From: Gracilariopsis chorda
Taxonomy: Eukaryota > Rhodophyta > Florideophyceae > Gracilariales > Gracilariaceae
Assembly (NCBI GenBank): GCA_003194525.1
Contig: NBIV01000069.1
Span: forward strand, 186,001 to 250,000
DNA length: 64,000 nucleotides
Direction: 5' to 3'
The notes beneath the pieces are model-generated. The model made no database searches, was not told the origin of the DNA, and worked only from the letters and a program-made list of their open reading frames with translations. The position numbers and the translations under genes are program-made. Below are positions 1 through 64,000 of this stretch, piece after piece; the stretch's first letter is position 1; every line of letters starts with the position of its first letter.

Positions 1-2392
1 GAGACGTATGCAGTCATTCGAAACTTTTTCCGGAGGCACAATTTTGAGAAAGAAATAAGATGTTCGTGCTTGATCTGGGTACAATGCTTTCTGTTCAGGC
101 ATATTTTTGTAAACCTGTAGCAGTGCTCTTTCAGTACTATGTGCAATAAAGGTTTTAAGGTGTAGAGCAGGATTGTTTGTAGTCCAATGCCCGGAAGTGG
201 AAGAGCACCAAAAGATGTTCGAGATCTTTCTCCGTAAAAGCTGAGCCCAGTTAGGTAGAGCCTTCCCAGGAGTGGCATGACTATGTCTATGTCGGGTTGC
301 AAGGCCGAGGCCACCCGTCGCGACGTGCGCACGGAGGTTGACACAAGAATCAGGTATCCGCAGGAGCAGTGTGCGGGGGTGGTAGTCCTCTAGAGAGTTG
401 AGCTTTCCAAGTTAGTAGCAGGTGCCAACAAGAGCCGTGGGTAGCGGGAAAGCCACCCTTAAAAGCGAAAAGAAAACGGGAGCTGTGCCACGAATATTGT
501 GACGAAGTCTAACGGCAGTGCCGGTAAATAAACCTTATAAAAGGCGAAAACCAAGACGCTTGGAAGGAAAACCCGAATACTGGGGTCCTTTACAAAGGCA
601 AGAGGGTTAGACTTTCCGTAGGCTATGGTGCTTTCCTCCAGGGAGCAGTAGAGAACATACGAATGCGGTCAGATCTAGAGTCAATCCCCCAGGTTGGGGT
701 CTCTTGTTTGGGAAGTTTTACTGGTGCGATGGCAACTCGCCGGCGCACTAAGTACTACCCATCCCAAAAATGGGTGGAAAAGCAATAAATAAAACTAACT
801 AAAATACTCCTTCTTGGTAGTTCATGCCGACTACTGTGGCCGACCGCCAATTGACTCTTATGTGTCCCACGTTTCAAATCCACTATTTGTGGTCGTAGTT
901 CATGCAATGACTACATTACCGAAACATTCGGGAAATCAACCAACTACCAAGAATCCCTCCCTGAGGGTATTGCACCTCCCTATTTTCCCTAGATGTTATA
1001 CAGGAGTAGTATCTGGCTAAGCATATGTTGTTCTAGACCAGACTGAGCTCATGTGTGTGTGTGGATAGCTTCTAGAAATCTGCCACATCATTGTACACCG
1101 AATGATGTTAGCAGAAATGAGGATTCTGCATGGGTAGGGAGGCTTATATCGAATAAAACGATGACTTGCACTTATAAAAGTAGTTCTTTGGACATGTTTT
1201 CTACAGATTGGTCTGAAAAGATGTACTCCAAACAACTCACCTTCTTTTGAAAGCTGGTACACAAATAATGGAAGGTCTCGGATTTCATTAGTGTCTGTAA
1301 CACGGGTTGAGGTTCGTATTCCCTGACTTATGTCATCCACCTTCGAAAAAATGACTTTGCTGCCCGTTCTTGTGTTTCCTGCGTAATGGTACATCCAACT
1401 CCTTCCTTGTTTTCGACAAGAGCTGTTGCCGTCCCAACATTTTCATTCGTGGTCCGTACTGCTTGCAATAAACCTTCAATAATTCCCGAAACCATTACGC
1501 AGCTATCCTTGAACCGAAGTGTTCTCCACCTACGGTGACGAAATGAGGCTTCCTTGGAACTATGAGAGTACCAAGCATTCTCAGCGTTACAAAGCGCTTC
1601 AGTCGTCTGCCAGCAAGCTTCAATTCCTGCTGCGTTTTCTCTTTCTCCAGCATTTTGTACTTCTTCGGTTCCCATTTCAATTGCTCTGAACGCACCCGTG
1701 AGAAATTCGGTTGGACTGAAAACCTCTTTTTGGTATTAGTACTCACCATCATTTCTTTCTTCGCCTGCACTGCCCTGCGAAACTTATTTACATGCTCCCC
1801 TCAATACCTTCTCTATCCGTTTATTTATTCTGTGAAGCCAAAGTATTTGTTTCTTATGCTGAAATATGGAAACTTATGCTTCTGTCACTTCAGTATTACC
1901 ATTCTCCTCGTATGCGTATATGATTTTCATCACCTACATCCAGCTAATGCCTACTTGCACTTATCAATAGAGTTGGATTCATAGCCAGAAGCAAACGTTT
2001 CTTGAGGAAGATGGCCAGTATGTGAAACAAATGTAGTGCATGCAACCAGAACATATACACCACAACTATAGGAATCGGGCAGGTTTTCGAATTTACGAAC
2101 GGCAAGAAGATAGTTCTTTTTAAATGTAGTCCATTTCACTCTGTGACAAGGAAAACCATAGTCAAACTCTGCCTAGAAGAACTCAATAACGTGTGCGGGG
2201 CATTTTCAACCAATGCGTTCACCAAAAATCACAACTGGCGATTCAACTTTCGGCGAAGAGGTCGGAGTTCGGCGAGCAACGATCACATTTCATTGCTTGT
2301 TTTCAAAGCTCAGCGGAGCTATAACCGTAGTAGATTCGGCATTTCTTTCAAATAATTGGCTTTGAAAAGGTTCAACAGATGTGTCGAGATGT
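1..2392. other. Stretch without a recognisable gene
   Basis: Only short overlapping frames on both strands, none with a recognisable domain. A minus-strand frame near 1330-1770 is rich in Lys, Arg and Glu and might be a further decayed part of the retroelement to its right, but nothing diagnostic is visible. No convincing tRNA, rRNA or repeat was seen. Confidence 0.5.
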
Positions 2393-4421
2393 TCATGCTT
2401 GTATAAAGCCCCCTTTTTCTGAGCGTAGAACGAATGAGACATGCGCATAAGGTAGGCCCCGGTGACTTAGTTGCAGAATAATACTCCTTCCTTCGGTCTT
2501 AGATGGGACAAGCTTCATATTCAGTGGCCTGATGTTGGCCGGAGGCCCTGCGGAGAGAGATACACAGAAAATTTCCATATGCTCCGTTAAAATGGCTTGA
2601 ACTTCGGTGAGGTGCGGGGCTGTTATGCCATTTTGGCGTGCTGTCTCGACCATGCCACGTACTGCGTTTTCGATTTCTTCGTGCTGTGACCTGTCTGCAG
2701 GGTCAGGCAGCAAGGTGTCGAGAAATGGGTATTGTTCCTGGCGTGCGGCATGATAATTCACCCTCGGATAATCAGCAGGCAGTACGGATGTTGTATTGGT
2801 GGACGGAGTTGGACCAGCGTCTTTGTGGAGCCTCGCAATCATCGAACGGCTGACGTACCCTTTCTCAAATCGACTGTTGGTTTCCCAACTTCGGAGCAAT
2901 CTGCTCCGTTCAACACAAAACGATTATTGTCGAGCAAAGTCTCAGTGTCTACGCGGGGGTGGCGCAGAACTGAGTGACTGATGAGGAGTTCTTCGCATGC
3001 TAAGTCATTGTCTGCTAGGAGATAAGTGATATTGATGAGGGCCAGACTCCCCCATGGTAATTGCAAGGCAGTACGTTGGGCTGTCCATGTGCGTGAAAAT
3101 GCGAAGCTTTGGGGTGTAGAACCCGATTTCAGCGACAGAGAGGTGTGTGGTCTTGATGGCTGCAATATTGTCGATGCCCTTTAGCGCCACTTTCTCTGAA
3201 AGGTGAGGAGACACAATGCTGTCGTCACTTCCGTCATCGCAGCGACTGGTGCCGTCTAAGAAGGTTCTGCCGTCAGAGACGGTGATGATGCATGACGCGG
3301 CAGAAAGAGGAGCTCTACGTTGTTGCCATCGGTTGACTTAACTTTTGGCCAAGGTGTGTGGCTTTGGCCTTGTTCGTTTGGCTACGTTTCTATTTTGAAG
3401 GGCCATCTGCCGCTTTATGTGGCGCAAATGCAGCCTTGTACTCCTGCTTCTCTTCATTTATGGCCATATCGCAATCTTCGAACCAATGATGGGCGGCGTT
3501 TCTTTTGCACTGCGGATGAGAGCAATATGGAGGAAGCCTGTTGCATGAACGCGATTTGCGCGGCTCGTTGCTGGCACTGCTCGCCTCGCCGCTTGTATTT
3601 TTCTTCTCAGATTGAACTTTCCGTTATTTGTGGGTGCGGGAGTTGATGCTGCGAGGGTTTGGACCATTTTAAAGATCCTCAAACGATTGACAGACTTTTA
3701 CTGCATGTGCGAAGAATTCGTTAAAGTCCTTTTGAAACTCCATGTGAGAACATACCAGATTGGATTCGAGTTTTGCGCGCAGTGATTTGGACTTGACTGC
3801 CGAGATGATGTGCACAATGGAGATCTTAGACCTCGATTTCGTTACCCATTTCAATCCGTGGCGTCTTAAGAGTGACAAATATGATGCACACAGATTTTCC
3901 ATGCGCATCGGCGTGGACGTCTCCATCACGTTCATTCCGAGTTCTCTGTCAACGATGACGTTAAGATTCGAAAGAGAAATAGTATTCTTGGTCTTGGGTC
4001 GCTTCTCTAGAAAGTTTTGCAGCATTGCATCCGTTGACATGTCCAAGTCAGTCAGATTTGGAATCAGTTTGAGATCCACGATGGATTCCAGCCATTCTGG
4101 GTCCACGCAGTAAGTAAGGTTGGCTGGTCGGATGGGCCAGGTAGTTGTCGCGTCGATAACGGCAATCTGAAGGGCGCCTATGGTGACTTCTTTGCAATAC
4201 TGATCGCAAAGCACAAGAAAATTTCTGATTGACCCGGAGTCGGTTTGTACTAAGCGCGGGTGACAAACCGATGTAAAAACAAAAATTGGTTCTTGAAAAG
4301 CAACGTCAGGCTGCTTTACATCTGTCTGGCTGCTGTGTTTTGGCGTTGGCTGTGGATGAGATATTTCGATCGAACGGGGAGGAAAAACCAAAAAAACTGT
4401 TGTACTGAAACCAATGATCAC
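2393..4421 (-). mobile_element. Degraded Ty3/gypsy-type retrotransposon fragment (gag, zinc knuckle, protease, start of RT)
   Basis: Read on the minus strand, pieces of one polyprotein appear in the expected order but in different frames. Positions 4421-3669 encode a 250-residue gag-like piece. At 3524-3471 a zinc knuckle is spelled C-x4-C, then two His, then C (starts CSHPQC, ends FEDC). Around 3165-2839 lies a protease-domain tail with a LLADNDL...GVDTETLL type of sequence. At 2899-2393 there is the linker leading into reverse transcriptase, with the HMEIF...SAGPPANIRPL signature that precedes RT in gypsy elements of several protist groups. The fragment then stops: no YxDD, RNase H or integrase was found further left. 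No LTR pair is visible. I see the motifs directly; assignment to Ty3/gypsy is from family resemblance. It is clearly dead (multiple frame changes). Confidence 0.65.
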
Positions 4422-5448
4422 TGTGGCGAACTACGATAGTTGTTCTTCCATGAAAGCTGAGGTTTGACGCCTCTCGTTTTACTCAGAGGCGGCTCTGTCG
4501 TGCCTTAAGACAGAGCAGCAAAAAAACCCTGTGCATCCCTACTGCTACCTACAGTGCCACCTACGCAGCGTTCGAGTGGAAGGAACCCTGTTTTTCATTT
4601 GGGTTCCGACTAACCATGCAGAGCTGGCATCAGCTATAAGATGGCTTTGCCTTTATCGGGCACTCAAGAGCGTGCCCTAGCAGGATTTTTTTCGTGCCTT
4701 CGAATCTGTGAGTGTCATGTTGCACGATTTCATGACACCGGACGACAACAATCCTTTTTCACCCTCCTTCGCTGGAGAGTATCTTGGAAATGTGGTCATA
4801 GCTCGAGAATACCAGCACTGGCGTGGAATTCCAATAGAAAGTAGACCGAAAAAGGTTAATAGAAACGTGAGTTCTGCGGCAGGTGCAATAAATGACGGCC
4901 TCGACTAAGGCAAGGCGGAAACAGGTGATGATAAAAGGGTACACAAGACAGCCGCCCACTAGTAGCGGTGGGGAAAAACAGTAATGACAACAGATGCGCG
5001 ACCAAAACCTAAGGTCTAGCGCAATAGGGATACAAATGTTTTCACTGAACACTCGCCAACAAAACTTTAAGTCTATTGCGTGGTTTGGAGCCAATTAGTA
5101 CGCGGGCTGATTTCGTAACAGACCAAGGCAGCCGAGTCACTCAGGGTATGCAGGAGACCGAGCTGCACGGGGATGTGGGGAAAATGGAATAGAGTAGTGA
5201 TGGAGGCAAGGGGAGCAAACAGCTCTAAGAGAAGGTGGGGGTCGCCAAAGGAAGGAGAAGTGGTCTGGCCAATTATGGCTTAGAGGCCGCCGACCTCGGG
5301 CTTTTATAGACAATTAGGCTACGCCCATAATCTCTGGTTATGCATACTACGTCTGAGCAACAACTCATAATCACATGTCATGGGCCACATCCTTGCCATG
5401 ACGGGCCAACTTGGCAAAAGGTATAATATCTCCTAGGGTGTTGTTTTG

Positions 5449-5458
5449 TCTATATATT
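5449..5458 (+). promoter_or_regulatory. TATA-like box upstream of the small broken gene
   Basis: A TCTATATATT sequence lies about 55-60 bp before the ATG at 5511. The homologous position in the second copy (7846-7855) reads TCTATATAAT before the ATG at 7907. Conservation in both copies at the same spacing supports a promoter role. Confidence 0.5.
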
Positions 5459-5510
5459 ATCTGGTGAGGGCCCCGTCCAATTCCAGCAACATTCTTCCAG
5501 CCACCTCACC

Positions 5511-5933
5511 ATGTCCAGGCCAGACGTAGCCTCCATCATTCGAGGGCTCTCAGACGATTCCAGCTTGTCGGGACATTCGTTTCAGTATTGTGATTAAGTA
5601 GAGTTGGAAGCAGAAGAAGAAGATGCGCCGTCGCTCTTATCCCCGTGGAACGAACAACTGGCAACCGAAACAGTCCTGAATAGTGTTGAGGGCTTTGGAA
5701 TATCTTCGTCTTTACTGCTTGAACTAAAGGATATTTTACGCTGTGTTGCGGAATGCGAGTTGAAGATGGTGGAAGTTGATACAATCCTGAATGATCTCAT
5801 ACAACAAGTACCAAACTTGTATGTTAGTGGGCTGATGCACGGGTCGGGTTTTGCTTCAGACTGCCATGCTCTGCAAAACCTCACTCCCATCCATTCTCTT
5901 CTTCCTATTATAGAGCAACGTCTTAATAATTAA
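5511..5933 (+). pseudogene. Small gene of unknown function, copy 1, with one in-frame stop
   Basis: From ATG 5511 the frame reads 28 codons, meets TAA at 5595-5597, then stays open to the stop at 5931-5933, giving about 140 codons in total. The second copy has TTC at the TAA position (GAC-TTC-GTC against GAT-TAA-GTA), so the stop is a lesion rather than the natural end. After the stop the product is acidic (EAEEEDAP) and then helical, with a hydrophobic heptad-like segment (SSSLLLELKDILRCVAECEL) and the shared motif LNDLI-Q-PNL. No known domain is recognised. It could be translated from an internal start after the lesion, but no ATG is well placed. The gene lies in a duplicated unit with its own TATA-like box. 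Confidence 0.55.
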
Positions 5934-5935
5934 AC

Positions 5936-7117
5936 AATGCTGTAAGCTTCCTTTACCTTTGCTTCTTCGCAGCAGGCACGGTAGCTGGAGGGTGTGTGGC
6001 AGCACGCGCAATGCGAAGAGATGCTCTGCTAGGTCACACAAATAATGCATAGCACCGTACGGATGTGGAAGCGGTTGATTTGGTGGTCTTCATAGAGATA
6101 TTCGTCTTGGTACAGACGACAGGGCACGCATATTCCAAAGCTGAGCGTCTTCACCTTGCAGTTACTTGCGTAGTGCTTGCAGCCACGCAGCGGTGTTTGT
6201 TGCTATTGTGGCGATTTTGGTTGAAGCGCTGGCGGAAATGGATGGCCGTTGACGTCAACAGGGTGGAACTGGTCCTTGAACAGGGTGCAAATGGCGGTGT
6301 ACAGCTCGCGACAGTGTCTGGGAGCGGGAGGGAGACATGAAAGGCATGGGACGTGACGGAAGCGCACGCAGCGCCCACCTGCGCACTACGGTGCGCTAGT
6401 AACGAGAGAGACAGTGACGACGGCCTGGTGGGCGGCGCGACGGTTGCCCATCGGACACGACTCATTGCCCCCGAACTCCTTACCATCCTAGCCACAGCAT
6501 CAGATCTTTGTTGCTGTTCTCCAAGTGAGACCTGATCACGTCCAGTCTGCGTCGATGAACTCGCTGCATAGAAGTTTACGATCGAAATCATTCTGTTGTT
6601 CAATCATCTCAATGAGTCGTATTATCTTTCGGTGCGCTTCCAGCAGACGTAATTGCAGCGTAACCCTATCGTCAGCCAATTACTTTCTCTTGCGATATCG
6701 TTCTACGTATAAATCAGACCTAGCAAGCACTTCAAACAATCCAGTTGTTGTCCGAGTGCTCAACATATGAGGTCCATCCATCGACAAGCAGAGACATGCT
6801 AAGGGTAGCAAAAGTCCTGAGAAATGCGATGTACAGTGAGATGCTGTACACAGGGAACGGTTCGGGTAAGATTGGGTGGGACAGCGGTGTGGATGGCCGT
6901 GAGTTACACCAGAGGTCGAAAAAGCAAGAGGGGGTTTGGCCCTTAAAATGAGATCGCATCTCATATTGACTCCACCTGCTTTCTGCGTTTTCCACCTATG
7001 GCACTGATGGGGGTGGAATGCCTGACAGAATCCACAGCTGAATCGTTGCAGCACGTGGCTTGCACGAGCCGCAGCAGAATGACTTGACACAAGATGAGTG
7101 GGTGCATATACATATTG
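5936..7117. other. Stretch without a recognisable gene
   Basis: Frames of up to 150 codons exist on both strands, but their products are low-complexity (Ser/Thr/Arg-rich) or mixed, with no domain and no paralogue in the window. I see nothing that can be named. Confidence 0.5.
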
Positions 7118-8310
7118 TGAGTGTCATGTTGCACGATGTCACGACACCGGACGATGACAGTCCTCTTTGTACCCTTATTTGCTGGAGAGTAGATCAGAAA
7201 TATATTGGTAGCTTGAGAGTACCAGCACAGGCGTGCAATGCCAATGTAGTAAATAGGCACAAACTCCGATAAAGAACCAAGATCCAAGGTAGAAAAGAAA
7301 CCCGGTAGTGACCGTACAACACAACGAGCGACAAAGCCCGGTACAGTATAGCAAAGAGACTACACCACCGGACAACCTACGCGATCGAAACCTTAGATGT
7401 AGCGTAGTGCTGATGATCAGTCCTAGTTAAGCGCAATGGCCTACACACACGACCGAAACCTTAGGTCTAGTGCGCGGCCGAAGTGCACCGTGCTACACAA
7501 GACGAGCCCAAACAAGTGCAGTGTAGTACAATCACGTGAGAAGATGCAGGAGACCGAGCCGCAACACGTAAAGGGGGGTGTGGTAAAGATTGTGGTTGAT
7601 GAAAGGAAGGAGCAGACTGCTCTAAGAGAAGGTGGGGGTTGCCAAAGGAAGAAGAAGTGGTCTGGCCCGAGTTGGCTTGGAGGCCACCAAAATCGGGCTT
7701 TTATAGACAATCGTTCTATATAAATACCCTCTAGTCTCGCATACTAGGTCTAAGTAACAACTCATACCAATCGGTCATGGGACATTTCTTCGCCATGACG
7801 GACCAGTTTGGCGAAAGGTATTGTACCTACTAGGGTATTTTTTTGTCTATATAATATCTGGTGAGGGCCCTAGATAATTCCACGAACATTGTTCCAGCCA
7901 CCTCATCATGCCCATGCCAGACGTAACCACCATTATTCGCCATATATCTGAGGACTGAAGTTCCTCTATTCCATACTGTGACTTCGTCGAAGTGGAAGCC
8001 GAAGAAGAAAGCGCGCCGTCACCTTTGTGAACCACAAAAATGGCAACGGAAACACTTCCTGATAATGTTGAGGGCTTCGGGTTTTCTTCTTCCTTGTTGG
8101 AGAAGCTAGAAGAGGTACTCCGTCTTATTTCTGAAAGCGAAATGAAATGGAAAGAAGCTGCTGTGGTACTGAATGACCTTATTGCCCAGGCACCGAATCT
8201 TTAGGTGCGTGGGTTACTACATGGAGTGGTGTTTTCTGCAAACTCTCGTCTTCGAAATACCGTTGGCCCTATTCCCCTCCTTCTCACTCTGCTTGATACC
8301 GTCTAGACAA
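7118..8310 (+). repeat. 1.2 kb duplicated unit, copy 2
   Basis: Direct-orientation partner of 4707-5935. Within it, near 7380-7490, a further short internal repetition of the GACCGAAACCTTAGGTCTAG type is present. The gene at its right end is more decayed than in copy 1. Confidence 0.78.
7907..8306 (+). pseudogene. Small gene of unknown function, copy 2, with three stops
   Basis: Aligned codon by codon with 5511-5933. It shares the start (PDV-[AT]-[ST]-II-R), the acidic EAEEE block, VEGFG-SSSLL, the LNDLI-Q-PNL motif and a hydrophobic C-terminus. In the frame of the ATG it has TGA after about 16 codons, TGA just after the acidic block, and TAG after the PNL motif. A small deletion lies near the second stop. 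The protein would not be made. Its value is that it shows the ancestral codon at the stop in copy 1. Confidence 0.6.
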
Positions 8311-8500
8311 ATAAAGGATAACTCTTCTTCATTGTGATACTGTGGTTGCTGTGGTTGGTGTTTCTGCTCCTATTGCTGCTGTTGTGCATCTGATCTAGTT
8401 CATAGCTGCCTCTGTACGCGTATCCATCCTCCACCACCCTGTCGTAACGGTGGTAGTTGTAATTCGGTCCTATCCCCTGACTCAGTGCCTGATGTACTTC

Positions 8501-9112
8501 CTACACCAATTTGCCCGCCCAGCCCTGCTGGGTTAGCGCGCGCGCGGCGGTAGTCTTGCCGCTGCCAGGAGGCTCGTGCAGTAGTAGCAGCCCACTGCAC
8601 GTGGCTGAGTTGTTAAGCTTTCTCCGCACTAGAATGTACCACAGTAAGCGGCTTTTCACGCCTTCTCGCAGGTGTAGACAGTGCCAAGCGGCTTCCACCT
8701 GAGCTGTAAGCAGCTGCGTCACTGTGACGCCGTACATGCGCCGCATGCCGGAGCGCATGTAGTATGCGTGAAGACGCACATTCAGTGGCGCTGCGGCTGC
8801 TTTAGGGGACAAGGCGAGGTGTTTGTGGTTGTCAAAGACAAGATGCGTGCTTTCCACACGGAAAACGCACGGGTTCATTGTCGCTGGAAGCTTGATATGT
8901 CACAGAATGCTTTTCGAGCTGATCGCAAACGCGCAGCTTTGGAGCGGCGCCGAACTCACGAAGCGCTCCACTGTAGAATGCAGCGCGGCGAACTGCGCTC
9001 GTTGCTTGTGCAACGTCAAGTAAAACTCATTGCAAAGCTTGGGGTTCGAAGGTGGCAGTCTCAGTTGCACGTTCGTGGTTATGCCATCGGCTTCATCGTC
9101 GATGGCGTCCAT
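8501..9112 (-). pseudogene. Truncated Pch2/TRIP13-like AAA+ ATPase (N-terminal part only)
   Basis: One continuous minus-strand frame runs from at least 9232; the likely ATG is at 9112 (MDAIDDEADG). It is broken by one in-frame TGA at 8900-8902 and ends at 8501, just after the Walker A motif. The part before Walker A resembles the Pch2/TRIP13 family: a Trp followed by a charged stretch with EGVKSRLL, then SGLLLLHEPPGSGKTT and ARALTQ, matching the family order W-x-L ... VK-LL-Y ... VLLHGPPGTGKT. The first Gly of Walker A is Glu here (HEPPGSGKT). Walker B, sensors and the C-terminal half are missing. In intact form the family remodels HORMA-domain proteins in meiosis and spindle checkpoint control. 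The stop, the altered P-loop and the truncation together indicate a dead fragment. Confidence 0.55.
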
Positions 9113-9185
9113 TTTGGCGTCGGGGGAAGGGGAGGCGCTGCCGGTGCGCGGTAGACTTGCGGGCTGCTTTTTATGCTTATGCAGA

Positions 9186-9259
9186 TGCATGGTCTTGCTA
9201 TGATGGCAGGGCAGGGAAATTTTGGGGTGCACACCCTGCCATCATGGCAAGAGCATGCA
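9186..9259. repeat. Near-perfect 26-bp inverted repeat (hairpin)
   Basis: The arms 9186-9211 (beginning TGCATGGTCTTGC) and 9234-9259 are reverse complements with about two mismatches, separated by 22 bases. The stem core is ATGATGGCAGGG. It sits just upstream of the likely start of the Pch2-like pseudogene. It could be a small-RNA-type hairpin, a transposon remnant or chance; the sequence does not decide. Confidence 0.75.
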
Positions 9260-9450
9260 CCCAGATTCACACATATCTACATGGGCGCCGAGGCAGGCTT
9301 AACTCTGCGCTCTGGTTGGTGTGAATAAAATACGTTCTGCTGAGCTGGGGAGGGGACCTCTCCTTACAGCTGAGGCTGAACTCTGTGCACTAATTGGTGG
9401 AAATTCTACACTTTGTACATTATGTAGATTCAGCAAAAGCCAGTTTGCCA

Positions 9451-9740
9451 TCTTCCACACGTGGACATGCCAAGTGTATACGTGGCTCCCTAGGCCCTTA
9501 CTACATATGGACATGGACATGGGTTTTTGGCACCGCACCGGGAAAAGAATGAAAAATAATTCATGTTTACTAAGTGAAAATTTAAAAACAAATCTGGTAG
9601 AAAGTTTCCGAAGTGTCTCTTCCGTGGGGTTGCTCTTTGAGCGACCCCAAAATCGTGGACAATGGACAAGATAGACTTTTGTCCATGTAGAAAGAAAGCA
9701 AGAAGCCACGTGTACACTTGGCATGTCCACTTGTGGAAGA
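9451..9740. repeat. 290-bp element with 38-bp terminal inverted repeats (MITE-like)
   Basis: The arms 9451-9488 (starting TCTTCCACACGTGG) and 9703-9740 are inverted copies with about three mismatches. The interior is AT-rich and has no gene. A second short palindrome, about CCGCATTGAAA / TTTCAATTGCGG, follows at 9741-9764. Size and structure resemble a non-autonomous DNA transposon, but no target-site duplication could be recognised and there is no second copy in the window. Confidence 0.6.
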
Positions 9741-9847
9741 CCGCATTGAAAGTTTCAATTGCGGACTCCAGACTCAAATAAAAATCGCCGCAACCTGCCA
9801 ATTCTTCTTCTTCCCGACTCTCTCCTTAATCACCGCGTCGTAGCCCC

Positions 9848-10672
9848 ATGATTCGCTCAGCCCTGTTGACAGGGGCACCTTGCTGTTTCCGGTTCAAGAG
9901 CAGCAGTACATCTTACACTTCTGGACTAAGGCCCGGGCCAAACAACGGACAAGCCGCCATTGCAATTCTGCGTAATGTCCTTCGCGAAGAGCAGTCTTCC
10001 GTCAATCATGAAGGCATGGAAAAGACACCCTCTCCGGTGGCCTCCTCGTGTGCGCAGGGTCGCGTTCTTCCCAAGGGGCGTTCACCCGTGATGATCACTC
10101 TCAAAGACTTTCATCTCGAGCCTGTAAAGTATGCAGGTTTGACTGTGGATGCATACCATGAGCTAATTGAGACTGGTTTCTTGGACCATGCTCGTGGCGA
10201 GCTGATCGACGGCTTTTTCATTCCGATGCGTCCTCAATCACCCCGTCACTCTAAGGTCGTAAAGAACCTCATCCGTCTACTAGCAAGTAACTTTCTCGAC
10301 GTGGCAGAAATTGGGCCAGCTACTCCTATTTCTCTATCGGACGGTAAGTCGGAACCGGAGCCAGATATAACTCTTTCTAAGCAAGGCGTTTATGACCACC
10401 CTGGACCAAGAGACATCTTTGTGGTGGTGGAGGTGTCGAACTCCTCTTTAGATTTTGACAGCACGACCAAGCTGACTAAGTACGCCACCAGCGGGATTCC
10501 AGAGTACTGGAGAATAGATGTCAATAAGCGCACTGTGCGCATCCTTCGCAATCCGCAAGGAAACCGTTTCATGTACGACGAGGTTTTCTTTGAAGGCCGC
10601 ATCACATTAGCAGCCTTCCCAAAGAAAGAAATTGAGTTTGGCGACATCTTTCTAGGACTTCCCGCTTCTTAA
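9848..10672 (+). CDS. Uma2-family (DUF820) PD-(D/E)xK nuclease-fold protein
   Basis: The 274-residue product has a Uma2 domain at about residues 85-270. The hallmarks are in order: RGELIDG at 116-122, EPEPD with the presumed catalytic Asp at 173, VVVEVSNSS with the second acidic residue at 195, Lys 208 or 211, then KYATSGIPEYWRID at 211-224. Uma2 proteins are abundant in cyanobacteria and other multicellular bacteria; their substrates are not well known. Here about 85 residues precede the domain. The first 25 are rich in Ser, Arg and hydrophobic residues with no acid, which could be an organelle-targeting peptide. The ATG at 9848 is the first in frame. All catalytic positions appear intact. 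The frame lies among eukaryotic features with no bacterial neighbours, suggesting an old transfer from a cyanobacterium or the plastid lineage (inference). Confidence 0.88.
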   Translation: MIRSALLTGAPCCFRFKSSSTSYTSGLRPGPNNGQAAIAILRNVLREEQSSVNHEGMEKTPSPVASSCAQGRVLPKGRSPVMITLKDFHLEPVKYAGLTVDAYHELIETGFLDHARGELIDGFFIPMRPQSPRHSKVVKNLIRLLASNFLDVAEIGPATPISLSDGKSEPEPDITLSKQGVYDHPGPRDIFVVVEVSNSSLDFDSTTKLTKYATSGIPEYWRIDVNKRTVRILRNPQGNRFMYDEVFFEGRITLAAFPKKEIEFGDIFLGLPAS

Positions 10673-12000
10673 CGTGCGAATGCACTTGCAACTTGCGACA
10701 ACATCATGGTGTACTTATAGCGTACCTTTCCGGCACCGTAAGGGGGCGTATAACTTGTACCGGTCTTCTTTCGACGGGACGCGTATCGCGCACATCAATT
10801 CCCTTGTGATAGTTGCTGCAAAGGTGCTCAATAAGTACATCAGCTTGCCACCGAGAAAGCTTATTTTGTTCTGTTCATGGTACTCCTTTGCTTCGCAAGT
10901 GACTGCGAATCGGACTCAAGCTCACCTACAGTTGGTTTCTTTGCTCGACTTCCAAGGGCTTCCACAAACCCTTTCAACGTTTTCTGCCATTCTTCACAAC
11001 TCAGCTCCCGCTCATCAAACGGGTCGTCTCTGGCTGGGTTCCTTCTTCGCCTCTTCTTCAATGAAGAGGTCCACAGCATTTCACCGTAGCTTCCACGTCC
11101 GACGCAACTGAGCCTCTCCCCCAGAGCTAGGCTTTTTCAGAAGCATCCACGTCTCTGTGCACTAGAGTCTCATACCCAATGCCAAGGTTTTCAACATAAC
11201 CTTCACGTCTGTTGCGCGACCGAGCCACCTGTCATCACTGGGCGATGCTACCAGTGCAACAACTGGATATACTTTACAAGAACTGTCCTTCTGACCGGTC
11301 GATAGTCTCCTCTCACTTCTGCAGCTAACGCGTCACACTTGTTGATAAAGCGAACAAATGGTCGCAAGTCGACCCAACGGACGCAACAACGGAGATCCAA
11401 ACGATTGAAAATGCAGTACACGGCACCTTGACTCCAGCGGTCGCGATGTCTGTTTCAAAGCGTGCCGGACTAGGTGAACGAATCTAATGATTCCAACAAC
11501 GAAACAATTCAGTGACATTGTAGTCGACACCGAGTTTTTGATACTTGTACACTTGCATAGAAGACACAAAGTAAGCATTGAATGAAGAAAGCTTCTTGGA
11601 ATCGCCCTCCAAATCAGTTTCGAAGGCGTGGGGCGCATTTGGTGGCGTGTAAGATGCAAAAAAGGAACTGGCCCGGCTACGCGCAAATCATGTTCAAAGG
11701 GATAAGAGCCAACTATGACAAGGAACCAGCGCCAAGTGCTGTACGTAGCCGGCGAGATTGGTTGAAGAGAAGAGGATGGAAGAAACGCTCGAACAGTTTT
11801 TTGTACTGGACATTGTCATACTTCGCGCGGTAGCGTCTTGTTCGAGCACTGAAGTAGCCATTCGCGGTTGCCGTCTAAGGGCAAGAAAAAGCAGACGATA
11901 TAGTATCACAATGGCCTAGCATGTTTGGGCTGTTTACGGAAAGGAAGAAAGGGGCAGACGAGGTTCTTTCGAATGCAAACGGTACAAGTATTCTGCTCAA
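10673..12000. other. Stretch without a recognisable gene
   Basis: Both strands contain frames of 70-145 codons. The products are basic or mixed with no recognisable domain. A minus-strand segment around 11700-11850 encodes an RYRAKYDNVQYKKLFERF-like stretch that looks protein-like but lacks a continuous frame. Nothing can be named. Confidence 0.45.
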
Positions 12001-12417
12001 GAAAGCTATAGAATAGACGGGCACACTATTAATTTGCTGATAGTTCTATTGGAAAAGCATAGCGACGGTAGTGTTTGCGATATTGCTCGTGCAAAAGTTC
12101 TGTACGAAATGTCCGTCAACGAGGATGGGTCAATGGTGAATCTGGGTTTGTTGTTCATGAGCTGTGCACTGGGTTTTCCGGAGGACGTAAAGCATGGAGT
12201 GCATCGTTTTGTGAGTGCCCTAGAGGAGAGCGGGGATAACAGTGCAATGTTTTGCCTTGGCTTCGTGCTTGGTGGTATTGTTAGAGTTGGAGAAAATACG
12301 AAGTGTGATCGTAGTATTTGATAAGGCCCGTCAAGATAACGGACGAGATTTTGCCACGGACCCGCCTGAGAAGCTAGCTGCTTTCGAAGATTGTGAAAGG
12401 TATTATGCAGAATGATG
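12001..12417 (+). pseudogene. Sel1-like repeat protein remnant
   Basis: The frame at 12034-12321 encodes two imperfect helical repeats of the Sel1 type: A-VLYE...G-MVNLGLLF...G...DVK-GV-RF and SALEESG-NSAMFCLGFVL. The pattern A-x2-L-Y-x-x-A/S-x4-G-x-x-x-V-NLG is typical of Sel1 repeats, which are protein-interaction scaffolds. The first frame stops at 12321. The same repeat continues in another frame from about 12312 (VVFDKARQDNGRDFAT ... CERYYAE) to a TGA near 12417, so a frameshift has broken it. No credible start was found upstream. Confidence 0.5.
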
Positions 12418-13198
12418 AAGTGGTAGAGCGTCAAACGAGAAGGCCAGAGAGCTTCCAGGTATGCCGTGAAGTGAGTCTTTACTGTTCGCAAAATACTGTT
12501 CTCTGCGTACCCTCAATGGGTCATGGTGTTTTTGAATGAAGGTTCGTTGAAGCGTGCGATTTATGTTGACGTTGCAAAGGCGCACGGAGTGAACACTTGT
12601 ACCGGAGGGTAAAACCGCGTACGCGTCTCTACACAGACAACAATTCTCTACAAAGGTTACTTTGAAGCGAGCACGGGGAAGAATAAGATTGCAGTAATCG
12701 TTTGCGAGCAGTATAATACAGGTTTGGATGATTCATGTGGTCAAAAGGAGCCTATTTCCTTCGACCCTCTAACTCTACTAACTGGATTCTGTGTCGAAGG
12801 TCAGGGGCCCAGGGCAGGTCTATCTGCGTATCCCGTTGGATTTCTTCGGGTTCTCATCAGCTACACATATCGGCAAACGGATTAATGCAAGACTTGCAAC
12901 TTCCTTTTCTCGTGCGATCCATCTCAGTACTAGTCCAGCACGGAATCATATAGCACCGTCTAAACGCGTTACGAAATGTACAGCACCTTCCTATGTCCTC
13001 GCAGCTATTTCTGTAGTACTAGGCTACGTCACTACGACAGGCTACGATAGGATTATCTATTCACGTCAATGAAGAATGAAGCAGAAGACGTGTTTCGGAG
13101 GTGGTCAACTAGTTGCACAAAGTGAGTCATTGCCGTATATACGTAAGGTCTTGTGTGGCATTCGAAACAAGATACCCTCACATTTACCAGCATTGTGC
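12418..13198. other. Stretch without a recognisable gene
   Basis: A plus-strand frame at 12791-13072 could encode 93 residues with a hydrophobic segment near the end (YVLAAISVVLGYV), but it has no homologue I know and no promoter signal. Nothing else was seen. Confidence 0.45.
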
Positions 13199-14443
13199 TC
13201 AAATGCGTGCCAACCTTGACTGGAGCCGGGCCGTCTCTCCGTGCAGATGGTGCGACAAGTCCAGTTCCGGAACATGTGTGTCCTTTTCAAGAGGCTCAAA
13301 CATTTTCTTCACATCGCCGTCCCAAACATCCGAAACGGAGTGTGGTGACCATACAGCGTTTCGATGCTTCTCGATGAGAACCGCGCGCACACCCTTGACG
13401 AAATCATTGCGACGTATAAGCCTTGCAGTAAGTCTGAACTCCATTTTCAAACAGTCATCAAGCGACATTTCAGCCCCTCGTTTCAGTGCCTCAAACGCAA
13501 CTGCCACCGATATGGGACAGGCAACCAGCATCATTTGAAGTACATCTGCTGCAAAGTGGGAGAAAGGATGATGTGGAGAAGTGCGTATTCGTTTGAGATT
13601 TTCAATGATGTCCGAGACAGAGGGGAGCGTAAACAGTTGTCGTGCCGCATCGAGAAGAAATTGCATGCGTTTGGTGGGCGGTGTGTGCAGTTTGCAAAAC
13701 GTCTCAAGAATGGTTTCAATGTGGTGCTCGGACTGACGCTTTGTTTGTCGGAGAGATTTTAGGAGATGGGGAATGGCGGATGATGGCACGAAGTGGGTGG
13801 CTATGCCTGCGGAGACGAGTTGGTCGCCTTTCAGCCTGGCACCCGTAAGAGCGAGGTACAGTCCTAGACCCGGACTTAATCGGGGCAAAAAGTAGGACGC
13901 GCCAGCATCAGGATGGAAACCGAGATTTACTTCAGGCATAGCAAAAACGGAATGCTCTGTTGCAACGCGAAAGGGTGCATGTATAGAAAGTCCAGCACCA
14001 CCTCCCATGACAACCCCATCTAACAGTGCAACAAGCTGAGGCTCATGCAACGAAGCCAAAAGTGAGAAGAGGGAGTATTCTAGCCGGAAAAACTGATCTA
14101 CAAGCGAGTATCGATGGGATTCGGCGTGGAGACACATGGTTCGTATATCACCTCCAGCGCAGAACGCGCGCGTGGGTGTGGTGGACGTGAGCAGAATGAG
14201 CTTCAAGTTCTGATTCCGAGCGTTGGACACTCGGGCGTAAAGAGTGTTGCACATGGCAGTGGAGAGGGCGTGAAGCGATCTGGGGCGATTTAGGCATATT
14301 GTTGTGACGGTTGGGTTTTGCAGATCGGAACACTCAAGTAGCGGGGAAAGCAGGGAAGATGGCGTTGGTTGGGCGTTGGTGGTTAAGGCGAAGGTGACGA
14401 GATGGTGGTTGGATTCGATGTTGCAGAACTGCGGCACATTCAT
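13199..14443 (-). CDS. HIBCH: 3-hydroxyisobutyryl-CoA hydrolase-like protein (crotonase superfamily)
   Basis: The 414-residue protein has the full crotonase fold. NRPRSLHAL (52-60) is followed by the oxyanion-hole segment AFCAGGDIR (93-101), the second oxyanion loop GVVMGGGAGLSIH (143-155), and FAMPEVNLGFHPDAGASYFLPRL (167-189). That last segment carries the two acids used by this subfamily, Glu 171 and Asp 179. Length and the C-terminal half match HIBCH rather than enoyl-CoA hydratase. The enzyme hydrolyses 3-hydroxyisobutyryl-CoA in mitochondrial valine breakdown. The first 40 residues are poorly conserved and rich in Ser, Thr and Asn with few acids, so organelle import is possible. The ATG at 14443 is shared with a broken paralogue at 54974, whose upstream sequence is also similar. 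The frame is single-exon and intact. Confidence 0.88.
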   Translation of the reverse strand: MNVPQFCNIESNHHLVTFALTTNAQPTPSSLLSPLLECSDLQNPTVTTICLNRPRSLHALSTAMCNTLYARVSNARNQNLKLILLTSTTPTRAFCAGGDIRTMCLHAESHRYSLVDQFFRLEYSLFSLLASLHEPQLVALLDGVVMGGGAGLSIHAPFRVATEHSVFAMPEVNLGFHPDAGASYFLPRLSPGLGLYLALTGARLKGDQLVSAGIATHFVPSSAIPHLLKSLRQTKRQSEHHIETILETFCKLHTPPTKRMQFLLDAARQLFTLPSVSDIIENLKRIRTSPHHPFSHFAADVLQMMLVACPISVAVAFEALKRGAEMSLDDCLKMEFRLTARLIRRNDFVKGVRAVLIEKHRNAVWSPHSVSDVWDGDVKKMFEPLEKDTHVPELDLSHHLHGETARLQSRLARI

Positions 14444-15345
14444 ATGCGCATCCTTGCCTTCGAAGGCACATGTGTGTATGTTGGTAGCGGCAGGGGGGCT
14501 CGATGGACTTGACGCGTGGTGTGTCTCGTTCCGTTCACGCCGTGGTGAAGTTTAGCTAGATACCGGATCTAATTGGAGCGGAGATAAGGTGGACGTCATT
14601 TTAAAGGCGAACGTGAAGAAGCCATTGTGGTAACAAGGAACGACGTGGCGCTGACAAGCCAAACGAATAAATGAAAAACTAATCGAGTTTCATTCGTCAA
14701 CCACAGCAGTACAGTGCCAGCAATGAATGTTTATTCCACCACCCAATTCGTACACCTTTTGCATCGTTGGCGGGCACTTGTTATAAGAATGCGCTGGGGG
14801 CTCGACCCAAATTTTCGGACAACTGTCTCAGAAGGATTGGCAGCCAGCAGTTGTCCTCCTCCTGGCCTCCATGTTTCTCGGACAACGTTTGTATTAAGTA
14901 CCAACGGTAAAGGGTTATCCCTATACCCCCTTGGTATGATCATAGGTTGCCGCCGTCCTTGAAGCGAGCGTGCTTCACCGGATTGGTGGTCGTGTCATCC
15001 ACGGTAATCGGTGAGCTCTGTCCATCTGCGGGGGCGCCTCAACGTCGTTGCTGAAAGCCCAGCATCATGATGAACGTTACCAACAAGCATTGCGTACTTG
15101 GGACAAGCTGTTGCAGCCACTGCATCATGCTACCGCATCCGCATTACGATAACTCTTCTCTTACGTTTTGTTTTAACTCACAGAGCCCCATGTAGTCCGT
15201 ATCCAAACCGCCGCGCTTTCGCCAATGCTTTGCAATCATACAACTGGGCATGGAAGTCATCTTTGCAACTCCACTTCCAATCCTCTCAAGTCTCTCCGTG
15301 TCCGTCATTGGACACAGATCCTTTCGCGTACAGCCACATTTTTCT
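14444..15345. other. Stretch without a recognisable gene
   Basis: This holds the upstream flank of the hydrolase gene. Of it, roughly the first 60 bp are also present upstream of the pseudogene at 54974. Short frames of 60-90 codons on both strands have no recognisable product. Confidence 0.5.
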
Positions 15346-15484
15346 TGGTTGGATACCACGTAATTAACGTAAGCGCCTTCGCGCCGTATCGGTTTTCGCA
15401 CAGGGGCAACACCGATGCAGCATTCAATGAGCACAACGTCGCTAATGTCACCTTGTTAGGGCAGTGCCAACGATAACGGCGTCT

Positions 15485-15493
15485 CTATATAAG
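15485..15493 (+). promoter_or_regulatory. TATA box of the first cysteine-rich gene
   Basis: CTATATAAG lies about 130 bp before the ATG at 15624. The second paralogue has ATATAAAG at a similar distance. A further upstream block (15346-15450), containing GGATACCACGT and ACACCGATGCAGCATTC, is also shared with 17285-17385, so the promoter was duplicated with the gene. Confidence 0.7.
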
Positions 15494-15623
15494 CACGTCG
15501 AAGGGCGGAACACTGGCCCGCAACTGCATCGTTCGTGTCAAACCGTTCTTATCACTCACAGTTTTCTCTGCAGCTACCCTCACCACCGACAAAGTATCCT
15601 TCAACCGTGTTTTCTAACTCATC

Positions 15624-16061
15624 ATGTTTCCTAGAGTGATGATCGTGTTGGCGTTCTGCCTTACTGTCTGTCTTGCTAGACTTCCTGCCGACCCCGCATT
15701 TGAGGACTGCACGAGGCATCATTGCAGGAGAGGTACCGTCTGCGTCGAAACCATGAGCGGGGCGAGATGCATTTGGAGAAATCCTTGCGGCTGTTCAAGG
15801 TTGTACAGTCCGGTTTGCTGCAAGACGCCCCATGGCTACAAGACCAAGAGAAATGAATGCATGTGCCGGTGCATTACCGGTGGATTGGTGTCGAGCTATG
15901 AACCTTGTTCCCCGCCGTCGGGATGCTCGTGTAAGAAAGTATACGGCCCCGTTTGTTGTAAGGTGAAGGAAGGCATTTTCACAGCTGGCAACAAGTGTTA
16001 TTGCCGCTGTCACAAAGGCGTTGTCGTCGACAGGGGATGCGTGATCCCTTCGTTCGATTAG
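15624..16061 (+). CDS. Secreted cysteine-rich protein, follistatin/Kazal-like, copy 1
   Basis: The 145-residue product starts with a signal peptide (residues 1-19, hydrophobic core MIVLAFCLTVCLA). A short four-cysteine module follows (C29, C34, C40, C49; spacing C-x4-C-x5-C-x8-C) that resembles the follistatin N-terminal module. Two Kazal-like modules come next at about 55-95 and 101-139, each built as C-x-C-x3-[LV]-Y-x-PVCC ... N-x-C-x-C-x-C. The paired Cys in PVCC and the C-x-C-x-C run differ from a classical Kazal inhibitor, so protease inhibition is only a possibility. The paralogue at 17560 keeps all the cysteines at the same positions. The start is fixed by the signal peptide and by the TCTAACTCAT-ATG-like context shared with copy 2. 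It is likely an extracellular or cell-wall-associated defence-type protein (inference). Confidence 0.82.
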   Translation: MFPRVMIVLAFCLTVCLARLPADPAFEDCTRHHCRRGTVCVETMSGARCIWRNPCGCSRLYSPVCCKTPHGYKTKRNECMCRCITGGLVSSYEPCSPPSGCSCKKVYGPVCCKVKEGIFTAGNKCYCRCHKGVVVDRGCVIPSFD

Positions 16062-17284
16062 AAATCCCAGTTCCCTTGGACAGAATGACTGCTGGTTTTT
16101 TTTTTTGTTTTATCGAATTATCTGCTTTGATCGCCATTGAGATGTCGAATTTCTTCGACATCTCTCGGAAATGTAGTTATAGAAACGAAAATAGCATTTG
16201 TTCTTTGTGTAAAGCGATGTTCTGAAAAGGCCGTCTTCCCCCTTCCTCTTTCGCAAATGGATCGCACTTGGAGTAATTAAATAAAAGCAAATAATCTTGA
16301 ATAACACCAATTGCGAATCTGGAAATGCGGTTATAGCCGTCACAAAATCGAAAAATGGATAGTACCAAGGGTAATTCTGGCGGTATGTGTGGACTCCACA
16401 CTGTGGAGAATGCAAGCATGGAATTTGTGAGAAATATGGAGAGCAGCCTTGAAAGAGAGATTGTCAGCGTTAGCAAGAACATTTTCGAATTGAACTCTGG
16501 TGTGTTTGCACTTGCTGAAACGTCTCAGCTTGGAATTTGTACTCTGGTCTGCGTCATGGACCATAACCGTCCGAAATTCGAGCAATAGCAACTTTGCGGT
16601 GAAATAAGAGGTTGGAAAGCGAAAGAAACATAAGCGTCTGATTGCGGGACAATAGTGGCTCGTGGACGACACACCCTTCCAATCTCTTGCAGGCCCCAGC
16701 GCCGTGCAATCTTTTCTTCATCATCAAAATCCCTCCTTTCAATAATAACAACCACTTTCATATAAATGCCATACCATTATCAACGATGACTGTGGTTGAA
16801 ACCTCACCATTGGCAGCTGTTCCATTTCCTCCGCCTTTTTCTACCTGAGCATGTTTCATGTAACGATGTTGTCGTATGATCAATTTTTGCATGCATTGTC
16901 CGAGCTTGGCCCACTGGTTTGGTGGATATGTCTCTCACGATGATCAGCTTGTGAGCTCTGCCAGTGTGCGCGTGAGCTTTGAGCGCTGCGACGTACGTCC
17001 AACACCTGCATTGCTAATGAGCACCAAATGATTCCAGTTCACAAATGATGATGCATGTTAGATATCATTCAATTGCCTTTACATCATGAATAATCAAGTC
17101 TCCGTTACACTCGGTTTGATTCTCACAACCGTGAGTAAATGCGTCATATAAACGAACAGGCCGAGATCTGGATGGCCGTGATTCTTGGCCAGGCCTTGTA
17201 ATCATGGAACTTGACAGGAATTATTTCACCAACATCCGTGTCCCATCATTAACAAAAGCTCCACGTAAACGTAACAACAATACT
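16062..17284. other. Intergenic stretch between the two cysteine-rich genes
   Basis: Short frames only, up to about 110 codons, with no recognisable product. The last part leads into the duplicated promoter block of the second gene. Confidence 0.5.
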
Positions 17285-17434
17285 CTTTGCTGGATACCAC
17301 GTTATTGACGCATTAGCGTTTGCTCCGGACAGCTACAGCAAAATCGACGACACCGATGCAGCATTCTTTATGCAGGATATTGCTAATGGAAGGTTTTCGC
17401 ATCCTCAAGTGCCAAGACGAGATATCAACAGAGC

Positions 17435-17443
17435 CATATAAAG
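17435..17443 (+). promoter_or_regulatory. TATA box of the second cysteine-rich gene
   Basis: CATATAAAG lies about 120 bp before the ATG at 17560, at nearly the same spacing as in the first copy, within a duplicated upstream region. Confidence 0.65.
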
Positions 17444-17559
17444 AATTTTGAAAGGCCACAGGGTACGACACAGCTCATCAACCCTCTCAGTCCATTCGCA
17501 TAGGCCACGTTACCCTCTACCAAACTCAATCTCCGAACTCTTCTCTTCTCTAACTCATT

Positions 17560-18015
17560 ATGATTTCCCGAGTATTGCTCTTCTTGGCACTGTGCCTTAC
17601 TGTCTCCGTCGCTATGGATATGCCGTATCCAGCATCCTTGAGTTGCATAAAGCTACCTTGCAGGAATGGTTTCATTTGTGTCGATTCCACGGCTGGACCG
17701 CTTTGTATTCCTTATAATCCATGCGGATGTTCAAGAGTGTATCGACCGGTTTGCTGCAAGACGCTATCGGGATTCGAGAGTAAGTCAAACGCCTGCCTTT
17801 GCAGGTGCGCTACTGGCGGAAAGGTGTATTATGCGGGAGAACCTTGTTATCCCACAGGATGCGTGTGCAAGAAGATATACGCACCCGTTTGTTGCATGGT
17901 GAAAGAAGGTATTTTCACAGCCGGTAACAGGTGTGAGTGCGGCTGCCATAAAGGTCAGATCGTAAGTGGGGGTTGCGTGATTCCTTCGTTCCGCCGAAGT
18001 CGCCAGCTGAATTAG
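17560..18015 (+). CDS. Secreted cysteine-rich protein, follistatin/Kazal-like, copy 2
   Basis: The 151-residue paralogue of 15624-16061 has a signal peptide (1-18, LLFLALCLTVSVA), the four-cysteine module (C29, C34, C40, C49) and two Kazal-like modules with the same cysteine positions up to C139. Conserved blocks are NPCGCSR-Y-PVCCKT, CKK-Y-PVCC-VKEGIFTAGN and GGCVIPSF. The interior of each module has diverged strongly while cysteines and the PVCC cores are kept, which suggests selection on the fold. It has six extra basic or polar residues at the C-terminus. The pair is in tandem, same strand, about 1.9 kb apart, and the duplication includes the promoter. Confidence 0.82.
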   Translation: MISRVLLFLALCLTVSVAMDMPYPASLSCIKLPCRNGFICVDSTAGPLCIPYNPCGCSRVYRPVCCKTLSGFESKSNACLCRCATGGKVYYAGEPCYPTGCVCKKIYAPVCCMVKEGIFTAGNRCECGCHKGQIVSGGCVIPSFRRSRQLN

Positions 18016-20410
18016 TCGAAACACAGCTTTTTCCTTGGTTTGACTTTTTCCCCATTAACAGCTTTGATCTTTCTTAGAAACGCAATTTTCAACTACGCCA
18101 AGGCCCATTAGTGCATAACGAATAATTTCTTCGATATATACGTATGGGAATTTGCCATGTGCTTCAGAGAATGTATGTGGTAGATTCATACTTATAAGTG
18201 GAGTTGTTCGAAGCTGTGGTTCATCTTAAAGACTGCTATTTATCCGTCCAGTTTCACTCTTTAGAAGCTCAGGATGAAGAAGATCTCGTCCATGACTTGC
18301 GTCTCTTAACTTGTTTTCCGAGTGAACACAAGGAATAAAGAAATTGATCTTTGCGTTGACCTTTCACTCTTTAATGCGATTCTCACTTCTTCCTCCGTGA
18401 ATCGGTAACCTCACCATTAGCTCTACGATTTCACCTCTCCTTTTACACCGCCATAGACCGCATTTTTCTCCTTGCCCTGTACCGATTTAGATTAAAATCA
18501 TAGCTCCAACGTCACTTAGACTTCTTTAAGATCTCTTTGTCTAATAACATGCAATAACTCCAGATGTGATACTCCAAAGGCGACACATAAATGGGGGTTT
18601 AAGATTGCTAGGATCCTCTCAGAAGGTGCAGTTGCGCATTATATACTTGGAAGAGCATAATGTACTATCATCCCGGCAGCTATGAACCATAAAATATATT
18701 TTCAGTGATTGGGTTTTGAATGCATTGCACTTGCTGCAATATAGTAACACCTGTTCAGTGCTACGTCCACTTGATCACTCAAGTAGACGACCGCTCAGTT
18801 AGTATACGTAGAGAGCTCACTGTTGGATTGAAGCTCTCGTTGGTTCCAGTCATCGACAGTGTGTCGGTCCTGGTTCTGGTAAAGATGTTCAGTACCAGTC
18901 TACTCCAGCCTTCACTATCTTACACCTGCCCTCAATCTGCTCATATAACTCTGCTTTATTGTGATAGTCTTCTATATGCCTGTTTTTGCACCTTAAGGAA
19001 TTGGAATAGATGCATTTCTGACGTTTAAGGTAAACAAACTTCGGTATCTCTCATATTCTGAAACAGGCTGGTGTGAAGACGGGGAAGGTCCTGTTGTTAC
19101 ATATACGTCCAGAAAATGTTTTGTTTTCTTATCCTTACTTTCGTGGTGGTGGTTGTTGTTTATTATGGGCCCTCATGCTTAATTGCTGCATGATGGGTAG
19201 AAGTATCGTTCTAGAAATACTTCTCTTTCTGCAGGAAACCAAGAAACTTGTTTGGCCACTGCCTAATTATATCTCTGAACGACTTTTCCCCTTCCCTCAC
19301 GTGAACTAGGAATATGTTCTCTTCTTGTTTGGTTGATCACCCGGCATCGTAAAACGTAATGCTCTACGGTCTTCTTCGTTGTTGTAGTTGCTCTATATTA
19401 CGTTCAGGATAATTGGCATATCACAAAAACAGGCATCCAACAGTCTTCAGAGCTGAGAGGGGGAATGTTGCCTTTGGGTTGCTCCTTCATGCCGAAGAAA
19501 CTATGCTTACGCAGAAATGTTCTATTCTTTCTACCCTAGAGATGTCCCACCGCACTGTTTCATTCGTAAAAAATTGTCCATGCCTCTTTCTGATATTTCA
19601 AGGAAGGAAAAAGAAGATTATTTGATCATGATGGTTCAAGGCCAAAGCATGTAGTGAGCAGGCGATCGGGCCTTGTCCACCGTCATCGAACTGGACGCTA
19701 TCATCTCGAAAGGGTATGCTTGCTCTGTAGTTTGTTCCGAACGCACTCAGATCTGTGTACCCTCCCACATCTCCTTGGTGTAGCTCTATCTTCAATGATT
19801 TCGCTGTGAGCTGTAGGTAACCCTTAGTGCCTGAAGCTCGAGGCATAATTCGAAATCTGCCATCGCACTATTTCCGTCAAACAAATAAAAAAAGATCACG
19901 ACCCAAAGAGAACAATAATGTTTCAAAACGAAGTGGATGAAAGAAGGGGGGGAGACAGTGTTCCTGCTTTCTGAATATTGATGAGCTGTCATACTTTGAC
20001 AAGAACATCACCTCTGCAAACGCACGTCATTTTTTGGAAAATGTCCATAAAGTCGATGCCGCCAAAAAAAGGAAAAAAAGAAGTGTAACTGATCTGCAAT
20101 TCGATACTGAAGAGCTTCCATGTTCAGCTGGACGTTACGCCTGGTTCGAACAAGATGTGCGCCTAGTAAACAACCAAGCTCCTCCTTTCGGTATTTTGTT
20201 CGAAGGACATCTTGTGCCAGACACAAGCGCCATTTCATATTCGTTGTCATTACTGAACAGATTCCATCTCTATAGGCCGCATCAATCGACAGGAAGCCAC
20301 TTCCCCTTTCACACCAACCCGCTACATGGCTCTGTATGCAACCTATCCTTGATGCGAATCATCAAAAGGAAAACAGCGCAGCTTCCACATAGCTTTCTCT
20401 CTACACCACA
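18016..20410. other. Long stretch without a recognisable gene
   Basis: Several frames of 60-155 codons exist on both strands but none has a domain, signal peptide with promoter, or paralogue. The longest (20034-20498, plus) overlaps the promoter of the next gene, contains Lys-rich and mixed sequence, and is probably chance. Confidence 0.5.
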
Positions 20411-20419
20411 CTATATAAG
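20411..20419 (+). promoter_or_regulatory. TATA box of the orphan secreted protein gene
   Basis: CTATATAAG lies about 95 bp before the ATG at 20514 and is identical to the box of the gene at 15624. Confidence 0.65.
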
Positions 20420-20513
20420 AACTGAAGTCAACCACAACTTCCCGCCTCCTATATTGTGCTCATTGTCAAAACCAATACCATCCGGTACCCTCAAATAGAC
20501 CATTCCCATCAAC

Positions 20514-21116
20514 ATGCGCTACCTTATCCCTGCTATCGCTCTGCTCTTTCTCAGATGCCATGTCGCGGCAGGTGCTGAGAGCTGCACTAATCCCCTTCCC
20601 TTCCCCTCAGATATCGTACGCCGTACCTTTTCCCGCTATACCCCTTGCGGACCCGGCCCTATACAGGTCACGGAGACGGCCATGGCCTTTCGAACGCACG
20701 TGATATACCGTCCCCGTGGGCATGACTACAAAGAGCTACCCAATGGGCGATTCGCCTGTATGCCAAAGTACATCCTAAGGCTAACTGCTTCTCACTACTC
20801 GCCACTGCTTGAGGTTTACCCATACGTAGAAGACCCCGACTCTCGCAATTTGAACGACATCTACCGTTTCTGCAGGAATGTGGAAAAGACAAAGAAGAGC
20901 GTTTACGAACCGTGGGGAGCCAACAGGCAAAAATATATCGATGGCATGCGGACCATGGTTGCCGGCGTGAAGCATGTCAAAGATTGGGGCTGCCTTCTTG
21001 ACAAAACTAGTGGCCGAGATGTTTGGACGGAAAGAACTTTCGGGAACTATGATGCTGGTGGTATTGTGACGTACCTGTTGGGTGTGGCTTACAACAACGG
21101 CTTCTGTGGGGAATAG
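20514..21116 (+). CDS. Orphan secreted six-cysteine protein
   Basis: The 200-residue protein begins with a clear signal peptide (about residues 1-20, LIPAIALLFLRCHVAAG). The mature part has six cysteines, C24, C45, C82, C120, C160 and C198, at fairly even spacing, suggesting three disulfides. It is rich in Tyr, Arg and Pro, ends with NNGFCGE and has no membrane segment after the signal. I do not recognise the family. The gene has a well-placed TATA box. Single-exon, same strand as the two cysteine-rich genes but unrelated in sequence. Confidence 0.75.
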   Translation: MRYLIPAIALLFLRCHVAAGAESCTNPLPFPSDIVRRTFSRYTPCGPGPIQVTETAMAFRTHVIYRPRGHDYKELPNGRFACMPKYILRLTASHYSPLLEVYPYVEDPDSRNLNDIYRFCRNVEKTKKSVYEPWGANRQKYIDGMRTMVAGVKHVKDWGCLLDKTSGRDVWTERTFGNYDAGGIVTYLLGVAYNNGFCGE

Positions 21117-21757
21117 TGATCCTCGCTGATAATGTTTGATCTCACACGTGGCCGGCTCTTCCAACTTCACCGTCGCGAGAATCTGCTCATCGTATTCTTC
21201 CACCTTTTGAGTCGTTCTCACACGCTTAGTTCGCATATTTTCACTCAAAACATTGGCCCGTGGTTGAGAATCAGATATTACACTCTGCAGCGATATTAAA
21301 CTCTTCAAGGATATTTTTTCTATGCGTATGTATTTCAAAGAAGATTGCTATTATTGGCCTGGTTTCAGAATGCACGATTGCAGCCAAGGTTAAACACCCA
21401 CTATGATACGCTCCGATTAAAATCTGGTGGAAAGGCTATGCGTTTGTATGGAAGGAAAAAGGTTCTCAGGTCTCTATCAGTAGTTTACTTGTCACACTCT
21501 TTGTCTGAATCTTTTATACAATTATCTCATTAAACTAAACTGTAAGTTATCTGATCCCGTTTGCCGTCAAGTGCAACTCCAATAAGCTGGTGACATCTTT
21601 CATTGCGCCAAATACCTCTGGCATTGTACGATATGGAGTTGCCTCATCATTGAGACTACATGCGCACCGTGCAGAAGCTTGCGCATATGCGTACCATGCT
21701 TTACCTTTTCTTGAAACTGGAATTTTGGAATACTATTCCAACCTTGACAGAGATTGG
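21117..21757. other. Stretch without a recognisable gene
   Basis: Only short frames; the longest minus frame overlaps the preceding gene. Nothing recognised. Confidence 0.5.
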
Positions 21758-21762
21758 CTAGA

Positions 21763-21914
21763 CTTTCTCCATTCTCCAATCCCAGTCATACATAACCCTT
21801 AAGAGAGGGAAAAGTGACCACAATAAACTATGGCTCAGCCCTTCGGGCTGAGCTCATCCCCCTGCTAGCCTTTCTCCATTCTCCAATCCAAGTCATACAT
21901 AACCCTTAAGAGAG
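21763..21914. repeat. 45-bp direct repeat flanking a perfect hairpin
   Basis: The segments 21763-21807 and 21870-21914 (both starting CTTTCTCCATTCTCCAATCC) differ at one base. Between them lies 62 bp containing a perfect 9-bp hairpin: GCTCAGCCC at 21833-21841 and GGGCTGAGC at 21845-21853, with loop TTC. It may be a small insertion that duplicated its flank, or a local duplication. Confidence 0.75.
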
Positions 21915-23080
21915 TGGAATTTTGTAAACGAATTTCGCTGCGATTTTGTTGAATGAAAGATTGTTCCATACATCCAGATTTAATTAAAGAAAGCTGTCCC
22001 ACTGTCGTAGTAAGTCATCAGATTGAGAAGGAAGGGTGTCATTGCGTGCGCAGTAGCATCTTTAGCCTTTGCGCAAACTCTCTGGGACCAGTATTTTCCC
22101 GTCGCTCTGGCTTCCCTTATTTTCAGACCTCGCGCCCCATTATTCTGCTGCGAGAGCTCAGCGAGCTCGGGGCGAAGCAGCAAGACTTAAAATCGTGTAC
22201 GATATCATAGTAGATGTTGGTGTTTCGTGCGAGTATTCCCTCCTGTGCCAGCTAGGTAACGTAAAGGATGAATTCGAATACGGAGGTTGAGTACGCTACA
22301 GAATATCGTAACATGTTCTGTTCCTGATATACGAACTCTTGTTCCGAATTTTCAGGACCGGATTCTTTTTCTGAGATTCTCGTTCCGAACTGACGGCAAA
22401 CTGTTGCACACCGCAATCAACAGAAGCTCTCGAGTTTTCCTTGCGGCCCTGGCAGTGACTACACGAAAACGTTAACCTGATCAAAGGTGTTCGGTTTAGA
22501 TGCGCCCCTGCCGAAAAACGGAAAAAGGGAAATGTTCTGGAAGGAGGTTTAACAAGCAGGGAGATTTCCTGAACTTGACTTCACAGGACAGAGACCAGAC
22601 AGAGCTCGCAACTCCGCAACGCCTCGCAAACGGCAAGAGCATAGGGCACACCTCTCTGGGTCCCCTCTACCTCCGTGCTGCGCGCTCTAAGGAGGTAGAG
22701 TATTTATTTTGTCGGTCGCGATTCAACCTTAATACACGCACGGAAGGAAATAGGTTTACTCAGAATCGCTTTCTGTGTAACCAGGAAGCATCTCAGCATC
22801 TCAATTCAACTACAAAGAAGTGCCCGCGGATTTTGACGGAACGCCTATGTACATCCGCCTCCAGGGAAATCTCCTTACTTTGAAACCCTGGCGCTCCGCA
22901 CGCGAACCTCGCGTGGGCCATAACCGAGCCATACGTAGCAGCCGCCTACGCAGTGCTCGGTGGAGCATCACATCAGTAGATTACATCTACAAGTTCAATA
23001 GATCAACCTCTATAAATCCCAGTTGGTCTTCATTGCACACATTCAGTAAGCAACTGATAGAGGAACAATATTTTCAAGAA
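21915..23080. other. Left flank of the nested retrotransposon, no gene seen
   Basis: Short frames of up to 130 codons with no domain. The Copia element inserted at its right edge, next to the AGAAA at 23081-23085. Confidence 0.5.
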
Positions 23081-23085
23081 AGAAA

Positions 23086-23307
23086 CTTTTACAGGTTAAC
23101 GAATCAGCTTGTCGCTTATCTTTACTCACAAGACAACCAGAATGGTTCTTATATAGTCCTCGAGGGACGTAGTGCGAACAAAATATCTTCTAGATATCAT
23201 CAGCACACATAACAATTCAATCTAACGAGATACCTGTAAACAGAATGTATAGAATGTAAATAAGCATGTAAACAATTCACTCATGCAAACAATTCACTAT
23301 TAACATC
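23086..23307 (-). repeat. 3' LTR of the Copia element
   Basis: 222 bp, 219 identical to the copy at 49854-50075. On the plus strand it starts CTTTTACAGG and ends CTATTAACATC. It is next to the polypurine tract at 23308-23317. Confidence 0.92.
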
Positions 23308-23317
23308 ACTTCCCCTC
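23308..23317 (-). promoter_or_regulatory. Polypurine tract of the Copia element
   Basis: On the minus strand GAGGGGAAGT abuts the 3' LTR, the expected place for the plus-strand primer of reverse transcription. Confidence 0.75.
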
Positions 23318-23320
23318 AGT

Positions 23321-26104
23321 CTAGACAGTCTCTTTCATGTCAAGACCCATATCACGGCAATGATTATTGTGAGTGGCAGCATCGACTGGTTTCGTTAATA
23401 TATCTGCAGTCATGACATGTGTCTCAACGTACTCCAAACAAACATCTCCTCGTTTCACATGTTCGCGAAGAAAATGGTACCGAATATCTATGTGCTTCGT
23501 ACGTTCACTGCACACAGTGTCGTTGCTTAGACGGATTGCTCCTTCATTATCACAACCAATTACCATACCTTTCTCGGCCCAAAGTCCAAGTTCAATCATA
23601 AGTGAACGGAGCCAAAGAGCTTCTCGTACTGCATTAGAAACGGAGACATATTCAGCTTCAACTGTAGACTGCACCACAAGAGATTGCTTCTTCGACCGCC
23701 AGCTAACAGCTGCACCAGAGTTGATAAACACGAAACCTGCAGTTGACTTACGGTCGGTGGTATCACCTGCAAAATCAGAATCAGAAAACCCTTTCATACT
23801 GTCAACACGTTGGAAAAACATCAAGCCTACATCCTTGGTGCCCTTCAGATACGTCAAAATCCGTTTCGCAGCCCTCCAATGTTGTTCACCAAAGGTATCC
23901 ATGAAGCGGCTTAGATAGCTGACAGAGAATGCAATATCTGGTCGACAAGTGTTCGAGAGGTATATCAGAGCGCCAACAAGTTCCTTGTACGGAAGGCCTC
24001 TTACTTCTTCATCCCGCACTCCATCCAACGCATAGTGTAAGATCATGGGAGTCTTCACCGGTGCACAAGATTGCATGCCAAACTGATCCAAAAGGTGAGC
24101 GATCATGCTCGCATTATGAACCTTCAATGTGCCATCTGTGCCGCGAACTACAGTCATCCCAAGGAACTTAGCGTCATCCTTCTCGACACGAAGATATACA
24201 TATCTCTTTAAGAACGATATGACCTCCGCCAAAATCTTTGAACTCTGAGAGGCAACGAGAATATCATCCACATAGATGACCAGTACTACCAAAGAGGTAG
24301 TGGTTTCCAAAAAGTATAGAGCTGGATCTCCTTGAGAGCAATTGAAGCCAAACTTGAGTAGGATAGGGTGAATGAAGTTCCGAAACGCTCTTGATGCCTG
24401 CTTCAAGCCGTATATGGCGCGTTTGAGCTTCAGCACTTGACCTTCACTTCCTTGGACTTCAAAGCCTGGGAACTGTTTCATGTAGACCTCTTCATCTAAC
24501 GTGCCATACAAAAACGCAGCTTTGATGTCTAGACGAGTGAATTCCATCCCTTGGTCAACAATGATCGAAAGTACCAGCCTCACAGTAGCATACTTCACGA
24601 CGGGAGAAAAGATTTCGCCGTAATCAATCCCAAATCTCTGCATGAACCCCTTCGCCACTATTCGGGCTCTGTGCCTCGTAACCACACCACAAGAGTTGCG
24701 CTTACGTCCGAAGACCCAACGGCAGTCAATCGGAACGACATGCGGCGGACAGATCACCAATTCGATGACATCTCTCTCTCGTAGATTGTTCACTTCATGC
24801 GCCATTGCCAACCACCATTGCTCTATCTCAGGTGACCGCATAGCCTGCTCAAACGATTGTGGGAGATTGTTATCTGTAATTACTAACAGGCAGTTTGCAA
24901 TGAAACTCTCAGGTGAATAGCGCAAGGGTGCAGAACGCTAACGAGAAGATCTCCTAAGTGGGGGTTCAACAAGAACATCAGATTCAGTTGGATTGCTGTC
25001 TTCGCCTTCAGGTCCAGTAGATCCTTCTCCCAAATCTCCTTCAGTAAAAGGGACATCAATATCGATCTCTTCCGTTCCATATTCCAAATCATCAAAAAGG
25101 GAGTCCAAGTCCAAAGATTCCTGGGCGTCTTCGTTTCCATTCTCAGTCTTCCAACCAAAACTTCGTTCATCAAACTTCACATCACGAGAGATAACAAAAC
25201 TTCCTGAATCGGGGTAAAAGACTTTATAAGAATTACCCCTCTCAAAACCAACCAGGACCCCTTTTCTCGCTGTCGCCGCAAACTTACCACTCCTGAGCTT
25301 CTTAGGAATATAAACGTATGCCGTGCATCCGAATATCCTAATGTGGGACATCTTCGGTTTCATATTGCGAACTGCTTCGAAGGGGGTTTTGCCAGTCGTC
25401 ACAGCACTACAAAACGTTCGGTTCCTCAAGAAGTTAGCGGTGGATACAGCTTCTGCCCACAATCGCTCTCTACGAATTCCTTCAGGCAGGTTATACAACA
25501 TTGCCCTGGCAGCGTTGTTCAGGGTCCTGTTCAGCCGTTCAGCTTTCCCGTTCGACTCCGGGCTGTACGGAGCGGCTGGTTCAGAAATTATGCCTCTTTG
25601 CTTCAGCCAATTCTGCAACTCGTGAGATAGATACTCCTTGGCATTGTCCATACGAATTGCCCTGACTGGCTTCTGGCATAGTGCTTCAAACTCCACAATC
25701 ATTTCTCTAACAGAGGCCTGTACTTCTGAGTGACGATTCATGAATCGAACAAGAGAGTATGCACTGAACTCATCGTACAAAGTAACATAATAGTTTGCTC
25801 CACCAAAATATGTGCATTTCACTGGACCTACAACATCTGATTGTACGAGTTCACCAGGTTCTTTGTATCGATCACAATTCACTCTAGGTCTTACGTCACG
25901 AACTGATTTCGACATTTGGCATGATTCACAAGTTTCCCAGTCACAAATCTTCGTGAGGCCAACACCATCAAGCAAGGGAACAGTTGCTCTCAAATGGGCT
26001 GCGCAAATGTGACCAAGACGATTCTGCCATAGTGTCGTTCTCTCAGACACGGATGCCGTGATCAGTGCTTTGTTGGGATTGAGGCCAAGACTCGGACGCA
26101 TAAC
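23321..26104 (-). pseudogene. Copia pol, second part: integrase, reverse transcriptase, RNase H
   Basis: Reading down the minus strand from 26104 there is an integrase with a His-His-Cys-Cys finger (LWQNRLGH ... CESCQMSK). The catalytic core follows (SDVVGP, then MDNAKEYLS, then YSPESNGKAERLNRT: Asp, Asp, Glu). A Ser/Glu-rich linker ends at a TAG at 24938-24940. The same frame continues with a Copia-type RT (LDIKAAFLYGTLDEEVYMKQ, IYGLKQASRAF, and the catalytic YVDD in LVIYVDDILV), then RNase H (SDSDFAGD, QSTVEAEYVS, HIDIRYHF, ADILTKP). All catalytic residues look intact apart from the stop. On the right edge the frame is cut by the ATAAC target site of chromovirus A and resumes at 48554. Confidence 0.9.
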
Positions 26105-26884
26105 TGTGGTGCAATACCCCAAGATGGGACAGACCCACGAGGGTGTTCGACGTCCTCCTCAGCATGGTAGCGCAGCGACAGAACCACCTGTGGTGAGTAC
26201 ACGGAGCCGGGTGTAAGACCGGGACTCACCGTCACGACTGGCGTACAGGTGTAGAGACAAAGACAGACCACGGAGTGGGAAAGCGGAAAATGCAGCGACA
26301 CACGAGTGGTGGGCGACGCGCAAGAGCGGCACGGTGTCCACACGAGGGGGGCGGTGGCGGAAACAGCAACGGTAATCACCGGTAGTTGCTAGTGAAGCAA
26401 CACCTGTATACGGGGCAAGGAATAACAATCGCTGTAAAAGCGTGCACAAAAACAAACACAATAGTGGTAAGAATGTGCTGAGCTCCACGAGGTGGGTAAC
26501 TAGGCCTTCACAGGATGGCGTCTCTCCAGACGGAGGTGGACACTCACCAGGGAACCTGAGTTAGAGCCAGACACTCGCTTGTTGCGTTTACTTTGACCCG
26601 GGCAGCCGGAGCTCACACACATAAGTAGTGGTGGTCCGCGCCCTGACAGTACAGTAGTAATTAACTAATAATAACTAATAATGTCCCTACGGGGGTGCAA
26701 AACACTACACACGTGTGGCACAAGCCAGCAATGCTGTGCACTACACTTGTCAACCAAATTGGGGCCCTTCCAACGGAAACAGATTACCGGTGTAACACTC
26801 ATACTTCACGGCAAAGTGGTGAGCATCGCCAGAGAGGTATATGAGCGCACGACGTGCTGATACCGCTAGGAGCGTTGCACTTCA
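26105..26884 (-). repeat. 3' LTR of chromovirus A
   Basis: 780 bp with TG...CA ends, about 99.4 percent identical to 47774-48553. Its inner 44 bases overlap the annotated start of the antisense ORF. Confidence 0.95.
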
Positions 26885-28817
26885 TCTCCCCCTCCTTAAG
26901 GAGCAAGAACCACATTCGGTGAGCGTTCGCCGCGACAGCGCGTTGTGCATAAGTATATCCGCGTCAAGTGATGGTACCGTATCCGACTCGGGTTTTGTCT
27001 TCACTCAAGTGGATATCCACCGAGAACAACTCGACTTCAGCAACTCTCCGCCTATCCCGCGACGTCCTGCTTTACCTTCCGCGCCCTCAGTGATGAATCC
27101 CAGAAACAACGATCCGCATGGCGGGAACAATCTTCCGCCATCGGGTTTCTTTTCCGGTTTTCCGACTGCACCGCTTCTGTCCTCTGCGGGTCATCCAAGC
27201 AACGCCTCGGGCGGTACACCTGCCACTCCTAGTATGTCGGTTCCGTCGCCTGCGGCGAGCGCACTACCGTCGTACGACGAGCTGGTATCCGTTGATCCGG
27301 CCGAGCAGCCTTCTCGCTACAGCGGTGCGCCTTGGTTCCACCCAACGTTGGTGCAAAATGAAGATCTCATCGAGCAGTATGCTGATGGTAGCGGACTCCT
27401 TCCGGGCGATCTCCACGTATGGATGACTCTCAGCTTTGACTGGCGTAACCGGGTCGCCGTGCCGACGCACGTCTTGGTCCACCGTCGTGGTGAGAGTGGG
27501 GCGCAAGCGCGTATCGCGATGATTCAGCTCGCGTATCAGCGGTTGTATCGGAATCCATCGGAATTCCCGGTCCCAGAAGAATATCAGTTTGATATTGCCT
27601 TCTACCGCACCCAGGGTGAAATGGGGTATGGGGACCGCTTAGCAGCGTTGGCTCCGTCCATGCCAGAGCGGGGTCCAGCGGCATCTGTTCACCGGAACTA
27701 CCTGTGTTGGGCAAGGCCGATACTTCGTGCTGAGTTCCGTTATCTTCGCCATAATCCGCGGTCTAACTTCCTCCAGATGATCCGTTTTGAACGTCGTTCC
27801 CGGTCCCGTTTCGGGTACATGATACCGTATCAGAACGTTGAAGCTGAGCGCATCCGACCGCAGTACATGCGAGGCCGTTACGTTCCCCTACCGAGGATGT
27901 GGGCTGCCCACGAGGCTTGCAGGGGTTGCTACATCGAGCTTCCGCCATGCATCACCTACATCGGTAGTCGACTATGCAGCAATCCGTTCTCCGGGTGGTG
28001 GTCCGTTGTCCTCACTGAGTGGGTCGCCCGCGCAGCGGCGTATCTCGTCTTCGAGGTTTACGACCAGTTCAGACTGTGGTGTCTCCCTCCGCGAGTGCGT
28101 AGTGGCATCCGTTCATTGGATCTCTCCCTCGTTCTCGGCGGTGCCGGCAACTATAATGAGGCTATCTCCCTGTTGGACGCGATGGACCAGGTTGACTGGA
28201 ACAGTGTGCCCATCCAATGGAGTCGCCGTCATCAAGGTACCAATCCAGCCGACCGGTCTCCGGGGCGCCGAACTCCGTTGGCGGGTGATTACGTCTACTA
28301 CGATCCTGTAGAGCGTTGCTTCATCTCCGAGCCGGAGGCATTGGCACTCCGCGATCGCGAGCGAGTTGTTCCACCGGGTCATCCGACGGGCTACATCGTC
28401 ACTGACGGATACTTCCAACCCTATGAGGAGGCCGATCCAATGATGGACAATGATCCTCCCGCGACTGGGGTGGGCGCAAACGGTGGCGGTGGCCTTCCCT
28501 CAGCTGAGGGCTTCAGGGCGCCGGCGTACTCTACTCCGGGTCCATCCGTGGCTCCTCCGGCTGGGCCGAGTCAGGTTCCGTCTTGGAACATTCCTCACGT
28601 CGGTGGTGGTCCCTTCCATACCGCTCCGGTTGGAAGTGGCACGCCATCGGCGGGTGTGACCGGTCAGGACCGTGCGGCCATCATTGCCCAATTCCTTGGC
28701 GAACTAGGAATGGATACCTCGGGAGCTTCCGGTGACATCGCGCAAATGCGGGCGGCCATGCTAGCGCTGCTGGCGCAGCCAGGCCATCATCATCAGAGTG
28801 GTGGTCCATCCTCTTGA
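26841..28817 (+). CDS. Antisense ORF of chromovirus A (unknown protein, 658 aa)
   Basis: A 658-codon frame on the strand opposite gag-pol, between the 3' LTR and the end of pol. The first ATG (26841) lies inside the LTR; the ATG at 27093 (MNPRNNDPHG, residue 85) is an alternative. Residues 70-150 and 540-600 are rich in Pro, Gly and Ser; the middle (about 170-480) looks globular with many Trp, Tyr and Arg. Two blocks match the antisense ORF of chromovirus B: WWSVVLTEWVARAA near 386-400, and LLDAMDQVDWNSVP around 443-457 followed by a YYD motif and a VVPPG motif. An AATAAA follows at 28909. No RNase H, envelope, membrane segment or known enzyme motif was recognised. Length, conserved relatedness and its own polyadenylation signal argue that it is a real gene, convergent with pol. 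Confidence 0.78.
   Translation: MSARRADTARSVALHLPLLKEQEPHSVSVRRDSALCISISASSDGTVSDSGFVFTQVDIHREQLDFSNSPPIPRRPALPSAPSVMNPRNNDPHGGNNLPPSGFFSGFPTAPLLSSAGHPSNASGGTPATPSMSVPSPAASALPSYDELVSVDPAEQPSRYSGAPWFHPTLVQNEDLIEQYADGSGLLPGDLHVWMTLSFDWRNRVAVPTHVLVHRRGESGAQARIAMIQLAYQRLYRNPSEFPVPEEYQFDIAFYRTQGEMGYGDRLAALAPSMPERGPAASVHRNYLCWARPILRAEFRYLRHNPRSNFLQMIRFERRSRSRFGYMIPYQNVEAERIRPQYMRGRYVPLPRMWAAHEACRGCYIELPPCITYIGSRLCSNPFSGWWSVVLTEWVARAAAYLVFEVYDQFRLWCLPPRVRSGIRSLDLSLVLGGAGNYNEAISLLDAMDQVDWNSVPIQWSRRHQGTNPADRSPGRRTPLAGDYVYYDPVERCFISEPEALALRDRERVVPPGHPTGYIVTDGYFQPYEEADPMMDNDPPATGVGANGGGGLPSAEGFRAPAYSTPGPSVAPPAGPSQVPSWNIPHVGGGPFHTAPVGSGTPSAGVTGQDRAAIIAQFLGELGMDTSGASGDIAQMRAAMLALLAQPGHHHQSGGPSS
26885..26899 (-). 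promoter_or_regulatory. Polypurine tract of chromovirus A
   Basis: On the minus strand TTAAGGAGGGGGAGA directly abuts the 3' LTR. The same bases encode part of the antisense ORF if its first ATG is used. Confidence 0.8.
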
Positions 28818-28908
28818 GGGAGCGAAGTGATGTTCCCACGGTTGGCGTCCACCATCCCTGATAGTTGGGGTCGTGGTAGTGGTAGGCGAGGGCAATTACG
28901 TGTTAACG

Positions 28909-28914
28909 AATAAA
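28909..28914 (+). terminator. AATAAA after the antisense ORF of chromovirus A
   Basis: AATAAA lies 92 bp after the stop codon at 28817 on the plus strand. A pyrimidine-rich run follows. Chromovirus B has the same signal 31 bp after its antisense ORF. Confidence 0.5.
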
Positions 28915-29110
28915 CGCTTAACTTCCCTCGTGGGGCTTGTGTCTTTTTCTTCTTTTTCTTCCTTGCTTCTTCCTATCCAGGGTCTTCTTCTTCTCTTCAT
29001 GAGCCAGCTTCATCTTCTCTTCCATGAGGTTTCCATCTTCTCGCATTCTCAAGGCATCCATCTTCACACCGGAAAACCGGGCTCACGGCTCACTTGGCCA
29101 ATTCAGTGGA

Positions 29111-29719
29111 TTATCCAACGAGCGCTCGGTCAATCGTGCCTGGTATTCCCGTTCTGGTACGGTGGTGATACTGCACGATTTTCGATCGGGGCAAGTTCTC
29201 TACCGGTTCGTCCGTGTTATGTGACGGCGGGTACCCATACCAGCGCACCTGGTACTGAATATATCCCTCTGGGTTGTAACTGTGCCCGACGATACGGTCG
29301 ATAATGAACTCCTTCGAGTAAACGTCACGCTTCGCGGTTCCGGTTGCAGTCCGTACAACGGCTGTTTCCGACGGCAAAGCCGGTGATGAGTCCGTCCAAC
29401 GGTTCGTGGCGTTCGCTTGCGGCGTTGACCATGTGATTTCCTGATGAGGGTCGACTGAATTCCTCGTTGAGGTTGACGCTACCCCATCGGATTCGGGAGA
29501 TCGTACCGCTAGTCTGCGAGGGCTTCCTCGTCCCATTTCCAACGGTTGGTGACGGGGAGGCAGTTCATGTGCCACGGCGGGTGCCGGTTGGCGAGGCGTA
29601 TCCAAATGGTTGGCTGTCGTCGTCCTGTACTGCAGAGCTGTGTCACCGTGAATGGGTGTGTGGTGCACATCTCGCAACACGTGGCGATCAGGCTCTCCTG
29701 CATATGCGGTGTGGGCCAT
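29111..29719 (-). pseudogene. Chromodomain-containing C-terminus of chromovirus A pol, out of frame
   Basis: Residues 136-187 of this minus-strand frame (about 29159-29314) form a chromodomain: FIIDRIVGH, YQVRWYGYPP, then NTDEPVENL. In chromovirus B the matching segment reads DTWEPRENI, so the Trp that helps form the methyl-lysine cage is replaced here. The frame does not continue from the preceding integrase frame, which ends at 29821. The chromodomain therefore would not be fused to integrase without recoding. The family uses this domain to steer integration toward particular chromatin. Confidence 0.75.
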
Positions 29720-29820
29720 CCCTGCTCGGGTTGACGCAACCAGTCTTTCAATACTGTGAGCTGAATTCAGATGATCTGAGCTGCTTGGTACAGTACAGAG
29801 AGACTTCCTCTAATGAGAGA

Positions 29821-31032
29821 CTATTCAATTTCAGATAAACCATTTGTGGGACCTTGCGCATCCACTTGCGAGGGTGTCGAAGCGTCCTGTACATCAGGGT
29901 TCCATACACCGGGATCTGCCGTGACTTGCTTAGTCTGCGCTGCAGCGGCGGGGATCCTTACAACTTTCTCGACGGGAGCCGGTGAGTAGGGGGCCAACGG
30001 AGCGTCCGGGTTCCGAGCCAGGCTTCCCGTGTTCATTCCTCCAACGGGAGATGACAGCACAGTGTCTCTGTCCGGTTTTCTTTGCAGCGTCTCGCGAGTG
30101 CGGTTGGCAGTGTGCTCCCTTAACGGAGGTGACTGCGTAGCGTGCTCACGAGGCTTTCCATCGGCGGGGCCGGTCCTTCCAGTCTGCTGAGGTAGTTCCA
30201 CGCGTGCGGCGGTAGCGTGCGGTGTCCCTACTTCAGGTTGCCGTGCCTCACGAGAGTTTACAGGAGCTCGCGACGGCGGTGTAGACTTCGCTGAAAAGCG
30301 GGATTGACTGGCCTCCTCCCCCTCCTGAGCCGGGGCGGCGACGGGGGCTGAAACAACGTCTGACGGTGGTTCGACACGCGGCGTAAAGCGCGAGCGAACG
30401 TGTACCGGAGATTCCGAAGATTGCTGCGACAGAATCGGTATGTCCGAGAGACCTCTCGATGGGCGCGCAACGCTAATTGCGCGGTGCGAGGAACCTGCTT
30501 CTGCAGTAGGCATCAGTCGAGCGTCCGGGATTCCGGGAGCCAGTACAACTTCCGAATGCGGGTTAGGGGCTTGTACGACGCGATCACGGCTGAACCGTTC
30601 ATGAGAATCGCCAACTTCCAGTACAACTGTGTCTCGGCTCACTGAAATGACCTTGTAGGGGCCATCCGCAATGGGCGAGAGTTTGTGGCGTTTCTCCTTC
30701 TCAGGGTTGTAGTATTCCTTCCTGACGAAGACGAACTGTCCTGCTTCCAGTGAGGAAAGAGGCCGACGGACTCGGGCATCGAAATTTCGTTGATACGCTC
30801 GTTGCGCTCGCGTCATTGACGATTTCGCGACCGGGACCATCCGTGTGAGCCAACTCTTCCATCGAAGGTAATGATCAACCGTTGACGGGTACTTGTCCTG
30901 CGTTGGCTGCGACTCAATCGCCACAGGCGGTGGGGGACGTGAGAGCACCAGCTCGAAGGGTGATAAGCCAGTTACTCTGTGTACCTGCGTATTGTACGCG
31001 TGTACGTCACGGTGTCTGTGTACAAATCCCAT
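29821..31032 (-). pseudogene. Chromovirus A pol, C-terminal integrase segment with GPY/F module
   Basis: Starts with AYNTQVHRVTGLSPFELVL, the region after the integrase core, followed by the GPY/F-type module (SPIADGPYKVISVSRDTVVLEV) and a long Pro/Ser/Thr-rich tail ending at the stop 29821-29823. It is one frame away from the upstream integrase piece; the switch is near 31000-31030, where YTDTVTY and HAYNTQVH overlap in two frames. Confidence 0.8.
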
Positions 31033-32660
31033 GTACGGGGGTGCTCAACTGCATACGCACGTAAAGCGGACAACAACGTTCGGTTAAACCGTTCCACCTG
31101 CCCATTTGCTTGGGGATGGTATGTCGTTGTAAACAGATTTCTGATGTCAAGTATTCTACAAACATCTTGGAAGAAACGCGCGGCGAACTGCGGTCCGTTA
31201 TCGGATAAGAGATTAACCGGTGGACCGTAGACGAGAACCCAGTGACGGACAAATGCTTCTGCCACGGATCGTGCGGTAATCTTCTTCAACGGTACAGTCC
31301 GGACGAGCTTCGAGAACCTATCCGTTATTACGAGTAGAAACTTGTTACCACGTGCAGTGTGAAGGAACTCACCGAGTATATCGATGGCGACAAATTCTAG
31401 CGGAGCCCGTGCCGGGAACAGGGTCAATTTCTTCGCATAGCGGCGTAGCTTGACTTGCTCACGAGCACAATGGGTACAAGACCGAACAATCGCGTAGCAA
31501 TCCAACTCAAGTGCGGGCCAGTAGAAATGCCGACGTAACGTCGTGTATAGCCTCCTTCCACCAGGGTGTGCAGCTAACTTCGAAAAGTGCGAGAGATGTA
31601 ATACTCTCCACTGGAGGGAATGGGGAACCACTATTTGTGACGAAGAACACACAGTCCTTACCAAGTAACCTTTTGAGTCGACTCCGAAAGGAATGTTAGC
31701 ACCTCCATTGAGTTGGGCGCGTATCTTCGTACAAAACGGGTCTCCATACTGTTCGCGGATCATCTCTTCGGGAGTGATCGGTGCGAAGGATCCGGTATCC
31801 GGTTCTTCACCGTCAGCAACGAGCAGATCATCAGCAATATCATCTGAAACCAGATCATAACGTAACTTCTCTTCAAGAAGGAAACAAGGGATATCATCGT
31901 CATCGACGGAAAGTGTTTCCGCTTCCGTTCCCAAACGAGACAAAGCATCAGCCTGTGTATTAAGGCAACCCTTTTTATAGGCGACTTCATAATCGAACTC
32001 AGCGAGGCGCAGTCTCCAACGCATCAAGCGGCCCGCTGGTTCCGTGACGGACATTAACCAACGCAAAGCGGAGTGGTCCGTATTAACGGTGAAGCGTGTG
32101 CCCATCAGATATGGTCTGAGTGTTTGCAGAGCCCATACCATGGCGAGGCATTCCTTTTCAGGGACTGAGTAGTTCCGTTCGTGGACGTTGAGTGTTCTGG
32201 ACCAAAAACCGATTGGTTTCCGTTCCCCATCGGGAGTCGTTTGGAATAACGCACAACCAATTTGGTAATCACTCGCATCCGTATCCAAGGTATAAGGTAA
32301 CCCGTCCTTAGGCAACGATAATATCGGTGCAGAGGTGACAGCCTCCTTCAGAGATTTGAAAGCTTCCACCTGTGCAGGGTTAAGGGGGCCCAGTTTTGGC
32401 GGTTGTCCTTTTCGAAGAAGATCATTAAGGGGTCCCGCAATCTTTGCGAAGCTTGGGATGAACCGTCTATACACGTTACATAACCCTAGAAAGGAGCGGA
32501 GTTCTGTTTGAGTTCTCGGGTGCTTGGCCTCTTTGAGAGATTTGACCCGAGCTTCCTGTATCAGCAAGCGCCCAGGGCGAATAACGTGGCCCAGGTACTT
32601 AACCGATTCGGTAAAGAATTCGCACTTCCTCAGCTTGAGGGTTACTCCAGCATCACGTAA
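31000..32660 (-). pseudogene. Chromovirus A pol, RT end, RNase H and integrase core
   Basis: Contains the RT connection (ELRSFLGLCNVYRRF), RNase H (TLDTDASDYQIG, EKECLAMVWAL, NTDHSALRWL, ADALSRLG), the integrase zinc finger (HLSHFSKLAAHPGGRR ... CTHCAR) and the core with Asp (AIDILGEF), Asp (LLSDNGPQF) and Glu (QANGQVERFNRT). A frameshift near 32655 separates it from the RT palm on its right (...EIMTTY in one frame, LRDAGVTLKLRKCEFF in the next), and another near 31020 separates it from the C-terminal part. Residues are intact; the reading frame is not. Confidence 0.85.
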
Positions 32661-32909
32661 GTGGTCATGATTTCACGAACGTGTTCTAAATGATCATCCA
32701 AGTTGTTGGAGAAGACTATGATATCGTCAAGGTAGACGAGGCACGATCGCCATTTGAAGCGGGCCAAGAGGATATCTAACGCACGCTGGAAAGTAGCGGG
32801 AGCGTTTGTTAACCCAAACGGCATACGCTTAAAGCGGTACAAACCTGAATGACAGACGAAAGCGGTCTTGTCACGGTCTTCCGGTCTTACTGGTACTTGC
32901 AAGTATCCC
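32642..32909 (-). pseudogene. Chromovirus A RT palm, cut by chromovirus B
   Basis: Carries GYLQVPVRPEDRDKTAF, RMPFGLTNAPATFQRALD and the catalytic VYLDDIIVFS. It begins at the ATCCC target site of chromovirus B (32905-32909); the preceding half of the RT is at 43874-44225. It ends in a frameshift. Confidence 0.88.
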
Positions 32910-33387
32910 TGTAGGATAGTGAGCCAAGTGGGCAAGCTCCTAATGGTCTCGTGGTAGCGTGGCAGAGCTGGGGGGTCCTAAGGTTAATGAAGCGGCGGCG
33001 ACACCTCTGGTAATGTTGGCGCAATGGGGTGGCGCTGACTACGCAGTCCTACAGGTCGGAATTGCGGTAGCGATACCTTGAAGGCCAAAGGGAATTGTGA
33101 GTACCGAGTACGGGGGTGCTCAAGACTCACAAGGGTGTCTGAGTTTACTGTCCCTAGGGGAGGCGCAGCTCGAGGTGCCTAAGTATCGGCACCGAGGCGC
33201 CTCGACCCTGTGGCACTGTAAAGTGCCCTACTCTACAGTAGCTATATCTAGTCCTATGGTTACTAATTCAATAAAATTAAATAAATTATATAAAATACAG
33301 ATAGCCATCCTTGGGCCAGATACACAACGTGTATCGTCCACATGGGTCTCCAGAGTTGCGGAATCCACTGGACTTCACTATCTCACA
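32910..33387 (-). repeat. 3' LTR of chromovirus B
   Basis: 478 bp, one mismatch with 43396-43873. It contains an AT-rich segment with TATATAAAA on the plus strand at 33287-33295 and TTTTATATAA on the minus strand at the same place, so it could drive transcription either way. Confidence 0.95.
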
Positions 33388-33401
33388 TCGCCCTCTCCTT
33401 A
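33388..33401 (-). promoter_or_regulatory. Polypurine tract of chromovirus B
   Basis: On the minus strand AAGGAGAGGGCGA abuts the 3' LTR. It shares the AAGGAG start with the tract of chromovirus A. Confidence 0.75.
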
Positions 33402-33718
33402 GGCTTGACCGTCTCGGTCGAACCGCTTGTCCTCCACGGGTATCTTCAGCCCATTGGCCGGTTACCAAGTTTTTCCTTTGGTCTCACCGTTCCTACAACG
33501 CACCTGTCCGATTTCAGCTGTCAGCGGCACCCCGCTCCCCTTTGGCCGAGTGCATGAGGGCGTTCGCCCCCCTGGAGGAGCCTAGTCCGTACTCTTTCCG
33601 ACCATATCTCGTCCTAAGGTCGGCACGGCGGGGGAGGCCGGGTGTCCGGTCTCCGGAGAGGCCAGTGGTAGTGCCACGGTGCTGTTTCCATCGGGCGAGA
33701 AGGACCTGAGGAGTCCTA

Positions 33719-35926
33719 ATGGAGTTCATACAGCGTCGGGGGCGCTCCAAGCGCCTCGCGATGTCCCATTGGTCGACGCCGTTGATCGGGTGGCACGCGG
33801 CATCAGCTGTTCAAGTGGGTTCATCCGTGATCGCGTCCATCGGTCACGTCGGCGATCGCGCGCGCCATCGCCTTGTCCACCGGTCACGGCTGCTATCGGC
33901 GTCACAGTATAAGTGGCGCTCGGACTCTCCAATGGACGACGCGTTCACCCTTGAGGTATCGGACATCACTCCTGTGGGTCTGCCGCCTTCCATCGCCCGA
34001 ATGGCTAGTTCCTCCGGCGCCGGCCGCGGCTCCAGCTGGACCCCTGGCACGCGATACGACCACACCCATGGTAGACCGCGCACCAATCGCGAGGTCTCTG
34101 TCCCTTGGTCTGTCGAGGAGTACGTAGGGTCCATGAGGGGGCGTTATTTCGACGCGCGTCGTTTCGAGGCCGTTCCGGACTTCCCGCGACAGAGCAAGAA
34201 TGCCCGTCCCGTTTCGTGGAAGAACCGTTGGTTGCATCAGCCGATGGACGTCCGTACTGGAAGGAGGACTCGCGAACTTGTCCCTGTGGATATACCGTTC
34301 GTCCGCTGCTCGGAGGAAACGGACTACCAGTGGCGCCTCAATTTCCTTGTGGACGAGCTCTTCCGCCACTTCCCAGCGGGCTCTGCGGACCAGTTTCCTC
34401 CTAAGGGACATAATCCATTGGGCCTGCTATGTTTCCTCCCGCCGTATGACGGAATATACTGGATGACCAACAGGGACTTTTGGGGAGACATCGTGGAGCC
34501 GGATTCTCGCATCCGAAGGTCCCTTGGATACTTCTTTGGCTGGCATAACATTGAGTTTCATGATATGCCAGCCCGTAACCGTGAAGGTCTGTATGCGCCG
34601 GTCTACGAGTTTCCCGATGGGTCTGGGTTCCAGTCCTTTTGGCAGGTGTCACCGCTCCTCTTGGTTCCGACTCCTTCGGTCTTTGCGTATCACACCAAGC
34701 AGCTCCTCGATCCCGAGAGCCGCCTGTGGCAGGTTGCATTCGCGGAGTGGGGCGTGTTCGTCCTGATGGCCTTCTTGCACACCGCGCGCTACGGAGTCCG
34801 TGGGAACGTCCGCAGTAAGGATTGGCGTGTGTGGTCCGATGGAATTGGCATGAGCTGTCCAAAAGGTCGAGTGTGTCCGCTTCCGGTCTCGCTCATTAAC
34901 TATTTTCGCAACTTCCTTGGGGTTCAGAACGTAGTCCGTGGGACGGAGTTCACCGTTGAGGACACCGAAGGCCTTTTGGAACATGTCCTGCAGGTCGATT
35001 GGGAGAACACCCCTGGCTTCCTTTGGTATGATTATGAGACCGATACCTTCAGGAATATTCCCCGCCACCCACAGGGTCATGACAACGGGAAGGCCTACTT
35101 GGCGAAGCCGTTGAAGGAGAATCCACCGGTCGTCCCGCGAGGAAGCGTACAGGACTACTGGCCTAAGGGTGAGGGCTTCTCTTCAAAGAATTTCCTGGAG
35201 GATGAGGCGTTGCCCGAATCTGGGGGTGGTGCGGCTCCATTGGCGATTCCCTTGGGTCCTTCGGTGGTTACCGATGGGGACGATGGGGACGCCTTCGCAG
35301 GTCCGGAGGTCGCGCATGTTCCCGTTGGTCCTTCGGTTCCTTCATCTGCTCCGCCCCCGGCTGGTCCTCCGGTGGTCGAGCCTACTCCAGCTGGTCCTCC
35401 AGTGGAAGAACCTGCTCCTGAGGTCAACCCTTACATCCTTGTGGGTGGGGCGCTTTCCGTGTCGGTCACCCCGCTGCCGCCTATCCCGGCTATCCCTATG
35501 GGCGTAACCAATGCGGCCGAAGCTCTCCGTGAGGTCGCTGGTGCCGCTGGCCTCAATGTTTCCGGTGGCCTTGAGGACTTATTGCGCCGCGCTAGGTCTT
35601 GGGCGCGTCGTGCGTCGCGTTACGGGGCCCTGCTGGAGGAGAATGAGGCCCTAAAGGACTCGGTGGAGCAGATCCTACAGGAGAACGCTCATGTGCTGTC
35701 CAACAAGGTCCTTGCGGACATCGACGCTCGCTATGGGCTCGCTTTGAGCGACAGTAGCGGCGGTGCAGGCTCCGCGTCCAGTGGTCCGCACAGTCCTCCG
35801 CGCAAGCGCCAGCGCACGGTGGGTCCCAGTGGTCAGAGTTCCGGTGGTCAGGCGCCAACCGATGGCGGTGGTGGTGCGTCTGAGGGCCAGGGCGGCGACG
35901 CGATCACGCCGGCTCCATCGGCCTGA
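33719..35926 (+). CDS. Antisense ORF of chromovirus B (unknown protein, 735 aa)
   Basis: A 735-codon frame opposite gag-pol, starting 331 bp after the inner end of the 3' LTR. Later starts are possible (MDDAFTLEV near residue 72, or MASSSGAGRG near 95). The middle (about 170-450) is Trp- and Tyr-rich and looks globular. WQVAFAEWGVFVLMAF near 335-350, LLEHVLQVDWENTP at 418-432, FLWYDYET and PPVVPRG match blocks in the antisense ORF of chromovirus A in the same order. A Pro-rich linker (about 540-590) follows, then a heptad-like coiled coil (618-672), and a basic cluster PPRKRQR at 693-699 that resembles a nuclear localisation signal. An AATAAA is at 35957. No known domain is recognised. A DNA- or RNA-associated nuclear accessory protein is a guess only. 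Confidence 0.82.
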   Translation: MEFIQRRGRSKRLAMSHWSTPLIGWHAASAVQVGSSVIASIGHVGDRARHRLVHRSRLLSASQYKWRSDSPMDDAFTLEVSDITPVGLPPSIARMASSSGAGRGSSWTPGTRYDHTHGRPRTNREVSVPWSVEEYVGSMRGRYFDARRFEAVPDFPRQSKNARPVSWKNRWLHQPMDVRTGRRTRELVPVDIPFVRCSEETDYQWRLNFLVDELFRHFPAGSADQFPPKGHNPLGLLCFLPPYDGIYWMTNRDFWGDIVEPDSRIRRSLGYFFGWHNIEFHDMPARNREGLYAPVYEFPDGSGFQSFWQVSPLLLVPTPSVFAYHTKQLLDPESRLWQVAFAEWGVFVLMAFLHTARYGVRGNVRSKDWRVWSDGIGMSCPKGRVCPLPVSLINYFRNFLGVQNVVRGTEFTVEDTEGLLEHVLQVDWENTPGFLWYDYETDTFRNIPRHPQGHDNGKAYLAKPLKENPPVVPRGSVQDYWPKGEGFSSKNFLEDEALPESGGGAAPLAIPLGPSVVTDGDDGDAFAGPEVAHVPVGPSVPSSAPPPAGPPVVEPTPAGPPVEEPAPEVNPYILVGGALSVSVTPLPPIPAIPMGVTNAAEALREVAGAAGLNVSGGLEDLLRRARSWARRASRYGALLEENEALKDSVEQILQENAHVLSNKVLADIDARYGLALSDSSGGAGSASSGPHSPPRKRQRTVGPSGQSSGGQAPTDGGGGASEGQGGDAITPAPSA

Positions 35927-35956
35927 GGGTACTCTTCAATTAGCCTGTTAGGTCTC

Positions 35957-35962
35957 AATAAA
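35957..35962 (+). terminator. AATAAA after the antisense ORF of chromovirus B
   Basis: AATAAA 31 bp after the stop codon on the plus strand, within TCTCAATAAAGTC. It places the end of this transcript before the end of pol on the other strand. Confidence 0.6.
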
Positions 35963-36751
35963 GTCAAGTTATCCATTGGTTATTACGTCCGTTTCCCTTA
36001 GGTCGGCTTGACCGGCCTTCAGGTCAATTAGTGCGGTGGGTTGCCCTCAGGGTGCACCGCGACGGTTCGCGCTCCAGTGGACTTGCAACAGTTTGCAGTA
36101 GCCAATGGAGGCGTAGTGATCTCGCTCGGCGTGGCCGGTTTCTCAGGGCAGCGGTTGTCCAATGGGCGTGGACACGTGCCCAACGTGGGAGCGCTGGGGC
36201 TCGTGCCCATTCTGGACAACACCCTTGGCACTCGAAAAATCAAGCGAAGAAATTGTCCATTGGAAATTGTTGATTTTTTGAGATGCCAGTGGCCAGCGCG
36301 CGCGCTTCTTGCGTGGTCGTCGCACAATGTGCCCGTACGGTGCCGTTTCGGCCGAAACGAGGAGACTCCGAATCGGCTGTCCGTTGGTCTGTGCGCGGCC
36401 TAGAAGCCGAGATATCGGCCGTTCTTTGCTTTGGCCGATTTCGGGGCGTGCAACGCCACTTCAAAAAATTGTCCATTTGGCCGACGGCGTTTTTGATCAA
36501 GCGCGCGCGCCTTGGCAGGCGCTGCCCGCGCTGTAAGTCCATCGGATGTTTCATTGGGCTGATAGTTAGTGCCAAAATTAGTGTGCGCCAGAGGCAGGCC
36601 GCACTATAGTTAGACCAGAGGATGGTTAGCGCTCCGCGCCGTGGCCCATAGAAAGCCAGATCGGCTTAGCGCGCGTAGTGCGCGTGCTTAGTACGTCTGT
36701 CCTATGGTCAGCTCAGCGACTTTAGCGCGATAGCTAGCGACGTCCATTGGA
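35963..36751. other. Non-coding spacer between the two convergent transcription units of chromovirus B
   Basis: About 790 bp, GC-rich, with short frames of up to 120 codons in several frames and no domain. Repeated GTCCATTGG-type words occur here and across the element. I see no gene. Confidence 0.55.
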
Positions 36752-39700
36752 TTAATTCGAACCTTGACCATTGGATTTCAATATGTATGCCCCCTCCTTA
36801 AGGTCGCGCTCCGTGCGGCCCATGCGGCGCCAAAACCTAAGGACAAAGTTCTCCGGGATGTTCTCCCGGGGTTCCCATGTGTCCTCAGAGGGTTTGTAGC
36901 CGTACCAATGGACACGGTATTTGACGACGCCGTCGTCGTCAATGCCGGCATTGACCACACGGTCTATAGCGCTTTCCTTAGGAAGTGAAGATACGTCCTT
37001 CGGAACATCCACAGGCCACTCCTCGGGGAGATCCATCTCGTCCAAAGGGGCGTAACCATCATTGGCCAACTGGGACGGTACTCCGTCGTTGTGTTCCTCT
37101 TGGGATGAGGGGGCCAGTGGGTCAGCCGAGACGGCCTTTGGAAGTGGTGTAGCGATCAATGGATCTGCCGTAACTACCTTAGGGCGGGACGAAAGCTGCT
37201 CGTCCGTAGGTGTAGAGTCCTGTACGGCGGAATTGGGAGCATCTGAAGGGGCGTCCTCAGGAGTTTCCAAAGGGGAACCAGTGGGCTTCGGCGGCATAGG
37301 CGCGGCCGTAACGCGGTCAATTGCGACGGTGTCCTGTAGGCCATCGATTTCAATAGTGACCGTATGGGACGTAGCTGAGAGAACCTTATAGGGACCAGTG
37401 GACCGTGGGAGGAGCTTTCGAGTGATGACCTCGATATCGTCCTGCGGCTTATCCGATGGAGCGCGGTCTAAGTAGACCATGTCACCGGCCTTAAAGGATA
37501 GCGTAAACCTGACGGACTTATCGAAGTCATCCTTGTACCTCCGTTGGGACTTGTTCAACCGTGCTCTGGCCGTACGGATGATATCGTCAATCCGCTTCCG
37601 GGTGTACCGTTTGGCCTGGGCAGGGGTCATTTCTGCCGTGAAGTCCTGTGGTATCCAGCTGTCCTTAAGGTCAACCGCAAAGTGCGGGGGCTGTCGCGTG
37701 AGCGTTAGGTCGAAGGGTGTAGTCCCCGTGGACCGATGGACTTGCGTGTTATACGCATAGACCAGTGGTCCGACGTAGTCATCCCAATCGGCCTGGTGCT
37801 CTGCAACATAATGCACCAACCTGTCCTTAATGGTTCTATTGAAGCGCTCAGCCTGTCCATTGGTCTGCGGATGATAAGCCGTTGTGGTGACGTGCTTAAT
37901 TCCTAAGGTCGAACAGACGTGAGCGAAGAATTTTGACACGAATTGTGGCCCGTTGTCCGATAGGAGATAAAGTGGCAGACCATATGGATACACCCAATGG
38001 GTCAAGAACGCCATTGCTACGTCAGTGGCCGTAGTGGACCTCATGGGAATAGCTCTGGTGAGCTTGGTGAACCGATCGGTAAGCACCAATATAAATTTGT
38101 TCCCATGGGTCGTTGACGGTAATGGCCCTAGGATATCCGTAGCGATAAACTCCAGTGGTCCTGCGGCTGGGAACAGCTTCAACTTGGCCTGATGGATGGT
38201 TTTCGAGCCGCGTGCTTTCACGCACGAAGCGCATGTCCTAGAGGTTTGCCAGAGGTCATTAGCCATAAAGGGCCAGTAGAAATGTTTCCTTAAGGACTGA
38301 TACATTCTTGTTCCGCCAGGATGGCCGGCCAACCGGGGGTAATGGGCGAGGTATAGAACCCGTGCCCTGAGGACCTTGGGAATGACCCGCTGGATTGCTC
38401 CGTCCAGAGGGGCTCTGCGACAGAGCAGTCCGAATCGGTCGTAGTCGAACAGACAGCCAGGGGTCCCGACGAGGTCAGCCTGGTTTTTGCAGTACTCGTC
38501 GTCCTTTTGGGCCTGAAGGAGCTCATCCAGCGTGATGGGCAAGAGCTCCTTTTCCTCTGGTTGAACCGCATGAACCTCAAGGGTCCGCGCTTCGCTGTCG
38601 TCATCCATAGGCCAGTCCACAAGGTAAACTGCATTCACGTCCACATCGGAGTCATCGCAATTAACGCGTCCTAGAAGGAAGTCATCCTCATGGTCAGATT
38701 CATAACCTGAAAGGTCCGGCGTGGGTAGCTCGTCGTCCAGTGGGGATTCGTCGGTGCCGTCGGTTAGGATCCTAGAGAGGGCATCCGCTGCTCGGTGCTT
38801 GATCCCCGGCCTATAGGCAACGTCGAAATCAAACTCCGACAGGCGCAATCTCCATCGGGCGAGCCTGCTGGACGCGTCGGTCATGTTCATAAGCCACCTG
38901 AGGGAATGATGATCAGTCCTAATGGTAAAGCGGACTCCTTCCAAGTATGGCCTTAAGGTTAATACTGACCAGACAATGGCTAAGCACTCCTTCTCGGACG
39001 TGCTATAATTCCGCTCTGGGCTCGTTAGCGAGCGGCTCCAATATCCAATTGGTCTATAGTCCTTCGGAGATTCTTGTTCCTGGAGGAGAACACATCCAAT
39101 TTGGCCATCGGACGCATCCGTATCAAGGATGTACGGTTTGTCCGGTTTAGGCAAGGCCAATATAGGAGGGTTCAGAAGCTTATCCCGCAGGGCCTCAAAA
39201 GCTTCGTATTGTTCGTCCGTCAGGCAATCGAACTCCGATGGGGTCCCTTTGCGCAGCATGTCGTTAAGCGGCGCAGCGATCTTTGCAAACCCTTGGACAA
39301 AGCGACGATAGACGTTGCACAGACCTAAAAAAGAACGCAACTCCGTATGGGTCCTGGGGGGCTTAGCTTGCCGTATGGCGTCAGTCGTCCTCGAGGCAAC
39401 CTGTAGGCAGCCAGGGCGGACCACATGGCCAAGATAATCCACAGAGGACTGGAAAAAGAAGCACTTGGGGAGCTTCAAAGTTATTCCGGCCTCACGGAGA
39501 ATCCTCAGGACTGTTCTAACATGGGAGAAATGTTCACCAATGGTCTTCGAAAAGATGATAACGTCATCCAAGTAGACCAGCGCGAACTTCCATTTGACCC
39601 TAGATAGGATAATGTCCATTGCCCTCTGGAACGTCGCGGGTGCGTTCATTAATCCAAAGGGCATCCGAATGAATCGGAAAAGTCCCTCGTGGGTCGTAAA

Positions 39701-41014
39701 CGTGGTCAGCGGCTTCGCGTCATCGTCCAGTGGTATTTGCCAATATCCCCAATTGGCGTCCAAGGTGGTAAAGACAGCTGCCTCTCCTAAGGAATCGAGA
39801 CAGTCGTCCATCCGGGGGATAGGGTACGAATCCCGTTTGGTCATAGCGTTGAGCTTCCTATAGTCAACGCAAAACCTGACGGAGCCATCCTTCTTGGCCA
39901 CAAGGACAAAAGGGCTTGCCCATTCGGACTGATGAGGAGGAGCTGGCTCGATGACGTTGGCCCTCCTCATCTTGTCCATCTGTTCGGCCACGATGGTTCT
40001 TCCTTTTAGGCCCGTCCTATAGGGGTGCTGGTACACTGGCTTCGCGTCGTCCTTAAGGTCAATTCGGTGCTTTGTCGCCCGAATCTCGCCTAGCTGGCCA
40101 GACCACATGGATTTGAATTCCCGAAGGAGCTCTATAACCTGAGGCCTATAGGATTCGAATTCGTCGCCCATGTTGACGTCCCCCTCCCAGGACTCGACGT
40201 CCTCGTCGTCGTCCGGTTGGGAGTTGTCCATATTGGTTTCCATAATGGCCACAGGAGCTGGCAGGGCGATGCCAACTACTGTTCCTTTAGGTAATCGAAC
40301 CGGGTGGTCAGTGAAGTTACTGATACTGACCACAAAGGGCTGCCGCGGACGGATGTCCATAACTCCATTGGCCATAAGGGTGAGTTGACGCCGGATCGTC
40401 TTGGGATGATTCTGCAGCGTCAAAAGACCAGAGGACTCGCACTGAACCCAAGCGGTGGTCTGAGTCATCGCAGGGATGACCAGGGCTTTTGTGAGCCTGA
40501 CCTTATTGGACACAGTGTTCGTCGCCAGTGGAGGTTTCCGCGGGTTTGCCTCAGGTCCCGGCTTGGAACCTATCAGGGCCACAGGATGTGCGCGATAGAA
40601 CGCGACTTTCCGAAGGCCAGGGTAGATGGCCTTCACGTAGCGGTCGATGAAGGAAGTCCCAAGGATACATTCCGCTCCCAAGTTTGGACATACGAGGAAC
40701 CACGTGCGGACTCGCAAACTTCCCAGTTGGACAAATAAAGAAATGATTCCTTTAATGGCCATTGGTCTGCGCGAAGCATCAGTGATCCTAGGGGTCTTCC
40801 TCACCTGAACCTTGTCTTCCCAACCACTCGGTAGGACCTTAGGATGTACCAAATTGGGCCCAGCGCCCGTGTCCAGCACACTCGTAGCCACTCTAGAGTG
40901 TGAGGGGCGGAGTCCTATGGTCATTCGAACTTTATAGTTCTCCTTCCTCAGGACACAAATAGGGTCCTGGTCATCCAGCGACGGCTCCAAAGGGTCGTCG
41001 ATCCATTCGTCCAT
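36752..41014 (-). CDS. Pol polyprotein of chromovirus B (protease, RT, RNase H, integrase, chromodomain)
   Basis: 1420 residues without interruption. Protease: VLDTGAGPNL with active Asp 48. RT: WASPFVLVAKKDGS, TLDANWGYWQIPL (Asp 419), MPFGLMNAPATFQRAMD, YLDD at 481-484. RNase H: DTDASDGQIG (631-640), SEKECLAIVW, TDHHSLRWL, ADALSRI. Integrase: zinc finger H891, H898, C928, C931; core Asp 960 (ATDILGP), Asp 1020 (LSDNGPQF), Glu 1056 (QAERFNRT). A GPY/F module lies near 1205-1223. Chromodomain at 1347-1397 has the aromatic residues WYGY and DTWEP. The frame stays open upstream of the ATG at 41014 to about 41257, overlapping the end of gag by some 140 bp. It is displaced by -1, so a Gag-Pol fusion by -1 frameshifting is likely. 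The protein copies and integrates the element. Confidence 0.95.
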   Translation of the reverse strand: MDEWIDDPLEPSLDDQDPICVLRKENYKVRMTIGLRPSHSRVATSVLDTGAGPNLVHPKVLPSGWEDKVQVRKTPRITDASRRPMAIKGIISLFVQLGSLRVRTWFLVCPNLGAECILGTSFIDRYVKAIYPGLRKVAFYRAHPVALIGSKPGPEANPRKPPLATNTVSNKVRLTKALVIPAMTQTTAWVQCESSGLLTLQNHPKTIRRQLTLMANGVMDIRPRQPFVVSISNFTDHPVRLPKGTVVGIALPAPVAIMETNMDNSQPDDDEDVESWEGDVNMGDEFESYRPQVIELLREFKSMWSGQLGEIRATKHRIDLKDDAKPVYQHPYRTGLKGRTIVAEQMDKMRRANVIEPAPPHQSEWASPFVLVAKKDGSVRFCVDYRKLNAMTKRDSYPIPRMDDCLDSLGEAAVFTTLDANWGYWQIPLDDDAKPLTTFTTHEGLFRFIRMPFGLMNAPATFQRAMDIILSRVKWKFALVYLDDVIIFSKTIGEHFSHVRTVLRILREAGITLKLPKCFFFQSSVDYLGHVVRPGCLQVASRTTDAIRQAKPPRTHTELRSFLGLCNVYRRFVQGFAKIAAPLNDMLRKGTPSEFDCLTDEQYEAFEALRDKLLNPPILALPKPDKPYILDTDASDGQIGCVLLQEQESPKDYRPIGYWSRSLTSPERNYSTSEKECLAIVWSVLTLRPYLEGVRFTIRTDHHSLRWLMNMTDASSRLARWRLRLSEFDFDVAYRPGIKHRAADALSRILTDGTDESPLDDELPTPDLSGYESDHEDDFLLGRVNCDDSDVDVNAVYLVDWPMDDDSEARTLEVHAVQPEEKELLPITLDELLQAQKDDEYCKNQADLVGTPGCLFDYDRFGLLCRRAPLDGAIQRVIPKVLRARVLYLAHYPRLAGHPGGTRMYQSLRKHFYWPFMANDLWQTSRTCASCVKARGSKTIHQAKLKLFPAAGPLEFIATDILGPLPSTTHGNKFILVLTDRFTKLTRAIPMRSTTATDVAMAFLTHWVYPYGLPLYLLSDNGPQFVSKFFAHVCSTLGIKHVTTTAYHPQTNGQAERFNRTIKDRLVHYVAEHQADWDDYVGPLVYAYNTQVHRSTGTTPFDLTLTRQPPHFAVDLKDSWIPQDFTAEMTPAQAKRYTRKRIDDIIRTARARLNKSQRRYKDDFDKSVRFTLSFKAGDMVYLDRAPSDKPQDDIEVITRKLLPRSTGPYKVLSATSHTVTIEIDGLQDTVAIDRVTAAPMPPKPTGSPLETPEDAPSDAPNSAVQDSTPTDEQLSSRPKVVTADPLIATPLPKAVSADPLAPSSQEEHNDGVPSQLANDGYAPLDEMDLPEEWPVDVPKDVSSLPKESAIDRVVNAGIDDDGVVKYRVHWYGYKPSEDTWEPRENIPENFVLRFWRRMGRTERDLKEGAYILKSNGQGSN

Positions 41015-41115
41015 TGGTTGGTGAGACTCCGAAGGACTTCTGGAGTCAGATGACTCCTGTCCATCGGGGTTGAGGCAGGGATTCTCAGAGGGGCGGCTTG
41101 CCTCAGGTCGCTCCT

Positions 41116-43290
41116 CTACGCGTTTTCCTGTTCGGTCTTTCCGTGACGGTCCACTGGAGCTTCCACGGGGGTCACCTGAGGGACAGTATCCGTATCGGAA
41201 ATATCGACAGCGTTGACCTGAGAGGCTGGAGCCTCCCGCGGCGTGGCGTATCGACTAGACCCTGAGGACTGATTCCGCTGGTACTGACGAGGGTAATTTC
41301 CCTCCGCCCTCCTGGCCTGGAAGTTCTCATCCCTTAGGGCCAACAGGTTCTTGCGAACGTCCTCCGGCATGAACTTCATGCAATCACACGGCCTGGCCGT
41401 GGAAAGGCAGAGGTAGCAAGGGGGCCCGCGGGTGAATACGTCCTTCCTAGGTTGGACGAAAGTATACCGCGGCGTCGTTTGTCCAGATGGAGTAGTAGTA
41501 GTTCCAGTGGCCGATATGGATGGAGCACCAGACGGAGCGGAAGAAAAAGAGACCGCAAGGATATCTCCTTCTTCCGAACGGATGTTACCAGTGGACTCGC
41601 TTTCAGAAGAGTTGACCATATGGACTTTGGAACTCTTCCTTAAGGGTGATGCTCGGCCTCTGGTATCCAAGTCAGCCGCTCGGCGGGATGTCCTATAGGT
41701 CTTGCCGTATCCTTCGGCATATGTGACCAGCTGTCGGAACGAGAGGCGTTGGTTGTCCGAGTGGTGATTACGCACGTGAGTCCTAATGGCCGGCAGCAAT
41801 CCAGCGATGAAGTGCTGCTTGAGTCGCCCTTCGGAAAACACATTCCCACAGCGGTACGCCTTCTTCCACAGTTGGTCAGCAAAGTCCGTTTCGGTTACGT
41901 TAGTGCTTTGCCTAAAGGAAATCACGTCCTGATGGGCATCCATGATTACGTCATCAGTGGCGTACGTCTCCAAAAGGTAATGGACGACCTCTGGGTAGGA
42001 CCTAAGGAGCTCCCTATCGGTCGCATCCATTGGGTCACTGGAACCGGAGATCTTCGAAACCACATGGTCACGCGCTTGTCCACTGAGGAAAAACTGAAAC
42101 AGATACAGAGCGGCTCCCTCGTGGACGCCGTTCTGGTCGCAGGCCGTACGGAATTGAGACAGAAACCTAAGGACAGCAATCGGGTCAGCGCCCGAGAATT
42201 TGTCCGTGACGGTAAGCTGCATCCGTTTGGCCCACTTGGTGACTCGTCGAGCCACCGAACCGGAATACCTTGAGGACCTGTTGTCCAGTCGGTAAGTCCG
42301 ATAGTCCAACACTTTCTTAAAAAGTTCGTTGGTGGTTGCCAGCGGCCTGAAGCGTCGAACAGCCGCCTCATCCGCGTCCGTATCGGTCGAAACTGACGAG
42401 TCCGAACTGGACCCGTCATCGCTCTCGTCCGAATGGTCTCTCCTCTTCCTCGACTTCTTGTTCCTTCTAGGTCTTCTATTCTTCCTTCGGTCAGCACTTC
42501 GCTCGTCCAATGGAGCGATCTCGACATCGCCAAATCCGATGGGTCTGCGGGCCTGCTGGGAGCCCTGGTACCTCATGGGTCGTGCAGTCATTAGGCCTTC
42601 TTGCCGGGGAGGCTCTCTTCCACTCCCTGGGTGCACTTCCATTTGGTCGTCCTGTTGGTTTACCCGGCGAGGGGCTGGTAAAGCAGCCACTCCCGGGGGT
42701 TCGGAGTGTGGTTGCCACACGGAGGCCGAAGGAATACTTTGAATATTGGCCGCGAGGGCCGGGGTGCCTACCTGGCGTGTGACCTCCGTCCGTATGGTCG
42801 AGGCCATGGCTTCCACGAAGGTCGTGGATTCCAGGACCTGAGGAACGAGGCGAGTAATCCTTTGGTCAATCATTCCGTCAAGGACCTCTGGAACACGCGT
42901 ATCCAAAAGGGACTGGACGTGCTCCTCACAGAGCCGTTTCAGCTGCGGCCAAAGGACATCTGCGAGACCCCTGGAGAGGTCTTCCCTCACATCTGGAGAA
43001 GCTTCCTGTAGGTCTTGCGTCGGCGTGGCCGGCTGGGAATTGATCCTGTTAAGGCGTGAGCGGAGACGAGCGGCCAAATTGGACTCTCTCGCAATCCGTT
43101 CAGGATTATCCACGGGGGTCAATGGACGCCCTAAAGGTTGACTGCGCGTACTCCGTCGGTCACTGCTCGCATCGGCCGCGAGGCCAATGGTTTCAGGAAC
43201 CGTCGACAGTCCACTGGGGCCAGCCTGTGGCGTCCTCTGGTCATCTGGTCGGTTGTTATTTTCGGTATCCATGGGGCGGTTGCTTGTCAT
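41116..43290 (-). CDS. Gag of chromovirus B
   Basis: 724 residues from an ATG 105 bp after the 5' LTR. The N-terminal 300 residues are charged and low-complexity, including a basic run RRKNRRPRRNKKSRKRR and an Asp/Ser-rich run. The capsid-like core is at about 355-520 (AVLRFLSQFRTACDQNGV, ALYLFQFFLSGQARDHV, FADQLWKKAYRCGNVF, LKQHFIAGLLPAIRTHV), a pattern shared with gag A. A cysteine cluster PPCYLCLSTARPCDC replaces the usual zinc knuckle: it keeps C-x2-C but lacks the His. The ORF ends CAG-GAA-AAC-GCG-TAG. It would form the particle that houses reverse transcription. Confidence 0.9.
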   Translation of the reverse strand: MTSNRPMDTENNNRPDDQRTPQAGPSGLSTVPETIGLAADASSDRRSTRSQPLGRPLTPVDNPERIARESNLAARLRSRLNRINSQPATPTQDLQEASPDVREDLSRGLADVLWPQLKRLCEEHVQSLLDTRVPEVLDGMIDQRITRLVPQVLESTTFVEAMASTIRTEVTRQVGTPALAANIQSIPSASVWQPHSEPPGVAALPAPRRVNQQDDQMEVHPGSGREPPRQEGLMTARPMRYQGSQQARRPIGFGDVEIAPLDERSADRRKNRRPRRNKKSRKRRDHSDESDDGSSSDSSVSTDTDADEAAVRRFRPLATTNELFKKVLDYRTYRLDNRSSRYSGSVARRVTKWAKRMQLTVTDKFSGADPIAVLRFLSQFRTACDQNGVHEGAALYLFQFFLSGQARDHVVSKISGSSDPMDATDRELLRSYPEVVHYLLETYATDDVIMDAHQDVISFRQSTNVTETDFADQLWKKAYRCGNVFSEGRLKQHFIAGLLPAIRTHVRNHHSDNQRLSFRQLVTYAEGYGKTYRTSRRAADLDTRGRASPLRKSSKVHMVNSSESESTGNIRSEEGDILAVSFSSAPSGAPSISATGTTTTPSGQTTPRYTFVQPRKDVFTRGPPCYLCLSTARPCDCMKFMPEDVRKNLLALRDENFQARRAEGNYPRQYQRNQSSGSSRYATPREAPASQVNAVDISDTDTVPQVTPVEAPVDRHGKTEQENA
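41122..41128 (-). promoter_or_regulatory. Candidate -1 frameshift heptamer at the end of gag B
   Basis: On the minus strand GGAAAAC, read G-GAA-AAC in the gag frame, ends one codon before the gag stop. The identical CAGGAAAAC ends gag A. The pol frame is open here and lies at -1. It is not a perfect X-XXY-YYZ heptamer (the first triplet is GGA), but the A-site part AAAAC is typical. Confidence 0.45.
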
Positions 43291-43375
43291 TACCAGTCCG
43301 TCGGTCCAAAGTCCAAAGGTAGAATCCCGTAAATTCTTCTTTCCTAAAGGTCTGTATCGAAACGTCCAAAGGGGA

Positions 43376-43393
43376 TTCTAGGTCGGGAGACCA
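43376..43393 (-). promoter_or_regulatory. Primer binding site of chromovirus B
   Basis: Two bases inside the 5' LTR the minus strand reads TGGTCTCCCGACCTAGAA, beginning with TGG as expected for pairing with a tRNA CCA end. The same 18 bases occur at the same place in chromovirus A, so both use one tRNA, not identified here. Confidence 0.85.
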
Positions 43394-43395
43394 AA

Positions 43396-43873
43396 TGTAG
43401 GATAGTGAGCCAAGTGGGCAAGCTCCTAATGGTCTCGTGGTAGCGTGGCAGAGCTGGGGGGTCCTAAGGTTAATGAAGCGGCGGCAACACCTCTGGTAAT
43501 GTTGGCGCAATGGGGTGGCGCTGACTACGCAGTCCTACAGGTCGGAATTGCGGTAGCGATACCTTGAAGGCCAAAGGGAATTGTGAGTACCGAGTACGGG
43601 GGTGCTCAAGACTCACAAGGGTGTCTGAGTTTACTGTCCCTAGGGGAGGCGCAGCTCGAGGTGCCTAAGTATCGGCACCGAGGCGCCTCGACCCTGTGGC
43701 ACTGTAAAGTGCCCTACTCTACAGTAGCTATATCTAGTCCTATGGTTACTAATTCAATAAAATTAAATAAATTATATAAAATACAGATAGCCATCCTTGG
43801 GCCAGATACACAACGTGTATCGTCCACATGGGTCTCCAGAGTTGCGGAATCCACTGGACTTCACTATCTCACA
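43396..43873 (-). repeat. 5' LTR of chromovirus B
   Basis: 478 bp, one mismatch with the 3' LTR. The next bases are the target duplication ATCCC and then the RT of chromovirus A. Confidence 0.95.
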
Positions 43874-44225
43874 ATCCCCAGTTCGCATCCAATGTGGAGA
43901 AGACAGTCGCCTCACCGAGAGAGTCAATGTACTCGTCCATTCGCGGTATGGGGTACACGTCTTTCACAGTGGCGGCATTAAGGCGACGGTAGTCGATGCA
44001 AAAACGCCAAGTCCCATCGGGTTTCGGAGCCAGTACCACTGGGGATGCCCACGGTGATTGAGCCGGTTCTATCACGCCTTCGCGGAGCATTTTATCCACG
44101 TGGAACTGTTCTTCCTCCCTTGCTTTGGGGCCTGCCCTATAGTGGTGTTGAGCAATCGGCCTGGTGTCCGGTAACAAGTCAATCCGGTGTTCCGTGGCCG
44201 ACACCTCCCCGAGGGATCCATCCAC
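43874..44225 (-). pseudogene. Chromovirus A pol, start of RT
   Basis: Carries LGEVSATEHRIDLL, the linker to RT, then WASPVVLAPKPDGTWRFCIDYRRLN and FSTLDANWG, where chromovirus B inserted. It is one frame away from the upstream protease piece; the shift is near 44215-44235 (SMWMD in one frame, MDGSLGEV in the other). Confidence 0.88.
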
Positions 44226-45304
44226 ATTGAGGTGAACTCTCGCAACATTTTTCGCAACCTCTCGCGGTGTGAATCCGGTACATGTCCGAGATCCAGATCT
44301 TCTAACTCCTTCACAGGGTCCAACTTATCGTAACTCGTAGGAACGGCCTTCTTTTCCGAATCTTTCGTGCTGAGCGACTCCACAGAAGAGTGGGAACCCT
44401 CCCCCTCCTTAGCATGAGGCGTATCATCTGGTTCTTGAACTAATCCGAGTACATCGGCTGCGCACACCTTTGTAGGGATTAAAGCCGTTGGATGCGGAAG
44501 TACAGTACCAACTACTTGGTTCTTCGCCAGATACTGCGGCTTCTTGCCAAAGTTGGCTATCAAGACCTGAAAGGGGTGTTCATTTGAAACCTGAACGACA
44601 CCGTTAGCCAGGGCCAATTGATACTTCTCGTACAGCGATGTGAGCGGTTGAACAACACGCAATCCTCTTGGAGCGGCAGTAACCGATACCCACGCCTGTG
44701 ATTCGGGCGGTATGGAGATTGGCCGTGCGACACGTAGCTTGGGCGACTCCTTTGGAGGTGACGAATCCTGCAAGGGGGCCGGAAGAGGAACCAACTTGGA
44801 TGAGGCACGCCGTAATGAACGACGAACTATCGGAATGATGGAGCCATCTTCTAGTTCAACTTCTCGCGCACGCGGACGAATTGACTCTACGAAACGATCG
44901 CAGAAGTCACATCCCAAGATAACGGGGGCCGCTAGCGTCTTACAGACGATGAATTCGAGCTGCATCGAACAGTTACCAATCCTGATCATCAGAGAAACCG
45001 TACCAGCCGTCTTCAACGTGTTGTTATTGGCATCAGCAACGTCCATGACGGGTCCTTGTCTAACACGAGAACGCACTTCAGGCGGTAAGAGAGATTCGAC
45101 AATGAAATTGGGGCCGGCACCTGTATCCATAATAGACAGATGACGCACCATATACTGGGCGGAAAGGCCAAAGTCAGCGAAAACTTTGTAGTTTCGCTTG
45201 GCCATAACCATGACTCTATCCGGTGACCGATGATTCTTACACCGTATCCACTGGCGACGTAACTCACCGAGGTGGGCCGATTCCACGTCTGTGGTGGTCA
45301 ACAA
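44215..45304 (-). pseudogene. Chromovirus A pol, protease segment
   Basis: Contains the retroviral-type aspartic protease motif IMDTGAGPNFI and a following region (VILGCDFCDRF) like that of chromovirus B. There is no ATG near the beginning; the frame is open upstream to about 45556, overlapping the last 155 bp of gag. Pol A can therefore only be made as a Gag-Pol fusion. It ends in a frameshift at the RT border. Confidence 0.87.
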
Positions 45305-45399
45305 CTGCCTGGAAAGGATCTTGACCGGGGAGCGAGGCTTTGACGCCTCGGGCGCCGATGACCTCGACTCAGGCGCCTCTCTAAAAGAGACTCCCCCAC

Positions 45400-47493
45400 T
45401 CAGTTTTCCTGAGCGGCATCCGTTTTCACGGGAACAGTATTCCGCGGCAATGAAGCGGTTTGCGGAGCCGGTTGCCGAGAAACAGAAACATCCGCCGAAG
45501 CGGCTTGATTCGCAGAAGCGGTGGCCAAGGAAGAACCAGTGCTGGGTACCGCTTCAGATTGAACTGGTGTAAACTTACGAGGAAACTCGGTCTTCGCACG
45601 CAAGTATGCGGTGACAGGCACTGATGCCTGTTCTTCCGGGGTCAGGGCTTCAAAGTTAACAACCACTTTGGGCATGTCCCTCAGAGTCATGATACACTGT
45701 GGGGCCGTGTGTCCATGGTCGTAACAAAGGTAGCAAATCAACGTCTGATGTCTCCCGATATTTCGGTTGTCCTGAAACTTCACCGCTGACGCGCGCGTAT
45801 CCACCCAACCAGGCCTCTGGTAACGATTACCGTTAGCATACGGAACTTGTGGGCCGCGAACGCGTTGGCGATCTGCATACAGCACTTGACTATCCAGTTC
45901 CACCGAAGGTTCCGTTGTGGACGGGAGCTCCGTTGTGGGTATGGAAACCAGATCATGCTGAGTAAAGTAAACATTGTCAACCTCACGTCGAGAGTATTCC
46001 TGGGGCAACAGTGAAACTGATGACGGGGCGGCCTCCATGTGTAGGGCCTGAGATCTGACTCGGCTTCCGGAGCGGGCACGTAGGGCATCTCCTTCCGCCT
46101 TCGCGTACTGTACCAATTCTAAGTAGGTAACTTTCCTCCTGTCTTCCCGACGTTGGGCAACAAGGGTGCGAATAGCCGGATCCAATCCGTCGATAAACAT
46201 TGTACAACGCTCGCTAGCGGAATAAACATTGCCACATCGGTGGAAGGCCTTGTTCAGTCTGACTGAGTATTCGGTCTCCGTTTCCTTTGGGCGTTGCTTA
46301 GTATCGCGTAGGGCCAGGATAGCTTCCTGTATTGCGGTTCCTGTCGCGTACGAGCGGAGTAAATACTGAACGGCTTCGGGCCAACAGGTGACCCCTCCTT
46401 CAGAGGCGCAAGACGAACCTCTTACAGAGTTGAATTGATCTTCAGCGATTCCACGTAGGAAATACGGTAAGGCGACGTAAGCCTGTCCTTCACTCATTCC
46501 GAGGATATCTGCCTCCGTTACAAAGCGTGAAAGAAAATCCAGAACGAGGATCGGATCCTCTCCAGTGAAATTCTGGTTACGAAACGACAAAGCCATCCTC
46601 TTGATGCCGTCTTTTACCTTCCCAGTTCCACGGGGTGTACGATCCAAAGAGGAATCTTCCAAACGGTAATACCGATATGATAAAAGCTTCCTGTACAAAG
46701 GGTTAGTAGGCTTCAGTTCCTTCAAACCGGAGTGCTTTCTTCCCTTCTGTCGGGCTCGAATCTCACCATGGGTGGCTGCTGAACGACGCGAGTGCGATGA
46801 ACGAGCGCGACGATCACCGTCAGCAGAAGAGTCTGACGAAGCGGATTCCGCAGAGCGGTTGGAATTCACCGATGAACGGGACGAATCCGAGTCATAGTCG
46901 TTGTCATTCCGTTTTCGGGGGCGGTTCTTCGTGCGAGCACAGTCACCATATCGATGAGAAACCACCGCTGGTGTGTCTGCGACACTGTCATCACCTCTGA
47001 TGGTATTTTCCAACGGCTCAAGACGGGACAGAACCCGATGAAACTTCGAGTCAACATCCTTCACCATATCTGGGTAACCCCTCAAAACCTTCAAAAGGGA
47101 ATTAACATCAGTCCGTAAAGTACGTAGATCTTCAGATACACCTCCGACGAGATCAGCATCAATCCTCATACGGAGTGCATCAGCCTCATTGACGAGGGCG
47201 GCGTGAGAGCTTTCAAGCACCGAGGTCTGGGCTTGAAGGTTCTGCACCTGAGCCTCCATTTCGACAAAGAGTGCGTCCTTCTCCGCAGCGGCGGGTACGA
47301 ATCTCCTAAGCGGGGCATCCGATGAACCAGCAACTGGCGGTTGCGACGACTTGGTCGATAGCTTCCTGCTTCCGGATTTCCGGTTATCAACATCCGAACG
47401 TTCTGGGACCGACCGCGAGCGCGGGGGCAAGTCAGCACCGACTTGTCGCGACTTGGGATGGCCCGAACCACGGGATCCATTTCCAGAACCCAT
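45400..47493 (-). CDS. Gag of chromovirus A
   Basis: The frame extends upstream to 47658, but the first credible start is the ATG at 47493 (MGSGNGSRGSG); the codons before it encode a hydrophobic, leader-like run unlike gag. About 697 residues result: a basic Ser/Arg-rich N-terminus, a coiled-coil-like part, the capsid-like core (VLDFLSRFVTEADILGM, YVALPYFLRGIAEDQF, SVRLNKAFHRCGNVYS, MFIDGLDPAIRTLV), and a proper zinc knuckle CYLCYDHGHTAPQC (C-x2-C-x4-H-x4-C, near 45697-45742). It ends CAG-GAA-AAC-TGA. The frame is intact even though pol is broken. Confidence 0.88.
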   Translation of the reverse strand: MGSGNGSRGSGHPKSRQVGADLPPRSRSVPERSDVDNRKSGSRKLSTKSSQPPVAGSSDAPLRRFVPAAAEKDALFVEMEAQVQNLQAQTSVLESSHAALVNEADALRMRIDADLVGGVSEDLRTLRTDVNSLLKVLRGYPDMVKDVDSKFHRVLSRLEPLENTIRGDDSVADTPAVVSHRYGDCARTKNRPRKRNDNDYDSDSSRSSVNSNRSAESASSDSSADGDRRARSSHSRRSAATHGEIRARQKGRKHSGLKELKPTNPLYRKLLSYRYYRLEDSSLDRTPRGTGKVKDGIKRMALSFRNQNFTGEDPILVLDFLSRFVTEADILGMSEGQAYVALPYFLRGIAEDQFNSVRGSSCASEGGVTCWPEAVQYLLRSYATGTAIQEAILALRDTKQRPKETETEYSVRLNKAFHRCGNVYSASERCTMFIDGLDPAIRTLVAQRREDRRKVTYLELVQYAKAEGDALRARSGSRVRSQALHMEAAPSSVSLLPQEYSRREVDNVYFTQHDLVSIPTTELPSTTEPSVELDSQVLYADRQRVRGPQVPYANGNRYQRPGWVDTRASAVKFQDNRNIGRHQTLICYLCYDHGHTAPQCIMTLRDMPKVVVNFEALTPEEQASVPVTAYLRAKTEFPRKFTPVQSEAVPSTGSSLATASANQAASADVSVSRQPAPQTASLPRNTVPVKTDAAQEN
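45403..45409 (-). promoter_or_regulatory. Candidate -1 frameshift heptamer at the end of gag A
   Basis: Minus-strand GGAAAAC just before the gag stop, identical to the site in chromovirus B, with pol again open at -1. A GC-rich hairpin, CGAGGC / GCCTCG (45333-45350), lies about 55 bases downstream, farther than usual for a stimulator. Confidence 0.4.
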
Positions 47494-47752
47494 TGTGACA
47501 GACACTGAAACTGAAACAAAACAGGAAACAATCCAAACAACACACAAACAAGCAACAAAAAGAAGCAAACCTCCAATGAGCGAACATCCACTCCTAAGAG
47601 GTACCACGCAACCACTTGTGGGAGACACACCCGAGCAATCGGCGATCCTCAACAACACGGTTGGTCACAACACCAATTCAACTTCAACGAATAATTCGGA
47701 AACCAGGTAGCTAATCCGGTAAACCGAGATCACAAAACACACTTCGCTGGTC

Positions 47753-47770
47753 TTCTAGGTCGGGAGACCA
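47753..47770 (-). promoter_or_regulatory. Primer binding site of chromovirus A
   Basis: TGGTCTCCCGACCTAGAA on the minus strand, three bases inside the 5' LTR, identical to that of chromovirus B although the LTRs are unrelated. Confidence 0.85.
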
Positions 47771-47773
47771 GTT

Positions 47774-48553
47774 TGTGGTGCATTACCCCAAGATGGGACA
47801 GACACACGAGGGTGTTCGACGTCCTCCTCAGCAGGGTAGCGCAGCGACAGAACCACCTGTGGTGAGTACACGGAGCCGGGTGTAAGACCGGGACTCACCG
47901 TCACGACTGGCGTACAGGTGTAGAGACAAAGACAGACCACGGAGTGGGAAAGCGGAAAATGCAGCGACACACGAGTGGTGGGCGACGCGCAAGAGCGGCA
48001 CGGTGTCCACACGAGGGGGGCGGTGGCGGAAACAGCAACGGTAATCACCGGTAGTTGCTAGTGAAGCAACACCTGTATACGGGGCAAGGAATAACAATCG
48101 CTGTAAAAGCGTGCACAAAAACAAACACAATAGTGGTAAGAATGTGCTGAGCTCCACGAGGTGGGTAACTAGGCCTTCACAGGATGGCGTCTCTCCAGAC
48201 GGAGGTGGACACTCACCAGGGAACCTGAGTTAGAGCCAGACACTCGCTTGTTGCGTTTACTTTGACCCGGGCAGCCGGAGCTCACACACATAAGTAGTGG
48301 TGGTCCGCGCCCTGACAGTACAGTAGTAATTAACTAATAATAACTAATAATGTCCCTACGGGGGTGCAAAACACTACACACGTGTGGCACAAGCCAGCAA
48401 TGCTGTGCACTACACTTGTCAACCAAATTGGGGCCCTTCCAACGGAAACAGATTACCGGTGTAACACTCATACTTCACGGCAAAGTGGTGAGCATCGCCA
48501 GAGCGGGATATGAGCGCACGACGTGCTGATACCGCTAGGAGCGTTGCACTTCA
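47774..48553 (-). repeat. 5' LTR of chromovirus A
   Basis: 780 bp, five differences from 26105-26884. Followed on the plus strand by the target duplication ATAAC and then Copia protease sequence. Confidence 0.95.
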
Positions 48554-49782
48554 ATAACCACTTCATAAAGTCCATGCTCATGATTTCCGATCGCTACAAG
48601 AACAGTCTCCTTAGATTTCGGATCGCACACCTTACAAAGTCTTCGGCCTCCTTCATCCGTCACAAAGAGAACGTTGTAACCTTTTCTCTGTAGGGAACTG
48701 ACTGACAGTAGATTACATCTGAGGTTCGGCACAAGTTGTACCTCCGTAAGGTTTAGATGCATTGGTTTGCCAGTTACAATTGCAATGCACGGAACAGAGC
48801 CTTTCCCCTTCACATCGAGCTTCGTTCCATCTCCGATTTCCACGTGAAATTTCGAGGACAGGACCACACCAGAGATAAATGCATCTGATTTGTTACACGT
48901 ATGCTCGGTAGCACCAGAGTCAACGAACCACTTTCCGGAAGATCCATTGATACCAGCAACAAGAGCCCTTGCAACATTTAAGGCACTATCAGCGCCCCCA
49001 GCGTCCTTGTTTTTTGAACTCTCATTAACAAGATGTTTAGGAAGGTAATTAGTGCTCTCTGGGTTGTCATAGCAGTCAGCGTTGTTGTGGTTAAACCTGC
49101 CGCAGTAGTGACACTTGATCTTCCTCTTCCTCGAAGAGCCACTTCTGACATTTAGTGCTCTCGCGCCGTCCCCTGCAGACACATTCTTCTGAACAAACGC
49201 TTACTTGGAAATCAAGAGAGCCACAGCATCCGGTAAAGTCTTTTCCATGCCTCGAATTACTTCTGCAGTTACCTGGAACTCCTCGCGTAGCCCTCTAAGC
49301 AACGCTCGAAGCTTTTCCGGATCATCAATAGAGTAACCAATTCCAATGAGGGTCGACTCAAGCTCTGCCAAACGAGCACGGTACTGCAGGACAGACTCGT
49401 CGGCCGACATCTTCATACTCTGATACATATCCAGAAAAGCATCTCGACTGGCCTGACTGACACTCTGGTACTGTGACTTCAAAGTCCTCCAAACCTTGGA
49501 GGGCTCCGTCATCTCCATGATAGGAGCAACACAAGAATCGTGTACCAAGAGAAGGATGGTAGACAAAGCTGTGTCTCTTCTACGGGCATACTTGTCGTAT
49601 CCAGGATCCTGCAGTCCGGGCTCTTTCTCAGTACCATTGACGATAGCCCACAGCCCTTTGCTATTCAAAACAACTTCTAACTTCTTGGACAACATAAAGT
49701 AGTTGGGCGCAGTGAGCAAAGGTAGACAAAACTTCTGAACATCAATTTCTACGGACGACTCAGAATCACCTAGGAGGTTCAT
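48554..49782 (-). pseudogene. Copia gag, zinc knuckle and protease (first part of the polyprotein)
   Basis: The best start is the ATG at 49782 (MNLLGDSESS). Gag resembles the Copia UBN2-type domain: LLTAPNYFMLSKKLEVVL, VWRTLKSQYQSVSQASRDAFLDMYQSMKM, LRALLRGLREEFQV. A TAA at 49201-49203 interrupts it. In the same frame follow the zinc knuckle CHYCGRFNHNNADC and the protease KWFVDSGATEHTC with active Asp, then LLSVSSLQRKGY leading toward integrase. At 48554-48558 it is cut by chromovirus A. Joining to 26099 in frame gives ...YEVVMRPSLGL. Confidence 0.9.
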
Positions 49783-49840
49783 GGTAGAAACTTGAGCAGC
49801 ACAAACAAGACGAATAAAACTCACAACAGTTGAACAGAAT

Positions 49841-49853
49841 CTGGGCCCATAAC
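49841..49853 (-). promoter_or_regulatory. Copia primer binding site matching the initiator tRNA-Met anticodon arm
   Basis: Directly inside the 5' LTR the minus strand reads GTTATGGGCCCAG. Its complement CTGGGCCCATAAC is the anticodon stem-loop of eukaryotic initiator tRNA-Met (CAU anticodon). Copia-type elements are known to prime from an internally cut initiator tRNA half, so this is a half-tRNA primer site. Confidence 0.8.
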
Positions 49854-50075
49854 CTTTTACAGGTTAACGAATCAGCTTGTCGCTTATCTTTACTCACAAG
49901 ACAACCAGAATGGTTCTTATATAGTCCTCGAGGGACGTAGTGCGAACAAAATATCTTCTAGATATCATCAGCGCACATAACAATTCAATCTAACGAGATA
50001 CCTGTGAACAGAATGTATAGAATGTAAATAAGCATGTAAACAAATCACTCATGCAAACAATTCACTATTAACATC
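49854..50075 (-). repeat. 5' LTR of the Copia element
   Basis: 222 bp, three differences from 23086-23307, followed by the AGAAA duplication at 50076-50080. Confidence 0.92.
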
Positions 50076-50080
50076 AGAAA

Positions 50081-52703
50081 TGAGTAATCTCTTCATTGTC
50101 TGTAAACTGACGAATGCAAATATAGAAAATGTTAGCTGTAGACATGTTAGAGACGACAAGAAATGATCATGGCATCTATAGAGAATACAAAGCCCGAACG
50201 TAGATTGTTTGTTAAATCCTACTTGTTGAGTCCGTGCGCTAAACTATTGGCGCCCATGGCACCTGTTTTTTCTGGAAGGCTGATGGGAGGGTTCTTTACG
50301 TCCACCGCTATCTCCTCAAGCATAAGAAACGCTCACCTCCTCGCCCCCTGGAAGGAGGGAAGAAAGAAGGACGACCAAAAATAAACGAAGACGGAGGAAA
50401 AGATCATCAGCAATAAGAACCTCTTACCACCCATTGCTACCCGCGCCAATGATTCACCGAACGGCGCTGCGGCCTCCGACATAACGTTTCCCTGTGACCA
50501 CAGTCGCCTCAGAAATACCTGTATCTAGCTACACGCGCTACATGGGCTCTGTGAGCCGTAGTAAGCCACTGTCCTAGTTAACTAGAATCAACAAGTAAAA
50601 TTGCTCCAAAGGGTAAGCGGCTGCAAAATCACGTATTACTACCATCGGTCGATATGATAAAAACTTCGGTTTAACGGAAAAGCGTATCTCAAAATTTCAA
50701 GTACTCTAGACAATATGTACTTGAATCATTAACTTCCTTTGTAATGTGTTTTTGAGACGAAGCTGTTTTTGATACTCTGAAAGAATCAATGTATCGCCCT
50801 CATGCCCGCCTCGGATCCCTGAAGAGCTGCTATAGCTCGTCGACGAAGACCTTTTTCGGTAAGACTTTTTGCTTGTGTTACATCCTGCGCAGATTTGGCT
50901 AGAAACGGGTATGATCCGTGAAAGAAAGCAGAGTTAAGGACACATTTTCGTTCAAATTCATCGTAATAAGACGCGATTTTCAGGTATAATCTGCCCCATC
51001 CTGATTACGACAATCGTGAATGGTACCCGGTGCATTAATCGCACAACCAATGATAGTTCCATTTGTAGCGAACGACAATACGTTGTTCACATGTTGATCA
51101 TGTGTCCACTGTCTGTTCGAGAAGAAGCCAACCCATCAACGATGTTTATGGGTCCATTAAAATGGAAATGTTTTGCTGAATGCTTCATTGAATGACAGTA
51201 TTTAAACCTCCGGTAACACTCAATCTGCTTCCGTATGATTTTTGTAGAATCTGTATCAAAATTAGTGTATCGAATCATACAACAGAGAACAAGCTGTGCC
51301 GGTAATAACAAAGAGAAGAGAAATTGTGAGTGTGGAACCATTCGTCAAATACAAAGAGAGAGTCAATCCTGGACAATGCGTTGCGTTTAGAGATCCAAAT
51401 GTTCCGCGCTCTTCTCTTGGATTACGTTTTGATCGTATTCAGCATTCAATTGAGTACAATATTTATAGCTCTTGTCGCCGCTCGAATTCTGGTAGAAGAT
51501 AAACGAACGTATTATGCTCTATTCTGTTTAATATAACCATCGATTGATCACACATTAAGTGAAATAGAATCGTGCTGGTTTAACTCGTGATAGAGCGCTA
51601 CTTTCATATGAAGCGCTAAGTAGGAATTAAACTAGGGTACCCGTAAAAGAAAGAGAGAGAGAAAAATAAAATCATAAACATAGCAATTATGGGTGGAAAC
51701 AAAGCTGCACAAGCAAAAGCCATTCACACAATTTGAAGTGATATTTCCAGGAGCCGTTTGAAAGTACAAATTGCTTTTCACCCACATTGCGACAAATATC
51801 AAAGTGGGTTTTTAGAAGCGCCTCAATGGTCAACAAGCACAAGTACCAGAAAGCTCGGAAAGAAAATATTCTATTATTCCGCTAAACACTCGCAGCTAGA
51901 ACGAGCAGCGTATAACAGAACCAATGATGTTGTATCAGATTCGGAAACTCCTGCCTCTGAGCAGATGAGTTCTTTCGCCGTCGGGAGTGCATCTTTGTGC
52001 AATGTATTCTTCCCGGCGCGAGAGTAGCTCGTCGGCTATCTTGCCCCATAAAGAGCGTTTTTGAAGTGCTCGATTGGTTCTGTTTGACTCGCGCAGTACA
52101 CGGAAATGATCGTAATCTGTGGAGAGTAATGAAGGTCGACAGTGACGTACGAAGACACTTTCGGATCAACACGAATAAAGTTGGCAACCTTCAGTAAAAA
52201 CCTTCTCGCTTCACGCATAAACCTCCCTGAAAAAAAAATTCGAGACTTAAAAGATAGGTGCCAACTTTGCCGCGAAAAAGATAAGATAGTTCCCTGTGCC
52301 CATGAGGCAAGATAGTTTTCTTCATTCGTTTTCTTCGAGATGAAACAAAAGCGAAATACCACGAAAGAAGAGGTAAAGCACTGGTCTCAGTACGCCACAA
52401 ATCTTGCTATTTGTAGCCCCGACACCAGCGACAAATAGAGCACGATAGCCCGCGACGGCGGACCTCAGCAGCCGGCGGCGGAGCAAAAAACAAACAAAAG
52501 ACGAAAGCGAAGATGTGAAACCGATCGAACAAAACAGTATCCTTGTTCCGCGTTGAGGCCAGCCGAAGGAACTCGTCATGCTTTGAGAATACTGCAAAAC
52601 ATGTGCTTCCTCTACTCCGGTGATATGCGGCGAAGAAAAAGAATGCACTCTTCAAATTGTTCATGGACTTTCATTCCACTTATATAAACAATGCAACGCT
52701 TCT
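50081..52703. other. Long stretch without a recognisable gene
   Basis: AT-richer sequence with short frames on both strands (up to about 108 codons), none with a domain. Nothing can be named until the conserved promoter block of the mosaic family starts near 52704. Confidence 0.5.
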
Positions 52704-53128
52704 CAATTGGAAACAAGCTGCTTGGCTCTGCAATTGCGTCTAACGGCCCCTGGTATCTAACTCCCCTCACTCGTTCTTTATTAATTTCGATTTCAACGCC
52801 GCATGCGCCTCAAATTGAACCCAAACACGGTGCCCTGGGAACAATCAGCTGGTGTGGTGGCGTTGGTGGCGTTAGTGGCGTTGAGGCCGAGAGCTGAATT
52901 CGATGATCACGACTAACTTCAGCGTTCCGTAGAGCACTATAAGAATAACTCCTAGCTTACCAAGTTCTTCTCCTCCTTCCCCAGGAGTGTTTCAGAGTTC
53001 ATGCAACCCCCTCTCTGCTGAACGTAACTCGTTTATCACCTCACAAACGACACTGGAACGCTCCTCCCGCACGCCATTCCTGGCAAACTTCTTGCATGCT
53101 GTATCAACTGCTGCAAAATCGGATCGGA
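52704..53128 (+). promoter_or_regulatory. Conserved promoter/leader block of mosaic-family copy 1
   Basis: Starts with CTGCTTGGCTCTGCAATTGCG and runs to the gene. It includes a small GGTGGCGTT tandem repeat (near 52857-52885), the palindromic GAATTC region, a TATA box CTATAAG (52937-52943) and CGCTCCTCCCGCACGC just upstream of the gene. The same block precedes copies 2, 3 and 4. Confidence 0.75.
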
Positions 53129-54007
53129 ATGGAGCAGGATTTGAGGAAGAATCGAGCTGCTAATCGTACCGGGATGGCGATCGCAGTGGACACCAATCAA
53201 TCACCGTACGCCTGCCATTTTAACGGAAGAATAGGAAACCATTGTGAAGAAGAGTGCTCAGAATCTACGTCGAATAACACATTCCTGACGACGTTAGACT
53301 ACGAGAAACTGGCAAGTGATGATGAGATGAGCTTGGATAGCTTCAGGACCGGTGTCGAAGACATTGCAGAGGACCTCGCCTCATTGGATACTGCATCCTC
53401 TACGCTGCAGTCTGTCGGTCCTGATGATGGTTCTGAGGAGCTCTTAGAATCAACCGCGTCATCTTGGTCTTCTGAAGGGGACACCGAAATCGAAAAGGGG
53501 TTCGACGAGAATTTTTTTAAGTGGATTGAAAATCAGCAAGCTACGTTGGTCAAAACGAATCCACATACTGACTCGGAGCTACACGGTGAACCTCTGCATG
53601 GAACAGAAAAGTTTCATACTAAAGACCAGGATCGAGACTACCCTTCAGTGGAAGAGCCGAAGCAGTTCGAAGTTGAAATCTCGTTGTTTGCCAGAACTGT
53701 GACGTACTATTGGGACTATAAAGTGCCAAGGGAGCATCTGCATCCAGGGTGCGAAATGTTGAAGCACCCCAGAGATTTGGTGATATGGGATGACTCAGAG
53801 TCGGAGGTTGAGTCGATAGAGGGGTCATACTCGGAAGGAACGGTGAAGGAGGAGAAGAGGAAGAGGGACGTTGTGAAAAGGGTAATTGGCCGTGTCATCA
53901 AACGCATTGCGGGCTGTTTTCGCGATGCACAAACATCATCACACTCTGAGACAAAATCTGAATCAGAACGTGATTGTGAAGGATTGTTGAGAAATTTTAC
54001 AGGTTAA
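53096..54007 (+). CDS. Mosaic-family protein, copy 1
   Basis: 303 codons from the first ATG. The second ATG at 53129 (MEQDLRKN) is the better start because copies 2 and 3 lack the first one. The product is acidic and Ser-rich with no signal peptide and no known domain. The N-terminal half contains the family motif FLTTLDYEKLA ... MSL-SFRTG--DIA. The C-terminal half has FFKWIENQQATLVK, LHGTEKFHTKD, VEEPKQFEVE, VTYYWDYKVPREHLHPGC and a basic amphipathic helix KRKRDVVKRVIGRVIKRIAG near residues 255-275, followed by a Cys and an acidic tail. The first 121 codons are about 98.6 percent identical at DNA level to copy 4; the rest is about 90 percent identical to copy 3. It is thus a recombinant of two lineages. 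Function unknown. Confidence 0.75.
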   Translation: MLYQLLQNRIGMEQDLRKNRAANRTGMAIAVDTNQSPYACHFNGRIGNHCEEECSESTSNNTFLTTLDYEKLASDDEMSLDSFRTGVEDIAEDLASLDTASSTLQSVGPDDGSEELLESTASSWSSEGDTEIEKGFDENFFKWIENQQATLVKTNPHTDSELHGEPLHGTEKFHTKDQDRDYPSVEEPKQFEVEISLFARTVTYYWDYKVPREHLHPGCEMLKHPRDLVIWDDSESEVESIEGSYSEGTVKEEKRKRDVVKRVIGRVIKRIAGCFRDAQTSSHSETKSESERDCEGLLRNFTG

Positions 54008-54973
54008 ATATTATCAATAGAAGGAATGTCTTCTTCAGGAAATACATTAACAGTTTGCCTCTGTGTGTATGTTTTTTGTAGATACGACCAAGAAAGCGAG
54101 TAAGGGTTGCCTTGTATGCATTCTGGTTCAAACAAGGTTTGTAGTCCAGTGATGAGAACACTCTTCTTGTCATGGAAGCGTTTCTGATCTTGGCAGGATA
54201 TGCTTTAGCATTTTCTTTTAAATGAATGGAAAACCCCGCAACATTCCGACTGACAATTGGATTGCTACTAGCCATACATTAAAAGAATTGAAACATACGC
54301 TGGGGGTTACGTTGTAACGGAGAGTGTAATTGTGGCTGCTCTTCAATCTGCGAATGCAGCAAAATTGAATTGCTTAGCACATGAGCTGATTAGAGACCCA
54401 TTCTTCGGTGGTAAATAACGTGCCTCCATGGAAGATATATTCGGCTGTGATGGGTTGGATGTGTCTGTGTTATCTCGTATTGTAGCCATGTACAAGTGCT
54501 AGCTCTCGATAGCGAAGATTGCAGGAAGATGCTCGTGTGCGTACCGGCACTGATGCTGATATAAAAGATCTTGTGTACGAAGTTTGGCCGTTACTCAAAA
54601 ACGATCCGAGTCGAAACAACATGGCACCGATTAGCTAAGAGTTTATCGGTAGTGTGCGCACCGTTGTGAAGAAACGAATGCTATTCCTGAGTTGCCATCG
54701 ACGGTGAGCTTTGCCGCGACAGTTTCTAACAGTAAGTGACAGCCCAAACTTCTGTTTCTGCCTTTCTGTAACTCTACAATCAGATCAGGCATGCAGCTAC
54801 ACGCGCTGCGCAATAATCAAAACACCCCGTCTGAACAGGGTAACACACAGCCCCCGATAACAACGCGATGGCAAGTCGCAGATCGTGATTCAGCAAACCG
54901 ATTGAAAAATCTCCATCGAGCGCGCCAGCTGCCGTTATTATGTCCACGTGCCTTCAAAGGCAAGGATTCGCAT
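54008..54973. other. Downstream flank of copy 1 and unassigned sequence
   Basis: The first 130 bp resemble the sequence after copy 3 (shared AGAAATACATAAACAG-like and GCGAGTAAGGGTT blocks near 54040-54110), so the duplicated unit extends past the gene. The remainder has only fragments. The last 35 bp or so resemble the upstream flank of the intact hydrolase gene. Confidence 0.55.
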
Positions 54974-56292
54974 ATGAATCCACCACAATTCTGTAGCATG
55001 GGCGCCAGCAACTATCCTATCACCTTCGCCCAAACCACCAACGCCCAACCAACGCCTTCAATGAAGGACGAAGATAACAAAGGAAAACAAACAGGGGTTT
55101 GCGATAGCGGAACCCCGATCGTGGCCCTCTAGACGTCGCCTCCTCGGATAGGAGTAGAACACCGGCTATAAGTAGTGCGCAGAGGACAGTACATAAACGC
55201 TGAAAGGGCGCAACACAAAGGGCGCGATACAAACGATACTCGCCAACAGACGCGAACAGCAATCTTCGTCAGTACCGATAACGCGCAACGTGCTTCTACG
55301 CAGAAACCTGTGGCGATACACACTGTATCTGTTCATACTTTCTTCCTTGCTTTCCCTCATATTCGAAGCTTCCGACCTTCGAATCCATCCCGTCACAACA
55401 ATATGTCTCAACCGTCCCAGATATCTTCACGCCCTCTCCTCTGCCAGTTGCAACTTTAGCGCTCGAGTTTCCAACGCTCAGGATTAGGGTTTGAAGCTCA
55501 AACTGCTCACATTCACTACACCCAAGCGCAAGTTGCTGGAGGTGACATACGAACCATGTACCCCTACGCCGAATCCTATCGACATTCCCCTGTTGATAAG
55601 TTTTTCAGGCTAGGATACTCTTTCTTCTCGCTTTGGGCTTCTTTGCATGAGCCTCAGTGTGGCACTGTTAGATGGAGTTGTCATGAGAGGTGGTGCTAGA
55701 CTTTCTATACTTGCTGCCTTTTGCGTTGCAACAGAGCACTCCGTTGTCGCTATGCCTAAAGTCAACATCGGTTCACGAGTAAACCAATGTTGACTTCAGA
55801 TGTAAATCAGGAATTACATCTTGATGCCGACGCGTCCAACGTTTTGCCCCGACTAAGTCCGGATCTGGGATTGCATCCCGCTCCTACATATGCCAGACTA
55901 GAAAACGAGATCAATTCGTCTTTGCGGGCAAAGCAACTCTATTTCCTGCCATCAATCACCATTGCCCATGTACCAAAATCTCTCCAACAAACAAAGCCTC
56001 GTTCTAAGCACTGCATTGAAACCATTCTTCAGACGTTTTGCAAACAGCACACACCGCCCATCAAACGTATGCAGTTTCTTCTCGATGCGGCACGAGAACT
56101 GCATACGCTCCCCTCTGTCCCGGAGATCAACGAAAACTTCAAACGAATAGGCACTTCTCAACCTTCCACAGCATATGCACCTCAAATAGTTCTGGCTGCC
56201 TGTTCCATGTCAGTGGCGCTGAACCAACACTCTAAAATGTGGCTTGATGACTGTTTGAAATGGAGTTCAGACTTATTGCAAAGGTTGTACGT
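54974..56292 (+). pseudogene. 3-hydroxyisobutyryl-CoA hydrolase pseudogene
   Basis: A broken paralogue of 13199-14443, in the opposite orientation. It starts ATG-AAT-CC (54974) with TNAQPTPS as in the intact protein, then has a 284-bp insertion (about 55057-55340). It resumes with VTTICLNRPRYLHALS, ALLDGVVMRGGARLSI, VATEHSV, and in a third frame NVLPRLSPDLGLHP, KHCIETILQTFCKQHTPP-KRMQFLLDAAREL and LDDCLKW. The GGG of the oxyanion loop is altered (MRGGAR) and several frameshifts and stops are present. A 262-codon frame at 55787-56575 covers the C-terminal part and runs on into unrelated sequence with hydrophobic segments; it is unlikely to be functional. Confidence 0.88.
55057..55340. other. 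284-bp insertion in the hydrolase pseudogene
   Basis: The intact gene reads directly from the TNAQPTPS codons to a TCTTCCCTGCTTTCC-like block; here 284 bp separate the same sequences. The insert has no gene and contains a GGCTATAAGTAG word and GGGCGCAACACAAAGGGCGCG. No clear target duplication or terminal repeat was found. Confidence 0.65.
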
Positions 56293-57209
56293 ATGGCTGA
56301 TACACTATTGCACGTTGCCGTTCGTTGACAAGCACCGCTGGTCTGTGCAATCGCATTGTGTTGGTGCTGTAATTGTACTTTGGACCCTTCATGTTTTGGC
56401 ACATATTACGCCAACGGCGATAGAAGCTGCGCCTTGGCTTTCGGCAGTGATGGTGGCCATCTTCACAGCCACGCATGACAGGAGAGCCGATCACCTTTCA
56501 AAGAAGGGTTTGCCGAACTCACAAGGGAAGAAAGATTTCCAAGAAGCAGCAGTGTTCGAAGAGTGGTCGAGATAATTTACAAGATTGGTTACGTATTCTC
56601 TTTCTGTATCAGGCAGAAGAACCAGCATTCGTTTACGTAGATAATTGAGACCACAAAGACATACGGGGCAGCTTAAGAAGAAGAATGATCTTCTTGTTTT
56701 CGGTAAGCACTGAGAAAAGACTGATCAAGCCCATGGCAGGACACTCGATTTGTAAAACCGTCATCCTCGTGGCGCTTGAAAGAAGCCGGACAAATCACTT
56801 ATGGCACAAACTAGGTCTATGTGTAGTGGAAAAACACCATGCCCCCAGATGTAAGTGATAAGATCTGTAAAGGATACGTACGACATCGGTAATGCAAAGA
56901 GAATGTCATACGAATCTCAGAAATAGCCAGTAGAGAGTCACTCTATTTGCAACGCGATGAACACTGTTGTACAAGAGTATTCAGAAAAGCGCAAAAGTAC
57001 TCGGCAAGGACCAGCCCCTCCTTGAAACCCATGAAACAAAAACAAAAAGACTCACAAAATGGCATAAATTCCAGCGTTATTAGCGTGCCAAACCAGACGC
57101 AGGGCTCTACAAATTAGGTATAGAACACAAAAGAACACAAAGATATACAAGAATAGTATTTTAATTTTTACAAATTTGTTTCAAGGATGGTCTATCGTTC
57201 TTTGTTCTA
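56293..57209. other. Stretch without a recognisable gene
   Basis: Continuation of the open frame from the pseudogene to 56575, with hydrophobic stretches, then AT-rich sequence without frames of note. No known product. Confidence 0.5.
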
Positions 57210-58226
57210 TCACTCCCTGAGAATGTTCATCTTTTCGTGCAGATCCAGTTCTGGTTCTGGTTCTGAATCTGAATCTGATTTCGACTTGGAGATTGCTGTT
57301 TTTCGTTTGTTACGAAAACAGATTGAAAGAGGTTTGAAGACGCGACCAATTACCCTTTTGACAACATCCCTCGTCCTTGATTTCGCCCTCACCGTTCCAC
57401 CTGAGCTTGGCTCCTCCGTCAAGCCATCCGCGGAATCAGATTCCGACCCTCCCCTTATTAGGAACTGTCTTGGGTGCTTCAACGCTTCGCACCCTAGATA
57501 TTGATAGTCGCTGGGCACTCGATAGTCCATATGGAACGACACTGTTTTTGCGACCCGCGACTCGTCAACCTCGAACCGTTTCGGTTCTTCCACAACTCGA
57601 GGGCAGTTCCGCTTTCTCTCTTCCATATCAAATATTTCAGTTCCATGCAACGACCTCTGGAGTAGTGGTGGTGTAGCATAAGGGTCCCTGGCGGCATCGT
57701 ACTTTGTTGTTGGCTGCTTTTGAACCCAATCGTAAAACTTATACTTCGGAATGAAGTGTGAGTTTTCGCCATCTTTGATGAAAACTTTCTCAGATCCCCC
57801 TTCAGCTCTGGTTTCTTCTGTAACGGAGCATAGGCTTGGGCTTGATGCCAAAAAATCTTCGAAACCACCATCTGACACGGTAGACTTAAGCATAGAGGGC
57901 ACAGTATCGAATACCGATGCATCGTCTGCGATACAGTCGAGACCGGTTCTGAAAGTTTTTAAGCTTATCTGGTCCTCGTTGGCAAGTTTCTCATAATCCA
58001 ACGTCGTAAAGAACGTATCGTTTGACGCATAGTCTGAGCACTTCTCTTCAACGACATTTTCTGGTCCTTTGAAGACTGCAAATGGGTGCAGGGGGTTGTC
58101 GATATCCATAGCTGCCGTCTTCACCATACCATTTTGGTTTGAGAAATCATGAAGAGCCATTCCGTAGTCCTTCTTCCCTTCATTCATATACGAAGCATTG
58201 CAGTCCATCATTATGTCCATATCCAT
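57210..58226 (-). CDS. Mosaic-family protein, copy 2
   Basis: 338 codons from ATG 58226 (MDMDIMMDCN), the family start. The N-terminal half has its own version of the motif: FFTTLDYEKLA-EDQISLKTFRTGLDCIA. The C-terminal half has EKVFIKDGENS, PKYKFYDWVQKQPTTKYDA, LHGTEIFDMEER, CPRVVEEPKRFEVDE, VSFHMDYRVPSDYQYLGC and the basic helix RTRDVVKRVIGRVFKPLSIC. This C-terminal type is shared with copy 4 only. It is the longest copy, ending in a Ser/Asp/Glu-rich tail (SKSDSDSEPEPELD). No signal peptide; function unknown. It is divergent from copy 3, with inverted-repeat promoters between them. Confidence 0.75.
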   Translation of the reverse strand: MDMDIMMDCNASYMNEGKKDYGMALHDFSNQNGMVKTAAMDIDNPLHPFAVFKGPENVVEEKCSDYASNDTFFTTLDYEKLANEDQISLKTFRTGLDCIADDASVFDTVPSMLKSTVSDGGFEDFLASSPSLCSVTEETRAEGGSEKVFIKDGENSHFIPKYKFYDWVQKQPTTKYDAARDPYATPPLLQRSLHGTEIFDMEERKRNCPRVVEEPKRFEVDESRVAKTVSFHMDYRVPSDYQYLGCEALKHPRQFLIRGGSESDSADGLTEEPSSGGTVRAKSRTRDVVKRVIGRVFKPLSICFRNKRKTAISKSKSDSDSEPEPELDLHEKMNILRE

Positions 58227-58249
58227 TATGTTCTAAGCTTGCCAACAGT

Positions 58250-58702
58250 TCAATAAAGCTTGCCACACAGTTACCTTGAATGGCGTGCGGGAGGAGCGTT
58301 TCAATGTCGTTTGTGAGGCGATAAACGAGTTACGTTCAGCAGAGGGCGGGTTGCATGAACTCTGAAACACTCCTGGGGAAGGAGGAGGAGAAGAATTTGG
58401 TAAGCTAGGAGTTATTCTTATAGTGCTCTACGGAACGCTGAAGTTAGTCGTGATCATCGAATTCAGCTCTCGGCCTCAACGCCACTAACGCCACCAACGC
58501 CACCAACGCCACCACACCAGCTGATTGTTCCCAGGGCACCGTGTTTGGGTTCAATTTGAGGCGCATGCGGCGTTTAAATCGAAATTAATAAAGAACGAGT
58601 GAGGGGAGTTAGATAATAGGGGCCGTTAGACGCAGTTGCAAAGCCAAGCAGCTGGTTTCTAATTCAGAAGTGTGACATTGTTCACATAAATGGAATGTAC
58701 GT
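58250..58702 (-). repeat. Promoter block of copy 2, left arm of a large inverted repeat
   Basis: Contains, on the minus strand, the same TATA (plus 58417-58423 CTTATAG), GGTGGCGTT tandem repeat and flanks as copies 1, 3 and 4. It is the inverted counterpart of 59888-60340, so copies 2 and 3 are head to head with a 1.2-kb spacer. It is in direct orientation with 63455-63890. Confidence 0.82.
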
Positions 58703-59887
58703 CTAGAGTCTACTTAAGCTAATTAAATCCATAAATGCTGAATGAAAGACTGCTGAGCATGACTTGGTATCAAACGAAATAGAAGACTCAACCTAGTAGT
58801 ACATATTGGTGTCCCGATCAATAATTCATGGGGGCTTATTGTTCTTTGAATGACTTTGGATGGTGAAGGAGGCATTTGAGCGGATGCACAGTGGTAAACA
58901 TCTTTTAGAGGAGACGTTCACTGACATTCACATGTCATTCCCTTAACAATCCTTTCTTTTATTCAAGCATAGAATATCATATACACTTCGTAGTTTCAAG
59001 ACACAACCAAAAAGTATCTATTTATCATTCCAGAGGCACGCTGAACCTTGATGCCGTCTTCACGCCTTTTCTTCACAGTAGTTTAGTACCTCAACTCTAC
59101 CACGAAACCAAACATGTTTATGATGGTTTGCCAACAGCCCTTGCTCAGCGCCTGGCGCATACGCGATTAAATTTCCAACTCTCACCGGAATAACTGGAGG
59201 GTTCTCCTTTATCTTCTCACATAACTACTGTATATGTTCATTCACCTTGTCTACATGTTCAACCATCATCTGAACCTGTCTCCATCCATCATCTTTGAGA
59301 TTGCGCGACTTCCTTGTGAAGCGTAAGAGCATAGACTGACCTTGACCTTTAACCTTTTGTTTTCAGTGTCATTTGACGTCTCCTGAAAGCAAAAAAAAAC
59401 AGAATGGTTTCCTTGATATCTTGTTTTTGAGGGGTTTTATTATACTTTCTCTTTAGCAGTAAAAACATTTGATCAGTATTCTTGAATCATATCATACATC
59501 TTCCTCATGGTGCGAAGCAAGAGGAACCCAATCGCTCCGTGGATATTTCTGCGTAATGAAACATACCCTTCGTTAAGCAGTAGTACTTTATCCTTGCAAT
59601 TTAGAGCCATATACAAACAAATGGAAGCCATGCGCCGTTAAAGGCGACGTTTAGTAATGTTACCCCTTACATGTGTCGGTGCATAGAAAAGTTACAACAG
59701 CTCAAATCTTGAAGGGTGATACTGCTTCCCAGAACTGGCTGCTTCAACTGCGCCAGCTAATGTCACATTCTACTCTCATTTTTCTGTCGCAGCAAATCGT
59801 TCTACACTTCGCAAAGATGTGTCCTCTCGGTTACAATATGATACGCCAAACTTCAAACCTGAAGGAAAACGCTCTCCTCGGATTATT
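58703..59887. other. Spacer between the inverted promoter arms of copies 2 and 3
   Basis: The first 120 bp (to about 58820) recur at the right end of the window behind copy 4. The remainder holds only short frames (longest 87 codons at 59673-59936) and AT-rich sequence. No gene is recognised. Confidence 0.55.
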
Positions 59888-60366
59888 TCTAGACGTACAT
59901 TCCATTTATGTGAACAATGTCACACTTCTGAATTAGAAACCAGCTGCTTGGCTTTGCAACTGCGTCTAACGGCCCCTATTATCTAACTCCCCTCACTCGT
60001 TCTTTATTAATTTCGATTTCAACGCCGCATGCACCTCAAATTGAACCCAAACACGGTGCCCTGGGAACAATCAGCTGGTGTGGTGGCGTTGGTGGCGTTG
60101 GTGGCGTTAGTGGCGTTGAGGCCGAGAGCTGAATTCGATGATCACGACTAACTTCAGCGTTCCGTAGAGCACTATAAGAATAACTCCTAGCTTACCAAAT
60201 TCTTCTCCTCCTCCTTCCCCAGGAGTGTTTCAGAGTTCATGCAACCCCCTCTCTGCTGAACGTACCTCGTTTATCACCTCACAAACGACACTGGAACGCT
60301 CCTCCCGCACGCTCTTCAAGGCAACTTCCTTGCGTGCTGTATCAACTGCTGCAAAACTGGATCGGA
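59888..60366 (+). promoter_or_regulatory. Promoter block of copy 3, right arm of the inverted repeat
   Basis: Begins TCTAGACGTACATTCCATTT, the reverse complement of 58683-58702. It contains the GGTGGCGTT tandem repeat (60082-60117, one unit more than in copy 1) and the TATA box TATAAG at 60173-60178. Confidence 0.8.
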
Positions 60367-61269
60367 ATGGATATGGATTTGAAGATGGATTTTCCTAAAT
60401 CAAATATGGATACGTGGAGCGAAGACCACGAAATTCTTGGTTTTCATGACTTCTCAAACCATAAGAGTATCGGGATTGCGACCCCAATGCATATCAATAG
60501 CTCGCCGTGCTCATCTCACATCTGCACGAGAATCGGCTATGTCGTTGACGAGTACAACTCAGAACCTGCATTACTCGAGGCATTCTTGACAGCGTTAGAC
60601 TATGAAAAAGCGAGCAATGAGCCCGTCGAGGAGCAAATGAGCTTAAGAAGCTTCAGGACGGGTATCGGAGACGTCGCATACATCCCTTTTCTTTTCAATA
60701 CAGTATCCGATACGGGCAATTCTGTCCCTTCCGTTAATACTTCCGAGGAGCTTCTTGAATCAACTGCGTCATCTTGGGCTTTTGCAGATGACAGTGAACA
60801 GGAAAAAGGATTCGGCGAGAACTTTTTTAAGTGGATTGAAAACCAGCAAGCTACATTGGTCAAAATGGACCCGTATGCTGCCCCGGAGCTACATGGCGAG
60901 CATCTGCATGGGACAGAAGATTTTCATACGAAAGATCGAAATCGAGAGTACCCTCGCGCAGTGGAAGAGCCTAAACAGTTCAAAGTTGAAAACTCGTTGT
61001 TTGCCAGAACTGTGACGTACTACTGGGGCTATAAAGTGCCAAGGGAGCACCTGCATCCAGGGTGTAAAATGTTGAAGCAACCCAGAGATTTGGTGGCATG
61101 GGATGACTCAGAGTTGGAGGGTGAGTCGACAGAGGGGTCAAACTCGGGAAGAACGGTGAAGGAGGAGAAGAGGAAGAGGCACGTCGTGAAAAGGGTATTC
61201 GGCCGTGTCATCAAACACATTGCGATCTGTTTTCATGGTGCACCAACAACAACATCCGAGACAAAATAA
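60334..61269 (+). CDS. Mosaic-family protein, copy 3
   Basis: The frame opens at 60334 with a GTG in place of the ATG of copies 1 and 4, so translation most likely starts at ATG 60367 (MDMDLKMDF), giving about 300 residues. The N-terminal half is its own type (FLTALDYEKASNEPV ... MSLRSFRTGIGDVA). The C-terminal half is close to copy 1: FFKWIENQQATLVK, LHGTEDFHTKD, VEEPKQFKVE, VTYYWGYKVPREHLHPGC and the basic helix KRHVVKRVFGRVIKHIAIC. It stops at TAA 61267-61269, earlier than copy 1, in a region where the DNA of copy 1 stays open for an acidic tail. No known domain. Confidence 0.75.
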   Translation: MLYQLLQNWIGMDMDLKMDFPKSNMDTWSEDHEILGFHDFSNHKSIGIATPMHINSSPCSSHICTRIGYVVDEYNSEPALLEAFLTALDYEKASNEPVEEQMSLRSFRTGIGDVAYIPFLFNTVSDTGNSVPSVNTSEELLESTASSWAFADDSEQEKGFGENFFKWIENQQATLVKMDPYAAPELHGEHLHGTEDFHTKDRNREYPRAVEEPKQFKVENSLFARTVTYYWGYKVPREHLHPGCKMLKQPRDLVAWDDSELEGESTEGSNSGRTVKEEKRKRHVVKRVFGRVIKHIAICFHGAPTTTSETK

Positions 61270-62546
61270 GAATCAGAACTCGATGATGAAGAAATGTTGA
61301 GAGTTCTGAGAGGCTAGAGGTTTCTGACAAAGAAAGAACGCTTTCCAAGAAATACATAAACAGCTTGCGTTTGTACGAATCTCATTTCTTAGATACAGAA
61401 AAGGCGAGTAAGGGTTACTTGTCATGGTTTCAAGTTAGAACTTCGTTCGTAGTCAAGGGGATTTGATTCACCCAAAACTCCAAGTTCATCAATCTGCTGA
61501 ATATCATCAACGACGGTAACACTGAAGCTGAGAAAGGGATAAGATGAAAGGTCTTTGTGGTTCTTTGTAGAGAAAACCAGGCTTCATTTTCTTTTATAGT
61601 GTTGTACTGCTACGATCAACACGTCTGAAAGGTGCTTACTCTATAATATCGCAGACCCACGCTTGCCGTGAAGATTGTAGACTCTTTTCCTGGCCTTACA
61701 GCTACATCTGTGTTACAACCACTTTTGAAACAGGTTTTCGAACCAGCCCACGGCAGAACCTCGAAAGCTTTCTTAGCGTTCCATTTCAAACAGATCACAG
61801 AAAGAAACTCGCATTCTCTCCAACTCCAACAGCACTACCCAGCGCGAAGAAAAAATCATTGCATTCGCATCTCTGCACTCCTCTCTGCACGATTGCAAAT
61901 TCGCTCAACAAGCGGAAGTGCGTGCTCCACATATTGGGAAGGCCACACACACCACTCAATAACAACATTCTCGGACTCGCCACTGACGCCATGTTGTCCA
62001 TATGTGAAACATCCTCTTTGTTCGAGTAGTATCGCTAGCACAACGGTTGCTATACTTGTCCTATAGAATACTCGGGGGATTCATGACATCAGCATTCTTG
62101 TCCTCTTCTATGACTCTTCCATGCACAACAACTGCATGTTCTGCATTGTAGAAAAATGGCGGAAAACTACGCGACTACCGAGTAATTAGCTATTCTAATC
62201 GCAACGCGAACGCTGATGCGAAAACGCATCACATAGACCCTCATAAGACTCCGTAAGTACACGTCCTTCTTTCAAACCCACAATGTACTGTGCATCTCTT
62301 ATTCTGAGCAGTAGAGAAACACAATGTGCCAATACGGTTCAGCGTTACTAGGGTGCCGATGACCCACACGCTCAGCTCTGCAAAGAAGGTTCAGATCCCA
62401 GAAGAACACAAAGAAGCAAAATACCAGTATCTAACTGTTACATATCACTGAAGACTAGTGTCATTTATAGTTATGCTAGCCTCAGAGAATCCTCGTCATT
62501 TCCTCAATGTCCTACTTTGACTCCCACTCCGCCTTCAAGTGCGCTG
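61270..62546. other. Stretch between copies 3 and 4 without a recognisable gene
   Basis: The first 150 bp resemble the sequence after copy 1. A plus-strand frame at 61668-62066 (132 codons) has no recognisable feature and is probably chance. Nothing else seen. Confidence 0.5.
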
Positions 62547-63443
62547 TTACTGATTATTGCGGAAACAGGAGGAAATGCGTTTGAAGACACTACCAATTAT
62601 CCTTTTCGCAACATCGCTCTTCCTTTTCCTCTCATTCACGGTTTCTTCTGAGTTTGAACCTTCCGTCGACCCAACATCTGCTTCCGACACATCCCGTGTT
62701 ACGTACTCTCTAGGATGCTTCACCACATCGCACCCTTGAAATTGGTCGTCGCCGGGTACTCGCCGGTCCACATTGAACGACACAGCTCTTCCAAACAGCG
62801 ACGTCCCAATGTTGAACTCTCTCGATCTGTCTACCACTCTGGGATAATGGCGCTTCCGGTCTTCCATATCAAAGTATTCCGTCCCGTGCAGCGAGCTATG
62901 GAGCAGTGGCGGTGTAGCGTTGGGGTGCCTGTCTGCATCATACTTAGTTGCGGGTTGACTTTGAATCCACTTGTAGAACTTATACTTTGGAACGTAGTAT
63001 GAGTTTTCTCCGTCCTTGATGAAAACCTTCTCGAATAAACTGTCTTCATCATCGGTTTCGTCTATAGAAGAGCTTAGAGACGCGGTTGATTCTAAGAGCT
63101 CCTCAGAACCATCATCAGGACCGACAGACTGCAGCGTAGAGGATGCGGTATCCAATGAGGCGAGGTCCTCTGCAATGTCTTCGACACCGGTCCTGAAGCT
63201 ATCCAAGCTCATCTCATCATCACTTGCCAGTTTCTCGTAGTCTAACGTCGTCAGGAATGTGTTATTCGACGTAGATTCTGAGCACTCTTCTTCACGGTGG
63301 TTTCCTATTCTTCCGTTAAAATGGCAGGCGTACGGTGATTGATTGGTGTCCACTGCAATCGCCATGCCGGTGCGATTAGCAGCTCGATTCTTCCTCAAAT
63401 CCTGCTCCATTCCGATCCGATTTTGCAGCAGTTGATACAGCAT
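62547..63443 (-). CDS. Mosaic-family protein, copy 4
   Basis: 298 codons from the first ATG (63443); the conserved start is ATG 63410 (MEQDLRKN). Residues 1-121 are the same as in copy 1 except one residue (NHREEE against NHCEEE). Just after LESTAS the sequence changes completely to the copy 2 type: EKVFIKDGENS, PKYKFYKWIQSQPATKYDA, LHGTEYFDMEDRKR, YPRVVDR, VSFNVDRRVPGDDQFQGC and the basic helix KRKSDVAKRIIGSVFKRISSC. The junction lies at 63078/63079, matching 53460 in copy 1. Function unknown. Confidence 0.75.
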   Translation of the reverse strand: MLYQLLQNRIGMEQDLRKNRAANRTGMAIAVDTNQSPYACHFNGRIGNHREEECSESTSNNTFLTTLDYEKLASDDEMSLDSFRTGVEDIAEDLASLDTASSTLQSVGPDDGSEELLESTASLSSSIDETDDEDSLFEKVFIKDGENSYYVPKYKFYKWIQSQPATKYDADRHPNATPPLLHSSLHGTEYFDMEDRKRHYPRVVDRSREFNIGTSLFGRAVSFNVDRRVPGDDQFQGCDVVKHPREYVTRDVSEADVGSTEGSNSEETVNERKRKSDVAKRIIGSVFKRISSCFRNNQ

Positions 63444-63454
63444 GCAAGAAGTTT

Positions 63455-64000
63455 GCCAGGAATAGCGTGCGGGAGGAGCGTTCCAGTGTCGTTTGTGAGG
63501 TGATAAACGAGTTACGTTCAGCAGAGAGGGGGTTGCATGAACTCTGAAACACTCCTGGGGAAGGAGGAGGAGAAGAATTTGGTAAGCTAGGAGTTATTCT
63601 TATAGTGCTCTACGGAACGCTGAAGTTAGTCGTGATCATCGAATTCAGCTCTCGGCCTCAACGCCACTAACGCCACCAACGCCACCAACGCCACCACACC
63701 AGCTGATTGTTCCCAGGGCACCGTGTTTGGATTCAATTTGAGGCGCATGCGGCGTTTAAATCGAAATTAATAAAGAACGAGTGAGGGGAGTTAGATAATA
63801 GGGGCCGTTAGACGCAGTTGCAAAGCCAAGCAGCTGGTTTCTAATTCAGAAGTGTGACATTGTTCACATAAATGGAATGTACGTCTAGAGTCTACTTAAG
63901 CTAATTAAATCCATAAATGCTGAATGAAAGACTGCTGAGCATGACTTGGTATCAAACGAAATAGAAGACTCAACCTAGTAGTACATATTGGTGTCCCGAT
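63455..64000 (-). repeat. Promoter block of copy 4, direct repeat of the copy 2 block
   Basis: Nearly identical to 58300-58820 in the same orientation, including the TATA (63599-63605 CTTATAG), the GGTGGCGTT repeat and the segment ending GGTGTCCCGAT. The match runs to the last base of the window, so the repeat probably continues beyond it. Confidence 0.85.

Follow-up and report, generated by a model that had tools for sequence, protein, structure and literature searches.

Two Ty3/gypsy retrotransposons of the red alga Gracilariopsis chorda, here called A and B, each carry a long antisense open reading frame (ORF) between the stop codon of pol and the 3' long terminal repeat (LTR), and these two related ORFs are almost certainly real coding genes that serve the element. 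Both elements lie in the window, a stretch of 64,000 nucleotides (contig C69, positions 186001-250000) of a 91.3-Mb assembly of 1,081 contigs, on which the genome searches were run. A first-pass annotation made from the letters alone had described a long antisense ORF in this slot of each element; both ORFs are intact, and its overall claim that the genes are real, related and coding is borne out by dN/dS and by a profile match. Antisense accessory ORFs in this slot are already known as a kind; this protein family, with its red-algal host, did not turn up in the literature searched.

Both elements lie on the minus strand, with B nested inside pol of A (Table 1). Their earlier description as chromoviruses agrees with a domain scan in which a chromodomain closes the minus-strand pol of each: all four of reverse transcriptase (RT), RNase H, integrase and C-terminal chromodomain are present in pol of B, and RNase H, integrase and chromodomain were matched in the 3' part of pol of A, which identifies it, too, as a chromovirus. 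The two LTRs of A are 99.4% identical and those of B 99.8%, and each element is flanked by a 5-bp target duplication (ATAAC at 26100-26104 and 48554-48558 for A; ATCCC at 32905-32909 and 43874-43878 for B). As had been stated, the LTRs of the two elements are unrelated, the best BLASTN match between them covering 30 bp (E = 0.013).

Table 1 Features of elements A and B, in window coordinates.
Feature	Position	Strand	Basis or remark
3' LTR of A, 780 bp	26105..26884	-	LTR pair
Antisense gene A, ORF of 658 aa	26841..28817	+	ORF list, dN/dS
Polypurine tract of A, adjoining the 3' LTR, within the antisense open frame	26885..26899	-	role by position
AATAAA behind antisense gene A	28909..28914	+	sequence; putative poly(A) signal
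pol of A, 3' part (RNase H, integrase, chromodomain)	29111..32567	-	three ORFs in this copy, interrupted by the insertion of B
3' LTR of B, 478 bp	32910..33387	-	LTR pair
Polypurine tract of B	33388..33401	-	role by position
Antisense gene B, ORF of 735 aa	33719..35926	+	ORF list, dN/dS
AATAAA behind antisense gene B	35957..35962	+	sequence; putative poly(A) signal
pol of B (RT, RNase H, integrase, chromodomain)	36752..41014	-	1,420 aa open
ORF at the gag position of B	41116..43290	-	Retrotrans_gag, E = 0.0049, weaker than the curated cut-off
5' LTR of B	43396..43873	-	LTR pair
5' LTR of A	47774..48553	-	LTR pair

In both elements the antisense gene and pol are arranged tail to tail, that is, convergently. 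Each antisense ORF had been described as closed by its own AATAAA, and exactly one such motif occurs within 300 bp downstream of each. The true starts of both genes probably lie downstream of the annotated ORF starts, since the first ATG of ORF A falls within the LTR and constraint is weak over the first 50 codons of both genes (dN/dS 0.67 in A and 0.65 in B). For gene A, the coding start is likely to lie no earlier than about 26991 and no later than the ATG at 27093; gene B has further in-frame ATGs at 33932 and 34001. At 26841-26905, the open frame of ORF A crosses the LTR end and the polypurine tract, which translates as ALHLPLL; the frame of another locus, L060, contains a comparable stretch, whose conservation there may stem from the tract and not from the protein.

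A comparison of dN/dS, which the first-pass annotation had proposed, revealed purifying selection in the own frame of both genes, and a ratio near 1, named there as evidence against a coding function, was not what emerged: values between subfamilies are about 0.2. In a survey of the window genes against 50 loci, two of these being the window's own, gene A gave 0.22-0.27 against its sister subfamily A' (10 loci) and gene B gave 0.19-0.29 against B' (5 loci), while the more distant L025, L027, L028, L052, L054, L055 and L058 gave 0.20-0.39, several of them with saturated dS. Close copies ranged from 0.46 to 2.4 on the basis of few changes, as expected from drift after insertion, and L023 and L026, at 0.66 and 0.72, are copies disrupted by 15 and 12 stop codons. 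A six-frame control used BLAST alignments of between-subfamily comparisons, six of them with A-type and four with B-type loci. In all 10 alignments dN/dS was lowest in the antisense frame, at 0.15-0.24 in nine and 0.32 in L052; frames +1, +2, -0 and -1 gave 1.27-3.01. The C-terminus of pol, read in its own frame, gave 0.42-0.54 in seven loci and lower values in L021 (0.28, 68 codons), L041 (0.07, 47 codons) and L052 (0.33), and in three of the ten comparisons (L041, L052 and L021) pol constraint was equal to, nearly equal to or above that of the antisense gene (L021: 0.28 versus 0.15). Windows in the core of the genes fall mostly at 0.04-0.22, one A core window being at 0.62: gene A has 0.04-0.22 over 27141-28040, followed by 0.62, 0.14, 0.79, 0.46 and 1.78 at low dS, and gene B has 0.06-0.22 over 34019-35368 and 0.18-0.59 downstream.

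Between 26900 and 27700, the divergence of A from A' (L037, L038, L040 and L042) is 0.115-0.24, compared with mostly 0.04-0.13 in the LTR and past 27.7 kb, and dS there reaches up to 0.9; over its full aligned length, L038 matches A at 89%. The raised divergence marks a mosaic, probably one in which lineages have swapped the portion of the antisense gene next to the LTR.

By sequence comparison, the antisense proteins of A and B are homologous over 204 columns. BLASTP aligns them directly at 32 bits (E = 8e-5; 22% identity over 247 aa), and a profile-profile comparison of eight A-type with four B-type proteins gives a probability of 97.9% (E = 3.3e-13 over the 204 columns), with a score of 109 versus at most 27.9 in 50 column-shuffled controls. 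Among the 628 window ORFs of at least 50 aa, each profile scored just two above threshold, its own gene and the antisense gene of the other element (1.4e-6 and 3.3e-5). Four blocks had been read as shared in the same order by both proteins. The segment TEW/AEW and the motif LL-x4-QVDW-x3-P do lie within the profile match; past the DW motif the A and B profiles do not match (probability 0.4%), so that homology of the other two, YYD/WYD and VVP-[PR]-G, is unsupported, and in the alignment VVP-[PR]-G is not conserved in the B-type relative P0001.

The antisense protein consists of a conserved core of 200-300 aa flanked by variable tails rich in Pro, Gly and Ser. Counted from the ATG at 27093, the core of A spans roughly residues 75-375; counted from the ATG at 34001, that of B spans roughly residues 95-340. 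Blocks conserved in the alignment of A-type proteins are APWF, DW, YRT-GE, RP-I-RAEFR, R-R-G-PY, RY-P, GC-E-PP, W-AA, R-LD and W-V. The basic stretch PPRKRQR pointed out earlier in B has a counterpart in three of the four B-type proteins, where a KRxR-like patch lies near the C-terminus; none of the eight A-type proteins has one there (one has an internal match). Net charge is negative in all 12 family proteins, which, together with the lack of a C-terminal basic patch in the A types, does not favour simple nucleic-acid binding.

Neither window ORF matches Pfam at E up to 1, and at E up to 10 the 12 family members gave a single match, DUF6127 at 0.1 in one member. Among PDB sequences, the A profile had no match and the B profile two at E 1.2 and 1.8, no relative among them; scans of IMG/VR with the two profiles returned 26 and 32 pattern hits, none of them a relative. 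In public protein sets, the A antisense protein matches P0005 ('hypothetical protein BWQ96_10156 [Gracilariopsis chorda]') at 42%, and P0005 occurs over most of its length in six places of this genome at 97-99% identity. A combined-profile protein search added one further protein, P0006. The sequences of P0001, P0003, P0004 and P0006 suggest that the family extends beyond this genome; P0001 has its best match here at 39%. The ENA protein P0002 contains in its first part PF11638 and PF00308, which we take to be DnaA domains, joined to a B-type antisense protein, and probably results from bacterial and algal DNA having been misassembled.

Antisense genes of this family are widespread in the assembly. 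Genome matches number at least 67 for A, at least 94 for B, at least 82 for P0005, at least 68 for P0001 and at least 79 for a C-type protein, in sets that overlap so that some copies are counted twice. The gene occurs in at least nine subfamilies, namely A, B, G and six further ones (L059-L064). Of 56 loci selected by a match to the antisense protein itself (L009-L064, with the window's own two included and L001-L008, other cuts found by DNA, excluded), 55 have a pol match immediately 3' of the gene and on the other strand, the exception being L058. Frequent stops in other copies, which had been put forward as grounds for doubt, did not materialize, stops being rare in recently expanded families. 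Among the matches listed, all 23 rows of the G subfamily are free of stops, as are 45 of the 55 E-type rows, which were assigned by identity (42-46%); at least 8 of the 23 G rows have a facing integrase match (counted by eye). For A and A', 24 of the best 26 integrase matches have a listed antisense match nearby (counted by eye), none being seen for C47 and C28. Many C copies have a TAA past residue 500 of 553, which is taken as tail variation. One G copy, L065 (G000:C96:144300-149300), has an intact chromodomain end of pol and no antisense match, only a start-like stretch being left, probably through deletion; the idea that the G subfamily lacks the gene was rejected, as other G copies carry it.

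The history of the gene parallels that of pol. FastTree topologies of the antisense protein and integrase agree for eight subfamilies, with the groups (E,(P,F)), (D2,(B,D)) and (A,C), support for the A-C node being low in the integrase tree (0.30). Pairwise identities of the two proteins are correlated (r = 0.905 for 27 of the 28 pairs, the A-F pair with its 43 aligned residues being left out). Without F, r is 0.934, a value reached by 20 of 5,040 permutations; much of the correlation is driven by the deep A/B split. Because pol faces the gene in nearly all loci and the two trees agree, the simplest reading is that the antisense gene is older than the A/B split and has since been kept with pol and inherited vertically.

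Genes of similar layout are known from plants. The genes of A and B lie antisense to gag-pol between pol and the 3' LTR, the position that defines the plant aORF-3R, such as Grande GENE23 and those of RIRE2 and PvRetro13 (PMC7264820). Slot and orientation are the same, presence in most copies may be shared as well, and conservation is shared, the red-algal genes being conserved like other element proteins (own-frame dN/dS 0.15-0.32 versus 0.07-0.54 for the pol C-terminus); compared by description, they differ in their red-algal host and chromodomain elements, and no common Pfam domain was found. GENE23 of maize Grande is nuclear with its own promoter, according to PMC7264820, and an antisense transcript of its own has been shown for Grande; by analogy, the red-algal product may also be nuclear and made from its own promoter. 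The antisense TRP28 proteins (PF04195) of Retand elements, reported in 97% of clusters (PMC11963269), share slot and orientation as well, but Retand elements belong to a non-chromovirus lineage found in flowering plants. Membership in TRP28 was rejected, as PF04195 has no match in the genome at E up to 10 and none in the 12 family members. The first-pass annotation had framed the comparison around the plant Tat lineage: antisense ORFs near the 3' LTR are indeed known from plants, but the frame is too narrow, since Boty of Botrytis has an antisense additional gene in this slot, brtn (PMC7264820, PMC8365987). Likened to the red-algal gene by description, brtn is an extra antisense gene whose Ty3/gypsy-type element comes from a fungus and not from a plant. 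Some chromovirus drawings in PMC2864245 show an additional ORF of unknown function. HBZ of HTLV-1, mentioned in PMC11963269, can serve as a working analogy, with no homology claimed: it, too, is an antisense gene at a retroelement 3' end and its product is a nuclear regulator, although HTLV-1 is an animal retrovirus. No report of this family or of any red-algal element antisense ORF was found in literature in which subscription journals are thinly covered, which makes this weak evidence of novelty.

What antisense accessory ORFs do in LTR elements is described as an open question in PMC7264820. The red-algal family adds a large natural set from an unrelated lineage, with many subfamilies, many intact copies, an integrase-like tree and selection on amino acids; selection here keeps the protein itself and not the antisense RNA alone, and a conserved core is now on hand to express, localize and solve. 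We envision transcription from a promoter at or close to the 3' LTR, yielding a short convergent mRNA that would terminate at its own AATAAA, so that the protein could be made apart from gag-pol. The protein would then benefit the element by acting in trans within the nucleus, the weakest step of the model, either holding element transcription on against silencing or regulating it. For the whole picture, a convergent, separately expressed, nuclear accessory gene of red-algal chromoviruses, we see about an even chance (probability roughly 0.5). Counted in its favour are dN/dS, the homology of A and B, the linkage to pol, the integrase-like tree, the open frames and the KRxR-like patch of the B type; counted against it are the acidity of the proteins, the A types without a basic patch, the three of ten cases of pol constraint, the 0.62 window, L058 and L065. 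That the help consists specifically in regulation or anti-silencing is a tentative proposal, and the roles put forward in the first-pass annotation (export, silencing suppression, integration) are conjectural. Equally speculative is a broader reading, in which an ancient antisense family of red-algal chromoviruses, unrelated to the plant ones, would act as a dedicated nuclear regulator or silencing antagonist, the slot having been filled separately in plants, in fungi and in red algae because a gene close to the 3' LTR gains a second promoter that does not depend on what becomes of gag-pol RNA.

Several other explanations compete with a nuclear accessory gene. It is unlikely, though worth keeping in view, that the protein is a partner in integration or nuclear import that enters the pre-integration complex, where it might serve as target adaptor for the chromodomain integrase, its separate synthesis putting it in place before new cDNA comes. 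The gene is co-inherited with integrase and adjoins the chromodomain in both window elements, as it adjoins the pol C-terminus in 55 of 56 loci; however, co-inheritance with any part of pol would give the same picture. Somewhat less probable again is a self-limiting brake, by which antisense transcript and protein would restrain copy number through double-stranded RNA with gag-pol mRNA or through a dominant protein effect. The convergent layout overlaps gag-pol RNA, and an RNA-based role for such transcripts is discussed in PMC7264820, but selection on amino acids means that RNA alone is insufficient and disfavours a purely RNA-based role, and a simple brake is disfavoured by frames that stay open in recently expanded families rich in near-identical copies (all 23 G rows among the matches listed). 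We give little credence to a structural or particle protein, or a factor for cell-to-cell spread, made from a separate mRNA: the protein is large, conserved and acidic with low-complexity tails, as might suit such a role, but it shows no profile similarity to the gag-position ORFs of the elements among the 628 window ORFs.

Two further explanations fare worse. Capture of a host gene as cargo is very improbable. The first-pass annotation had held that a host gene captured only once would overturn its interpretation, and the finding of no relative outside these elements leaves room for an unrecognized host source, the more so as loci were picked by a match to the antisense protein and a distant host gene could be missed; a single host capture was nevertheless rejected, given at least nine subfamilies, an integrase-like tree and pol adjoining in 55 of 56 loci. 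A chance ORF that mirrors constraint on the opposite strand has next to no probability: frame -2, whose third positions coincide with those of the gene, is likewise low in dN/dS (0.26-0.39), yet it contains 23-38 stop codons, compared with 0-2 in nine alignments and 6 in one for the antisense frame, and this explanation was rejected on the lowest dN/dS and few stops of the antisense frame.

The surroundings of the two elements contain a further retrotransposon, a Ty1/copia element (RVT_2, integrase and copia-type gag) at 23321-26122 and 48535-49824 that is split by A, so that the nesting is three deep, with B within A within the Ty1/copia element. At 20514-21116 on the plus strand, a 200-aa ORF without a Pfam match has a hydrophobic start and several cysteines, and the look of a secreted protein.
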